Shown one piece after another: positions 1-64,000 of a DNA stretch of 64,000 nucleotides. The stretch spans positions 13,191,799-13,255,798 of the forward strand of contig OY754978.1 of NCBI GenBank assembly GCA_963576475.1, given 5' to 3'. This DNA is from Molanna angustata (lineage: Eukaryota > Arthropoda > Insecta > Trichoptera > Molannidae). Position numbers and translations under genes: made by a program. Below the pieces are notes generated by a model. That model saw nothing but the letters and a program-made list of their open reading frames with translations. It had not been told where the DNA came from and ran no database searches. Positions within the stretch are counted from its first letter, which is position 1, and every line of letters starts with the position of its first letter.

Positions 1-535
1 AATCCTAGAGTAACAAGAAGAAGGGTCAATATGTTATTAGTGTTATCAATATACATATTATTAATGTTAACAATGTAGTTTGTGTTAAAACCATAAGGGC
101 TGAATAATCCTGATAGTGAACTATGATAGTAAAAAAAAAATATTTATATTCAATGAACTTTTCTGCATACTATATATTTATCAAACCTCATTTAGACTGC
201 AAATACATTTTCTCCATGTGAAAAAAAAATAAAACAAAGTAAATATACTTATATCAAAATACAGTAAGTATACTCTTGAGGGAATTACTTGAGAATTTTC
301 ATCGTGGATGGTTGCATATAGGTGTACAACCTAAGCAAAATACCCAAATTGACGCTCTACGCAGCCCATGTGATTTCTCAAGTTATTTGCTTATAACTGT
401 AGGCAGTGTGATAATGTATTCATTTTCACCATACTATGCAAGTCTACTAGGACATGGCATACTATCCATAGTATGGTTGCAGATCTTTAGATAGGAACAA
501 CGCTTTCGTTATTAATACTTGCATGATAATATATT
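1..535. other. AT-rich sequence, no gene recognised
   Basis: Low-complexity AT-rich DNA up to the hAT target duplication. A short open frame at 276-494 starts on a non-ATG codon and resembles nothing I know. I see no RNA gene or repeat structure here. Confidence 0.5.
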
Positions 536-543
536 ATATATAG

Positions 544-1166
544 CAGGGGTGGCCGACTTGATTAGATCCAAGATCTACTGTTTACTGAGGAAGCCCTGTG
601 CGATCTACCAATTACATATTTCTTGAAATTTTAAATGAAACAGCATGGTTCAGTACACAATTAAGTAGTATTTTTTAAATTTTATTAAGAGGGAAAACAT
701 AAAACTGAAAATTATTCTTAGTAACTACTTGTATATAAGTGTGAGCACTGCGTCTGAGCATCTTCCGTTAGATTAGCAAAATCAGGTTTGTAGTTGGAAA
801 TTGCTAACCTTAAAGAATCCAGTGTATGAGCGTCTGTCAAGCGAGAACGGTGTTTATTTTTTGTTTGCTTTGAGTAGGAAAATGCTGTCTCACATAAATA
901 TGTTGAACCAAAACACGAATGCAATATTGTTCAACACATTTCTTCAAACATGGATATTTCTCGTTGGAAACCAATGCCCAGAAATCTAGATCCATAAAGT
1001 AACGTGACAACGTGAACGTAACGTGATGGGTGCAGCAGTTGGTGATTACGTTGCGCAATCTGTTCTACGTATTTATGTATGTTTATATTTTTTGCCTTGC
1101 CACGATCGACTGGACTAATAGTCGCGATCGACAGATCGATCGCTATCAACCGGTTGGCCACCCCTG
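544..1166 (-). mobile_element. Short hAT-superfamily element with 8-bp TSD
   Basis: The ends form imperfect terminal inverted repeats: CAGGGGTGGCCGAC on the left and GTTGGCCACCCCTG on the right. They are flanked by a perfect 8-bp direct repeat ATATATAG (536-543 and 1167-1174). An 8-bp duplication with CAG...CTG ends is diagnostic of hAT transposition. At 623 bp it is far shorter than an autonomous hAT (2.5-5 kb). It retains only the 3' end of a transposase gene on the minus strand, so it is an internally deleted, non-autonomous copy. The perfect TSD shows that the boundaries are intact. Confidence 0.88.
718..1010 (-). pseudogene. hAT transposase C-terminal (dimerisation) remnant
   Basis: Reading the minus strand, the 718-924 frame contains CFGSTYLCETAFSYSK followed by KHRSRLTDAHTLDSLRLAIS. 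This matches the layout of the conserved hAT C-terminal dimerisation region (a GSTYLCE-x-AFS core, then R-x-RLTD and the LRLA helix). Just upstream, in another frame, EKYPCLKKC matches the stretch that normally precedes it in this family, so a frameshift lies near 920. The fragment ends about 175 bp before the left TIR, as expected for a transposase 3' end. It cannot encode an active enzyme because the catalytic domain is missing. Family assignment is by motif recognition; the closest subfamily is not determined. Confidence 0.75.
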
Positions 1167-1174
1167 ATATATAG

Positions 1175-2217
1175 TATTCTTTAATAAACTCAACATCTAT
1201 GCAATCTCTTCCAGCGCATTTAAGATAGCTGCTTCCTCTGGTTTCTAAATATTTTGATTGGCATGATGTGTCATTCGGAATATAAATAATATATGGAGTT
1301 TTCACTCAATTGTTATTTATAAAATGTTAAAAGACTATGGGTCGCCATAGAAAGTGCTTGAAACAGTCGGGGTTGGCTGTTTCAAACTGTTGCAGCACGG
1401 ATAATTGCAGTTCCAGTGCAAAATTCTTGTTTACAAAACACTAACCGCTTGAGCAGTCGTAGCCAAAATGAGCAGTCGGATTGCGGTCGAATTTCGCCGT
1501 GTAGCTAAATTCTTAGATCTGTTGGGACAGCAATACACAACTTTCTTTAGGAGAAATACTTTTTCTTATAACGGTGTCCGTTTCCTAATTTTTATTTCAT
1601 TTTTTATTTCATAAATAAATAAAATATGAAATAATATATTTTAAAAAATAAAAAGAACAAAATAAATCAAATTAAATATGAGTCAGTTCTTCATTGACAT
1701 CAGTTAAAAAGATTTTGTTGTATTTTTCTGTAATGGATACAAAAGTGTGAAATATTCAGTATTTTCAATGTTGGATGTGCCCATGTAGGTCAGTTATTTT
1801 ATAGTAGAATAAATAATGTTCCCTCCTCGAAATCCATATTGCAACTGAATTAACGTTGACAGCGATTGTGTTGCATTCATACTAAGGCAACATACTTTCT
1901 GAGTTAAGCAAGTTAGACAGCAAAATTTCTTGCAGATGTATATTATTATTTTGATATATTCATGATTTTTTCTTTCATTTGTCATTTTAATATTAAAAAA
2001 AAATATCACACTGGCTAACTTGAAAAAATGCGTTTCATTAATTTTAAAACATATTAATTTCGTTGTATTTGGAGCCTGTCACAGGAATGACTTGTATAGT
2101 ATACTGATAATGATAAAACGATCCTAAAAGAACTACACTTTCATATTACAAAATTGTTTTTAAGAAAAAACCTCGGGAACGTAAAACTGTAATAGAAAAT
2201 TAGGATCAATTTCTTAA
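1175..2217. other. AT-rich intergenic sequence, no gene recognised
   Basis: No supported coding region. A small perfect hairpin (TTGAAACAG...CTGTTTCAA) lies near 1358-1386. The rest is AT-rich spacer. Confidence 0.4.
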
Positions 2218-2481
2218 CATCATTTCTTGAATTAACACACTGAAAAATAAACAATTTATACGTTCATTCAATAATAATGTTGACGAATATTGTATTTAGT
2301 AAATTTTAAGGTTAGATTCTACGTTCTATTTGTGTTTGTGTATAAAGTGACATGTACATCATTTCTTGAATTAACACACTGAAAAATAAACAATTTCATT
2401 CAATAATAATGTTGACGAATATTGTATTTAGTAAATTTTAAGGTTAGATTCTACGTTCTATTTGTGTATAAAGCGACATGT
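2218..2481. repeat. Tandem duplication, period 139 bp
   Basis: The segment starting CATCATTTCTTGAATTAAC at 2218 is repeated from 2357. Copy 2 lacks a few bases (a short deletion in 'acaatttatacgttcattcaat' and one in 'tttgtgtttgtg'). The two copies are otherwise nearly identical, so the duplication is fairly recent. Confidence 0.9.
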
Positions 2482-2880
2482 CAAATATTTACGTTTCGGT
2501 GGTTGATATTGGTGGAATGACCATATATAAAAATGGTATTTCGTTTTAATATCTACTTATTCTCATGATGGAACTACTTTATTTATTAAAATAATTGTTA
2601 TTTCTTATTTTTTTACATATGTTGCGTTTATTAAAAATATTCAGATGAATTTATTTACTGGAAAGAACTGAAATGTCTGAAATGATGTTGAATTTTTTTT
2701 TGTTCTGGCAATAATATGTATTACGCGCAACCGTTTCGCTTTGGTCTTCTGTCAAAACTCAAAACGACGTGTTTTCTTGTTCAAATATTTTTGTGTCTTG
2801 CTGTTTTGTTTTAAATTGTGTGGTGTAATGGTGTTATTTTTATTATTTAAAAATACCACATCAATGTTGTCAATGTTATC
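2482..2880. other. AT-rich spacer before a retrotransposon fragment
   Basis: No coding or structural feature recognised. It leads into the reverse-transcriptase tail fragment that begins near 2935. Confidence 0.4.
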
Positions 2881-2934
2881 AAATGCCACATCAATGTTCT
2901 TGTGGTTCAACGGAATTAACGACAATATTGGAAA

Positions 2935-3263
2935 AATATAAATGGACAGCCAGAAGAACCAATGTGTCAATTCTAGACGAGCTAAGGATCGAGGATCGTC
3001 TATCGACGATATGTTACAGACGTATCCTTCAATTCTTTGGACACATTGCCAGAAGGGAACCAGACTGCCTCGAGAAGCTCGTTGCGATGGGCAGCGTGGA
3101 GGGACGGAGATCTCGTGGTCGCTCACCGACCAGATGGAGCGATTTGGTTAAGTCCACAATGGGGTCTTCGGTGACTGGTGCTCTGCGTTCAGCCAAAAAT
3201 AGATTGGCATGGAGGCGGGCCATACGTGTGGCGACAGACTACAGCCGCTATCCTCAGTCATGA
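2935..3263 (+). pseudogene. Non-LTR retrotransposon RT, C-terminal fragment
   Basis: The open frame 2883-3263 carries, from about residue 19, TNVSILDELRIEDRLS and then CYRRILQFFGHIARR, followed by EGRRSRGRSPTRWSDLV. This is the conserved C-terminal tail of lepidopteran RTE/CR1-type endonuclease-reverse transcriptases, downstream of the thumb. It ends with a stop at 3261-3263. No palm (YADD) or endonuclease domain is attached, so it is a 5'-truncated copy. The first 18 codons do not resemble the family and are probably flanking DNA. A strong splice-donor consensus (ATG|GTAAGT, 3286-3292) lies just beyond the stop. Confidence 0.72.
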
Positions 3264-3378
3264 GGAAAAGGACGAATGATGAAATGGTAAGTTGTACAGT
3301 GTGATATCATGCTATTAAATGAATTCAAAGTTGTAAGAAAATAACAGATTAACGCTCGCTCTACATTTGTTTTTACAG

Positions 3379-3480
3379 AACTCATTTATGTGTCAACATC
3401 AATGGATACCGTCTCATCCCAGATAACACCCGCTTACGATTGTCCACTCAAGTTCACCACTCTTTCCACATCCATCATAA
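3379..3480 (+). other. Exon-like segment bounded by splice consensus sites
   Basis: A good acceptor (TTTGTTTTTACAG, ending 3378) and a good donor (GTAAGT from 3481) bound 102 bp with two open frames. The next such segment is 3972-4046, between TATGTTTTCAG and GTAAGT (75 bp), and a further acceptor TTTCATTCTAG ends at 4509. Reading frames do not stay open across all joins, so a coding exon is not shown. A non-coding transcript or chance sites are both possible. Confidence 0.25.
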
Positions 3481-3569
3481 GTAAGTTAAATAAAATATTT
3501 AATTGCAATAAATGTACCTATAGCAAACACTTGATGTATTACTTGCAAATACTTGATTTGTGGCAGGGT

Positions 3570-3930
3570 AAGAAATGAGGACATTAGGAAATAATGTAAG
3601 ATGAAGAAAGATATCAATAATAGAATGAAAGTGAACACATTGAGATGGTTTGTCCACATGGGAAGAATGAATGAGGAACGCCTGACGAAGAAAATAAACA
3701 TTGCGGAGAGGAATGGAATGAAAGGTCGGGGCCGCCCAATAAAGGGATGGCATGACCATGTGAACGATATTCTGAAAGACAGAAATGTTAGAAGTGTGAA
3801 CAATAGACGAACATGTATGAGAATATGCATGAATGTTGACGAGGCGATGAATGTATGCCAAGATAGAAAAATGTGGCGTTCGGTTCTCTTTTCTGCCTAT
3901 CCCGCAAGGGACCTGGCGTGATGGTATATT
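3570..3930 (+). pseudogene. RTE-like RT C-terminal tail, copy 1
   Basis: The 3601-3921 frame reads MKVNTLRWFVHMGRMNEE, then GRGRPIKGWHDHVNDILKD, then SVLFSAYPARDLA. This is the terminal tail of the lepidopteran RTE-like reverse transcriptase found in several other copies in this window (4921-5178, 54553-55401, 63044-63535). Homology extends upstream to about 3570 (NEDIRK-stop-CKMKKD), where a stop breaks the frame. It ends in the family tail GGCGTGATGGTAT. It is a dead 5'-truncated copy, recognised by mutual similarity of the copies plus family knowledge. Confidence 0.78.
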
Positions 3931-4106
3931 GTTGATGTATTAACTACTTAATGAACTGTGTATGTTTTCAGTTCCTGAACCTCGCTCGACATTTGTCGCC
4001 CTATGTATCTACATTTCCATGTAATCCACAGGACGTTCCTCGAAAAGTAAGTTAAACAAAGTTTATATTTTATTTATTTATTTAAATATTGATTATAAAG
4101 GTGTAA

Positions 4107-4250
4107 CACTATGGAATAGTGGAGAGTCATGATTTCACAATTTTTAAGCATATTTTTTACATCAATTACTCAACGGATATCATGTAGAGAGTGCACACTG
4201 AGTTTTTCATCATGATGTGTTTGTATGTATGGCGTAGGTACGGTGTATGG
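4107..4250 (+). repeat. Dispersed repeat family R1, copy 1
   Basis: CACTATGGAATAGTGGAG followed by TATGATTT(C/T)ACAATTTTTAAG and CAACGGATATCATGTAGAGAG occurs here and at 51286-51440, with a diverged third copy at 43027-43145. All are on the same strand. The two better copies end in a 'gtatgtatgg..gtacggtgta' stretch. The type of element is not known. Confidence 0.7.
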
Positions 4251-4261
4251 ATACGGATATT

Positions 4262-4370
4262 CATATACCATACTTACAAGATACTGTAGATCTTCCATAC
4301 TTACTGCTAACAGAACTTTATCGTCTGCATACATCAAATCTCGCACTATAACAGTACTCAATTTTAACAA
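4262..4370 (-). pseudogene. Reverse transcriptase palm (YADD) fragment
   Basis: The minus strand reads RDLMYADDKVLLAVSMEDLQYLV. The YADD box is the catalytic motif of non-LTR reverse transcriptases, and RDLMYADDKV recurs at the inner junction of the RTE copy at 55.0 kb (DLMYADDKVVIAECADEFS). Only about 25 residues around the motif are recognisable, so this is a small decayed fragment sitting between other retrotransposon scraps of opposite orientation. Confidence 0.6.
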
Positions 4371-4508
4371 ACTTATGGCTCTATAGTTTTTGCAGTCGAG
4401 CTTTGAGCCTTTACTTTAATACAAAGGTACCACGACTGCATTTCTCCATGATGGTCTGATAGAAATTAAATGCATCATTGTTATTAAACATTTCTTGTTT
4501 CATTCTAG

Positions 4509-4890
4509 AAGGAGGCAAGATGAAAAAACAACATGCAGCCAGAATTCAGTGGAGAGTCCTAAAGAGAGTCTTCCCCCGGGCCACAACGTGGAGTGGCGTA
4601 CGTGGAAGACACTAAACAGACTGAGGACGGGCGTTGGGAGAACATTGGATAACCTGTCTACATGGGGCTTCCTGCAACAGGGAATACCAACGACATGTGA
4701 CTGTGGGCAACAACAGACCACCGCACATCTGTGCAGCTGCCCCTCAAGTCCAGTCAACTGCGACACGCACAATCTTATGGTGGGCAATGATTGTTCTATT
4801 GACGTTGCTAGGCACTGGCAAAAGATTAGTTAAATGCGTTGCTGACACGATAGAAGAAGTAGAGAGATGTAAAGTGGCAAATTTTCCTTA
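4509..4890 (+). pseudogene. Jockey-like RT C-terminal cysteine-rich tail
   Basis: The frame 4495-4833 contains TWKTLNRLRTGVGRTLDNL and then TTCDCGQQQTTAHLCSCP. An LNRLRTG(V/I)GR motif followed by a CDCG-x5-HL-x-CP cluster is characteristic of the C-terminal end of Jockey/I-type non-LTR reverse transcriptases. The upstream homologous stretch (QHAARIQWRVLKRVFPR) is in another frame, so a frameshift lies near 4575. RT and endonuclease domains are absent. Confidence 0.6.
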
Positions 4891-4917
4891 AAACCCTCAA
4901 GGATACATACATACATA

Positions 4918-5178
4918 CCATCACGCCATGTCCCTCACGGGGTAGGCAGAGAGAACCGAACGCCAAATTTTTCTATCTTGACACGCATTCATTGCGTCAT
5001 CAACATTCATACATCGTCTTATACATGTTCGTCTGTTGTTCACGCTTCTTACATTTCCATCTTTCAAAATATCGTTAACATGGTCGTGCCATCCTTTTCT
5101 AGGGCGCCCGCGACCTCTTATTCCGTTCCTGTCAGATTTGTATATTTTCTTCGTCTGGCGTTCTTCGTTCACTCGCAA
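4918..5178 (-). pseudogene. RTE-like RT C-terminal tail, copy 2 (minus)
   Basis: Minus strand: RVNEERQTKKIYKSDRNG, GRGRPRKGWHDHVNDILKD, NNRRTCIRRCMNVDDAMNACQ and SVLSAYPVRDMA then stop. This copy is unbroken over 85 residues and nearly identical in layout to the 3601-3921 copy, but on the other strand. Beyond the stop (towards lower coordinates) the tail reads GCGTGATGGTATGTATGTAT on the minus strand, the RTE 3' microsatellite end. The 5' truncation is near 5180. Confidence 0.8.
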
Positions 5179-5394
5179 GAAAACAAATAATTGTTTGCGG
5201 AAACATATATCTTTAAAAAGACGTGTCCTGGTATTGAAAAAATGTTTAAAAAAGGGTGAATGGTCATATCTGAATGAGCTGCCTCTAGTTGTAAAATATT
5301 TTCTTGAAAACCAAGAGCAGAATATTAGACGTAATAAATTTCATTGAAAATATTCTGAAGAAGATAAGATGTTTGCATTATCTGTACAAAATAG

Positions 5395-5770
5395 GTATAG
5401 AAATCAAGTGGCGATAGCTCTGGGGATTGTGCGGGCCGCGGAATGGGGCCTAGACTTCCAATCCGGGAATTGGCATACTATTGCATAGTGAACCGGACAC
5501 ATCAAGTTGTTTTGAAGGAAATCCATGTAATTTATACCATTAAGGTTGTCCAGCTAGTAGTATGGTCCAACGATAATATTGCCTATCACTCCTGCCCAAA
5601 CATTGACTCTAAATTTTCTCTGAAAGTACACTAAACGGGCCACGCAGGATTCTCATTAGACCACATGCATATAAATTGTGAAGGTTTATAATCCCCTCCC
5701 TAGTAAATTTTGACTCGTTTATCCACAAAATTCTTTTTGAAAGGGTTGTATCGTCAATTTCAGCAATTTT
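5395..5770 (-). pseudogene. Decayed Tc1/mariner-like DDE transposase
   Basis: Translating the minus strand in shifting frames gives, in order: ILWINESKFTREG; ICMWSNENPAW; FRVNVWAGVIGNIIVGPYY; LNGINYMDFLQ; and, near 5400-5450, a degenerate GRGGP-x-SPDLT-like stretch. This is the order of blocks in the insect mariner/Tc3-like DDE transposases: DEA-FT around the first aspartate, the N-HxW-NENP block, VNVWAG-IG, LxG-xYLxFL, then the SPDLTP region. Several stops and frameshifts break it, and the first catalytic aspartate is replaced by asparagine (INES). No TIRs were identified, so the element ends are unknown. It is an old inactive copy. Confidence 0.7.
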
Positions 5771-6090
5771 TAGAAAAGGTAACTATCGCATGTACCTACA
5801 TGAAAAGAGTTCATACCTAATTTAAATTATCTGAAACCCAGAATTTGTTGTTTTTTTGGCATTTTCAGAACCAACCTAACTTGCATGAAATAAAAATTAT
5901 GTACTCTTGAGAATAAAAAGATGTTTTTTTTTATATTTATTATGTTTAATATGTCTCTATGTATTAGAAATATAATATTTTTTTAATACAATAAATCACA
6001 TTCCTGTGCAATAAATGAAATTTTGAATGAAACCTGTATTTTATTTCACTCCAAATATCCTACCTGTGTAAATTAGCAGAATACTGAGTA
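5771..6090. other. AT-rich sequence, no feature recognised
   Basis: No coding signal. The phrase 'ctgaaacccagaatttgttg' near 5830 resembles 'cggaaacccaaaatttgttg' at 49580 and 'ggaaacctaaattttgaac' at 62281, suggesting a faint dispersed repeat. Confidence 0.3.
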
Positions 6091-6710
6091 AGTAGATTGA
6101 AAATAGCCAAGTAGCTTTGCTGTGGCTACAGAATAAATTAATTCAGAATACTGAGTGAGTTGATTAAATCTAACCAAGTTGTTTGCTGTGGATACTGAAT
6201 GAATTAGTTCACATTACTGAGTAGTAGATTGAATTTAACCAAGTTGTTTGCTGTGGATACTGAATGAATTAGTTCACATTACTGAGTAGTAGATTGAATT
6301 TAACCAAGTTGTTTGCTGTGGATACTGAATGAATTAGTTCACATTACTGAGTAGTAGATTGAATTTAACCAAGTTGTGTGCTGTGGATACAGAATAAATT
6401 AATTCAGAATACTGAGTAAGTTGATTAAATCTAACCAAGTTGTTTGCTGTGGATACTGAATGAATTAGTTCACATTACTGAGTAGTAGATTGAATTTAAC
6501 CAAGTTGTTTGCTGTGGATACTGAATGAATTACATAGTTCAGATTACTGAGTAGTTAATTAAATCTAACCAAGTTGTTTGCTGTGGATACTGAATGAATT
6601 AGTTCAGATTACCGATTAGTAGATTGAAATTAGCCAAGTTGTTTGTTGTGGATACTGAATGAATTAGTTCAGATTACCGAGTAAGTTGATAGAAATTAGC
6701 CAACTAGGTT
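6090..6710 (+). repeat. Minisatellite, period about 65 bp
   Basis: About nine tandem copies of a unit containing GTTTGCTGTGGATACTGAAT and ATTACTGAGTAGTAGATTG followed by AACCAAGTT. Starts of GTTTGCTGTGG at 6181, 6246, 6311, 6376 and 6442 give spacings of 65-66 bp. The central units are almost identical and the edges are degenerate. The related 'aaccaagttact'/'acaaagttgcttgg' wording runs on, decayed, to about 6940. Confidence 0.92.
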
Positions 6711-6949
6711 GGTTGAATTTGACAGTTACTTTGCTGATATTACAAAGTTAGTAGGTTAAGTTTTGACAGGTTACTTGGCTGATTATACAAAGTTGTCCGT
6801 GGTTAACCAAGTTACTAGATTAATTTTGACAGATTGTTAACAAAGCTACTCGGTTAAAATTAGCAGACCATTTACTTGGCAATTTTTAGCAACGAACTTT
6901 GCAGGTACTATATTAACAAAGTTGCTTGGTTATTATTAGCAGCAAATCA

Positions 6950-7850
6950 TTTATTTTTAACAACTACATTTTTTGAGTGCAGAACAGAGAAGATCGTGGC
7001 GCATTTTTGTACAATGTGCAAGGAGGCCCGACCTTGAATAAACCGGGATAGAGGGGCAATAAAAAATGAGATAGATTGAAACCCAAAGAACACAGTAAGA
7101 ACTAATTATTATTATAAATTTCATAAATAATGACAAAAACAAATTTCAACAAAATCATTAAGAAAAACGGAATTCGAGATGAAATAAACAATCTTATAAT
7201 TTTATGAAAAAATCTACATATTATATTAAATAAGATAGATGATAGCATAGAAAAAAATGTGCTTTATCTTGGAATGTTCTAGTTATAATTATCTGATGTA
7301 TGAAAATTACAGCTGAATAAAAATACCTTATTGTATAACAACAACAGTCAGTCATTTTAGTTAGATTATCCCTAAATGTAATCTTTTGTTTGTGTAATAA
7401 ATTTTGTGTTTGTGTAATAGATAATATGATATAAACAGTATATTCCACTACCTCCACCTCTTCTACAGTAGTTATTTAGTTTGTCATTAGTATTTAGAAA
7501 AGTTAGCAATAAAAGGTTACTGATGATGAGCGTAAATTCAAAAGCGCTACAACTTAGTTCGCAAGTTGTATACTCGTAGTAGAAGTCGTAATTATTATTC
7601 TACAAAAAAAAGTTCCACAAAAGTTTCTCACGCCAAGTTCGAAGAATGACTATATTCCAATTGATTTGAAAAAAAAAACTACGTTTAATATGTACTAGTA
7701 GGCTCTCATAGCTTTGTATTTCTTTCACCATCTAATAATATATTATGTCAGTTGAACTGTTTGTTCCAGCACTTTATATTCTATTTTTTTTCAAAATATC
7801 GTTGGAAAGGTCATCTTTATATAATTTCATAAGAAAGTACCGACTTGTTT
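6950..7850. other. AT-rich sequence, no gene recognised
   Basis: Several short open frames exist on both strands but none resembles a protein family. No tandem structure or inverted repeat stands out. Confidence 0.4.
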
Positions 7851-7899
7851 ATTTACTAGACCCTTCCATTCCGATGTGTTGCAGCAATTGCCTGTCTTC

Positions 7900-8060
7900 T
7901 TCATACCTCTGTACCATGTTTTGGGATACAAGAAAATGCTTCTTCATCCTGTAATGGACATAGGCCTCCCCTTGAGACCGCATCCATCCGCCCACAGCCA
8001 CTCGTCTAAGATCGTCAGACCAACTTGTTGGAGGCCTTTCAACATTTATTTCGCTTATCA
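7900..8060 (-). pseudogene. RTE-type RT C-terminal fragment
   Basis: Minus strand: ERPPTSWSDDLRRVAVGGWMR and then QGEAYVH. This matches the RPP-x-RW-x-DD...GxxWMR...GEAYVQQW ending of RTE-clade endonuclease-reverse transcriptases. A short deletion separates WMR from GEAYV. No other part of the protein is adjacent, so it is a fragment of a 5'-truncated copy. Confidence 0.65.
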
Positions 8061-8079
8061 TAAGTTTGTTATTCAAAAT

Positions 8080-9660
8080 TTAAAATAAACTCTTCCAATC
8101 TAAAGTCCTTTTTGAATTAATAATCAGATTGAAACTTACATTTTAGGCGTTATAATATAATAACACAGTACCCGGTATTTTATTTTAGGGTAAGTCCGGG
8201 GGAGTTAGCCATACTCGGGAGATGGCGCAGGGCCGTAATTTCAAAATTAAGAACGGTTTGCGACGTATGCATGTGTCGTCCCTAAATAACACGAAAAAGG
8301 CGAGTTATTAAGTGTTTTATGTCGTGTCATATCATTTTATATTCAAGTCTAGTTGTTCGGCATCTTGTTTAATATATATTTATGATAGGAAGTATGATTT
8401 AATTACTTATTAATGAAGCGACATACTTGAGATTAACACAACCTTAAAATAGGAAGCGTTATTGTTATGTTTTGTTTAGATTATCAGGGTGGCCATCAAA
8501 CCCGTACAATCGAGTGAGATGGCCAGTTACTTTAAGGGTTTTATGGCCATAGTTGATACAAACCTACATATTCCGTCCTATAAAAATCATAATATCCTTG
8601 TTAGGTTGAACTCTCCTCAAGTTCATGGTTTAATATTTAAATCTATTATAAAGAATATGACTTTTATTTAAATTTTGTTTTTTTTTTACTTAATCTTTGT
8701 TAACTAATGTTTCTGATTAATAACGGCTGCAACATCCTTTTTTGGGTGAAAAGCCTTAAGAGAAAAAAAAAATCATAATATGTTGGTTTCTTCAAGCTAG
8801 AAAAAAAGACATCAAAAAAAGGCAAAAGACATGGAAATAAAATTAAAAATTAAGTATGGTTATCATTCCCGTAAAACTATAGCAATCCCTATCGGACACT
8901 GCGGGAGAGATGGCATTATTGTTGATTTTTTTCACCCTTTATATGTATTTTTTATTGTACAGCTATTGAAGAATTTTATTCGAAAATATATTTACGACGA
9001 AAAAAAAATATGGTTCATTCTCCCTGACTAACCCTACATAAGTTTAACTTGGCAGCATCCAAAATTTGTTGTTATCTTTATACGTAGTGTTGTTAGCAAT
9101 CTCAAATTGAATTAATCTAAGTAATTTCTTCCTCAGTACCTACCTACCCACTTACAAACTATCTCATCATAATGTTATAATATTCTCTTTAAGGATCAAA
9201 CGATGTCCTTCATATATTATACCGTTAGCTAACACCAATTACGTAAAATAACATTTTAATGACTTAAGACTGGTACACACTGTGATGAACCATGGCAGGC
9301 TAGATTGGCGTGTATTTATGAAAAAATGCGGGTAAATATTTTTTTTATAATATCATCATCGCTCGATTCCTCCGAGGAAATTTACTTTGCTGCGCTGGTT
9401 GGAAAATGTGAAAATCAGAAAATTCTCGTTGAAATATCCACACATTCAATTAACATAAACTTTGTATATTCCGTATATTTGTTACAAGATATGATACAGC
9501 TAGTAAAAATCTCGAATGGTGGGGGTGTGATCGTGTGATTAAGACTCATATATTGTGATATATTAAATACACATAAGTGATGAATTGTAATAATTAGGGT
9601 TGACCAGTTAGGGATGGGGATGTGATGTATGGTATGTATATTATTTAAAAATGGTAACAC
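8080..9660. other. AT-rich spacer, no gene recognised
   Basis: Short frames at 8489-8671, 8831-9031 and 9305-9538 have no recognisable domain. A poly-T run and 'ataacggctgcaacatcc' near 8725 might be the remains of a retroposon 3' end, but I cannot support this. Confidence 0.35.
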
Positions 9661-9667
9661 CGGCGAT

Positions 9668-9745
9668 CACCAAATTGGCTGATCGCTTCCTAGCACCAAA
9701 TTGGCTGATCGCTCCCTAACACAAAATTGGCTGATCGCTTCTTAG
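9668..9745 (+). repeat. Three tandem copies of a 26-bp unit
   Basis: CACCAAATTGGCTGATCGCT starts at 9668 and 9694, and a one-base variant starts at 9720. The exact 26-bp spacing and the internal GATCGC core make it stand out from the AT-rich surroundings. Confidence 0.9.
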
Positions 9746-9884
9746 CAACACTGGGTTACAATAAATTGTCATTTATTTTACACTGTCTATTGAAATAAAA
9801 CGCATGTTGTAAAGTAAGTAATTTTTATCAATTATTAAAATGACAAATAAACACAGGTATATTATAATATAGAATATATTATAG

Positions 9885-10126
9885 TGTCCCTATACACTAC
9901 TATTGTTGGGGTGAAACTCTTAGTTCTTTGTAAGTAAAAGATGTTATATTCTTTTACACTTTAATAACAATACGTTCACATATACAAGATACAATTCAAG
10001 GTCAAATACTATAACAATTCACGGAGGTAGCTATCAACGGCGTAACGATGAATGACGCGCCGCGTGCCTATTCACACACTATATACACACACAGACATGC
10101 TATCTCTTTCATTCACATATCTCACA
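9885..10126 (-). repeat. 3' LTR of the Ty3/gypsy element
   Basis: 242 bp, the left copy on the plus strand and the 3' LTR in element orientation. Same length as the copy at 14743-14984; the clearest difference is TTAATAAC here versus TTAATTAC there. TG...CA ends. Confidence 0.95.
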
Positions 10127-10363
10127 CTCCTCCACACTTAACCTCTGACATCCATCCCTTACACTGGCCTGCAGGGATAACCGATGTCCAGGATCGAGTG
10201 TCCAAGTGTTCCTCCATCCTGCCTCCAGGCAACCCTCCCGATAACCTGAAACAAGAGGAAACACAACTTAGCATCCGAGGAGTGAACTGGGGTGTCCGGG
10301 TCCAAACTCAAGCAATCCATAAGCTTCAGAGTCGAGACCCACAAGAACTATGAGAACAACTTT
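10127..10363 (-). other. 3' non-coding region and polypurine tract
   Basis: 237 bp between the pol stop and the 3' LTR. The purine run GGAGGAG on the element strand directly abuts the LTR, which is where plus-strand DNA synthesis is primed in LTR elements. Confidence 0.7.
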
Positions 10364-13300
10364 CTACCCCCCATCTGACCACTTTACACTTGTGGTTCTT
10401 AATTGGTTAACATGCCTTTTCCATGTGTAACTAGTACCCAGAACATTTACCAAGTAAATTGCCTTCCCAATTTTCCTAGTAATCTGTCCCAAAACCCATG
10501 TTGGTTTGTTTACTACCCTGTAGTCTTTTACCCAACATTTTTGACCTGTTTTCAATTCCTTCCTCTCTCTCCCTCCATAATAATAATGCTGCCTCTTTTG
10601 GCTTTTTAACAAGTTATGTCCAATAATATCCTCATGATCATTATTATCATTACAATTAAATTCAGGAATGAAAATGTCAAAATTTGTCCTTAGTTTTCTA
10701 CCTAACATTAAAACTGATGGTTCAACCTTTGTTGAAACATGCGGAGAATTCCGATAATCAACTAAAAAATTATCAATTCTATTTTCATAATCACTCATAA
10801 ATTTCATATTATTTATTAATAATTTTTTTAAAAACATTTTACACGTTTTCACCGTGTTTTCCGCTTGACCATTGGAAGAAGGTGAAAATATTGGTGACGT
10901 TACATGTTTTATACCATGTTCAACACAAAAACTCTGAAATTGATTTGACATAAAAGCACTACCATTATCCGATACTATCGTTTTGACACATCCAAATTGA
11001 CAAAATAATTTTTTTAATGCTTTAATGGTGCAAAACGCATTAATATTCTTCATTTCTAAGCATTCAATCCATTTTGAATATGCATCACATACTACAAGAA
11101 ATGATTTACCTGCAATTGGTCCAAAAAAATCAATATGTATTCTCGTCCAAACCGACTCTTCCTTAGGCCAGCTTGTCAATACATTTTTTGGTTCCGATGC
11201 GGCAACTTTTGAGCATTCAAAACATTCACTAACTAATTCTTCAATGTCTTTATCAATTTTCGGCCAATAAACATAACCTCTTGCAAGACCTTTTGTCTTC
11301 ACAATACCAAGATGAGATCTATGTAACATACCTAAAATTTTATCTCTCAAGCTTGACGGAATAACTACTCTATGATTCCACAAAATGCACCCTTTTATAA
11401 TTGATAACTCATTTCTCTTTAACCAGAAATGCCACAAATCACTGTCTTTGTTAACTTTATCCGGCCATTTTGATTGTAAACAATACATAATACGCACTAA
11501 CACATCATCACAACTAGTTGACTCACTAATCTGCTCAATGTTTATACAAATTTGCTCACTGTCACATATTAAATTTAAATAATTATCTGTCAAGTTATCA
11601 CAACTATTATCTGGTTCACTAACCGGTACTCTCGATAAATAATCAGAACAATTATCTTTAGACTTAATGTATTTAATTTCGTAATTAAAACCAGCCAAAA
11701 TTAACCCGTATCTTTGCAATCTATTTGCTGCTAACGTCGGTATATTCTTTTTTTCACTAAGAATTCTCGTTAGCGGTTGGCTATCAACCAATAATGTGAA
11801 TTTCCTACCGTACAGATACTGAAAAAACTGCTTTAATCCATATGTTATAGCTAACGCCTCAAGGTCGATAATAGCGTATTTTTGTTCTTCCTTAGACAGA
11901 GTGCGCGATACAAAAGCTATCGGTCTTTGTTGCTCTTTACCAATTAACAATGACGCCGCTAACCCTTTCAGTGACGCGTCCGTAACTAAAGTTAATGGTA
12001 AATTTTCGTCAAAATGTGCTAAAACATTTCCACTAGTTAAAACTTTTTTTAACTCATCGATTGCCTTCTTGCAATCGCTACTAAATTCCCAAACTGCATC
12101 TTTTTTTAATAACTCATATAACGGTTTCGCTATACTAGACATATTCGGAATAAAATTTCTATAAAAATTAATTAAACCTAAAAAACTTTTCAACTCATGA
12201 ACATCCCCTGGATATGGAGTTAAAGTTATAGCCTCAACTTTACTTTTTAAAGGTTCCACCCCTTTTTCCGAAATCTTATGTCCTAAAAATTCTACATTAT
12301 CCCTAAAAAATTCGCACTTTTCCGTATTTACAGTCAAATTACATTTTTTTAAACGTTTTAATAATCCCTCTAAGTTACTATCATGTTCCTCTAAAGTTCT
12401 TCCTGAAACCAAAATATCATCCAAAAATACCACAACTCCTTTTAAACCTAATAAACAAGCTGTTAAATTTTTAGCGAAAATTCCTGGGCTAGATGACAAA
12501 CCGAAAACTAACCTATTATACCGAAATAAACCTAACGATGTGGAAATCGTTGTATATTTTTTACTGTTTTCATCTAACTCAAACTGAGTATAAGCATTTT
12601 TTAAATCGATTTTGCTAAAATATTTACTTCCACTAATTTCTGACATTAACTCTTCGAATTTTGGTAACGGATATTTATCAACCATTAATTGTGGATTCAC
12701 TGTTGTTTTATAATCCCCACAAATCCTGATTTCCCCCGATTTCTTTATAACAGGAACAATTGGAGAAGCAATGTCACTCGACGTCACTGCCGTGATTATG
12801 CCCTCTTTCTCCAATCTTCTAATTTCTTTTTCGACTTTTTCCCTGATCGAAAATGGAACTAACCTAGGTTTACAAAATTTAGGTATAAAATTCTCTTTAA
12901 CAAACAACCTAACCTTTCCTTTGGAAAATCTTCCCAATTTTTCACTGAAAACTTCCGGATATTTTTCCTTGATTTTAATAATATAATTATTTTTAAAATT
13001 TTCATCAACACTGGTCAGTAAAGTGTTAACACCTTCAAAATAAATATTGAAATTCTGAATAACATTTCTACCTATTATTACACTGTTGCCATTGTTTACT
13101 ACGAATAATTTAATCACTTGTTTGATATTGTTGTATGTTACTTCCATTATACACATACCAATACATTTTAAAATACTACCGTCGTATGATTTTAAAATAC
13201 TTGTCGGCTTATTCAATTTATAATTTTTAAACTTCTTAAAATAAATATCTTTCGGAATTACACATACATTAGCACCTGTATCAATCATCGCGTGAATAAT

Positions 13301-13720
13301 CTGACTACCAATACATATATTAATCATGAATGGATTTACAATTTCATTATTACCTTCCGTATTGCAAACAACATTTACGTTCGTATTATTTTCCATAGTA
13401 AAAATACTATTTTTGCTTTTACCAAACTGATCGTTTTTACATGCTTTCGCAATATGACCCATTTTTCTACACTTATTACACTTAAAATTTATAAATTTAC
13501 AATCTTTAATTAAATGACTATCAGATAAACATGCAAAACATTTTAAATTCCTATTACTAACATGCGGTGATACTGATCTATTCCTTTTCTTATCAACTTC
13601 ATTGAAATTCCTTCTATGTGCACTATTTTTATTATACCTACTATTCTGTTTACTTTCGATTTCACAAATTTCTGATTTACATCTTTTTATCATATTTTTA
13701 TTTTTTGATACCGATTCCAA
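10364..13720 (-). CDS. pol: Ty3/gypsy Pol (NC-PR-RT-RH-IN)
   Basis: About 1,118 codons on the minus strand, opening on a non-ATG codon four codons after the gag stop and in the same frame. Order: two CCHC zinc knuckles (C61-C64-H69-C74 and C81-C84-H89-C94); aspartic protease with IDTGAN (D147); reverse transcriptase with D372 in IDLKNAYTQF and FLDD at 432-435; RNase H with TDAS (D581); integrase with an HHCC zinc finger (H800, H803, C833, C836) and a D864, D918, E954 triad with 35 residues between the last two; then a C-terminal domain. All catalytic residues are present. The nucleocapsid knuckles lie downstream of the stop that ends Gag, so this frame has no start of its own. It would need readthrough, or the stop is a mutation. 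Confidence 0.93.
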   Translation of the reverse strand: MESVSKNKNMIKRCKSEICEIESKQNSRYNKNSAHRRNFNEVDKKRNRSVSPHVSNRNLKCFACLSDSHLIKDCKFINFKCNKCRKMGHIAKACKNDQFGKSKNSIFTMENNTNVNVVCNTEGNNEIVNPFMINICIGSQIIHAMIDTGANVCVIPKDIYFKKFKNYKLNKPTSILKSYDGSILKCIGMCIMEVTYNNIKQVIKLFVVNNGNSVIIGRNVIQNFNIYFEGVNTLLTSVDENFKNNYIIKIKEKYPEVFSEKLGRFSKGKVRLFVKENFIPKFCKPRLVPFSIREKVEKEIRRLEKEGIITAVTSSDIASPIVPVIKKSGEIRICGDYKTTVNPQLMVDKYPLPKFEELMSEISGSKYFSKIDLKNAYTQFELDENSKKYTTISTSLGLFRYNRLVFGLSSSPGIFAKNLTACLLGLKGVVVFLDDILVSGRTLEEHDSNLEGLLKRLKKCNLTVNTEKCEFFRDNVEFLGHKISEKGVEPLKSKVEAITLTPYPGDVHELKSFLGLINFYRNFIPNMSSIAKPLYELLKKDAVWEFSSDCKKAIDELKKVLTSGNVLAHFDENLPLTLVTDASLKGLAASLLIGKEQQRPIAFVSRTLSKEEQKYAIIDLEALAITYGLKQFFQYLYGRKFTLLVDSQPLTRILSEKKNIPTLAANRLQRYGLILAGFNYEIKYIKSKDNCSDYLSRVPVSEPDNSCDNLTDNYLNLICDSEQICINIEQISESTSCDDVLVRIMYCLQSKWPDKVNKDSDLWHFWLKRNELSIIKGCILWNHRVVIPSSLRDKILGMLHRSHLGIVKTKGLARGYVYWPKIDKDIEELVSECFECSKVAASEPKNVLTSWPKEESVWTRIHIDFFGPIAGKSFLVVCDAYSKWIECLEMKNINAFCTIKALKKLFCQFGCVKTIVSDNGSAFMSNQFQSFCVEHGIKHVTSPIFSPSSNGQAENTVKTCKMFLKKLLINNMKFMSDYENRIDNFLVDYRNSPHVSTKVEPSVLMLGRKLRTNFDIFIPEFNCNDNNDHEDIIGHNLLKSQKRQHYYYGGRERKELKTGQKCWVKDYRVVNKPTWVLGQITRKIGKAIYLVNVLGTSYTWKRHVNQLRTTSVKWSDGG

Positions 13721-13732
13721 TACATTTGCATA

Positions 13733-14209
13733 TTAAAGTATTTGAGAAAAACCCTTTTTCTCGTCCTCCAAATACAACTTTTCTTTTATTTGACTATTAC
13801 ACAAACCGATAATAAAAATATCTTTCAAAGATTCTTCCAGACGATCATTAAATTGACATTTAACACTACGCTCTTTTAATTTACAAGCAAACTCTTTTAC
13901 TGATTCATGTTCAGACTGTTTCATACAATAAAATTTTTCTCTCTCTATATACGGAGAAACAGTTTCATTACAAAAATTATCCAAATGATCAAATAATTTC
14001 GACAATTTTTCTTCAGTAACTTTTCTTGGTACACACAAGTTCTGTAATAAAACAAAAGTTTTTTCAGACAAAGAGGTTAAAAATATTGCTCTCTTCCTTG
14101 ATTCAGACATTTTTTCATCATCAGCTATGATGAATTGCTCAAAACGTACCCTGAACACACTCCACAAATCACTCTCGTGATTGAAAAGCGGTAGATTCCT
14201 TTGTTCCAT
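13733..14209 (-). CDS. gag: Ty3/gypsy Gag, capsid part, ended by in-frame TAA
   Basis: The first ATG is at 14209 on the minus strand (MEQRNLPLFNHESDLW...); codons further upstream lack an ATG. About 158 residues follow, of the retrotransposon gag (capsid-like) type: WSVFRVRFEQF near the start and a charged region with MKQSEHESVKEF, then KLKERSVKCQF. It has no zinc knuckle. TAA at 13735-13733 ends it, and the same frame then runs openly into the nucleocapsid knuckles and Pol. The stop therefore falls inside what would usually be the single gag(-pol) product. Either a recent nonsense change or a recoding site explains this. Confidence 0.8.
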   Translation of the reverse strand: MEQRNLPLFNHESDLWSVFRVRFEQFIIADDEKMSESRKRAIFLTSLSEKTFVLLQNLCVPRKVTEEKLSKLFDHLDNFCNETVSPYIEREKFYCMKQSEHESVKEFACKLKERSVKCQFNDRLEESLKDIFIIGLCNSQIKEKLYLEDEKKGFSQIL

Positions 14210-14742
14210 ATTACCGAAAAAAGAATACCTACAGACAAGAAAAGAAAAATACACTTATCTTAACTCGATCCTGTCCAGTCGCTTGAACCTGCACTACGGC
14301 CCAACCCTGTCTCTGCAGAAGTCGTCTCTGTCGAATCCTGGTCTTCCAGCTCTCTGGTCCTCTTCCGTTGCCTCTGCTCGACGCTCGTTCACAGCAAGCA
14401 GCCAATCCTCTTGTCCAATCCTTGTGGTCCCCTGGTCCTCTCTGATTCTCGTTCCCGTTGTCCTTCCTGGTCTTCCTTGGTCCCCTCTGGTCCCCTTGAA
14501 GTCCAGTCGAAGTCTCCCGAAGTCGTATCTCGAAGATCCCTGTCTTCTTCAGCTCCGATACTGCTTCCTCGAAGATCTTCTTTTCCGTACACTACAGTGT
14601 CTCTATACACTTGTACGATCTTGTACCTCCAATTTTTTTTCAGTGAAAAAAAATTATTGTTGTCTGTTGTTGCCGAAATTTTTCCTTCTTGAAAAATTCC
14701 CAATTTCTTCGTGTAAATTCGTTCCAGACTGCGCCAGTATAG
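14210..14742 (-). other. 5' leader with primer-binding site, purine-rich
   Basis: Between the 5' LTR and gag. It starts on the element strand with CTATAC and then TGGCGCAGTCTGGAACG (14736 down to 14720), the likely primer-binding site. The region 14300-14560 is strongly purine-rich on the element strand (GGAAGACCAGGAAGGAC-like repeats), unlike the AT-rich rest, giving a spurious open frame. Confidence 0.75.
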
Positions 14743-14984
14743 TGTCCCTATACACTACTATTGTTGGGGTGAAACTCTTAGTTCTTTGTAAGTAAAAGAT
14801 GTTATATTCTTTTACACTTTAATTACAATACGTTCACATATACAAGATACAATTCAAGGTCAAATACTATAACAATTCACGGAGGTAGCTATCAACGGCG
14901 TAACGATGAATGACGCGCCGCGTGCCTATTCACACACTATATACACACACAGACATGCTATCTCTTTCATTCACATATCTCACA
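14743..14984 (-). repeat. 5' LTR of the Ty3/gypsy element
   Basis: 242 bp, right copy on the plus strand and the 5' LTR in element orientation. Nearly identical to 9885-10126. Directly followed by the TATAG target duplication. Confidence 0.95.
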
Positions 14985-15184
14985 TATAGTCTATCAGAGT
15001 TTTCATTCTCTTATTTGAGTCAACTTACTTGACACGAAAATAATCAAATGAAACTCTTTGATTTAAGGGTATATTGAATATTGATTTGAAACTAGGGGAA
15101 ATTTTCATAATTTGAAAAATTCTATAAGGGCTAAATCAGCATTAGCGTTCATTTTGTGAAAGGAAATAAATATTTTTGTAATCT

Positions 15185-15475
15185 AAACTAGTTGCGTGTA
15201 ATACATGAGATTTAACTGTCAATGGCGATAATATGTGTATAGTGACACCGAATCAAATTGACACCGAACTTCTATCTGAAATAAAACTTCACACTCGTAT
15301 AAGGAACCCAGAACTAATTAGATTACAGTTTTTCAACATTAACACAAGTTTTTTTAATCCCATTACTCGGATGTGTAGATTTTATAATACTTTTCATACT
15401 AATAAAGACATAGATATTTTTGGTTACAGTCTGGTGACATTCAGAAGAAAACTTTCCTCACTTATAAATTAGTGC
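15185..15475 (+). pseudogene. Non-LTR retrotransposon RT C-terminal fragment
   Basis: The frame 15233-15472 reads LHTRIRNPELIRLQFFN, then NPITRMCRFYNTF, then KDIDIFGYSLVTFRRKL. The R-TRNP-L, N-x-I-RM-x-x-YN and DIF-x-SL-x-x-F+xx+ blocks are the usual end of Jockey/CR1-type reverse transcriptases. About 60 bp upstream (15185-15243, ACTAGTTGCGTGTAATACAT) recurs at 46655-46720 as ACTAGTTGCATGTAACACAT, so the element is a repeated family. The 5' part is missing. Confidence 0.6.
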
Positions 15476-15807
15476 TTATTTGTATATTTTATAGTAATGT
15501 TTATCTTTTTGTTTTGTTAACATATTTCGCTATTTTTCTTTGATGTGATCTTAATCCTTGTTGTATCTGTTTTGTTTTTATATAATTTCCATTTAAGATA
15601 TTTTTATTTTCCTATAGATTTGTATACCAATTTTTAATGCAGAATGTGGCCACTTGTAATAGGCATGATGACTAATTTTGAAAAACTATCTCACGATGTT
15701 TTTACGCATTCACTGTTTTCAAATATATATACATTTCTACATAAAATAAAGGTTTAGTAGCAAAAATCGCCATTTTAAAATCAAATTTGACATTTACGCC
15801 AAAAAAA

Positions 15808-15865
15808 CGCTTGTAGTATCATGGCGGCTGCCGACCCTGACGGTGACGTCATGGTATCGTAAACT
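15808..15865 (+). promoter_or_regulatory. Promoter-like patch: YY1-like and CRE motifs
   Basis: CATGGCGGCTG (YY1/Pho-like core ATGGCGGC) is followed by a perfect cAMP-response element TGACGTCA at 15844-15851, in a locally GC-richer patch. It lies about 85 bp upstream of the THAP-like exon remnant. Motif presence only; promoter activity is inferred. Confidence 0.35.
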
Positions 15866-15929
15866 GCATATCACTACTATATGTAATATATGTGTTCTAA
15901 GACGATTTGTGTATTTATAATCAATTCAA

Positions 15930-16075
15930 AAGTGCATAAGTGTTGTGCGGTCCCTAAATGTACAAACACGACGAAAAAAACACCTACTGAGGTATTTGTT
16001 TTCGTCCCACGCGAAAAAAAAGAGAAATAAGTGATTAAATTTCGCACGGCGAGACACAAGTGAATTTTATTAAGT
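15930..16075 (+). pseudogene. THAP-domain exon remnant
   Basis: The plus strand reads KCCAVPKCTNTTKKTP and then EVFVFVPREKKE, and after a frameshift RNK-stop-LNFARRDTSEF. This fits the start of a THAP zinc finger (C-x2-4-C with C-AVP-C-N, a conserved F-x-FP strand, then R-KW-x-x-x-x-RRD). The codon at the invariant THAP tryptophan is TGA. THAP domains are the DNA-binding modules of P-element-type transposases and of several animal regulators. The C-x2-H half of the finger was not found. With a frameshift and a stop it is a broken copy; whether it comes from a P-like transposon or a host gene cannot be told. Confidence 0.55.
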
Positions 16076-16818
16076 ACGCGTTTACAATGAAGTACAGTAT
16101 TTGTTCCCCCACTATTAGCTCTCAATAATATAATATTTACCATTATTTAGGCAATAAGCATATAAAGAACTTCATTAATGTCCAAACGTCAAAATAGGCC
16201 ATCATAAGTTTCCCGCGTATGTTTTTAGCTTATGAACACATAATGTAGAGAGAAGAAGGAGCATATTTTATCGATTTTCGAGATGTAAGTTGTATTTAAA
16301 TTACAGATAAATAAAGTACTTATATGTACTTATTATTAAGTTTTTACGTTTCGAAATTCTGATGAACAAAAGTCTTTGTTCGACGCAAAGAAATATCCGA
16401 CCATCAAAAGTTCCATTCTAGTTAAGAGTAGTTAAGACAGGCAGAAAAATAACTACTATGGCTGCTATTGCTAAAAATAACGATAGCAGATAAATATAGC
16501 TTGTTATGAACACAATACAAATAACGAGCGCTATGTAATAATTCGTATGCTGCTAAAATTGTAACGATGTTTTAAAACGCATGCTTCGCGTAATCGCCGT
16601 CGTTTCGCAAATCGCTTCATTGCATGAAAAAAATATAGCTTGCTAGTTTAGTTTGGCAGTGACCAGCATCATAACATGTCGAACGTTCGTCAGCTGACCA
16701 TCGCGTGACAAAATTGTAGAATACTAAAACTAAATTAGTTTACCATACGTTGCGAGCGTTCATTATTTATTTATTTATTCAATAAAAACTAAGTTACATA
16801 CAAAATACAATTAACATA

Positions 16819-17404
16819 GGCCCGATATTACAGTCGGCCCTCAACTCATTGAGTTTTCCAAACTCAAGATTAATGTTAAGGGGAGATTGAATCCATTTCC
16901 GTATTACAGTGCAATATGACATGTCAGTTACTAAATCTTCAATTATAGACATATTTCACTTTTTCTGTGGTTATTATCTGTCAAATTTAAATAACCTCAA
17001 ATAATACGAAATACAAAACGGGACGCTACGACTTTAAATACCATTGTTTTATTATCCAACATGGTAAATTTAATTTTTTTCACCAAAATAATGCTTTTAA
17101 ATGCCCGTGTTCGTTTCAATACGGCTGTCAGTTTGTTTTGTTGTGTGGCGCCACCTTCGATACAACACTGAAACTACACACGTTGCCTAACGCCTCTAGT
17201 GATAGAAACTGAAACTACACGAGTTGCCTAGCAAATGACAGTTGACTCACAGTTAAGTACTTAATCTGCCAGAAACGTTGAGTTAAATATTTGTCGTTTT
17301 AGTGACGTATTTGAGGGAAGATTAGGTCTAAACGGACACTGTAATACGCTATATTTTTGTAAAACTTGAGTTTAGCTCTTAAACTGACACTGTGATACCG
17401 GCCC
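16819..17404. mobile_element. TIR element (MITE-like), 3-bp ATA duplication
   Basis: Left end GGCCCGATATTACAGT; right end, reverse-complemented, GGGCCGGTATCACAGT. It is flanked by ATA (16816-16818 and 17405-17407). The subterminal parts are also inverted (CTCAACTC..., TTGAGTT), as in palindromic MITEs. No coding sequence. A partial relative is at 44731-44935. A 3-bp TSD with a GGGCC start would fit PIF/Harbinger, but a TA duplication (Tc1/mariner) cannot be excluded. Confidence 0.75.
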
Positions 17405-17600
17405 ATAGTGTCCCCCGATAGGTAGGTGAGTATCTAGGTAAATTGAAACTATTTGCTTTGATGAATACTTGTTCCATTTATATTTAATTTGTTTTAGTTT
17501 TAAGTATCTAATTAAAATATTAATATATCGATAACACCAAAATAAACATAGTCCAGACCGACAATTAATGCGTATATTGTATTGAAGACTATCAGAAGAA

Positions 17601-17812
17601 TTGACGCGACCATACTATGACGTCGTGCGCTCTGATTGTTTTTTCTCATAAAATGGCGGACTTACACATTTTGTATTTTTATATTTATAATATTATTATT
17701 ATTCACTCCTATAAATTAAAAAAAAAACATTTTTTAAATCTTTATAACCTATTTTATTTTATAAAATCATAATTTCAATGATTTTTTTCTTACAGTCATC
17801 ACACCTATTACA
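17601..17812 (+). repeat. Dispersed repeat R2 with promoter-like head, copy 1
   Basis: Starts TTGACGCGACCATACTATGA, then CGTCGTGCGCTCTGATTG and AAAATGGCGGAC, and ends in ATTTCAATGATTT and CAGTCATCACACCTATT. It aligns over about 210 bp with 18233-18445. Confidence 0.85.
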
Positions 17813-18232
17813 TATTTTAATATATTAATCATAATATGTATATGAATCATAACAGTTATCCCATATGTATATTAGATTCATCATAATACATTGTGTATTT
17901 CCATTTCAACCTCATGTAACACTGTACAACTCCCACAAACAATATAATTACATCATTTTATTTTATAATCAAGCAATGAAAGCCACCAAGTTATTTATTT
18001 CTGAAACGTTAAATATTCTCCACCACGTTACAATACTCGGTGCGTGTTATAACAGATGCGTCAACGATTCAATAGAGCGGATAGCGATATTATTTGGTTT
18101 ATTGTCCCAAATAAACGAAATAAATCAATAAATAAAAATAGCATGTTAAAAATAAGCAGCATATTCCATATAGCTTGTTATGAAAAAAATAGCCATTTCG
18201 AACAACACAACAGTTGACAGTAACAAACACAA

Positions 18233-18445
18233 TTGACAGTGACAATATGGTGACGTCATGCGCTCTGATTGGTGTTTCACATAAAATGGCGGACAAACAT
18301 ATTTTGTATTTTTATTTTAATAATATTAATATTATTCGCTCTTTTAAAATGAAAATAAATATATTTTTTCAAATCTTTATAACATATTTTATCTAATAAA
18401 ATCATAATTTCAATGATTTTTTCTTACTGTCATCACGCCTATTGG
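18233..18445 (+). repeat. Dispersed repeat R2 with promoter-like head, copy 2
   Basis: Second copy of the 17601-17812 repeat. Its head contains TGACGTCA (CRE), CTGATTGG (inverted CCAAT) and AAAATGGCGGAC (YY1-like) within about 50 bp; copy 1 has the same layout with substitutions. Confidence 0.85.
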
Positions 18446-18699
18446 CTGACCAGTTTTATATTAGCTTTTTATTATTTTTTGAAACTATTGATGTATAATA
18501 ACTTTTTAGCTGTAAGTGGTCCTTAATAATAAACAAATAAATAAATAGTGAAAGATGTTATAAAAAAATAAATATAAAACCTAAAATATTCGAAAAAAAT
18601 TTAATATTCTAAAATATTTCGTTTTCCTTTAAAAACAAAAAAAAAGATTTTATGAATAAAAAAAGTTTGTTAAATATTGAAATATTTTCATAAAAACAT

Positions 18700-19195
18700 G
18701 TTTGAGATTATTGTATTTGTCTATGTTCATACAAATTTTCAGCGTTCTAGCTATTATTGATTAGAGAAATGTGAAAATCTCTCTCTTCTGGGTCACAATC
18801 CTAGGAATGGTCTGCACCAAACACTCGATCTTTCCACTTAACTCTATCGTCCGCCAATCTCAATAAAGGTAAAAATTCTGAGTATAAATGATTTTCGCAC
18901 AAAATTTGGGCTCTGTACACCGATTGTATCAAAAGATAAAAGGGACGGACGGACACACAGACACACATATAATATTTTCTAGTCCGTATTCTGGGTTCAT
19001 CCATATATACATATAACATACATATATATGGTGAGAAGCCTCTTAGTTGGTGTTTTTTTTAATTCAAAGTAAAAAAAAAACATGAGAAATTTAGACCTGG
19101 CCATACAAAATCTCACGGATCTTGGCTTGAAACTATGTCGACATGCTAGAGAAATAAATTATTTTGAACAAATCGACAGTTTGACAAAACCCCGA
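18700..19195 (+). repeat. Dispersed repeat R3, copy 1
   Basis: Aligns with 47232-47700 in the same orientation. Shared landmarks: TTCAG(C/G)(G/A)TTCTAGCT, AATTCTGAGTATAAA, TCAAAAG(A/T)TA(A/T)AAGGGACGG, an ACGGAC(G/A)CACACA run, AAGCCT(C/T)T(T/A)AGTTGGT and AAATCGACAGTT. It is close to 500 bp with no coding sequence of its own. The class of element is unknown. Confidence 0.75.
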
Positions 19196-19834
19196 ATAAA
19201 ATGTGTCATAAAACACAAAGTTTCTATTTTCTTACACATTGTTATTATTTTTTTTAGTGTGTGTAGTCAGACTTTTCCAAAAATGATTCGAAACGATTTT
19301 TTTTTCAAAAATAATACATTTTTGCTTAGTATTTTTTTTTAAGCATGTGAAACAAAATTTTAAAAACAACGATTCCGCCTGTGTGTGTGTACAAGCCTTT
19401 AATCGTTGTTATAATGATGTCTTTAGTAATTCATATACTTTTCATTTCCTTTATAAAATCAAAAGAGATGTTTCGTTTATTTCATCAAACATCTTAATAC
19501 TCCATTGAAATTTCGTTTCATCTTTTTGTACGGATGAAATCTCCTTTCAGATTGTATTTGGGTTCTTTTAAGTATTATTAAAAAGCGTTTTTTGTGTCTT
19601 CTTTTTCTATTTTTGTGTCGGATTTCGTTTTGGGATTTATCGTATTTGTTTGGGATATCTCATTGATGACTTTTTTTGACAAACTTTTTGGGAAAACATA
19701 GTATCTTTGAGTTCGGTATATAATAATATGTTACTACTTACCTTCTATGCGTTTTGCAGAGTAAATTTGTTGCTCATTGTAAGGTTCATTTTAGTCAGGT
19801 GATAAATAATTTCATTTTGAAATATTTATTGTGA

Positions 19835-20005
19835 TTATTCATACCATCACGGCATATGGTGATTATTCATACCATCACGGCACGACTATGTGGTGTCACC
19901 AACGACAAGTGTGCGGGTGTGCAATAACAAATAAAAATAATCACAATTCATGCGCGTATCCTCACACACCAGTCTCGTCTCCTACCACCTAACCTAAACC
20001 AACAA
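19835..20005 (-). mobile_element. SINE-like repeat S1, copy 1 (satellite A relative)
   Basis: On the minus strand: GAGACGAGACTGGTGTGTGA, a CACACCCGCACACTTGTCG core, then GTGCCGTGATGGTATGAATA. The last part is repeated once more. The tail GTGATGGTATG is the same as the 3' end of the RTE copies in the window, as expected for a short element moved by RTE machinery. The middle is homologous to the satellite A monomer. Other copies: 40280-40390 and 43355-43492. Confidence 0.7.
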
Positions 20006-21695
20006 AAAGATCATCTTTCGTACGGAAACTTTTTCAAGGTATAGCTACAAATCTATGAAGAAAACTTCATAAATAAAATGCATTCCCCTGAATGGATTAG
20101 TGATAATTATAGAACTAAAGATTGTTTCAATATTACAAAAATGAATATCACGACTGGCCAATACTTTTGCTTATGCAGAGGGATAAAACGGTACAATCAA
20201 TTTAATCATAAACATAAATGTAAAATTTCAGAACTATATTCAACAATTAAATAATTAATAAAGACGTCGAATGTATTATTCTGTAAATCTGTCTAATGAA
20301 TTATTTTGTATACAGATATGTATTATCTTGTATAAGTCTGTATAACGATACCTATAGCTTATTTTTACATTTATTATTGCAACTATAGTAACTATAAATG
20401 TCAAATTTGTAATTAGAATATTGTATAAACTAATATAAATTGTAAAACTCTGCTTCAATACACAAGTGTTACTTTATACGAAGCGTAAAATTAAGAAATT
20501 ATGCTTAGATTATATATGATACAGATACCTAGTCAGCGCAATGATTGTATGCCAACTAAAACTACGAGGAAACAGAAGAATTTCTAGTATACGTACACCT
20601 ACCGATACGCACACCTACATAAAACGTAGACCAACCGATCTACCGCCTCACACACACATGTAAAAAAAACTTGGCATGCATTTGAATTCGAAATTTGTAC
20701 TAGACGCGGCTTCTGTAAAATTATGATAATTACTGTGTTATTTATTGTGCTGTTTTAAAAAATATTTAAATTGTGAATAAATAAATACAAAAGGCAGGTA
20801 AGTGTGTAAAAATTAAAAAAAATTAAGTTAGAAATGACATACCTCCGCATTTTAAATGAGAGGTACATTGATATTTTCATAATTTTTTTATGATTTTTTA
20901 TCGATATTTTAATGCTGCCATGAATTCCTGTTTTAAAAAGAAATATTTCGATTAAGAATTACATATTAACACAAGGGATTTTTACTTCAAATGAACACAC
21001 ACAAAGCTGTTGACAAATTCTGAACAAGTGGGTGTTTTAATTCACAAAATGTGTAAATTATTTTCTTTTGTCGAAAATCTTGTAGGTACATTATAAAAAA
21101 GAATATTAAAATCATAATAAAAATGCCTTAGGTGGTGTCTACCTATAGGAAGAATGAGAGATACACCAATGAGAAATGTAATCATGAGATAAATAATAAC
21201 TGTAGGTATAGTTTTTTCAACAATGTTATTTAATTACTTTATTTATAAAAGTTAAGAGAAATAATTTACTTCGCTTACGATAAAAAATATTTCATGTTTG
21301 TATTACAGTAGTTATTTCACCATATTCCAATATTCTTATGTTGTATAATAAATTGTAATAGTGTTGCACTATTGCATTATTGTTCTGCTTTGTTTATGTA
21401 AATTAAAAATATAAAAAACAAAAAAAATAATAAGTAAATTTATTAATTAATTAATTAATCAACAAACAAATGAAAAAAAATATTAATTAATAATAAAAAA
21501 ATAAATAAATAAAAACAATAAATCTGGACATAATAAAGATCAAGGATGTGCAGATTTAAAAAGTTAGTTTAAAGAGAATGGACTTGGTAATAAAGAGATT
21601 TGTAAACTGCTAGCCCTAGAACAGGGTTACCTAGTTGAGCAGCAGTAATCTTCATAATAGTCTTTGTGATAAAGGTGTGAAAAATAAATAAATAA
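20006..21695. other. AT-rich sequence, no gene recognised
   Basis: No recognisable coding region. From 21420 there are AT-rich simple runs. 21500-21700 ends in an (AAAT)n tract, like a retroposon tail, into which the giant foldback element appears to have inserted. Confidence 0.4.
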
Positions 21696-21704
21696 ATAAA
21701 AAAA

Positions 21705-21960
21705 ATGTGGCTGAAGTTTCGAACGTTCTAACGGAATGAACTAACGGATCAATGGTCAGGATACAATAGTGATAACCCAAGGAAAAAATATTTTTTATTT
21801 ATTTATTATATATATTTTATTTGTAGTTTTAATTGCTTGTTTATTTATTTATTTATGCATTGACTAGTTTTTTTAATTATTTACTTATTTATGCATTAAT
21901 GAACGATAAAATAAACGGAAAAAAATTGAAAATAATCTGAATATAAATAAAGTAAACGTC
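21705..21960 (+). repeat. Foldback left terminal segment
   Basis: Unique (non-satellite) outer part of the left arm. Its inverted counterpart is 38265-38520. Differences are mainly in the length of (TTTA)n runs near 21800. Confidence 0.85.
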
Positions 21961-24900
21961 GTTATACCCCACCATATAGGGTAACCAGCGACAGGTTTGC
22001 GGAAACGCATAACCTAATAATATAAAGCATTACACATGCGTGTATACCCACACACATTTTTTTATAATCTACGTACTTACTGAATATAAATACACCACCA
22101 TGTAGGGTATCAGCGACAGGTTTGCGGAAACACATAACCTAATAAAATAAAGGACTACACATGCGTGTATGCCCACGCACATTTTTTTTATAATAAACGT
22201 ACTTAGTGAATATAAATACACCACCATGTAGGGTAACCAGCGACAGGTTTGCGAAAACGCATAACCTAAGAAAATTATGCACTACACATGCATGTATGCC
22301 CACGCACATTTTTTTTATAATTTACGTACTTAGTGAATATAAATACACCACCATGTAGGGTAACCAGCGACAGGTTTGCGGAAACGCATAATCTAATAAA
22401 ATAAAGCACTATACATGCGTGTATACCCACGCATTTTTTTTTAATAATTAACGTACTTAGTGTTTATACATACACCACCATGTAGGGTAACCAGCGACAG
22501 ATTTGCGGAAACGTATAACCTAATAAAATAAAGCACTACACTTGCGTGTATGCCCACGCACATTTTATTATAATTTAAGTACTCACTGAATATAAATACA
22601 CCAACATGTGGGGGAACCAGCGACAGGTTTGCGGAAACGCATATCCTAATAAAATAAAGCACTACACATGCGTGTATGCCCACGCACATTTTTTTATAAT
22701 AAACGTACTTAGTGAATATAAATACACCACCATGTAGGGTAACCAGCGACAGGTTTGCGAAAATGCATAACCTAAGAAAATTATGCACTACACATGCATG
22801 TATGCCCACGCACATTTTTTTTATAATTTACGTACTTAGTGAATATAAATACACCACCATGTAGGGTAACCAGCGACAGATTTGCGGAAACGCATAACCT
22901 AATAAAATAAAGCACTACACATTCGTGTATGCCCACGCACATTTTATTATAATTTAAGTACTTACTGAATATAAATACACCACCATGTGGGGTAACCAGC
23001 GACAGGTTTGCGGAAACGCATAACCTAATAAAATAAAGCACAACACATGCGTGTATGCCCAAGCACATTTTTTTTTAATTTACGTACTAACTGAATATAA
23101 ATACACCACCATGTAGGGTAATCAGCGACAGGTTTGCGGAAACGCAGAACCTAATAAAATAAAACACTACACATGCGTGTATACCCACGCATTTTTTTTA
23201 ATAATTAACGTACTTAGTGTTTATACATACACCACCATGTAGGGTAACCAGCGACAGATTTGCGGAAACGTATAACCTAATAAAATAAAGCACTACACAT
23301 GCGTGTATGCCCACGCACATTTTATTATAATTTAAGTACTCACTGAATATAAATACACCAACATGTGGGGGAACCAGCGACAGGTTTGCGGAAACGCATA
23401 TCCTAATAAAATAAAGCACTACACATGCGTGTATGCCCACGCACATTTTTTTATAATAAACGTACTAAGTGAATATAAATACACCACCATGTAGGGTAAC
23501 CAGCGACAGGTTTGCGAAAATGCATAACCTAAGAATATTATGCACTACACATGCATGTATGCCCACGCACATTTTTTTTATAATTTACGTACTTAGTGAA
23601 TATAAATACACCACCATGTAGGGTAACCAGCGACAGATTTGCGGAAACGCATAACCTAATAAAATAAAGCACTACACATTCGTGTATGCCCACGCACATT
23701 TTATTATAATTTAAGTACTTACTGAATATAAATACACCACCATGTGGGGTAACCAGCGACAGGTTTGCGGAAACGCATAACCTAATACAATAAAGCACAA
23801 CACATGCGTGTATGCCCAAGCACATTTTTTTTTAATTTACGTACTAACTGAATATAAATACACCACCATGTAGGGTAATCAGCGACAGGTTTGCGGAAAC
23901 GCAGAACCTAATAAAATAAAGCACTACACATGCGTGTATGCCCACGCACATTTTTTTTATAATTTACATACTAACTGAATATAAATACACCACCATGTAG
24001 GGTAATCAGCGACAGGTTTGCGGAAACACATAACCGAATAAAATTAAGCACTACACATGCGTGTATGCCCACGCACATTTTTTTATAATTTACGTCTTAC
24101 TGAATATAAATACACCACCATGTTGGGTAATCAGCGACAGGTTTGCGCAAACGCATAAAAAATAAAATAAAGCACTACACATGCGTGTATGCCCACGCAC
24201 ATTTTATTATAATTTAAGTACTTACTGAATATAAATTCACCACCATATATGGGAACCAGCGACAGGTGTGCGGAAACACATTACCTAATAAAATAAAGCA
24301 CTACACATGCGTGTATGCCCACGCACATTTTTTATAATTTACGTACTAACTGAATATAAATACACCACCATGTAGGGTAATCAGCGACAGGTTTGCGGAA
24401 ATGCATAACTTAATAAAATTAAGCACTACACATGCGTGTATGCCCACGCACATTTTTTTTTAATTTACGTACTAACTGAATATAAATACACCACCATGTA
24501 GGGTAATCAGCGACAGGTTTGCGGAAACACATAACCGAATAAAATTAAGCACTACACATGCGTGTATGCCCACGCACATTTTTTTATAATTTACGTCTTA
24601 CTGAATATAAATACACCACCATGTTGGGTAATCAGCGACAGGTTTGCGCAAACGCATAACCTAATAAAATAAAGCACTACACATGCGTGTATGCCCACGC
24701 ACATTTTATTATAATTTAAGTACTTACTGAATATAAATTCACCACCATATATGGGAACCAGCGACAGGTGTGCGGAAACACATAACCTAATAAAATAAAG
24801 CACTACACATGCGTGTATGCCCACGCACATTTTTTATAATTTAAGTACTTACTGAATATAAATTCACCACCATATATGGGAACCAGCGACAGGTGTGCGG

Positions 24901-25545
24901 AAACACATTACCTAATAAAATAAAGCACTACACATGCGTGTATGCCCACGCACATTTTTTTATAATTTACGTACTTACTGAATATAAATACACCACCATG
25001 TAGGGTAATCAGCGATAGGTTTGTGGAAACGCATAAGCGAATAAAATTAAGCACAACACATGCGTGTATGCCCACGCACATTTTTTTTAGAATTTACGTA
25101 CTTAGTAAATATAAAAACACCACCATGTAGGGTAATCAGCGACAGGTTTGCGGAAACGCATAACCTCATAAAATAAAGCACTACGCATGCGTGTATGCCC
25201 ACGCACATTTTATTATAATTTACGTACTAACTGGATATAAATAAAGTAAACCTCGTTATACCCCACTATGTAGGGTAACCAGCGACAGGTTTGCGGATAC
25301 GCATAAACTAATTAAATAAAGCATTACACATGCGGGTATGCCCACACACATTATTTTAATAATTTACGTACATACTGAAAATAAATAAAGTAAACCTCGA
25401 TATACCTCACCATGTAGGGTAAACAGCGGCAGGTTTCCGGATACGGATAACCTAATTAAATAAAGCATTACACATGCGTGTATGCCCACTCAAGTACATT
25501 TTTATATTTTACGTACTTAATGAATATAAATAAAGTAAACCTCGA
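21961..25545 (+). repeat. Satellite A array, about 28 monomers of 126 bp
   Basis: Monomers contain ACCACCATGTAGGGTAACC, AGCGACAGGTTTGCGGAAAC, GCATAACCTAATAAAATAAA and CACATGCGTGTATGCCCACG. Spacing of the AGCGACAGG box is 125-127 bp. Higher-order structure: a 757-bp six-monomer block at about 22430-23186 is repeated at 23187-23943 with few changes, and a 501-bp four-monomer block recurs near 24092/24592. The last three units (from 25220) are diverged and carry the 'ataaagtaaacctcg' edge variant that also occurs at the outer edge. Because 126 is a multiple of 3, the minus strand gives repeating 42-residue open frames. Confidence 0.95.
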
Positions 25546-28500
25546 TATTTTATTTGGCCAAAGATACCCTCGGAACGGAAAATTTTGAAGTCAAATATAA
25601 TATTAAAAAAAAATCTAGTACTTTTATTTGGTCAAAGATACCCTCAATTTTTCTGAGGTGTATGAAGCACTACAATGTGCATCTGACGCAAAAATAAAAT
25701 TCAAATAAAATAAACCGCAACATTGTTTTAAAGCCGATGAACGGAAAATTTTGAAGTCAAATATAATATTAAAAAAAAATCTAGCACTTTTATTTGGTCA
25801 AAGATACCCTCAATTTTTCTGACGTGTATGTAGCACTACAATGTGCATCTGACGCAACAATAAAAAACAAAGAAAATAAACCGCAACATTGTTTTCAAGC
25901 CGATTAACGGAAAATTTTGAAGTCAAATATAATATTAAAAAAAAATCTAGCACTTTTATTTGGTCAAAGATACCCTCAATTTTTCTGAGGTGTATGTAGC
26001 ACTACAATGTGCATCTGATGCAAAAATAAAATTTATAAAAAATAAACCGCAACATTGTGTTCAAGCGGATTAACGGAAAATTTTGATGTCAAATATAATA
26101 TTAAAAAAAAATCTAGCACTTTTATTTGGTCAAAGATACCCTCAATTTTTCTGAGGTGTATGTAGCACTACAATGTGCATCTGACGCAAAAATAAAATTT
26201 ATAAAAAATAAACCGCAACATTGTGTTCAAGCGGATCAACGGAAAATTTTGATGTCAAATATAATATTAATAAAAAATCTAGCACTTTTATTTGGTCAAA
26301 GATACCCTCAATTTTTCTAAGGTGTATGAAGCACTACAATGTGCATGTGACGTAAAAATAAAATTCAAATAAAATAAACCGCAACATTGTTTTCAAGCCG
26401 ATTAACGGAAAATTTTGAAGTCAAATAAAATATTAAAAAAAATCTTGCACTTTTATTTGGTCAAAGATACCCTCAATTTTTCTGACGTGTATGAAGCACT
26501 ACAATGTGCATCTGACGCAAAAATAAAATTTATAAAAAATAAACCGCAACATTGTGTTCAAGCGGATTAACGGAAAATTTTGATGTCAAATATAATATTA
26601 AAAAAAAATCTAGCACTTTTATTTGGTCAAAGATACCCTCAATTTTTCTGAGGTGTATGTAGCACTACAATGTGCAACTGAGGCAAAAATAAAATTCAAA
26701 TAAAATAAACCGCAACATTGTTTTCAAGCCTATTAACGGAAAATTTTGAAGTCAAATATAATATTAAAAAAAAATCTAGCACTTTTATTTGGTCAAAGAT
26801 ACCCTCAATTTTTCTGAGGTGTATGTAGCACTACAATGTGCATCTGATGCAAAAATAAAATTTATAAAAAATAAACCGCAACATTGTGTTCAAGCGGATT
26901 AACGGAAAATTTTGATGTCAAATATAATATTAAAAAAAAATCTAGCACTTTTATTTGGTCAAAGATACCCTCAATTTTTCTGAGGTGTATGAAACACTAC
27001 AATGTGCATCTTACGCAAAAATAAAATTCAAATAAAATAAACCGCAACATTGTTTTCAAGCCGATTAACGGAAAATTTTGAAGTCAAATTAATATTAAAA
27101 AAAATCTAGCACTTTTATTTGGTCAAAAATACCCTCAATTTTTCTGAGGTGTATGTAGCACTACAATGTGCATCTGACGCAAAAATAAAATTTATAAAAA
27201 ATAAACCGCAACATTGTGTTCAAGCGGATTAACGGAAAATTTTGATGTCAAATATAATATTAAAAAAAAATCTAGCACTTTTATTTGGTCAAAGATACCC
27301 TCAATTTTTCTGAGGTGTATGTAGCACTACAATGTGCATCTGAAGCAAAAATAAAATTCAAATAAAATAAACCGCAACATTGTTTTCAAGCCGATTAACG
27401 TAAAATTTTGAAGTCAAATATAATATTAAAAAAAAATCTAGCACTTTTATTTGGTCAAAGATACCCTCAATTTTTCTGAGGTGTATGGAGCACTACAATG
27501 TGCATCTGATGCAAAAATAAAATTTATAAAAAATAAACCGCAACATTGTGTTCAAGCGGATTAACGGAAAATTTTGATGTCAAATATAATATTAAAAAAA
27601 AATCTAGCACTTTTATTTGGTCAAAGATACCCTCAATTTTTCTGAGGTGTATGTAGCACTACAATGTGCAACTGAGGCAAAAATTAAATTCAAATAAAAT
27701 AAACCGCAACATTGTTTTCAAGCCTATTAACGGAAAATTTTGAAGTCAAATATAATATTAAAAAAAAATCTAGCACTTTTATTTGGTCAAAGATACCCTC
27801 AATTTTTCTGAGGTGTATGTAGCACTACAATGTGCATCTGATGCAAAAATAAAATTTATAAAAAATATACCGCAACATTGTGTTCAAGCGGATTAACGGA
27901 AAATTTTGATGTCAAATATAATATTAAAAAAAAATCTAGCACTTTTATTTGGTCAAAGATACCCTCAATTTTTCTGAGGTGTATGAAACACTACAATGTG
28001 CAACTTACGCAAAAATAAAATTCAAATAAAATAAACCGCAACATTGTTTTCAAGCCGATTAACGGAAAATTTTGAAGTCAAATTAATATTAAAAAAAATC
28101 TAGCACTTTTATTTGGTCAAAGATACCCTTAATTTTTCTGAGGTGTATGTAGCACTACAATGTGCATCTGACGCAAAAATAAAATTTATAAAAAATAAAC
28201 CGCAACATTGTGTTCAAGCGGATTAACGGAAAATTTTGATGTCAAATATAATATTAAAAAAAAATCTAGCACTTTTATTTGGTCAAAGATACCCTCAATT
28301 TTTCTGAGGTGTATGAAGCACTACAATGTGCAACTGATGCAAAAATAAAATTCAAATAAAATAAACCGCAACATTGTTTTCAAGCCGAATAACGGAAAAT
28401 TTTGATGTCAAATATAATATTAAAAAAAAATCTAGCACTTTTATTTGGTCAGAGATACCCTCAATTTTTCTGAGGTGTATGTAGCACTACAATGTGCATC

Positions 28501-30526
28501 TGACGCAAAAATAAAATTTATAAAAAATAAACCGCAACATTGTGTTCAAGCGGATTAACGGAAAATTTTGATGTCAAATATAATATTAAAAAAAAATCTA
28601 GCACTTTTATTTGGTCAAAGATACCCTCAATTTTTCTGAGGTGTATGTAGCACTACAATGTGCATCTGATGCAAAAATAAAATTTATAAAAAATGAACCG
28701 CAACATTGTGTTCAAGCGGATTAACGGAAAATTTTGATGTCAAATATAATATTAAAAAAAAATCAAGCACTTTTATTTGGTCAAAGATACCCTCAATTTT
28801 TCTGAGGTGTATGTAGCACTACAATGTGCATCTGATGCAAAAATATAATTATTAAAAAATAAACCGCAACATTGTGTTCAAGCGGATTAACGGAAAATTT
28901 TGATGTCAAATATAATATTAAAAAAAAATCTAGCACTTTTATTTGGTCAAAGATACCTTCAATTTTTCTGAGGTGTATGTAGCACTACAATGTGCATCTG
29001 AAGCAAAAATAAAATTCAAATAAAATAAACCGCAACATTGTTTTCAAGCCGATTAACGTAAAATTTTGAGGTCAAATATAATATTAAAAAAAAATCTAGC
29101 ACTTTTATTTGGTCAGAGATACCCTCAATTTTTCTGAGGTGTATGTAGCACTACAATGTGCATCTGATGCAAAAATAAAATTTATAAAAAATAAACCGCA
29201 ACATTGTGTTCAAGCGGATTAACAGAAAATTTTGATGTCAAATATAATATTAAAAAAAAATCTAGCACTTTTATTTGGTCAAAGATACCCTCAATTTTTC
29301 TGAGGTGTATGTAGCACTACAATGTGCATCTGACGCAAAAATAAAATTTATAAAAAATAAACCGCAACATTGTGTTCAAGCGGATTAACGGAAAATTTTG
29401 ATGTCAAATATAATATTAAAAAAAAATCTAGCACTTTTATTTGGTCAAAGATACCCTCAATTTTTCTGAGGTGTATGTAGCACTACAATGTGCATCTGAC
29501 ACAAAAATAAAATTTATAAAAAATAAACCGCAACATTGTGTTCAAGCGGATTAACAGAAAATTTTGATGTCAAATATAATATTAAAAAAAAATCTAGCAC
29601 TTTTATTTGGTCAAAGATACCCTCAATTTTTCTGAGGTGTATGTAGCACTACAATGTGCATCTGACGCAAAAATAAAATTTATAAAAAATAAACCGCAAC
29701 ATTGTGTTCAAGCGGATTAACGGAAAATTTTGATGTCAAATATAATATTAAAAAAAAATCTAGCACTTTTATTTGGTCAAAGATACCCTCAATTTTTCTG
29801 AGGTGTATGTAGCACTACAATGTGCATCTGACGCAAAAATAAAATTTATAAAAAATAAACCGCAACATTGTGTTCAAGCGGATTAACGGAAAATTTTGAT
29901 GTCAAATATAATATTAAAAAAAAATCTAGCACTTTTATTTGGTCAAAGATACCCTCAATTTTTCTGAGGTGTATGTAGCACTACAATGTGCATCTGACGC
30001 AAAAATAAAATTTATAAAAAAATAACCGCAACATTGTGTTCAAGCGGATTAACAGAAAATTTTGATGTCAAATATAATATTAAAAAAAAATCTAGCACTT
30101 TTATTTGGTCAAAGATACCCTCAATTTTTCTGAGGTGTATGTAGCACTACAATGTGCATCTGACGCAAAAATAAAATTTATAAAAAATAAACCGCAACAT
30201 TGTGTTCAAGCGGATTAACGGAAAATTTTGATGTCAAATATAATATTAAAAAAAAATCTAGCACTTTTATTTGGTCAAAGATACCCTCAATTTTTCTGAG
30301 GTGTATGTAGCACTACAATGTGCATCTGACGCAAAAATAAAATTTATAAAAAATAAACCGCAACATTGTGTTCAAGCGGATTAACGGAAAATTTTGATGT
30401 CAAATATAATATTAAAAAAAAATCTAGCACTTTTATTTGGTCAAAGATACCCTCAATTTTTCTGAGGTGTATGTAGCACTACAATGTGCAACTGAGGCAA
30501 AAATAAAATTCAAATAAAATAAACCG
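25546..30526 (+). repeat. Satellite B array (left), about 30 monomers of 166 bp
   Basis: Monomers contain GGTCAAAGATACCCTCAATT, TTTCTGAGGTGTATGTAGCA, CTACAATGTGCATCTGACGC and ACCGCAACATTGTGTTCAAG. Successive GGTCAAAG boxes at 29277, 29443, 29609, 29775 and 29941 are exactly 166 bp apart. Two subtypes differ around 'aaatttataaaaaataaacc...ttgtgttcaagcgg' versus 'aaattcaaataaaataaacc...ttgttttcaagccg'. They are mixed up to about 29,100 with a 994-bp higher-order period (for example 26681/27675 and 26991/27985). The core-proximal part (29,200-30,480) is almost pure subtype 1. Confidence 0.95.
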
Positions 30527-31370
30527 CGAAAAAAAAATCCTTTCCTAGAATAAGGGGTTACCCAATTATATGGAATTATCCAATGTAATAGGCCGTTTCC
30601 ACGCTCGCCTTGGCTCGGCGAGAGATCTCGAGCTCTCATATTTCTGAATACCAGAATCCAACTTAAACTCCGAAGTATGTAAATAAATAAATAAAATAAA
30701 TAATGATTAAAATATTTTTTTTATATTCTGATATGCATTTCTTTTAGAATTTTTAAATAATATTTATTATTGAAAAATGTCTATTGTTTGATTAAGAACA
30801 TGTACATGTAGAGATAATTGAAAAATCCTATATTATAATAAAAATACGTAAGGTCAAAAGTAATGGCCGATATAACCTCAGCATCCTTCATGTTTTGATA
30901 CTGACGGGCTCGCGAGCATGTAAATAGTGTCCGAGCTGTCGACTTTTAAGCCGTTTACACGCTCGCCGAGACGTTCGCCGCGCCTATACCAACGTATAAA
31001 TCCGGCATAAGGGTTGATTTAATGTCTGCTCCACACTTAGTCCGCAATGACGAACTTTCCGGGAATCACATGAGATATTTTATATATTTTTTCAATAAAA
31101 GATATATAAATAGTTTGAATAGTACAGGTATCGCCAAATAACTTGACTTTTTAACAGAAAGGAAGATATTTGAAGATATTTGGCGATAATTATATACTGT
31201 TTTTTTCTTTTACAAAAAGAAAAAATGCTTATGCTGAGAATACTTGTAATAACGATTCAATACATTGACAAGAGCAATAATGTCATTTTTTTTTTAAAAA
31301 CAAACAAACTTCAAATAGATAGTTTAAAAGGGTAGAATGTTGCACCTCGAAGTGGTTGCCTTTACCAGTG
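30527..31370. other. Unique core of the foldback element
   Basis: About 845 bp without satellite or recognised coding sequence. It holds two same-orientation segments with GGCCGTTTCCACGCTCGCC (30590) and AGCCGTTTACACGCTCGCCG (30950), GC-rich islands in AT-rich DNA that look like the ends of a separate short element. Near 31130-31190 ATCGCCAAATA...TATTTGGCGAT forms a hairpin. Confidence 0.6.
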
Positions 31371-34300
31371 CGCATTGAACACAATGTTGCGGTTTATTTT
31401 TTATGATTTTTATTTTTGCGTCGGATGCAGATTGTAGTGCTACATACACGTCAGAAAAATTGAGGGTATCTTAGACCAAATAAAAGTGCTAGATTTTTTT
31501 TAATATTATATTTGACATCAAAATTTTCCGTTAATCCGCTTTAACACAATGTTGCGGTTTATTTTTCATGATTTTTATTTTAGCATCAGATGCAGATTGT
31601 AGTGCTACATACACGTCAGAAAAATTGAGGGTATCTTTGACCAAATAAAAGTGCTAGATTTTTTTTTAATATTATATATGACATCAAAATTTTCCGTTAA
31701 TCCGCTTGAACACAATGTTGCGGTTTATTTTTTATAATTTTTATTTTTGCGTCAGATGCACATTGTAGTGCTACATACACGTCAGAAAAATTGAGGGTAT
31801 CTTTAGCCAAATAAAAGTGCAGGATTTTTTTTTAATATTACATTATTCAACAAAATATGCGGTTAATCGGCTTGAACACAATGTTGCGGTTTATTTTTTA
31901 TAAGTTTTATTTTTGCGTCAGATGCACATTGTAGTGCTACATACACTCCAGAAAAATTGAGGGTATCTTTGACCAAATAAAAGTGCTAGATTTTTTTTAA
32001 TATTATATTTGATATCAAAATTTTCCGTTAATCCGCTTGAACACAATGTTGCGGTTTATTTTTTATAAATTTTATTTTTGCGTCAGATGCACATTGTAGT
32101 GCTACATATACCTCAGAAAAATTGAGGGTATCTTTGACCAAATAAAAGTGCAAGATTTTTTTTAATATTATATTTGACTTCAAAATTTTCCGTTAATCGG
32201 CTTGAAAACAATGTTGCGGTTTATTTTATTTGAATTTTATTTTTGCGTCAGATGCACATTGTAGTGCTACATACACCTCAGAAAAATTGAGGGTATCTTT
32301 GACCAAATAAAAGTGCTAGATTTTTTTTAATATTATATTTGACATCAAAATTTTCCGTTAATCCGCTTGAACACAATGTTGCGGATTATTTTTAATAAAT
32401 TTTATTTTTGCGTCAGATGCACATTGTAGTGCTACATACATGTCAGAAAAATTGAGGGTATCTTTGGCCAAATAAAAGTGCAGGATTTTTTTTTAATATT
32501 ACATTATTCAACAAAATATGCGGTTAATCGGCTTGAACACAATGTTGCGGTTTATTTTTTATAAGTTTTATTTTTGCGTCAGATGCACATTGTAGTGCTA
32601 CATACACTCCAGAAAAATTGAGGGTATCTTTGACCAAATAAAAGTGCTAGATTTTTTTTAATATTATATTTGACATCAAAATTTTCCGTTAATCCGCTTG
32701 AACACAATGTTGCGGTTTATTTTTTATAAATTTTATTTTTGCGTCAGATGCACATTGTAGTGCTACATATACCTCAGAAAAATTGAGGGTATCTTTGACC
32801 AAATAAAAGTGCTAGATTTTTTTTTAATATTATATTTTACTTCAAAATTTTCCGTTAATCGGCTTGAAAACAATGTTGCGGTTTATTTTATTTGAATTTT
32901 ATTTTTGCGTCAGATGCACATTGTAGTGCTACATACACCTCAGAAAAATTGAGGGTATCTTTGACCAAATAAAAGTGCTAGATTTTTTATTAATGTTATA
33001 TTTGACTTCAAAATTTTCCGTTAATCGGCTTGAAAACAATGTTGCGGTTTATTTTATTTGAATTTTATTTTTGCTTCAGATGCACATTGTAGTGCTACAT
33101 ACACCTCAGAAAAATTGAGGGTATCTTTGACCAAATAAAAGTGCTAGATTTTTTTTTAATATTATATTTGACTTCAATATTTTCCGTTAATCGGCTTGAT
33201 AACAATGTTGCGGTTTATTTTATTTGAATTTTATTTTTGCTTCAGATGCACATTGTAGTGCTACATACACCTCAGAAAAATTGAGGGTATCTTTGACCAA
33301 ATAAAAGTGCTAGATTTTTTTTAATATTATATTTGACATCAAAATTTTCCGTTAATCCGCTTGAACACAATGTTGCGGTTTATTTTTTATAAATTTTATT
33401 TTTGCGTCAGATGCACATTGTAGTGCTACATATACCTCAGAAAAATTGAGGGTATCTTTGACCAAATAAAAGTGCAAGATTTTTTTTAATATTATATTTG
33501 ACTTCAAAATTTTCCGTTAATCCGCTTGAACACAATGTTGCGGTTTATTTTTTATAAATTTTATTTTTGCGTCAGATGCACATTGTAGTGCTACATACAC
33601 GTCAGAAAAATTGAGGCTATCTTTGGCCAAATAAAAGTGCAGGATTTTTTTTTTAATATTACATTATTCTACAAAATATGCGGTTAATCGGCTTGAACAC
33701 AATGTTGCGGTTTATTTTTTATAAGTTTTATTTTTGCGTCAGATGCACATTGTAGTGCTACATACACTCCAGAAAAATTGAGGGTATCTTTGACCAAATA
33801 AAAGTGCTAGATTTTTTTAAATATTATATTTGACATCAAAATTTTCCGTTAATCGGCTTGAAAACAATGTTGCGGTTTATTTTATTTGAATTTTATTTTT
33901 GCTACAGATGCACATTGTAGTGCTACATACACCTCAGAAAAATTGAGGGTATCTTTGACCAAATAAAAGTGCTAGATTTTTTTTTAATATTATATTTGAC
34001 TTCAATATTTTCCGTTAATCGGCTTGATAACAATGTTGCGGTTTATTTTATTTGAATTTTATTTTTGCTTCAGATGCACATTGTAGTGCTACATACACCT
34101 CAGAAAAATTGAGGGTATCTTTGACCAAATAAAAGTGATAGATTTTTTTTAATATTATATTTGACATCAAAATTTTCCGTTAATCCGCTTGAACACAATG
34201 TTGCGGTTTATTTTTTATAAATTTTATTTTTGCGTCAGATGCACATTTTAGTGCTACATATACGTCAGAAAAATTGAGGGTATCTTTGGCCAAATAAAAG

Positions 34301-36178
34301 TGCAGGATTTTTTTTTAATATTACATTATTCAACAAAATATGCGGTTAATCGGCTTGAACACAATGTTGCGGTTTATTTTTTATAAGTTTTATTTTTGCG
34401 TCAGATGAACATTGTAGTGCTACATACACTCCAGAAAAATTGAGGGTATCTTTGACCAAATAAAAGTGCTAGATTTTTTTTAATATTATATTTGACTTCA
34501 AAATTTTCCGTTAATCGGCTTGAAAACAATGTTGCGGTTTATTTTATTTGAATTTTCTTTTTGCGTCAGATGCACATTGTAGTGCTACATACACCTTAGA
34601 AAAATTGAGGGTATCTTTGACCAAATAAAAGTGCTAGATTTTTTATTAATATTATATTTGACGTCAAAATTTTCCGTTGATCCGCTTGAACACAATGTTG
34701 CGGTTTATTTTTTATAAATTTTATTTTTGCGTCAGATGCACATTGTAGTGCTACATACACCTCAGAAAAATTGAGGGTATTTTTGATCAAATAAAAGTGC
34801 TAGATTTTTTTTTAATTTTATATTTGACTTCAAAATTTTCCGTTAATCGGCTTGAAAACAATGTTGCGGTTTATTTTATTTGAATTTTATTTTTGCTTCA
34901 GATGCACATTGTAGTGCTACATACCCCTCAGAAAAATTGAGGGTATCTTTGACCAAATAAAAGTGCTAGATTTTTTTTTAATATTATATTTTACTTCAAA
35001 ATTTTCCGTTAATCGGCTTGAAAACAATGTTGCGGTTTATTTTATTTGAATTTTATTTTTTCATCAGATGCAAATTAAAGTGCTACATACACCTCAGAAA
35101 AATTGAGGGTATCTTTGACCAAATAAAAGTGCAGGATTTTTTTTTTAATATTACATTATTCTACAAAATATGCGGTTAATCGGCTTGAACACAATGTTGC
35201 GGTTTATTTTTTATAAGTTTTATTTTTGCGTCAGATGCACATTGTAGTGCTTCATACACTCCAGAAAAATTGAGGGTATCTTTGACCAAATAAAAGTGCT
35301 AGATTTTTTTTAATATTATATTTGACATCAAAATTTTCCGTTAATCGGCTTGAAAACAATGTTGCGGTTTATTTTATTTGAATTTTATTTTTGCTTCAGA
35401 TGCACATTGTAGTGCTACATACACCTCAGAAAAATTGAGGGTATCTTTGACCAAATAAAAGTGCTAGATTTTTTTTTAATATTATATTTGACTTCAATAT
35501 TTTCCGTTAATCGGCTTGATAACAATGTTGCGGTTTATTTTATTTGAATTTTATTTTTGCTTCAGATGCACATTGTAGTGCTACATACACCTCAGAAAAA
35601 TTGAGGGTATCTTTGACCAAATAAAAGTGATAGATTTTTTTTAATATTATATTTGACATCAAAATTTTCCGTTAATCCGCTTGAACACAATGTTGCGGTT
35701 TATTTTTTATAAATTTTATTTTTGCGTCAGATGCACATTGTAGTGCTACATACACGTCAGAAAAATTGAGGGTATCTTTGGCCAAATAAAAGTGCAGGAT
35801 TTTTTTTTAATATTATATTTTACTTCAAAATTTTCCGTTAATCGGCTTGAAAACAATGTTGCGGTTTATTTTATTTGAATTTTATTTTTTCATCAGATGC
35901 ACATTAAAGTGCTACATACACCTCAGAAAAATTGAGGGTATCTTTGACCAAATAAAAGTGCTAGATTTTTTTTAATATTATATTTGACATCAAAATTTTC
36001 CGTTAATCCGCTTGAACACAATGTTGCGGTTTATTTTTTATAAATTTTATTTTTGCGTCAGATGCACATTGTAGTGCTACATACACCTCATAAAAATTGA
36101 GGGTATCTTTGACCAAATAAAAGTGCTAGATTTTTTTTAATATTATATTTGACTTCAAAATTTTCCGTTCCGAGGGTA
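31371..36178 (-). repeat. Satellite B array (right, inverted), about 29 monomers
   Basis: Inverted relative to the left array; the same 166-bp monomer read on the minus strand. It contains a monomer variant absent from the left arm: ACATTATTCAACAAAATATG replaces the usual TATATTTGACATCAAAATTT. That variant recurs at about 31841, 32503, 33662, 34322 and 35155, a spacing of 660-662, 833 or 1159 bp, that is four, five or seven monomers. Confidence 0.95.
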
Positions 36179-38262
36179 TCTTTGGCCAAATAAAATATCG
36201 AGGTTTACTTTATTTATATTCAGTAAGGACGTAAAATATAAAAATATACTTGAGTGGGCATACACGCATGTGTAATGTTTTATTTAATTAGGTTATGTGT
36301 ATCCGCAAACCTGCCGCTGTTTACCCTACATGGTGAGGTATATCGAGGTTTACTTTATTTATTTTCAGTAAGTACGTAAATTATTAAAAAATGTGTGTGG
36401 GCATACCCGCATGTGTAATGCTTTATTTTATTAGTTTATGCGTATCCGCAAACCTGTCGATGGTTACCCTACATGGTGGGGTATAACGAGGATTACTTTA
36501 TTTATATCCAGTTAGTACGTAAATTATTAAAAAAATGTGCATAGTGGGCATACACGCATGTGTAGTGCTTTATTTTATTAGGTTATGCGTTTCCGCAAAC
36601 CTGTCGCTGGTTACCCCACATGGTGGTGTATTTATATTCAGTAAGTACTTAAATTATAAGAAAATGTGCGTGGGCATACACGAATGTGTAGTGCTTTATT
36701 TTATTAGGTTATCCGCAAATCTGTAGCTGGTTGCCCTATATGGTGGTGTATTTATATTCACTAAGTACGTATATTATAAAAAAATGTGCGTGGGCATACA
36801 CGCATGTGTAGTCCTTTATTTTATTAGGTTATGCGTTTCCGCAAACCTGTCGCTGGTTCCCATATATGGTGGTGAATTTATATTCAGTAAGTATGTAAAT
36901 TATAAAAAAACGTGCGTGGGCATACACGCCTGTGTAGTGCTTAATTTTATTAGGTAATGCGTTTCCGCAAACCTGTCGCTGATTACCCTTCATGGTGGTG
37001 TATTTATATTCAGTTAGTACGTAAATTATAAAAAATGTGCGTGGGCATACACGCATTTGTAGTGCTTTATTTTATTAGGTTATGCGTTTCCTCAAACCTG
37101 TCGCTGGTTACCCCACATGGTGGTGTATGTATATTCAGTAAGTACTTAAATTATAATAAAATGTGCGTGGGCATACACGAATGTGTAGTGCTTTATTTTA
37201 TTAGGTTATGCGTTTCCGCAAACCTGTCGCTGGTTACCCCACATGGTGGTGTATTTATATTCAGTAAGTACTTAAATTCTAATAAAATGTGCGTGGGCAT
37301 ACACGAATGTGTAGTGCTTTATTTTATTAGGTTATCCGCAAATCTGTCGCTGGTTACCCTACATGGTGGTGTATTTATATTCACTAAGTACGTTTATTAT
37401 AAAAAAAAATGTGCGTGGGCATACACGCATGTGTAGTCCTTTATTTTATTAGGTCATACGTTTCCGCAAACCTGTCGCTGGTTCCCATATATGGTGGTGA
37501 ATTTATATTCAGTAAGTATGTAAATTATAAAAAAATGTGCGTGGGCATACACGCCTGTGTAGTGCTTAATTTTATTAGGTTATGCGTTTCCGCAAACCTG
37601 TCGCTGATTACCCTTCATGGTGGTGTATTTATATTCAGTTAGTACGTAAATTATAAAAAATGTGCGTTGGCATACACGCATTTGTAGTGCTTTATTTTAT
37701 TAGGTTATGCGTTTCCTCAAACCTGTCGCTGGTTACCCCACATGGTGGTGTATGTATATTCAGTAAGTACTTAAATTATAATAAAATGTGCGTGGGCATA
37801 CACGAATGTGTAGTGCTTTATTTTATTAGGTTATCCGCAAATCTGTCGCTGGTTACCCTACATGGTGGTGTATTTATATTCACTAAGTACGTAAATTATA
37901 AAAAAAATGTGCGTGGGCATACATGCATGTGTAGTGCATAATTTTCTTAGGTTATGCGTTTTCGCAAACCTGTCGCTGGTTACCCTACATGGTGGTGTAT
38001 TTATATTCACTAAGTACGTTTATTATAAATAAAATGTGCGTGGGCATACACGCATGTGTAGTCCTTTATTTTATTAGGTTATGCGTTTCCGCAAACCTGT
38101 CGCTGATACCCTACATGATGGTGTATTTATATTTAGTAAGTACGTAGATTATAAAAAAATGTGTGTGGGTATACACGCATGTGTAATGCTTTATATTATT
38201 AGGTTATGCGTTTCCGCAAACCTGTCGCTGGTTACCCTATATGGTGGGGTATAACGACGTTT
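36179..38262 (-). repeat. Satellite A array (right, inverted), about 16 monomers
   Basis: Inverted counterpart of 21961-25545 with the same 126-bp monomer but only about 16 copies. The open 42-residue repeats are here on the plus strand. The edge variant with the 'cgaggtttactttatttat' motif is present at both edges, as in the left arm. Confidence 0.95.
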
Positions 38263-38520
38263 ACTTTATTTATATTCAGATTATTTTCAATTTTTTTCCG
38301 TTTATTTTATCGTTCATTAATGCATAAATAAGTAAATAATTAAAAAAAACTAGTTAATGCATAAATAAATAAATAAAAAAGCAATTAAAACTACAAATAA
38401 AATATATATAATAAATAAATAAATAAATAAAAAATATTTTTTCCTTGGGTTATCACTATTGTATCCTGACCATTGATCCGTTAGTTCATTCCGTTAGAAC
38501 GTTCGAAACTTCAGCCACAT
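38263..38520 (-). repeat. Foldback right terminal segment
   Basis: Inverted copy of 21705-21960, ending ...CTTCAGCCACAT at 38520, directly followed by the 9-bp repeat ATAAAAAAA. Confidence 0.85.
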
Positions 38521-38794
38521 ATAAAAAAAATGTAATTAAAAAAAAACAATGATTTTCAGTCTTACTATTCAACGTATATAAATCATATTAGTTGGTCAAC
38601 AACTGTGTATCTCGGTAACGACTGTGTACTATAGATAATTGTGCATTTAGGAGCGAAAAGTTGTTAAAAAATTAGCTCCTTAGTACAAACGTGTTTGCAT
38701 GGGTATTCGCATGATGTAATTATTCGTTATATTTTTCATATTTATATTTTAAAATGTAAAAACATATGAAAATATTAACCACAATAAACGTCAA

Positions 38795-38845
38795 AATTAG
38801 AATGGCGGATGGCGGCTGGGGTCTTGGCGCATGCGCAGGTGCGAA
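38795..38845 (+). promoter_or_regulatory. Promoter-like patch: YY1-like and NRF-1 motifs
   Basis: AATGGCGGATGGCGGCTGG (two YY1/Pho-like cores) is followed by GCGCATGCGC (38827-38836), the exact palindromic NRF-1 (Drosophila Ewg) core, in an AT-rich setting. In animals this pair is typical of housekeeping promoters. A small frame (39385-39612, starting MGSHKMRANF) follows, but I do not recognise it and no splice structure could be shown. Confidence 0.35.
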
Positions 38846-39300
38846 AGTAAAACGTTTTCGGATTAATTTATGTTGTGAGTATGTTGCAACTACCCAGTCG
38901 TTACACAGCGTTTAAAATTATTAAACAATTGCTACACAGGCTAAATGTGATTTGATAAAAATCAAATCTGTACCTACGTCATTTTGTTTACGAAACATCG
39001 ATAGGAGAAACTCAAAGAACTATACATTTGCTGCTTGTTTCTTTACAAGCTGAGTTTATTATATGTAGTACAAAAAACCAAATATGTAGCTTCATCCTAA
39101 AACTATGTTCCTCGTCTAATAACCGTATGACGGTTTATGAAACATCAGAGTCCATTTAGAAAATGGGATATCCAAAGAGGAATGCTCCGTGAAATAGATT
39201 CGATTTGAGTTAAGTAGGTATTTTTTTTTACATTCAATAACCGCAACTAAGTCGAACGATACCAAACCATCAGCAAACGTTCCCCCTTTGAACGATTCAG

Positions 39301-39612
39301 TTGACAAAACGTTGGGTATGTTGGTTGTGTTTGCGAGGCATAAACAATCATTATTGTCGTGTCGGTTGGCTGACATTTGCTAAAATGGGTTCACATAAAA
39401 TGAGAGCAAATTTCATAGGGTTATTCCCAGACGGACGCCAATACCGACATAAAGTACCAGTAACTCACTTGTCTTTTGATTGTGAAAATAGTAAAAATAG
39501 AAACGGCCACGACAAAAGCACAAAAGACATTCAATGTTTGGTTACTTTGCGAATACCAAATGAAGACAACACTTTAATATTTTGCTGGTTTTTGTTTGTA
39601 GCAACAAAATAG
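39301..39612 (+). CDS. Unrecognised small open frame, doubtful
   Basis: The most plausible internal start is ATG at 39385 in GCTAAAATGG, an acceptable insect start context, giving about 75 residues (MGSHKMRANFIGLFPDGRQY...). It is basic and Cys-poor. The end (LIFCWFLFVATK) is hydrophobic and could be out-of-frame intron. Position downstream of the YY1/NRF-1 patch is suggestive only. A chance open frame is equally likely. Confidence 0.15.
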   Translation: MTKRWVCWLCLRGINNHYCRVGWLTFAKMGSHKMRANFIGLFPDGRQYRHKVPVTHLSFDCENSKNRNGHDKSTKDIQCLVTLRIPNEDNTLIFCWFLFVATK

Positions 39613-40279
39613 TGTTTTGTTAAATCCATCTCGCCCAAAATGAAGATATTTTTAATTCGTATCTGAATATTTGATTTATAATCTACTCGTGTTTCATATT
39701 AAGTAAAGGCGTCATTAAATAAATTAATTATTAATAATTGTATGGTTGTGAAGTCTAATAGAAACACTAAAACATCGTTTTTTCGTTCAATATTTTCAGC
39801 TGTTATATTTTTTTCATTTCAAACAAGAGAGCATATAGGTACCTATACTATATAAATTGATAATATATTTTGAAAAGAACAAAATTTATTTATTTTTATA
39901 ATCCATTCAATTACAAGTGTGCTAGAGTGAACATTACTAATAAATTAATTTTGACAACTTTTTAAGGATAATGTGTTTGATTTAGTTTAGAATAAAAAAA
40001 GTTTTAAATTTAATTATTGTATTTAATTAGTTAACTATTGTTGTAGGACGGATACATAATTTTCGCAGTCTGCGTTTTATAAGAAGCCAGTGTGGAATCA
40101 GTGTATTTTTGAGTTAAGCTGCAGAAGTTGTTTTTTGAATTTTGGATTTCCTCGATGAAGATGTTAAATATTTTAGGTGTCAAGTAAGTATAATGTCTAT
40201 GTCCATAGGTTGTTTTGGTTTTTTTTTTTTAATGAATTTATACTTTATATCTTATTATTATTTATTGAATAGGTTATTC

Positions 40280-40390
40280 TAATAGAATGTCTACCGAACC
40301 AGCGACAGGTGTGCGGGTTTGCATTATATCATAAAAGGAAGCACAATACAAGCGTGTATCCCAAAACACCAGTCTCGTCTCACCTATAAC
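40280..40390 (-). mobile_element. SINE-like repeat S1, copy 2
   Basis: On the plus strand: ACCAGCGACAGGTGTGCGGG, then AAGCGTGTATCCCAAAACAC and CAGTCTCGTCTCACCTA. Clearly homologous both to copies at 19.9 and 43.4 kb and to satellite A (ACCAGCGACAGGTTTGCGG). The RTE-like tail is replaced by 'gaataggttattctaatag', so it is truncated or diverged at that end. Confidence 0.65.
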
Positions 40391-40625
40391 AGCACTACAT
40401 TGAGAATGGATGGTAAACCTCTTTGCTGAATTCTGCGAGATGTTATTTTCACTATTGGATTTTTGACTAACCGACTCTTGCGGGATACTCGAAATCGATG
40501 GAGCACTATTATAAGCCAGTGCCTCACATAAATTTTCATTTTATTATTAATAAAAATCGCTAAAACATAGTTTAGTTGGATGTTTTAACTGTCTCCTCTT
40601 AGAAACAAAATAATGGGTCCGAAGA

Positions 40626-42103
40626 GCGTATTTACCTTTCCGTGTTGATTAGGAGGTAAGTAAATACTGCCTCGAATTAGGTACTATTTTGTTGTGCTAA
40701 TGCACTAAAAAACTCGTGTTGAATTCAAGGCAGTTAATTATTGAATATGGAACATATATAGGCATGAAGTGGCGCGCTATTTCATTTCGCTAGCATTTCG
40801 TCTGTCACTGTCACATTTGTGCCTATTTTGTTCACAGATAATATGGTAGTAATCAGTAATTTTGTTTAATTATGTCTTTAAGTAATATGGAACTGTTAAA
40901 GAACATACTTGATGGTATTTTGGACAATTTTAAAATTGTAAAATACGAAGGAGACAAGGATTATTAGGTAGGTACCAATGTAAAATTCGATGCTCTATAT
41001 CTTGTGAAGGTAATTATGACGCAAAGTGTGACTATTTCTTTAAAAAATTCATGAATACCAATCTCATACAAAAAAAATGTCTTAATGAATTTAAAGCTAA
41101 TTGGTAACCAGAGGGGTTACCAATCAACAGTAGTTAATAACCAGAGTGGTTACTATTAAATATATGTGGTAACCAGAGGGGTTACCAGTAAAGAGAGTTT
41201 ATTATATCCCAAGTGGATATGATTTGAAATAAGAACACAAGGACAGTGGTTGAGAGAGAAGAAGAAAGAATGGTCAAAAGTAACAATGAGTATATTGATC
41301 ACAATTAATAGTTTGCTTAAGGGTAAATTTACAATTGATGAAATAACTTACAAAGGAACTTTTCTCACGATGAGTAGGTATAACGAGCGAGTTAGCGGGT
41401 GTGTTCGAAGTGTCCGAATCTTCGCATGGTGAAGTACCATCGTGCTCGCGAGGTCGAGAGATGACCGGTGGTCGAGAGACGAAGTGTCGGCGAGACGGCG
41501 TGGTCGAGAACGGCGGCGAGAAGTGACGAACGAAGTGACAAAAATACGGAAATGAAGTGACGACGTGTAGAGGTGTAGACTCCCTTAAATAGTGCTGCGC
41601 TGGGGGTAGCAAGTTCAATGTCCTCGAACTTTCTAGACTTATTTATTTGAAGTGTCATACCCAGTTGAGGAGTATTGTCACTTGTTTGACGTTGCGGGCG
41701 ATGAACTCGGCCTAGCGATAAACAAATGTACTTGCCGTCGCTAGGCGCGCGCTCGAAAGAAATTTAGAGATGTGACCTGCCACAAATTTTTATGATATAA
41801 TGTAGATTTGTGTAGAATAATCTAAAACCAAAAACAATCATCCACATAATGCCTCCAACACAGCCGTGTATGTAACTCTCAATCAATACGCGTGATAAAA
41901 TTTATAAACCTGTTTACGATTGAAAGACGCGTGCCTTGAATTGAACACGTATTAACAGGAAAAGTTTGCGTTTTTAAACCGTGTGCATTTGGAGGACACG
42001 TACCTTGAATTCAACACGAGTTTTTAAGTGCATTAGCGCAACAAACTAGTGCCTAATTCGAGGTAGTACTTACCTCCTAATCAACGCGGAAAGGTAAATA
42101 CGC
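40626..42103. mobile_element. Mutator-like TIR element with 9-bp TSD
   Basis: Ends GCGTATTTACCTTTCCG (left) and its inverse (right). The inverted repeats extend about 110 bp at high identity, from GATTAGGAGGTAAGT through ACTCGTGTTGAATTCAAGG. They are flanked by a perfect 9-bp direct repeat GTCCGAAGA (40617-40625 and 42104-42112), a non-low-complexity sequence. A 9-bp duplication with long TIRs is the hallmark of Mutator/MULE elements (and FB). Total 1,478 bp with no transposase frame. The interior contains small palindromes at 41101-41220 and a GC-rich block 41390-41560. Confidence 0.88.
41100..41222 (+). repeat. Cluster of short palindromes GGTAACCAGAGGGGTTACC
   Basis: GGTAACCAGAGGGGTTACC occurs near 41103 and 41168. 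A variant TAACCAGAGTGGTTA lies between them, and TATCCCAAGTGGATA follows at about 41206. All are near-perfect 15-19 bp dyads within 120 bp, which would form small hairpins or act as protein-binding sites. Confidence 0.75.
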
Positions 42104-42659
42104 GTCCGAAGACATCACCAGAACTGTCACTTCCATATCGAGTTATCTTTTCTTATTTATTTTCTTGAGCTAAATGACACGTTGGCTAAGGGGGCTGATT
42201 CATAATTTTATTCAATGACGTACTTTATACCTATCTACATAAATATTTGCAATATCTTTGGTTGAAAATTTTTGGATTAAAAACTTTAAAACTAAACATT
42301 CATGACCGTTTGTGGTCATGTTGCACAGAACAGGAAATACAAAAAGTTCATATAGACAAAAGTAAAGATATCTACATGAGTACAATGTGAATTTCAGTCA
42401 GAAATGAATACTCGCTGCTAAACAAATTATTTGCATAAGAACTTTTTGCTCAAATTCCACGGATATTGAGATGGCATGGCTTTGAGCGAATAATTTTGTG
42501 TTCATGAATAATTCAATTTAGTTTGTTAAACAACCAGAAGATATTGGATAAATAAGTAATGTAACAAAACAAGCGATATAATAACTCATCTTTAAATTTA
42601 TAATTACATTATTATTACAATCGTGATCGAATTTAATTTAAAGCTTGTTAGCTTTTGAT

Positions 42660-42800
42660 ATTTATAAAATAATAGCGAGCCCGGGCAGACGTTGTTCTGC
42701 CACAGACCCTTCTTTAATGACCGCATTTTATAAAGACCGCATTTTATATAATATTACATAGACCGCATTTTATACTGACCACATTTTATATAGACCTCAA
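42660..42800 (+). repeat. GACCGCATTTTATA short tandem repeat and repeat head
   Basis: Four variants of GACCGCATTTTATA lie at 42718-42796. Just upstream is GAGCCCGGGCAGACGTTGTT, which resembles the reverse complement of 54448-54470 (GACAACGTCTGCCGGGTTTT), so both belong to a dispersed repeat. Confidence 0.6.
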
Positions 42801-43026
42801 TAAATGTATTTTACAAAATTTTATTCGTATATTTGAGTGCGATATGTTCTATAGATGTATATTACAAATGTCGACAGATTTTTACACACCGCTATCTATT
42901 GAAAGCTTACACAACTTAAAAATGAACGACGATCCCTTATCCTATAAAAAATATATGGGAGAGTGTAGGGAAGACAAAATTTGTAGTTATGTATATGAAA
43001 TTTTGTATGAGAAAATTAAAAAAACA

Positions 43027-43145
43027 TGTAGTGGGGAGTTATGATTTCGTAATTTTTAAGGCTATTTTTTTATTGCAGATTATCATCTAGTATCGTGCTG
43101 AGAATGTATTATGAAAGTTTCATCACAATGTATCCGGCGTGATTA
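43027..43145 (+). repeat. Dispersed repeat family R1, copy 2 (diverged)
   Basis: GTGGGGAGTTATGATTTCGT and AATTTTTAAGGCTATTTTTT align with the 4107 and 51286 copies; similarity fades after 43100. Confidence 0.45.
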
Positions 43146-43354
43146 TTTTACTTTATCGATTATAGACTAAAGTACTCATTCGATTCTTTTCGAATTTTGC
43201 AAAGCTGTGAGGCACCGGCTTAGAATAGTGCTTCCACTCTTTTCTATTATTGTTTTCGAGTGTCCCGTAAGAGCCGGGTAATCGAAAATACAACAGGCAA
43301 CTATAACATCTCACATAGTTCAGCAATGAGGTTCACCACCCATTCTGAATATAG

Positions 43355-43492
43355 TGCCTTTTTAGGTGAGACGAGACTGGTGTGTGGGTATACACAGATA
43401 TGTTGTGCTCCCTTTTATAAGGCAATGCACACCCCCACACCTTTCGCTGGTTACCCCACATTGTGGGATATGCCGTGATGGTATGAATGAAA
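43355..43492 (+). mobile_element. SINE-like repeat S1, copy 3 (best copy)
   Basis: GTGAGACGAGACTGGTGTGT, GGGTATACACAGATATGTTG, CACCCCCACACCTTTCGCTG, GTTACCCCACATTGTGGGAT and then GCCGTGATGGTATGAATGAA. The body is a one-for-one match (inverted) to a satellite A monomer, and the 3' end equals the RTE tail. It looks like a complete short unit of about 135 bp. No tRNA-type A/B boxes were found, so the class (SINE versus deleted LINE) is uncertain. Confidence 0.65.
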
Positions 43493-43584
43493 ATTTGTAT
43501 ATCTGATACTCACGTAGACCCATTTATTCGATCCTTGATTTATTTTTATGTTATTTATTTTTATTTAATTTTTTTTTCATTATA

Positions 43585-44157
43585 TATATATTTATATATA
43601 AATCTTCTTGTACATAATATAGACAAATATAATTGTACACTGGCGGGCTTATTGCCACTAGGCAATTTCTTCCAACCAACCAGATTACAAAGTATGACAA
43701 CATTGTGTATGTACAACAGCGAATAAAAAAGAGTATAAGAAATCAAAGAAAATACGTATAACACTTAAATACTATTAAAACAAAAAAAATATAATTCATA
43801 GCAAGAAAAAGGATATGGTAAGGACAAGAGAGGAAATCGGGATCAGGTGTTCAAGGATAAATATTCCTTCTTTAGTTTTTTCTTGAAAATACTAAGTGAG
43901 TTAGACGACGCAGTATCCGGACTAAGGCTATTCCATAATCTTGCTGATTGTACTTCGAACGAAGAACTGAGAAATTCTGTATTATGGATAGGTATGGATA
44001 GTGTTGTACGTTCAGCAGATCGGAGTGGAAGTCCATGATTGGATAAATAAGTGAATTTGCTTTTGAGGTACTGTGGCAGGTTTGGGTTCGAGAGAATATT
44101 GTATACAATAGTGACAAAATGTATATATTGCGCCGCTGGCGTATCCTGGGCCAACAA
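43585..44157 (-). pseudogene. CR1-like non-LTR RT tail with 3' UTR, family E1 copy 1
   Basis: Minus strand 44157-43843: NPNLPQYLKSKFTYLSNHG, LPLRSAERTTLSIP, then FEVQSARLWNSLSPD and IFKKKLKKEYL. The R-x-S-x-x-IP...F-x-x-SARLWNSLP...FKKKLK order is the usual CR1/Jockey RT end. The 3' UTR continues to about 43585 and includes GGTTGGTTGGAAGAAATTGC and AATAAGCCCGCCAGTGTAC, also found at 58350-58400. 5'-truncated; catalytic domains absent. Confidence 0.75.
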
Positions 44158-44514
44158 AGAAGATTGCGGTGAGGTGATATGCGATCAAATTTAGATTCAT
44201 AAATATAGATTCAAATACCAAATACAAATACCAAATATAGATTCAATAACTTTTTTTGCGAGAAGTTAAATAATTAAATTAAACTACAAAAACGTTTCTG
44301 CTATGCGCTCAACGAATCCCTAAAATTTAATGACAATCCCAAATGAATAATTTTTGTAAAATATTGTGTGAGATATTAAATAAATAAATAAATCAATTTT
44401 AATTTTTAAACCTTCTCGTGTGCACCCTGAAAAAACCCACTAAGTATCAATTCAATAACAACTTTTTTTTTTGTTAGACATAGAATAAATAAATAAATAA
44501 ATTATAATACATAA

Positions 44515-44650
44515 ACCTTCTTCGGAACGAGCTGAACAAATTCCCAAAGTTTCATCGCAATCGGATGGTTGGTTTGGGAGTCCATCGGCCACATACAAAC
44601 AAACAAACAAATATACGTATATCCATTTTTAAATGTATAGATAAAAAAAA
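44515..44650 (-). repeat. Dispersed lepidopteran-type repeat tail
   Basis: AAACCTTCTTCGGAACGAGC, TTTCATCGCAATCGGATGG and ACATACAAACAAACAAAC. This wording (downstream of a 'cctt..tcggaac' box, then a '..atcggttggt..' box, then an (ACAA)n run) is familiar as a very abundant lepidopteran interspersed repeat. A related partial unit is at 44400-44440. Recognition is from memory of the pattern, not a search. Confidence 0.5.
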
Positions 44651-44730
44651 ATCTCGTTAGTTTTTGAAAATGTAAAATGAAAATGAAATTAATGAAAACC
44701 CTGTATAACGGTTTTTTTATAATAATGATA

Positions 44731-44935
44731 TGGCCCAGTATTTTAGTCAGCCCTTGAGAGTTTAACTCAAGTTTAACAAAAAATATTGCGTCTTTCAGTA
44801 CCAAACCTTCCCTTAAATACGCCACTAAACCACAAATATTTAACTCAACATTTCTAGCGCATCGCCTAACTTGATGTTGAGTTAAGTATTGGTTCTAGTC
44901 TATTATTGCCAGGTTGCCCACTTATCGCCGTAGTA
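44731..44935 (+). mobile_element. Partial relative of the 16819-17404 TIR element
   Basis: TGGCCCAGTATTTTAGTCAG, ACTCAAGTTTAACAAAAAAT, TTCCCTTAAATACGCCACTA and ATTTAACTCAACATTTCT align with the reverse complement of 17404 downwards to about 17215. Only one terminal half is present. Confidence 0.75.
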
Positions 44936-45955
44936 TGTTTTTGTAACATGAAATCAACATAAGTTCTCTAAACTAGACGAATACTTGAGCAATAGATGAA
45001 CAAAATAAGCTTCACCCAAAATAACGAAGACACACTGGTGAAACATATGTGGGCATGAAGAATAAATTGTTTCTAAAAAGATATCTACTAGCTTTAAAAA
45101 TGAAATGGTTTTACCCAATGAAAGGGTGTAGGATGAAAATGTTTGAATCCGTTGCTGTATGAGATGAACCCTGTGATAAAAAGAGTGGATTATACTCCGG
45201 TCGAATGAGATGTCCCCATAGTACATTTGTTAGATCAGATAAGAGTTTTTTTTTGTAAAAGAGCAATTCTGAGAAATTTGATAAAGGAGAACTACTTAGT
45301 ATATTTATATACGCTAGTTCTTGGCGTCATGCAGTATGCAAAGAAGCCATTATTTGCTAGAATGCATGGTGCAGCATAAATTTGGTTAACAAGGCCCCAT
45401 CTTATACTGTGTCTTCATCGTATAAAGCTGTCTGAAGATGTCGTTCTCCTCCTGATATGCGGGGTTTTCTGCACGTTGAGAAATTATCGTGTGGTTTTCT
45501 CTGATTCCCTGATACAAAATGACGCTATGGTTTATTTAAGTGACTAGTGTTTTACGAGTATCCACTCGTCTACGAGCGTATATCGGAAAGTACTATTATT
45601 TTTAGAACTTTTCGATGTAAAAAAATGTACAAAACGTTATAAAATAATCATTTTTATTTATTATCGGCCCATAGACCTTCTCCTCGGTCGTGGGCCAGGA
45701 CCCATTGGTCAAGCGTTTGGTACCTAGTAGCTTGTTGTTGAAGTAAGTTTAGGTTAGCAAATATATGAATAAATAATTATGAAATTGGCCAAAAGTAATA
45801 ATAAGTCACGCCTCTTATTGTAATATTTGTAAAAGACAAACTTAAAGTAGACATGAGTGATGAATATTCACTAATATTTTTATCTAATAGCAATCCTGAG
45901 TTACAAGAGTTACTTATTTAAAACTATGAATCTAAAAAAATCATTACAATCTATG
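44936..45955. other. No gene recognised
   Basis: A mixed-composition stretch with short open frames (for example 44954-45226, minus) but no family resemblance that I can support. It may be decayed mobile DNA. Confidence 0.3.
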
Positions 45956-45959
45956 AAAA

Positions 45960-46022
45960 CTTATAATTATTTTATGATAATTATATCCATGATATGGGTA
46001 ATAATGAAGTTTTTGATTTCAT
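45960..46022 (+). mobile_element. Fragment of palindromic MITE M1
   Basis: ATAATTATATCCATGATATG, GGTAATAATGAAGTTTTTG and ATTTCA align with 49731-49780 of the intact MITE. Only the inner part of one arm remains. Confidence 0.6.
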
Positions 46023-46654
46023 CATTTGAAAGGACTGTTGATTGAATGAAGTCGTTGATTGATCTTTTTGAACTACAGTACAAAACCTAGTTAAACAGAC
46101 ACAGAAAGACAATGCGAAAGAAATTTTTAAATACTCATATGAATAAATACTTAATTGAAGATGGATAAAAACTTTCACATAATAATATGTGTCAATAAAT
46201 ATAATTATTGAAGATGAATTAATGAACGACATGAACGTGTGGGACTTGGTTTTGTTTGTCCATAAAGGACACGGCATGATAAGTTGTGGTTTTCTTTTAT
46301 GAAATCGCCTATAATTTGTTAGTCTTGCATATTGTGGGGTCTCCTTAAAAATTATCTATAGTATGAGAACCTTGGTACTTTGCCAAAAAAATAAGCAATG
46401 ATTTTAGTAAGAAAATGTTGTGAAAAGGATTGAAGCGATAAGTTATACGAATGAAAATTCAGATTTTATCTCCTTTATTTATTTGGGCAAAGCAAATGTT
46501 AGTTTTCACTTCAATATCATGATAAAATTGAAAATATGTACTCATAAATACTCTAGAACCTTTTATATATATTTTTATACTTTGGTCACAGAGCTATTTT
46601 TAACCAAAGTGATTTTTTTTATGTGTGTTCTCATTGTCTGATTTCGATGACTCT

Positions 46655-46725
46655 TTTATAACTAGTTGCATGTAACACATGAGATCCAACTGTCGATAGT
46701 TATAGTTTGTATAATGTATAGTTGA
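46655..46725 (+). repeat. Fragment shared with 15185-15243
   Basis: ACTAGTTGCATGTAACACAT, GAGATCCAACTGTCGATAG and GTATA match the segment just upstream of the non-LTR tail at 15.2 kb; probably a small remnant of the same retrotransposon. Confidence 0.55.
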
Positions 46726-47231
46726 AGAATAAGTACAAACTATTAACCCATAAATCTAAATTATTTAATATTTTATGATATTTTATTTTCTATACAACAC
46801 ATCATGTAGGTATGTTTGTAAAGGTATACAACACAGCAAGGCACTTGAATCCATTATCAATATTATTGGTAACATAATCAGTTACTGCCAATATGGCGTC
46901 ACTTGTATTCATATAAAGGGTTTTATGGAGTTCAGTCTTTTTTTCTTACCCAGAATATGAAAACAGCATGATGGTTTGTATGTACATATGTTTGGAGATG
47001 TCATACAAATTGTATGAAGCGATGTCTTCACTAAATTCAATTTTTATAAGAATTTAAAAAAAAATTGAGATTAACGAATACAATGTTGTTTTTCTATAGC
47101 AAATTAAATTATCTAGTTGGAGTGATTCGGCTTTTTTCGATATTTTTAAAATCTTTGGAAATATAGGCAGTTAAACACATTTTTCTTAATATAAAATGTT
47201 TGAGAAACTCTGGAATTCTTTTTAAATAAGG

Positions 47232-47700
47232 ATTTTGAGATTTTGTTTCCGTCTATTATTATACCAATTTTCAGGATTCTAGCTTTAATGGTTCCGGAGA
47301 TATATGGAAAAATTAAGTAAAAGTTCAAAAGTTGATAACTCCTGACTGAAACCAAAATTCTAAATTCTGAGTATAAAAGTTTTGTAGGCCTATGTGATAA
47401 TATCTATATATTCTGAAAATTGGGGCTTTGTAAATTGAGTGGATCAAAAGTTATAAGGGACGGACGGACGCACACACACACACACACAGACAGACACACT
47501 AAATGTTCTTCTCCGAATTCTGAGTAAATCAATGTATAACATATATGCCATGCGAAGCCTTTAAGTTGGTATTTTTTGACTCCAAAGTTGGAAAAACTGT
47601 TAAAAATATAGACCATGCATACAAATCTCGCGTATCTTGAGGTGATACTTTGTTGATATGTTAAGAGAACAAAGTTCTCTTGAATAAATCGACAGTTGGA
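47232..47700 (+). repeat. Dispersed repeat R3, copy 2
   Basis: Same family as 18700-19195. It holds a longer ACGGACGCACACAC microsatellite at 47460-47490. Non-coding. Confidence 0.75.
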
Positions 47701-47977
47701 TGGAAAAATACACGAGAAATCGTGTATTTCTCGATTGGTTCCATTTCAATTTGGCCAAGATTTGATCACGAAATCTACGACAACATCATCAAAAACAAAA
47801 AAAAATCGAAAGGGATTACGTACTTCTATGGCGGTTCCATTTGAACAAAGCTAAGACATTTGATGATGGATATCATGAGAAATTATAAAACTCATCAATT
47901 TGCGGAGCATTTGCGTATTATTGAACAGGCGAATGGTATGAAAGATATTTAATTATACGATATTATGTATATATTAT

Positions 47978-48055
47978 GATGTTCATACCATCACCTCATC
48001 TCTCTCAAGGGGTAGGCAGAGAGAATCGAACATCACGTTTCTCTATCTTGTTATA
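47978..48055 (-). pseudogene. RTE-like tail remnant (minus)
   Basis: Plus strand TTCATACCATCACCTCATCT, CTCTCAAGGGGTAGGCAGAG and AGAATCGAACATCACGTTTC is the reverse complement of the last 70 bp of the RTE family (compare 4918-4985). Only the very end of the coding tail and the 3' end remain. Confidence 0.7.
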
Positions 48056-49617
48056 AAATACATTCGAAGTCGCTTTATTTATATGCAAGATTATTTTAGT
48101 ACACAAATACCAAACATTGCGTTATGACCAGCGGCGACTCTATACGAAGTGCGTTGGATCAATTGCACTACCAATTTTTAAATGGTATATTCTAAAAATT
48201 AATATTAAAATATGTTTTTAATATATCATTACGCTTTAATTTATTAGTTATTTTTCAAAACCAATTGAATATTATATAATATACCCTCGCAATCGACATC
48301 ATATAATGAAATCTACCGCAATACAAATATTATCATTATGTAATGTATGGCGTGCAATATACATATCGCACCAAAATTGATTTCTTTTTAATACAGCGTA
48401 TGAATGAAGAGAAAGAGATAGTCCCCTGGCAGATGAAATAATAGCGATACTTGTACTGAACTCATAAGGCAGACTCGTGCAGGCTCGTGCGCTGCACTGA
48501 GTTTATCATATCTTAGATGTAATTAGTATGTATACCTCTATCTCGCTCTCTAATTCATTAGCCATTCGTATTGAAAGAGATGAGTATCACGTATACATGA
48601 CACACAGCCGATTCCGCGCCTAAAATACGAGTGTCACATATTGACACACAACTATAGACCTAATTACTTAGTATATATTAATACTTGATTGAGACGAAAA
48701 TTGTATGAATAATACTCCCATACATTTGTCTTCACGACATCTGTTGATAAATCAGTAAAACAATATTGTAAAATAACAATATTGCTTATAAAAGAGCACT
48801 AATTCAAATGTATACCTACATAATTATCCTTGTTTGAACTTGACTTTTACCAATCGTCAATATCAGGCGCGGTTTTTATTTTGAATTAAAAAATGATTTG
48901 AAAACAAATACTGTTACTTTAATACATTTATTTAAATATCCTATATTGTATTAATGATTTTAATGCCTATTAATTTATTATTAATTCAAGAAAAAATTGC
49001 ACTACCAAAAATGATCAAAAATACCATCGACCAGTCGCCACAGGTTATGACCAACATATTAAACTATTCCCATTGAATCAGAGAGGAAATGGAAGACCCT
49101 TGATGTGATACCCTTCAGTGTGCGGTATATGTGATTATTTTATGTGAAAAAATATAGATATTAAAACTGTACACGATTGGTAGAGAAGGATCTGCCTCGG
49201 AACTCTTGGATTTTTTAAGATAGAGGTTTTATCCTGGTTGTCAAAGTGAATGGAATAAGCGAAGAAAAAAAATCATATGATGGCAGAGAGCCATAGAAAA
49301 TTCAAATTAGAACTGCCTCAGAACAGTCTATGTCTAGCGAGGCAGTTAAATTTCCAAATGTGTGGAAAAAATATTATAAAATTGTAATTAGGTGTAAATT
49401 AAATTGTGTTTTGTTCCTTTGTTATATTAATACTGTTGGAAATATATAATTCATTCAATAAAAATATTCATTCATTAGGAGGGCATAAAACGCCAAGTTT
49501 AAATTGTCCAAGTGACTGAAAATATGCTATATAATAACCGCCAAATACACCATGAAGTTCATGAACTTATTCAAATGATCGGAAACCCAAAATTTGTTGC
49601 ATTTTCATAACAAACAT
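48056..49617. other. AT-rich sequence, no gene recognised
   Basis: No supported coding region. A 9-bp hairpin (AACTGCCTC...GAGGCAGTT) lies at about 49310-49347. Confidence 0.35.
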
Positions 49618-49801
49618 GGGGGGCAAGTCTGGTTCGACCGGCGAAATCAAAACCCCAGTGATTACCCATATCATGGATATAATTATCGTATGGAGTTCTA
49701 TGACATCTAAAGATGTTGTAGAACTCCATATATTAATTATATCCATGATATGGGTAATCATGAGGGTTTTGATTTCGCCGATTGAACCAGACTTGCCCCC
49801 C
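49618..49801. mobile_element. Palindromic MITE M1, symmetrical over 184 bp
   Basis: Ends GGGGGGCAAGTCTGGTTC and its inverse. The whole element is one inverted repeat centred at 49709.5 (ACATCTAAAGATGT), with only scattered mismatches between arms. It is non-coding; short ORFs on both strands are by-products of the symmetry. No clear target duplication was found. Decayed relatives lie at 45960-46022 and 62630-62722. Confidence 0.88.
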
Positions 49802-51045
49802 TGACTTAAAATAAAAAGACACAAAAATATACTAAGATTTTCTTCAAACTTTAAGAATAAAAAATATTTTTTCTCTTCGACTAAACGTATAGTTATGCTT
49901 TAAAAAAGAATATTTTGATTAATTTTTAGCACAATTTTGTACGCTTATTCAGTAAAGAATATAAACATTGTACCAATAACTTTTTATTTCAAAGTGCGAT
50001 GTTTGAGTTACATAATACATCTTATGTAAATTTAGTTGTATGTAGGTCTTGTACAAAGTGTAATAAAATTTATATTATTTTTCTTATATAAATTCCCACG
50101 AATTTGTATAATTATATCGATCGAGATTCGAGCTACATGTTAGTTTTCATTTTTCGAATACAAATTATTTATAATAATTCAAATATAAGCACCTAAGTAT
50201 GTATTAAAATTATTCATTTTTGTCAAGAAAAGCTCTTTTAATGTAGTGTATTATGAAGTTAATAAATACATTTTTTTCTATTCACTTAATTCATGAAATC
50301 TATCGAACGTAAAAATTTAAATTTATCTCGAAAACGTATTCAAATTCATAATTAACGAGAAAAAAATTGATTTACTTACCTTTAAAAATCAAGTGATTAA
50401 AATTTGTATGAAATATGATGTAAAAAAATACTTTCTCCTTGACGAATTATGAGATACCTTCTATCACAGGTTTAATAATTTATCGAAGAAGCTTTCACGA
50501 AAAAGAAGATCTATAAGACTGGGCGAAGATAATCTGTAAGATAATCTCACCTTTCATTACACTCAGTACAGACAAAAATATTCACATTATATAATATATT
50601 TAAGATACCTTTATTAATAATAATAATATATTTATTTTACGTCATAAGAAAAGAAAACTTACAGAAACAATACACCACAGACACTACTCAGTATTTACAT
50701 AAAAACAAACAAAAAATATACAAAACAAAAAACATGATAAACAAAAAAAAAAATAATAAAAAAATATGGGTGCTCCCTGATTGGCATCATTCCATCACTT
50801 TACCTATGTCTATCTAACTAGGAATAATTCCTGTTTCAAGACAGACAATTTCAATGTATTTTCACTACGCTTTAACATCATGCGATAGAAATTTCAATCG
50901 ATTGAATTAAAAAAGAACATAAACATCAATATAAGAAACAAGAAGAAAAAAATTTAAACTATGCATAAAAATTTGGAGTTTTGTATTGAAAACAGGGACC
51001 TGAATCAGATGATTTAAAACCATAGGAAATAAGAATATACATGAT

Positions 51046-51215
51046 TTAGATGGGTGATGGTGGCAAGCGATTAGCGCGCAGGATTGGTAATCCAGTAGTC
51101 GCGAGTTCGAATCCTGATATGACCGATTTCGTTCACCACAAGCATAAGAATTGATGCTTAATTTATGGAATGTATGATGTTGTATATATAATTGTTTCAG
51201 GGACATACATTTTTT
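51046..51215 (+). mobile_element. tRNA-derived SINE, copy 1
   Basis: TGGCAAGCGATTAGCGCGCA (A-box region, 51061 onward) and GTTCGAATCC (B box, 51105-51114) are spaced as in a tRNA gene. A non-tRNA body follows (GACCGATTTCGTTCACC, ACAAGCAT...ATGCTTA) and the copy ends in GGGACATACATTTTTTT. It aligns throughout with 61890-62062. Confidence 0.85.
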
Positions 51216-51245
51216 TGAAATAATAAAAAAGAGAAATTATTATAA

Positions 51246-51280
51246 AGGGGGCGCTTGCTGTCAAGGTACCTATTTTTGCT
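51246..51280 (+). repeat. Partial copy of hairpin repeat H1
   Basis: GGGGGCGCTTGCTGTCAAGG and TACCTATTTTTGCT match one arm of the hairpin at 52271-52357. Confidence 0.55.
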
Positions 51281-51285
51281 ATCAA

Positions 51286-51440
51286 CACTATGGAATAGTG
51301 GAGTTATGATTTTACAATTTTTAAGCGTATTTTTTTACATCAATTTCTCAACGGATATCATGTAGAGAGTGCTCACTGTGAGTTTCGTCGTGATGTGTTT
51401 GTATGTTTGTACATACGGTGTACGGTGTACGCCGTACGGA
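51286..51440 (+). repeat. Dispersed repeat family R1, copy 3
   Basis: CACTATGGAATAGTGGAGTT through GATATCATGTAGAGAGTGCT and GTGATGTGTTTGTATGTTTG; aligns with 4107-4250. Confidence 0.75.
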
Positions 51441-51448
51441 TTTTCCTT

Positions 51449-51725
51449 TTTGTGTCCTTTCTACAGCCCAAATTATTAGTCCGATCGACTTCATATTAAC
51501 ATCATATAATATATGTAAAGTGCGTAGACATAGAGCTGATTAGTTTTCCATCGACAACTTTTTATTTCTTCTCTATGATTTCATCATTTACGTTGGTTTT
51601 TTTGTGTCCTCTCTGCAGCCCAAACTATAAGTCCTTCATTTTCATATCATATGTGTTAAGTCCATAAACTTAGAGCTGATTAGTTTTCCATAGATATCCG
51701 TTAATTTCTTGTCTTTGATTTCATA
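51449..51725 (+). repeat. Tandem duplication, period about 152 bp
   Basis: TGTGTCC(T/-)TTCTACAGCCCAAA starts at 51451 and again (TGTGTCCTCTCTGCAGCCCAAA) at 51603. Both units contain AGAGCTGATTAGTTTTCCAT. The copies are diverged, so this is an old duplication; it directly follows the R1 copy and may be part of the same element. Confidence 0.75.
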
Positions 51726-52270
51726 TGTCCAAATTTACAAAATGCTCTTATGGTCTGGAAAATCGAGGTATTTTTATACTGTTTAAAATTTTGATACAAT
51801 AAAAATACACTCATTCAAAATTCATTTAAGGATTTTCGAAATTTAAAGAAAAAATCTATGGTCTGCCATATCAATGTGAAATAAATTTCATATTTGTATG
51901 AAAAATGTATATTACAGAAGTAAAATAGCTTCTGTATGGAAAAATTGAATGATCAAGTTCGTATTGATATTGTATGTGTCTCTATAGACAAGTGTATTTT
52001 TTACTCTCCACTTCTAACTTTCTCAAGGGGAGGCAGCGAAATCCGAACACAGCATTCTTCTATTCATTCATCTTTATTTGTCTTTGATAATGCTGTAATG
52101 TGTCGTGAAAAAAGTCCGTGTGTTTGAAATGTGTATTGTAATCTCGCTGAAGTCTAAACAAAGGTGCAAAGTATCTGTAATTAGTGTGTCATACTGGTAA
52201 GTGAAATAAATTATGTGAGCGGGCATCTCTATTTGGTATATGGAGTGATATATTATTGAGTATGATGGAT

Positions 52271-52357
52271 TATCAAATTGAATAAAAGATACGCTGGTAG
52301 CAGGCGCCCTCTTTAAGGGGCGGACTGCTGCCAACGTACCTATTTTTCAATTTGATA
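52271..52357. repeat. Hairpin repeat H1, 87 bp inverted repeat
   Basis: TATCAAATTGAA...GGTAGCAGGCG and CGGACTGCTGCC...TTCAATTTGATA form arms around CCCTCTTTAAGGGG. A further arm-like copy is at 52598-52651 and a shorter one at 51246-51280. Probably a small MITE family or foldback remnant. Confidence 0.75.
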
Positions 52358-52597
52358 TACCATCATTATTTCTTATGAAATTGTTTTGAAAAAAATATAA
52401 TTTAGATAGTTTGGGTATTAATAAAGAAAAATGTATCTTTACTTATTGATAATGTTCTGAATAAATTCTTGTAGAAAAATAATGGCATACCCCGATTTTG
52501 AAGGTTTATCTTATATTTTTAATAAAATATAAAGCGTAGTTCAACATATTTTATATAGACTATTTTTTTCAAATCATTCGTTTTGTAGTAATGATGC

Positions 52598-52651
52598 AAA
52601 TTCAAATTGAAAAAAATAGGTACGTTGGCAGTAGTCACCCTCTTAAAGTGA
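52598..52651 (+). repeat. Arm copy of hairpin repeat H1
   Basis: TTCAAATTGAAAAAAATAGG, TACGTTGGCAGTAGTCACCC and TCTTAAAGTG match one arm of 52271-52357. With it, the interval 52271-52651 is bounded by related inverted sequences. Confidence 0.65.
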
Positions 52652-54440
52652 TTTCTTAATAATTTGTCCGCTAATCAATATGTTTCCATTAGTTAAATTT
52701 CATTCGTCACCGTCGCAAAGCTAAACTCTTTTCTCTCTTTTACACCGATACATCATACCACACTTCCGTAAATTGGAACTTGTCATCCATACTGATTGAG
52801 AATCGGTCGATTTTCACCTTTTGTATAAATATGGTATAAAAGTATAAGGATAATATTGTTAATATCAATTGTCGATAAATAATTACTACCTTTATTTTAT
52901 CAGAATTTCAATAAAGTCTTTAAATTGTACCGAATCGCTTTTCATTCGTTAACAACGCAATGTTTAAGACGAAAGATACGGATTGAACTTGGAAGCCAAG
53001 AAAAATAGATTTTGTCAAAACTTTGTTAGGAAATTTATTCAAGTTTGATTACAGCAAGACAATCTTCCGGCAGAGCTTCAGCTGTATTCTTGCCGACAAA
53101 ATAATAATAATAATCTTTGTTGCTATCCAAAATCTCTGTGTTGCCATGTTGTTTGTTTGAATGTTTAGAGAAATATTTAATACATTCAGGAAATAGGATA
53201 TTGTAACAAAATTTCAGAGTTGTTTATTTATGTACGTTCGCGTACAAACGGAGGGCAACATTTACGCAGAATAAAAAAATTGATCTTATAAAAGCTCGTC
53301 ATTTTGAATCTCTTTAAAAATTTGTTTATAAAACTGGGCACTCTTTCCAAATTTGAATATAAAACTAAATAATTTGAAATCGGATGATTATTATTATACA
53401 TAGTTTAATTTTATTGTTGAAATATTCAAGATTTATTGCCGATGAAAAAAATATTGTTTTAGTCATTTCCAACGATAGCACAAAAAGCACAGTGGAATAA
53501 TATTAAAATATGTGTACAACAAAAAGAGTGGAGTATCTATTGGATGAATTATAGGAAGAGGTATCAGACAAAACAAATAAATCCATTTGGGGCTAGGGTT
53601 TTGTGTATCAAAAGCGAAAACATATTTGTGCGTATGTATATGTGGTAAGGAAATAAATAAAATAATTTATTTTATTTTTACGAAACGTATACTTTATCGT
53701 GAAATATTATGTTGGCCAAAATAACGTATACTTTATGTTGGCCATAGTGTATTGATTAGTAGGTAGGTAGGTACATACTCTTTCATATTTTTTTTATTTA
53801 AAACAAAATATAAATTCAGGCCAATGCCGGTTACACAAAATATTAAAAGGAGGCTCTTAAACGATAAATAAATGACTTTGTTGACACTGGTTTACTTCTC
53901 AAAATCTAAGGTGGTGTTCGGAGAGTTTCAAGGACCTGGTTGAAAAACAAGAGAGCCCCAAGATTAACAAGAAACTCGAGTAGATTAAACTTGAACCAAC
54001 ACGTACAACTTTTAACCATGATCTCTTTTGACATTTGTATGATTGGGGTTGAGTTTCCAAGTTCGTGTCAAGATGATCTGGCGTCCTTTATTAAAGGCTG
54101 TCTTTCGCTTCGGGATAAGTAGAAAGTTCAAAATATAAATAAAAGAAGAAGCGTGCCAACATTGCGAGTCTTTGGGAAGTTATTAATAAAACGAAAAAAG
54201 CGTTTGCCTATTACATGGAAAATCTTCTTCTTGCTCTGGTTTAGGCCGAGGGCCTGAAGTTTGATTTAATTATTTAACTTCACGCACAAATGTTTTTGAA
54301 AAAAATTATCTGTTTGGTATAGCAAGAAAAATTTAAATATAAAACTTACATATACATAAATAAATAAATCAATCAATGATCGAATAAATTAATAACATAC
54401 AGATCAACCATTTCTATAACTATATTTGGAGATAAATAAT
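52652..54440. other. AT-rich sequence, no gene recognised
   Basis: No coding region or structured repeat that I can support. The frame 53940-54122 resembles nothing known. Confidence 0.35.
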
Positions 54441-54552
54441 TAAAAAGGCAGGACAACGTCTGCCGGGTTTTACTAGTAAAATATAAAAATAAAAAGGCCA
54501 AGGTATGGAATATATAAAGGAATAGTACTTTAATTATACTGTGTATTTCTTT

Positions 54553-55080
54553 GTAATACTCTTCTTCATCTTGCATTCCCTCATTATGTCCTCATTTTTT
54601 ATTCTATCATATACCGTTCTATAACATAATCTTCTTAGTGATCTCATTTCCACAGCATTTATTCTACTTTCATGCGTCTTTTGCCACGTCCATGTTTCAC
54701 TGGCATACATCAAAGTGGGCACTACAATTGCATTATGTACGGCAATTTTGGCTTCCTTTGAGATGCTTGGATCGGACATTACTGGTCCTAGAGCTCCGTT
54801 TATTCTGTTACCTGCCATAACTCTTCTTTCAATGACTTTATCAGGTCTTCCATTCCGTTCAAACATACTCCCCAAGTATAAATATTCCTCTACTTGTTCT
54901 AGCCATTCGTTCTCTACTTTTATTCTACACGGAGTTATACTTTCAGTTTTTTCGAATACCAATATCTTAGATTTACTCACATTCATTTTCAGTCCGTTCT
55001 GCAAGCATGTTTCATACACTTTATTCACTAAACTCATCCGCACATTCAGCAATCACCACTTTATCATCTGCATACATCAA
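54553..55080 (-). pseudogene. RTE-like RT palm-end and thumb segment (inverted)
   Basis: Open for about 170 residues. YADD occurs at the inner junction, then the thumb: KMNVSKSKILVFEK, EQVEEYLYLGSMF, RRVMAGNRINGALGP and TLMYASETWTWQKTHESR. YLGSxF, NxRIxxxxxAxxxL and PxxLYGSExWxx are standard blocks of RTE/CR1 reverse transcriptases. No stop in this stretch, which suggests a young copy, but the reading frame is detached from its C-terminal part by the inversion. Confidence 0.82.
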
Positions 55081-55401
55081 ATCACGTAAATAAAATGAAA
55101 GTGAATTCCTTGAGGTGGTTTGGACATATTGAAAGAATGAATGATGAACGACTGACCAAAAAAATATACATGGGTGTAAGAGATGGAGTGAATAGTAGGG
55201 GGCGCCCCAGAAAGGGATAGCATGACCATGTGAATGATATTTTGAAAGAAGGAAATATAAGAAGCTTGAATAATCGACGAGCATGTATGAGACGATGCAT
55301 GGATGTAAAGGAAGCTAGGAATGTATGCAAAGATCGAGGAGTATGGCGCTCGGTTCTCTCTGCTTACCTCATAAGGGATATGGCGTGATGGTATGTATGT
55401 A
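54553..55401. mobile_element. RTE-like insertion with inverted 5' part (twin priming)
   Basis: The 5' part (54553-55080) is on the minus strand: DLMYADDKVVI, then SLVNKVYETCLQNGLKMNV, YLYLGSMFERNG, PTLMYASETWTW and ECKMKKSIT. The 3' part (55082-55390) is on the plus strand and continues just where the inverted part stops: MKVNSLRWFGHIERMNDER, GRPRKG, SVLSAYLIRDMA, with one stop within. It ends in GGCGTGATGGTATGTATGTA. Putative target repeats TGTATTTCTTT flank it at 54542-54552 and 55402-55412. The RT palm/thumb and C-terminal tail are present; endonuclease and most RT fingers are missing. Confidence 0.82.
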
Positions 55402-55460
55402 TGTATTTCTTTTGTTTTTTTTATTATTTGATTGATATTGGATATTGTTGATGATGTTTT

Positions 55461-55797
55461 TTGTTTTCATATGATATATTTTCATATGTCCTTTTAAATC
55501 CAAATTTACCTCAGTATCTCAAAGATAAATTCACTTATCTTTCAAGCCACGGGCGTCCACTTCGATCTGCTGAACGTGCTTTACTATCTATCCCTATTCA
55601 TAGTCCTGAATTTTCTAGCTCTTCATTTGAAGTACATTCAGCTAGACTATGGAATAGCCTAAGTCCTGATATTACGTCTTCTATCTCACTAAACATCTTC
55701 AAGAAAAGGCTAAAGCAAAAATATTTATCTGACAATACCTGATTACATCTTCCTCTCTTCTTCCTTTCCTTATCCTTGAGTCTTCCTATCATCGAAC
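55461..55797 (+). pseudogene. CR1-like non-LTR RT tail, family E1 copy 2
   Basis: LLNPNLPQYLKDKFTYLSSHG, PLRSAERALLSIPIHS, FEVHSARLWNSLSPD and IFKKRLKQKYL, then stop at 55742. Very close to the 43843-44157 copy. The first 55 bp of the 3' UTR also match, then similarity stops at about 55797. It resumes at 58213 with ACTATGAATTGTTC, so the UTR seems split by a nested insertion. Confidence 0.78.
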
Positions 55798-56110
55798 TTA
55801 CAAGCCTAATAAATTATAGAGTCCCTACTAGACCCACCAGACAGAACGAACTTTTCAAAATCACCACGTGTAAAACCAACTCTTACAAAAATGCATTTAT
55901 CAACCGAAGTTGCTATAATCAACTTTTTAAATCAATTGACCCTTTTCATTCAAATATTGATACTTTTAAAAACAAATCCTTTCCGTATAATATTACCCCT
56001 TAACGGCTCCCTAACTTACTATAACACATAAAACTTTTAAAAAACAAATCCTTTCCGTATTATATTACCCCTTAACGGCTCCCTAACTTACTATAACACA
56101 TAAATCCTCT
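55798..56110 (+). pseudogene. Second non-LTR RT tail, family E2 (nested)
   Basis: RVPTRPTRQNELFKI, CKTNSYKNAFINRSCYNQL and DTFKNKSFPYN. The R-x-x-xLF-x-x-x-C+TN...N-x-x-x-NR-x-x-x-YN-x-L...DxF+ order is the end of Jockey-type RTs. A 71-bp stretch around AAACAAATCCTTTCCGTAT is tandemly duplicated (55963/56034). It sits within the UTR of the E1 copy; its own 3' tail is probably 58031-58212, ending in AAATAAATAAAATAAAAT. Confidence 0.65.
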
Positions 56111-56400
56111 CACACTCACACATGCACACACACTCACTCACACATACAAACAATCACACGCCATATTATACTAATTTTCAAAATATCTTTTATACTGGAT
56201 AAATATCTTTATACTACTAAATTTATATTGGATTTTATTTTTTATTTTGTAAACTACCCATTGCTGGAGATAGGTCACCCGCACATTAATGTTGAAATTT
56301 AATGAATCATCGCACGGTCGTAAATGCAGTGCCGTTGTATGTAGGTACCCACTAACAATACATTGATTTTTATGTGACCCCTTCAGTGACGATGTGGCTA

Positions 56401-58212
<1,812 letters not shown>

Positions 58213-58445
58213 TCATTACTATGAATTGTTCTTATATACTATCTTCTTTGTTTTATTTTTTACTTTTCTTCTGCTATCTTTTATTTATTTTGTAATGTAA
58301 TTAACTGATTGCCATGGTACACATTATTTTGTATATTTAACATTTACTCTGGTTGGTTGGAAGAAATTGCCATCAGGCAATAAGCCCGCCAGTGTACTAA
58401 TTATATGTACAAGAAGACTTAAATAAATAAATAAATAAATTTGTG
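58213..58445 (+). other. 3' UTR end of non-LTR element E1
   Basis: Aligns with the UTR of the minus-strand copy at 43585-43790: CTATGAATTGTTC, GGTTGGTTGGAAGAAATTGC, CAATAAGCCCGCCAGTGTAC and TGTACAAGAAGA, ending in (AAAT)n. Confidence 0.75.
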
Positions 58446-59974
58446 TTTACAATGAGCTAATACTAGATGTAAGAAACTGTACTATTTTAACATCTAAATT
58501 AAATAAACATACATTAGGTATATATAACAATATATTTTTCAGGTGTAACATTTTTCTGAAATTTAGATAATTTATTACAAATTCACGTTTTTATCTGCTA
58601 ATTATTTTGAAGAAATATATTTTTGTAAAATCAGTGAACATCGTGAAATAACCAATCCAATATTTTTTTTTTCATTTTTTTACAACAGCATGCACGGTTT
58701 TAAAGCAATGAAATATTTGATGACGTCATTAACAGTGTTATACGTAAATTAATATACTTCTATCTCCTGTCTTTGTTGAAATTTCATTTTGTACGAGAAC
58801 ATAGTAATATCCATAAAATGTTTGTCAAGAAACTTTGTGATGACTAAATACATAAGTAAATACATCTGTCACACACACATTATAATCGCCTTACTCGAAA
58901 TGTCTTTCTTCCAGTCTTCTGAGGGTTTCAAGTGTAAACGTATGGACAGGTATTCGACATTTTATGGGATATCAAAACTTATGGGGCATTAAAAGACAAC
59001 AAGGCAATATTCTCCACATGTCTACTGTACACTTACAATAGTGATGGACAATAGTCAAGACTAGTCATGGTTTTGGTCACAAGATGCAGGAAAGAAGAAA
59101 TGCTGTTTAAAGCAAATGTTTAATGTTTTTCTTCCTCAGTCTGTTGATCATATCCATCTCTCTCTACACCAACCGATCTTGAACCATCTACATCCATGTT
59201 CCACTTGATATCTCCTGAAGAATCTAGCAACCAAAATCCTCAAGTAAATTTGTAAAATTAAAATTTGTCTGTTAGCAATACAACAGCGAGGAAAATTAAA
59301 GAAATACGACTTTTGGTAAGTACAAACTGAGCACAGAATTAGAAAGTGAAAAAAAATATTTGATAAAAACATTTTTTTAGTTATTCCTTAAATTTATGTT
59401 ATTTATTTATTTATTATTAATTAAAAGGCAGGCAGCTATTGGTGATGGGCCTGTATCATGTGCTTCTTTGTGTAATGTGCAGTCAATCTGTTTTTAAATT
59501 GATTGAGTGTTCTAGCACTCACAACTTTATCCGGTAAACTGTGTATATGTATTGGTGGGTGTAGTTATCCCATCACTACGGTCAAGACACCAGCTCTGGG
59601 ACATTCGGTGTATTTCACTTCCCTTTTGGGGGAGTTTATAGTCTTACTTGACATCTTCTTTGAAAAATTACATTTCGCTTTGCTAGTTCTTTCATTATTG
59701 CTTCGGTCCTATTTCACATTATGTTCCTAATCGTACTGTCTATATAATTAATGTCCTCACTGTTGACAGATGTGGACAAAACTAATGAAACAATGTTGAA
59801 AAATAATATATTGACAAATTGAAAATATTGACAGCTATGTGGATATTTTGTAAGGGTAACAGTAGCGAATTTACTAAATAACCCAAAAAGCTGGGAATTT
59901 CTGTACAAATAAAGTAAGGAAATATCATAAAAAAAATTCAATCAGGTAAGTATTACAATATAAATAACATAAAT
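58446..59974. other. AT-rich sequence, no gene recognised
   Basis: One CRE-like GATGACGTCATT at about 58719. Open frames are short and unrecognised. Confidence 0.35.
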
Positions 59975-60110
59975 ATCGCGCGCGCCTGTTCAAATATTAT
60001 AAGACGTTTGTTAAAGCATTTGTATACGCATTAGCGCGTGTCTGTTCAAATATTATAAGACGTTGGCTAAAGCATTTGTATACGCATTAGCGTGCGCTTG
60101 TTGAATACCA
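59975..60110 (+). repeat. Tandem duplication, period 56 bp
   Basis: CTGTTCAAATATTATAAGAC starts at 59986 and 60042, followed in both by TTAAAGCATTTGTATACGCA (CTAAAG in the second) and TTAGCG. A third partial start (CTTGTTGAATA) follows. Copies are nearly identical. Confidence 0.9.
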
Positions 60111-60431
60111 TACATTATTACAACCAGTACCAACAGTGGTGTCACCCAGATGCGGACAGAAAAAGTGAAGAAGAAGAAGATGGAGGAAGTGTTTGCACAA
60201 GGGTTGATGGAAATAACATAAGGAAGAAGAAAATTTTATTTTTGGTTTTGAGCCAAATTCAAATAAATGTCTATGACCTTCTGCATAGAACGATAACATG
60301 GTCAATGGAATTTATTTCGTTGTTCTATTACTACCCGCTTTATTCTATGCTTTCCTGATACTTGAATTTTGCGCGTACAGACAAACATAGGAAATTATGT
60401 TAGTTGATTTGATTCTTCTTCTTCTTCTTCT

Positions 60432-60690
60432 TTAGCCGTCTCTCCACTGCTGGATGTAGGCCTCTTCAAAATCCTTCCATTTATTTCGGTCCATGGCTCG
60501 TCTCGGCCAGTTTCTACCCGCAACAGGGACAATATCGTCCGCCCATCTTTTCATCGGTCGACCTATTCCCCGTTTATTTCCCCATGGTCTCCACCTCATT
60601 ACTCTGGGTGCCCATCTCTCTGTTCCCTGTCTAGCAACGTGACCTGCCCATTGCCACTTTAATCTTGCTACATGGTCCATAATGTTGATT
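60432..60690 (-). pseudogene. RTE-type RT C-terminal fragment with (GAA)n tail
   Basis: Minus strand: DHVARLKWQWAGHVARQG, PRVMRWRPWGNKRG, GRPMKRWADDIVPVAGRNW and KWKDFEEAYIQQWRDG, then stop at 60432, and a (GAAGAAGAA)n tail (60412-60431). The LKWQWAGH-AR, GRP-x-RW-DD and EAY-QQW blocks are the end of an RTE-clade endonuclease-reverse transcriptase, a different subfamily from the GTATGTATG-tailed copies. Open for about 86 residues, 5'-truncated. Confidence 0.8.
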
Positions 60691-60704
60691 TGATTGAATT
60701 GCAA

Positions 60705-61888
60705 AAATTGAGATGAAATGTAATTCCTTTTTGAAAATCAAAGGAATGGATGATTCTCGCTGCGACCAAAGCCTCAACTTTTAATTGTCGGCATAAAACC
60801 GGACGTAAAATGTGATCTTACAAAAATCACAAAAGATGTGAACAAAAGATTACAGCGAGGAAAAAAAATCCTTCGACTTTCAACAGAGAATCTCAGAATT
60901 TAGAGATCTTTACATTGGAAATCTTGACAAAAGGGCTCTCGTCGCTTCTAGGCCATTTAAAATAATCAAGAATTTCCTTGAATTTATTAATCATTTGTTT
61001 AACGAAAAAAAAACTTTGGCTTGGGTTTTTCTTCTTTTAATTGTATCACAAAGACTCTCTATACCCCTTTGTTACTTTTACTTTATTGTTGTGTTAAATA
61101 ATGAATAAATTCATTCGATTCTTTGAAGTTTTATGGACGGAATGAAAAGAAAAGTAGCCGCAAAATTTTTAAAAGTTAATCCAAATTCGCATAAATAAAT
61201 TCCAAGATAATAAATTATTATATAATCGCGATGGCGACCAAGAGGAAATCAAACTGAGAATTGAGTTTAGTATGCTAAACGTGTTCATTTTACATGCTGG
61301 GGCAACATTTAAATAAATGTTTTTTTACTACGGCATAAATTGCCATATTGATATATATGTATGTACATAAAAAAACACATATTGAAAACCAAAAATACCA
61401 AAGAAAACAACAATTACTTAGCAAAAACAGAAAAACCCTATCTCATATTATCTTCATAATAAAACGAAAAAAAAATAATAACATTTAAAAAAAAAAACTT
61501 GTGAACATCTCAATAGAGACGAAGCTGGAATATTATAGAAGAACCAGAAACTCAAAGCACCTACGGAGCTTACAACGTGTCATCGGCTGATTTCCGTGAT
61601 CACTTTATGTGCTTGCGTAACGTTCACCAATTATGCTTTCTTATCGAGTTCCCTTATCAATGGATTTTTTGAAAGTTCTATAAATTTCAATAATGAGTAA
61701 CAGATCACCTGAAAATAGGACATTATTACTATTGCTATCTATGAAGTAACGAAGAAACCCCTTTTGTAAAGCCATCTATTTAGAAATTGGTTTATTTGTA
61801 AACAACGAAAGCAACAGTCCTTGTGGTGATGAGGTGACGGTGTTATCGCACAGATGTCAATTAAAAAAAATATTTGAACTAACAACAT
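60705..61888. other. AT-rich sequence, no gene recognised
   Basis: No coding or repeat signal I can support. Confidence 0.35.
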
Positions 61889-61889
61889 T

Positions 61890-62062
61890 TTAGATGGGTG
61901 GATGGCAGAGCGGTTAGCGCACTGGGCTAGTAATCCAGTGGTCGTGAGTTCGAATCCTGCCTCGACCGATTTCGTTCACCTATAGCACAAGCATTTATGC
62001 TTATTTTAGGGAACGTAGGAAGATGTATATGTACTTGTTTAACAAGGACATATTCATTTAAA
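61890..62062 (+). mobile_element. tRNA-derived SINE, copy 2
   Basis: A box TGGCAGAGCGGTTAGCGCAC (from 61903) and B box GTTCGAATCC (61948-61957) with normal tRNA spacing, preceded by TTAGATGGGTG as in copy 1. The body is TCGACCGATTTCGTTCACC, CACAAGCATTTATGCTTA and ...AACAAGGACATATTC, then an A-rich end. The A box is better preserved than in copy 1. It is not a functional tRNA gene, because no acceptor stem closes. Confidence 0.88.
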
Positions 62063-62629
62063 AAAAAAATAGAATTTCTATCTTATTTTATTCTATAAAG
62101 TTTATTTGAGGGTATGTTTTTGTAATTGTTTTAATAAATTGTCAGTAAGAGGAAATATAACGCTGAATCTAGTACTGAAAACATGATATATTAAAACCGC
62201 CTAATGAACTATGAAATTACGTATTAGTAAGGTTAACTATTGTGTGCGTTAAAAAGGATTTAAATGTGATTTAAACTATCGGAAACCTAAATTTTGAACA
62301 AAACTGACTTGAAATGAAAAAAATATCACTTATATTCACATGATTGTATGCACTCTTTGCACATAAAATATTTATTTCTCTATGACACATTGTTAGGGAT
62401 TAATTTTAAAAAAATGCTGAAAATAAGAAAATCTTTTATATATTTTTAGGCCAATTTATGATGAATTGTTAAATTATGTGTCAAAAATTCACTAAAAAAA
62501 TCTCGAATTTACTGAGGGTATTTTTTTTTTGAACACACAGTATAACATATTTGATAAATTTAATTTAAAAAAGGGGTTGCCCTTTAAAGTGCTTAATAGA
62601 ATCGAAGAAAATATCGGTCAGGAAACTAT

Positions 62630-62722
62630 AATATCTTAAGATGTTATAGAACTCCATAAGATAATTAAATCCATGATATGGATGAACATGGAATCCGCCG
62701 GTTGACCAGACTTGCCCCCAGA
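62630..62722 (+). mobile_element. Half copy of palindromic MITE M1
   Basis: AAGATGTTATAGAACTCCAT, AATCCATGATATGGAT, CCGCCGGTTGACCAGACTTG and CCCCC align with the right arm of 49618-49801. Confidence 0.75.
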
Positions 62723-62734
62723 TTAAGAAAATGA

Positions 62735-62835
62735 CCGATTATTATTCGGCGGTGCGAGCTGCGGAGAGCAGAGATGACTGGAGACGATTAATACTGTCCA
62801 TTGTCTGTTCCATAGATCACGATCCTCAGCATTGA
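62735..62835 (+). pseudogene. Non-LTR RT extreme C-terminal remnant
   Basis: SAVRAAESRDDWRRLI...DHDPQH then stop: the RxxWRxLI...DHDPQ ending is the last 25-30 residues of the same class of RT tail as 2935-3263 (which ends with AWRRAIRVATDYSRYPQS). It follows the MITE half directly. Confidence 0.55.
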
Positions 62836-63043
62836 GCAAATGAAAAATAATTTTTATTTACAATATCTCAAGTGTATCTTGTGCCACTTTGAATCCGAGA
62901 CATTATCTCAACCCTTATTTCATCGGTGTTACATATCCACTTCTTCTATCCTTAACACCCTGAAATTCTTGTAAATTCAAAATTATACTTTATTCTTCAA
63001 AATATGTTTTTTCAACATTAATAGATATTTATACATTAAGTAC

Positions 63044-63540
63044 CAAGTCCCAACATTAATGTATGCAAGTGAGACATGGACATGGTAGAAGACGCATGAA
63101 AATAAATTTATCGCTGTGGAAATGAGGTCCCTAAGACGAATGTGTGGTAGAACGATCTATGATAGGATAAGGAATGTGGACATCAGACGAGAATGCAAGA
63201 TTGAAAGAGATATTGTGAGTAAAATGAAAGTCAATACACTACGATGGTTCGGACATGTGGATAGAATGAACGATGAGCGCCTGACAAAGAAAGTATACAA
63301 GGCTGAAAAGAGTGGAATGAGAGGTCGTGGCCGCCCGAGAAAGAGTTTGCATGATCATATAAATGAGATTTTGAAAGATAGTAATATATGAAGTCAGAAT
63401 AATTGGAGAGCATGTATGACGCGATGCATGGATGTAAATGAGGCAAACATGTAGGTATGTTAAAATAGAGGTGTCTCCCGTTCGGCCCTCTCTGCCTAAC
63501 CCATGTAGGGATACGGCGTGATGGTATGTACATGTATGTA
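63044..63540 (+). pseudogene. RTE-like RT C-terminal segment, copy 4
   Basis: PTLMYASETWTW then stop, VEMRSLRRMCGRTIYDRIR, RECKIERDIVSKMKVNTLR, WFGHVDRMNDERLTKKVYK, GRGRPRKSLHDHINEILKD, then stops and a frameshifted ACMTRCMDVNEAN and SALSA, with the tail CGGCGTGATGGTATGTACAT. It overlaps both halves of the 54.5-55.4 kb insertion in normal order, and so serves as the internal reference showing that the insertion is inverted. Several stops make it inactive. Confidence 0.8.
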
Positions 63541-64000
63541 TGTACTATAGATATTTATATTTTGTAACTTCTATCTCTCACTGAATCTAAATTTAAATCG
63601 CTATACAGAAAAAAAATATTATGACAACCGAGCGGGCTACTTGCGTTTTAGCCAAACCTTTGTAATCAGTAATTAAGGTTTATCTATTTGTGACTGTACT
63701 GTTTGGCTGTGTGCACAAAACATTTAGTTGCAAAATATTTTACAAAATATTGTGCGTTACAAAATATGTTTTCAGTGTAAGTACGTCTTTTTTTTCTTTG
63801 TAACTTCTTTATAAGAAATAATGTGATAACACATACAAATATATCAACTAAATGTATAAAACAAAAATGTATATATGTGATGTGCAATTGTTTTTTTCTT
63901 AATAAATAAATAAAAAACACATCATTATAATTCATACATCTTTTCTTTTTTCTTAACTGTTATTTTGTTTTGGAGTTGAGTAATAATTTTGTTAATAAAT
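63541..64000. other. AT-rich end of window, no gene recognised
   Basis: No supported feature. Confidence 0.4.

Follow-up and report, generated by a model that had tools for sequence, protein, structure and literature searches.

We found that the 64,000-nucleotide stretch of Molanna angustata DNA analysed here (the window) carries a 16,816-bp member, at positions 21705–38520, of a family of foldback elements whose long inverted arms contain two satellites in a fixed order. The family is real and mobile and, as far as our literature searches go, undescribed. A perfect ATAAAAAAA lies directly outside both ends of the window element, at 21696–21704 on the left and 38521–38529 on the right, and is the 9-bp direct repeat that an earlier note on this DNA had claimed as flanking near-identical inverted termini. 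Alignment bears out those termini as inverted near-copies over ∼300 bp, differing by two substitutions and by indels of 8 bp and 1 bp. By terminus comparisons, the left terminal segment (TERM) occupies 21705–21963 on the forward strand, its inner end merging into the first unit of satellite A; its inverted counterpart, delimited by the terminus alignment, occupies 38253–38520 on the reverse strand. Tandem Repeats Finder identified satellite A as a 126-bp unit, from 21964 on the left and at 36499–38252 on the right, and satellite B as a 166-bp unit at 25574–30527 and 31375–36169. Together with the inverted alignment, these results show the same order (terminal segment, A, B) in both arms, as had been proposed. 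On the forward strand, the left A array of ∼126-bp units with the A/B junction covers 21964–25573 and the left B array, of ∼30 copies, 25574–30528; on the reverse strand, the right B array covers 31375–36169 and the right A/B junction with its A array 36170–38252. The left arm (21705–30528) measures 8.8 kb and the right arm (31375–38520) 7.1 kb, and when aligned inverted they are 92.8% identical over 6,916 bp. A anchors number 28 on the left versus 16 on the right, and B anchors 31 versus 30. The A/B junction is indeed mirror-image, with 120 bp from the last A anchor to the first B anchor in both arms and first B spacings of 74 bp and 73 bp. The core announced between the arms is also present (30529–31374), with a length of 846 bp rather than the 845 bp first given.

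The reading of this DNA as a very large foldback-type transposon is supported by the rest of the genome. In the 995-Mb assembly (131 contigs), the outer 43 bp of the terminus has 300 copies with at most three mismatches, 147 forward and 153 reverse, compared with 0 and 0 matches for a reversed-pattern control. The search pattern starts at ATGTGG, and termini of the family are ATGTGGCTGAAG-like. Since the start of the pattern was fixed by design, the real evidence that other copies end at the same base is that perfect target-site duplications (TSDs) abut the termini in 20 of 22 checked pairs. Pairing used 100 listed termini of the 300, all exact matches and all on contigs C1–C15. Among these 100 we identified 32 neighbouring head-to-head (+/−) pairs within 100 kb, with lengths of 1.4–46.4 kb (median 23.6 kb, sum 797 kb; 31 of the 32 at 12–46 kb); the other neighbours within 100 kb were one −/+ and three same-strand. 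At one place on C5, two left termini, one inner and one outer, compete for a single right end; the outer (28.6 kb), which has the matching TSD, was used for counting TSDs.

Both flanks were examined for 22 of the 32 listed pairs. The perfect TSDs comprise 16 of 9 bp and 4 of 8 bp; no TSD was found for C6:14696848-14743272 (46.4 kb) and C9:21291504-21292933 (1.4 kb). Random reassignment of right flanks in 2,000 permutations, which drew 42,028 pairings out of 462 distinct possibilities, produced no match of 8 bp or more. The TSDs are 80% A+T and the flanks 73%. Joined flank pairs were compared with the other sequence examined, and two of nine match paralogous repeats that are uninterrupted across the junction. 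For C5:22110050-22133401, the matches (80–83%) are L010, L017 and a repeat outside the window element at 47054–47701 on the forward strand; the window repeat has a diverged single target copy in the aligned block, and L010 and L017 are too diverged at the target to read. For C5:29392216-29421449, the match is L006 (78%), where the aligned block contains a single target copy with one base different. The joined flanks of the window element itself had no other match in the sequence compared.

These data bear on two explanations that do not involve a transposon. One is an inverted satellite duplication arising by breakage or recombination, which would fit the satellite arms, the two pairs without TSDs and the window arms of two lineages described below. 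However, the fixed termini, the 300 copies and the paralogous uninterrupted sites argue against it and the TSDs of 20 pairs contradict it, making it highly improbable. The other is a false inverted arm produced in assembly. Long inverted repeats can mislead assemblers, and the case here is judged from the assembly alone, but several loci that differ in their flanks and have private TSDs show the same architecture, and the two arms of the window element are unequal in both sequence and length, as a mis-copied arm would not be. An artefact of this kind is scarcely credible.

Sister copies share the anatomy of the window element. Four, all among the largest pairs, were examined whole (46 kb on C6, 43 kb on C11, 43 kb on C12 and 36 kb on C4) and one 12-kb pair nearly whole, giving 12 arms including those of the window, 10 of them complete. 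The order TERM-A-B-[middle]-B′-A′-TERM′ is present in five complete elements, counting the window, and in the partial 12-kb copy, which is without the core and whose left terminal part lies outside the sequence examined. A is followed by B in all 12 arms, and 11 have both the 120-bp A/B anchor spacing and the 73–74-bp first B spacing; the exception is the right arm of the 12-kb copy, where the spacing is 179 bp and the short first B is missing. Across the six elements, arms range from ∼5.7 kb (this same right arm) to ∼22 kb (C11 left arm). An internal region of ∼9.7 kb is common to the C6, C11 and C4 copies, with small gaps in C4, and the C12 copy has 3.4 kb of it. Substitutions per site relative to the C11 internal region are 0.5% for C6, 0.9% for C4 and 1.4% for C12, and the edges of the region to B coincide where compared. 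The window core corresponds to one edge of the region (99.6–99.9% identity to C11 and C6), and on the opposite side a deletion joins it to B. The family therefore has the features of the foldback class: long inverted repeats of tandem units, fixed ends at multiple loci with TSDs, and a repeat number and middle domain that vary among copies. Two copies, C6 and C4, additionally contain nested gypsy-type elements, and in C11 the right A array includes a LINE-type stretch.

The explanation that we favour, and consider probable as a whole, is a family of non-autonomous foldback-type DNA transposons served by a transposase in trans and subject to changes in its arms. The mobile unit would run from terminal segment through A, B, the internal region, B′ and A′ to terminal segment′. 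A transposase made elsewhere, most likely of Mutator (MULE) type, would recognise the terminal segments, and the element would insert as one piece, presumably by cut-and-paste, making target duplications of 9 bp and sometimes 8 bp. Between transpositions, arrays would grow or shrink by duplicating blocks of monomers, and arms would sometimes be copied onto each other or exchanged between elements. On this account the window copy is an internal-deletion derivative, retaining 846 bp of the ∼9.7 kb, and it combines arms of two lineages with an intact TSD. Counting against this explanation, 36 of the 100 listed termini have no partner.

Some of the unpaired loci are informative about the origin of the satellites. 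More diverged termini with ∼1–3 A units in the 1.5 kb examined were found at L009-L011, L014-L017, L019, L026 and L027, and merely a piece of the terminal segment at L018, L030, L031 and L038. The innermost part of the terminal segment forms the beginning of an A unit. Because the terminal segment merges into A and the diverged copies have so few A units, satellite A looks as if it was born from the terminal inverted repeats (TIRs) and later amplified. The suggestion in the earlier note of a satellite-capturing derivative was thus half right: A runs on from the terminal segment and looks TIR-born, and no source of satellite B was found. The diverged copies could also indicate that a smaller foldback element moved, with the bulk of its satellite DNA accumulating in situ later through unequal exchange or block duplication. 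In agreement, array lengths vary (12–28 A anchors in complete arms and 20–118 B anchors), the B arrays contain block duplications of many monomers that differ from arm to arm, and 629 identical B pairs occur within one arm. However, loci that have their own TSDs share the A/B junction, the shortened first B unit and the internal region together with its edges, so a unit with both satellites and a middle of up to 9.7 kb moved. In-situ growth is therefore a question of degree and not an alternative for the whole. We regard it, in the strong form, as possible although not probable; array length may have grown after insertion, and elements would have been shorter when moving to that extent.

Arms were compared over the terminal segment and A array, leaving out the 12-kb copy and the insertion-interrupted right arm of C11. 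In C4:4549421-4585331, the left and right arms align over 2,086 bp with no gap at 99.95% identity, and neither exceeds 97.1% identity to the other arms compared. Left–right identity is 98.9% for C12, 95.7% for C6 and 93.1% for the window, and a separate comparison gave 99.0% over 1,918 bp for C11. The nearest relative of the window left arm is the left arm of the 46-kb C6 copy (98.3%), and that of the window right arm, whose A array is nearer those of other elements than that of its own left arm, is the C12 left arm (99.15%). The window copy is a hybrid with arms of two lineages, and yet it has a perfect TSD. Identical terminal haplotypes on both ends that are private to the element occur in just 2 of 13 pairs (35.9 kb and 24.4 kb, both on C4). 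Of 569 B monomers, 407 have their nearest counterpart outside their own arm in another element and 49 in the opposite arm of their own element, and 113 are ties. Together, the haplotypes and the B monomers indicate that arm copying is not general, and the B monomers that B is not generally homogenised between arms either. These patterns in the sequences suggest occasional copying of arms within elements and exchange of arms between elements. Taking this further, we tentatively raise the possibility of self-renewing satellite carriers, in which arms would sometimes be copied mutually and swapped between elements while 12–46-kb units keep transposing, so that arrays born inside a transposon become scattered over the chromosomes. 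If this is true, hybrids with intact TSDs, such as the window copy, originate when arms are swapped before or during transposition, and not through chromosome rearrangement.

No recognised transposase was seen in any copy examined. Leaving aside simple-repeat frames, the C11 internal region contains 83 ORFs that reach 42 aa or more, of which 79 were scanned after four further repeat frames were dropped. These 79 gave no transposase domain, and specifically no P-type (THAP) domain; there was one RVT_1 fragment, one repeat-driven Cornifin match and seven marginal matches. A Polinton-like virus or gene-rich giant transposon found no support: no such domain occurs in the 79 ORFs, and large ORFs in two of the big copies look, by their domains, like nested Ty3/gypsy-type retrotransposons. 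The exact 30-base terminus had 0 matches in viral_contigs. Elsewhere in the genome, at least 82 MULE-domain matches exceeded the cut-off, 77 without stops and 13 in an 824-aa open frame; 28 of the 82 (on C1–C12) were compared with the 100 listed termini (of 300), and none lies within 298 kb. The MULE assignment therefore rests on TSD length, which is ∼9 bp as for Mutator/MULE elements in 16 of the 22 checked pairs, with 8 bp in 4 and none in 2. TSDs of 8 bp are also made by other superfamilies, and the enzyme that mobilises this kind of element could belong to a different superfamily (hAT, P, Merlin or one not yet described). The 8-bp TSDs of 4 of the 20 pairs and the lack of a transposase in the copies examined would fit such an enzyme, and the accessible text on Galileo pairs foldback-like arms with a P-type transposase (PMC3573991, PMC3169594). 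In contrast, 16 of the 20 TSDs are of 9 bp, a size that the available text of one report gives as common for MULE-domain transposases (PMC3169594). MULEs with open frames also exist in this genome, MULE being the sole superfamily searched genome-wide. We consider another superfamily somewhat unlikely. From TSD length, our best guess is that the transposase is supplied in trans and is probably of Mutator (MULE) type.

Among known systems, FB/FB-NOF of Drosophila melanogaster resembles this family in its long inverted arms of tandem units and its 9-bp duplications, and has shorter repeats and elements when compared by description. Tetris, a foldback element of Drosophila virilis, is also similar: its available description includes a terminal domain, a TIR tandem-repeat domain and a variable middle, TSDs of 8–10 bp (8–9 bp here), no transposase found, tandem repeats derived from TIRs and a Mutator assignment from TSD length (PMC4079207). 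In contrast, the same text gives Tetris TIRs of at most 1,735 bp, one repeat type of ∼220 bp and three structurally complete copies, against arms of 5.7–22 kb with two satellites in fixed order in the present family, the two being compared by description (PMC4079207). Galileo (P superfamily, Drosophila) likewise has long, internally repetitive TIRs of variable length and, as in the window copy, chimeric copies with TIRs of different subfamilies; in the portion of that study available, however, its longest TIRs are ∼1.26 kb and the chimeric copies are without TSDs, whereas the window hybrid has a perfect one (PMC3573991). Tm1, a Mutator/foldback element of root-knot nematodes, shares composite TIRs with internal repeats, 9-bp TSDs and many non-autonomous copies, but its internal motif is ∼14 bp and one of its copies has a Phantom-type MULE transposase, according to the accessible text (PMC3169594). 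TE-LNCR of Spodoptera, a 2-kb unclassified element as far as its available report describes it, was rejected for its dissimilar structure (PMC3184123). In the corresponding portion of a giant-transposon review, foldback elements are named once, for composite Drosophila units (PMC6431247). Among the entries listed by PubMed Central searches, a scope outside which Repbase and subscription papers lie, there was no lepidopteran or large foldback family with satellites and no paper on the present family; the earlier note likewise knew of no described family with this sequence. New among foldback elements are the size of the arms, which far exceeds that in the Tetris (1.7 kb) and Galileo (1.3 kb) reports as available, the two satellites in fixed order and the hybrid arms with an intact TSD.

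One proposal is that satellite DNA arises from foldback elements; for Tetris, the accessible part of the report suggests that transposition may be disrupted by larger arrays (PMC4079207). Kilobase satellite arms with TSDs and near-identical internal regions at separate loci argue against such a limit on array size, unless the arrays lengthened once the elements had inserted. The path by which a transposon arm would become a dispersed satellite is now directly testable, and the family raises the questions of how large an inverted-repeat cargo a transposase handles and of how arms keep or lose their mirror symmetry.

Finally, we considered whether A or B contains repeated terminal sequence that could act as binding sites; this was rejected, as no match to the outer 60 bp of the terminus was seen in the A or B units. 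An Rfam scan gave no match within the window element, the sole match being a tRNA at 61896–61968. In single-strand folding against shuffled sequences, the terminus (z 1.39) and the B unit (z 1.17) were no better than shuffles; the A unit folded slightly better (z −1.52), with 19 of 200 shuffles at least as good.

Our genome search of the 995-Mb assembly found matches to the Mutator-type transposase (MULE) domain, the type of enzyme proposed to be supplied to the foldback family in trans, in at least 82 places. Several groups of these matches carry long open frames, including one of 824 amino acids in 13 copies, and these groups may represent active Mutator-type transposons.

A 1.43-kb miniature of the family without a target-site duplication lies on contig C9 within L005 (C9:21290004-21292933; 1-2930 of the locus). 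It is directly adjoined by sequence from the family's internal region, and, among the termini listed for C9, another left terminus lies 11.7 kb away. From this sequence arrangement, we read L005 as a rearranged locus. In the C11 element, a 43-kb sister copy, the right satellite A array contains a LINE-type stretch with endonuclease and RT domains (L047:6224-10000 and L048:1-1325, two pieces of the element).

In the window, positions 56171-58100 form a second palindromic arrangement. Tandem repeat detection identified three long (TA)n arrays there, set between copies of a single short sequence that alternate in orientation; reading from 56898 (-), 56947 (+), 57587 (-) and 57636 (+) gives an identical 19-letter peptide start. 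Open-frame reading also revealed a 1,122-codon pol-like frame of retrotransposon type with an adjoining gag-like frame (10364-14254, minus strand). The pol-like name was judged by eye from the sequence rather than by family search, and the gag-like frame had no match in Pfam. A weak tRNA-family match (61896-61968, plus strand; 30.3 bits, cut-off 29) is possibly a SINE head, and tandem repeat detection found 9.5 copies of a 65-bp repeat at 6077-6703.
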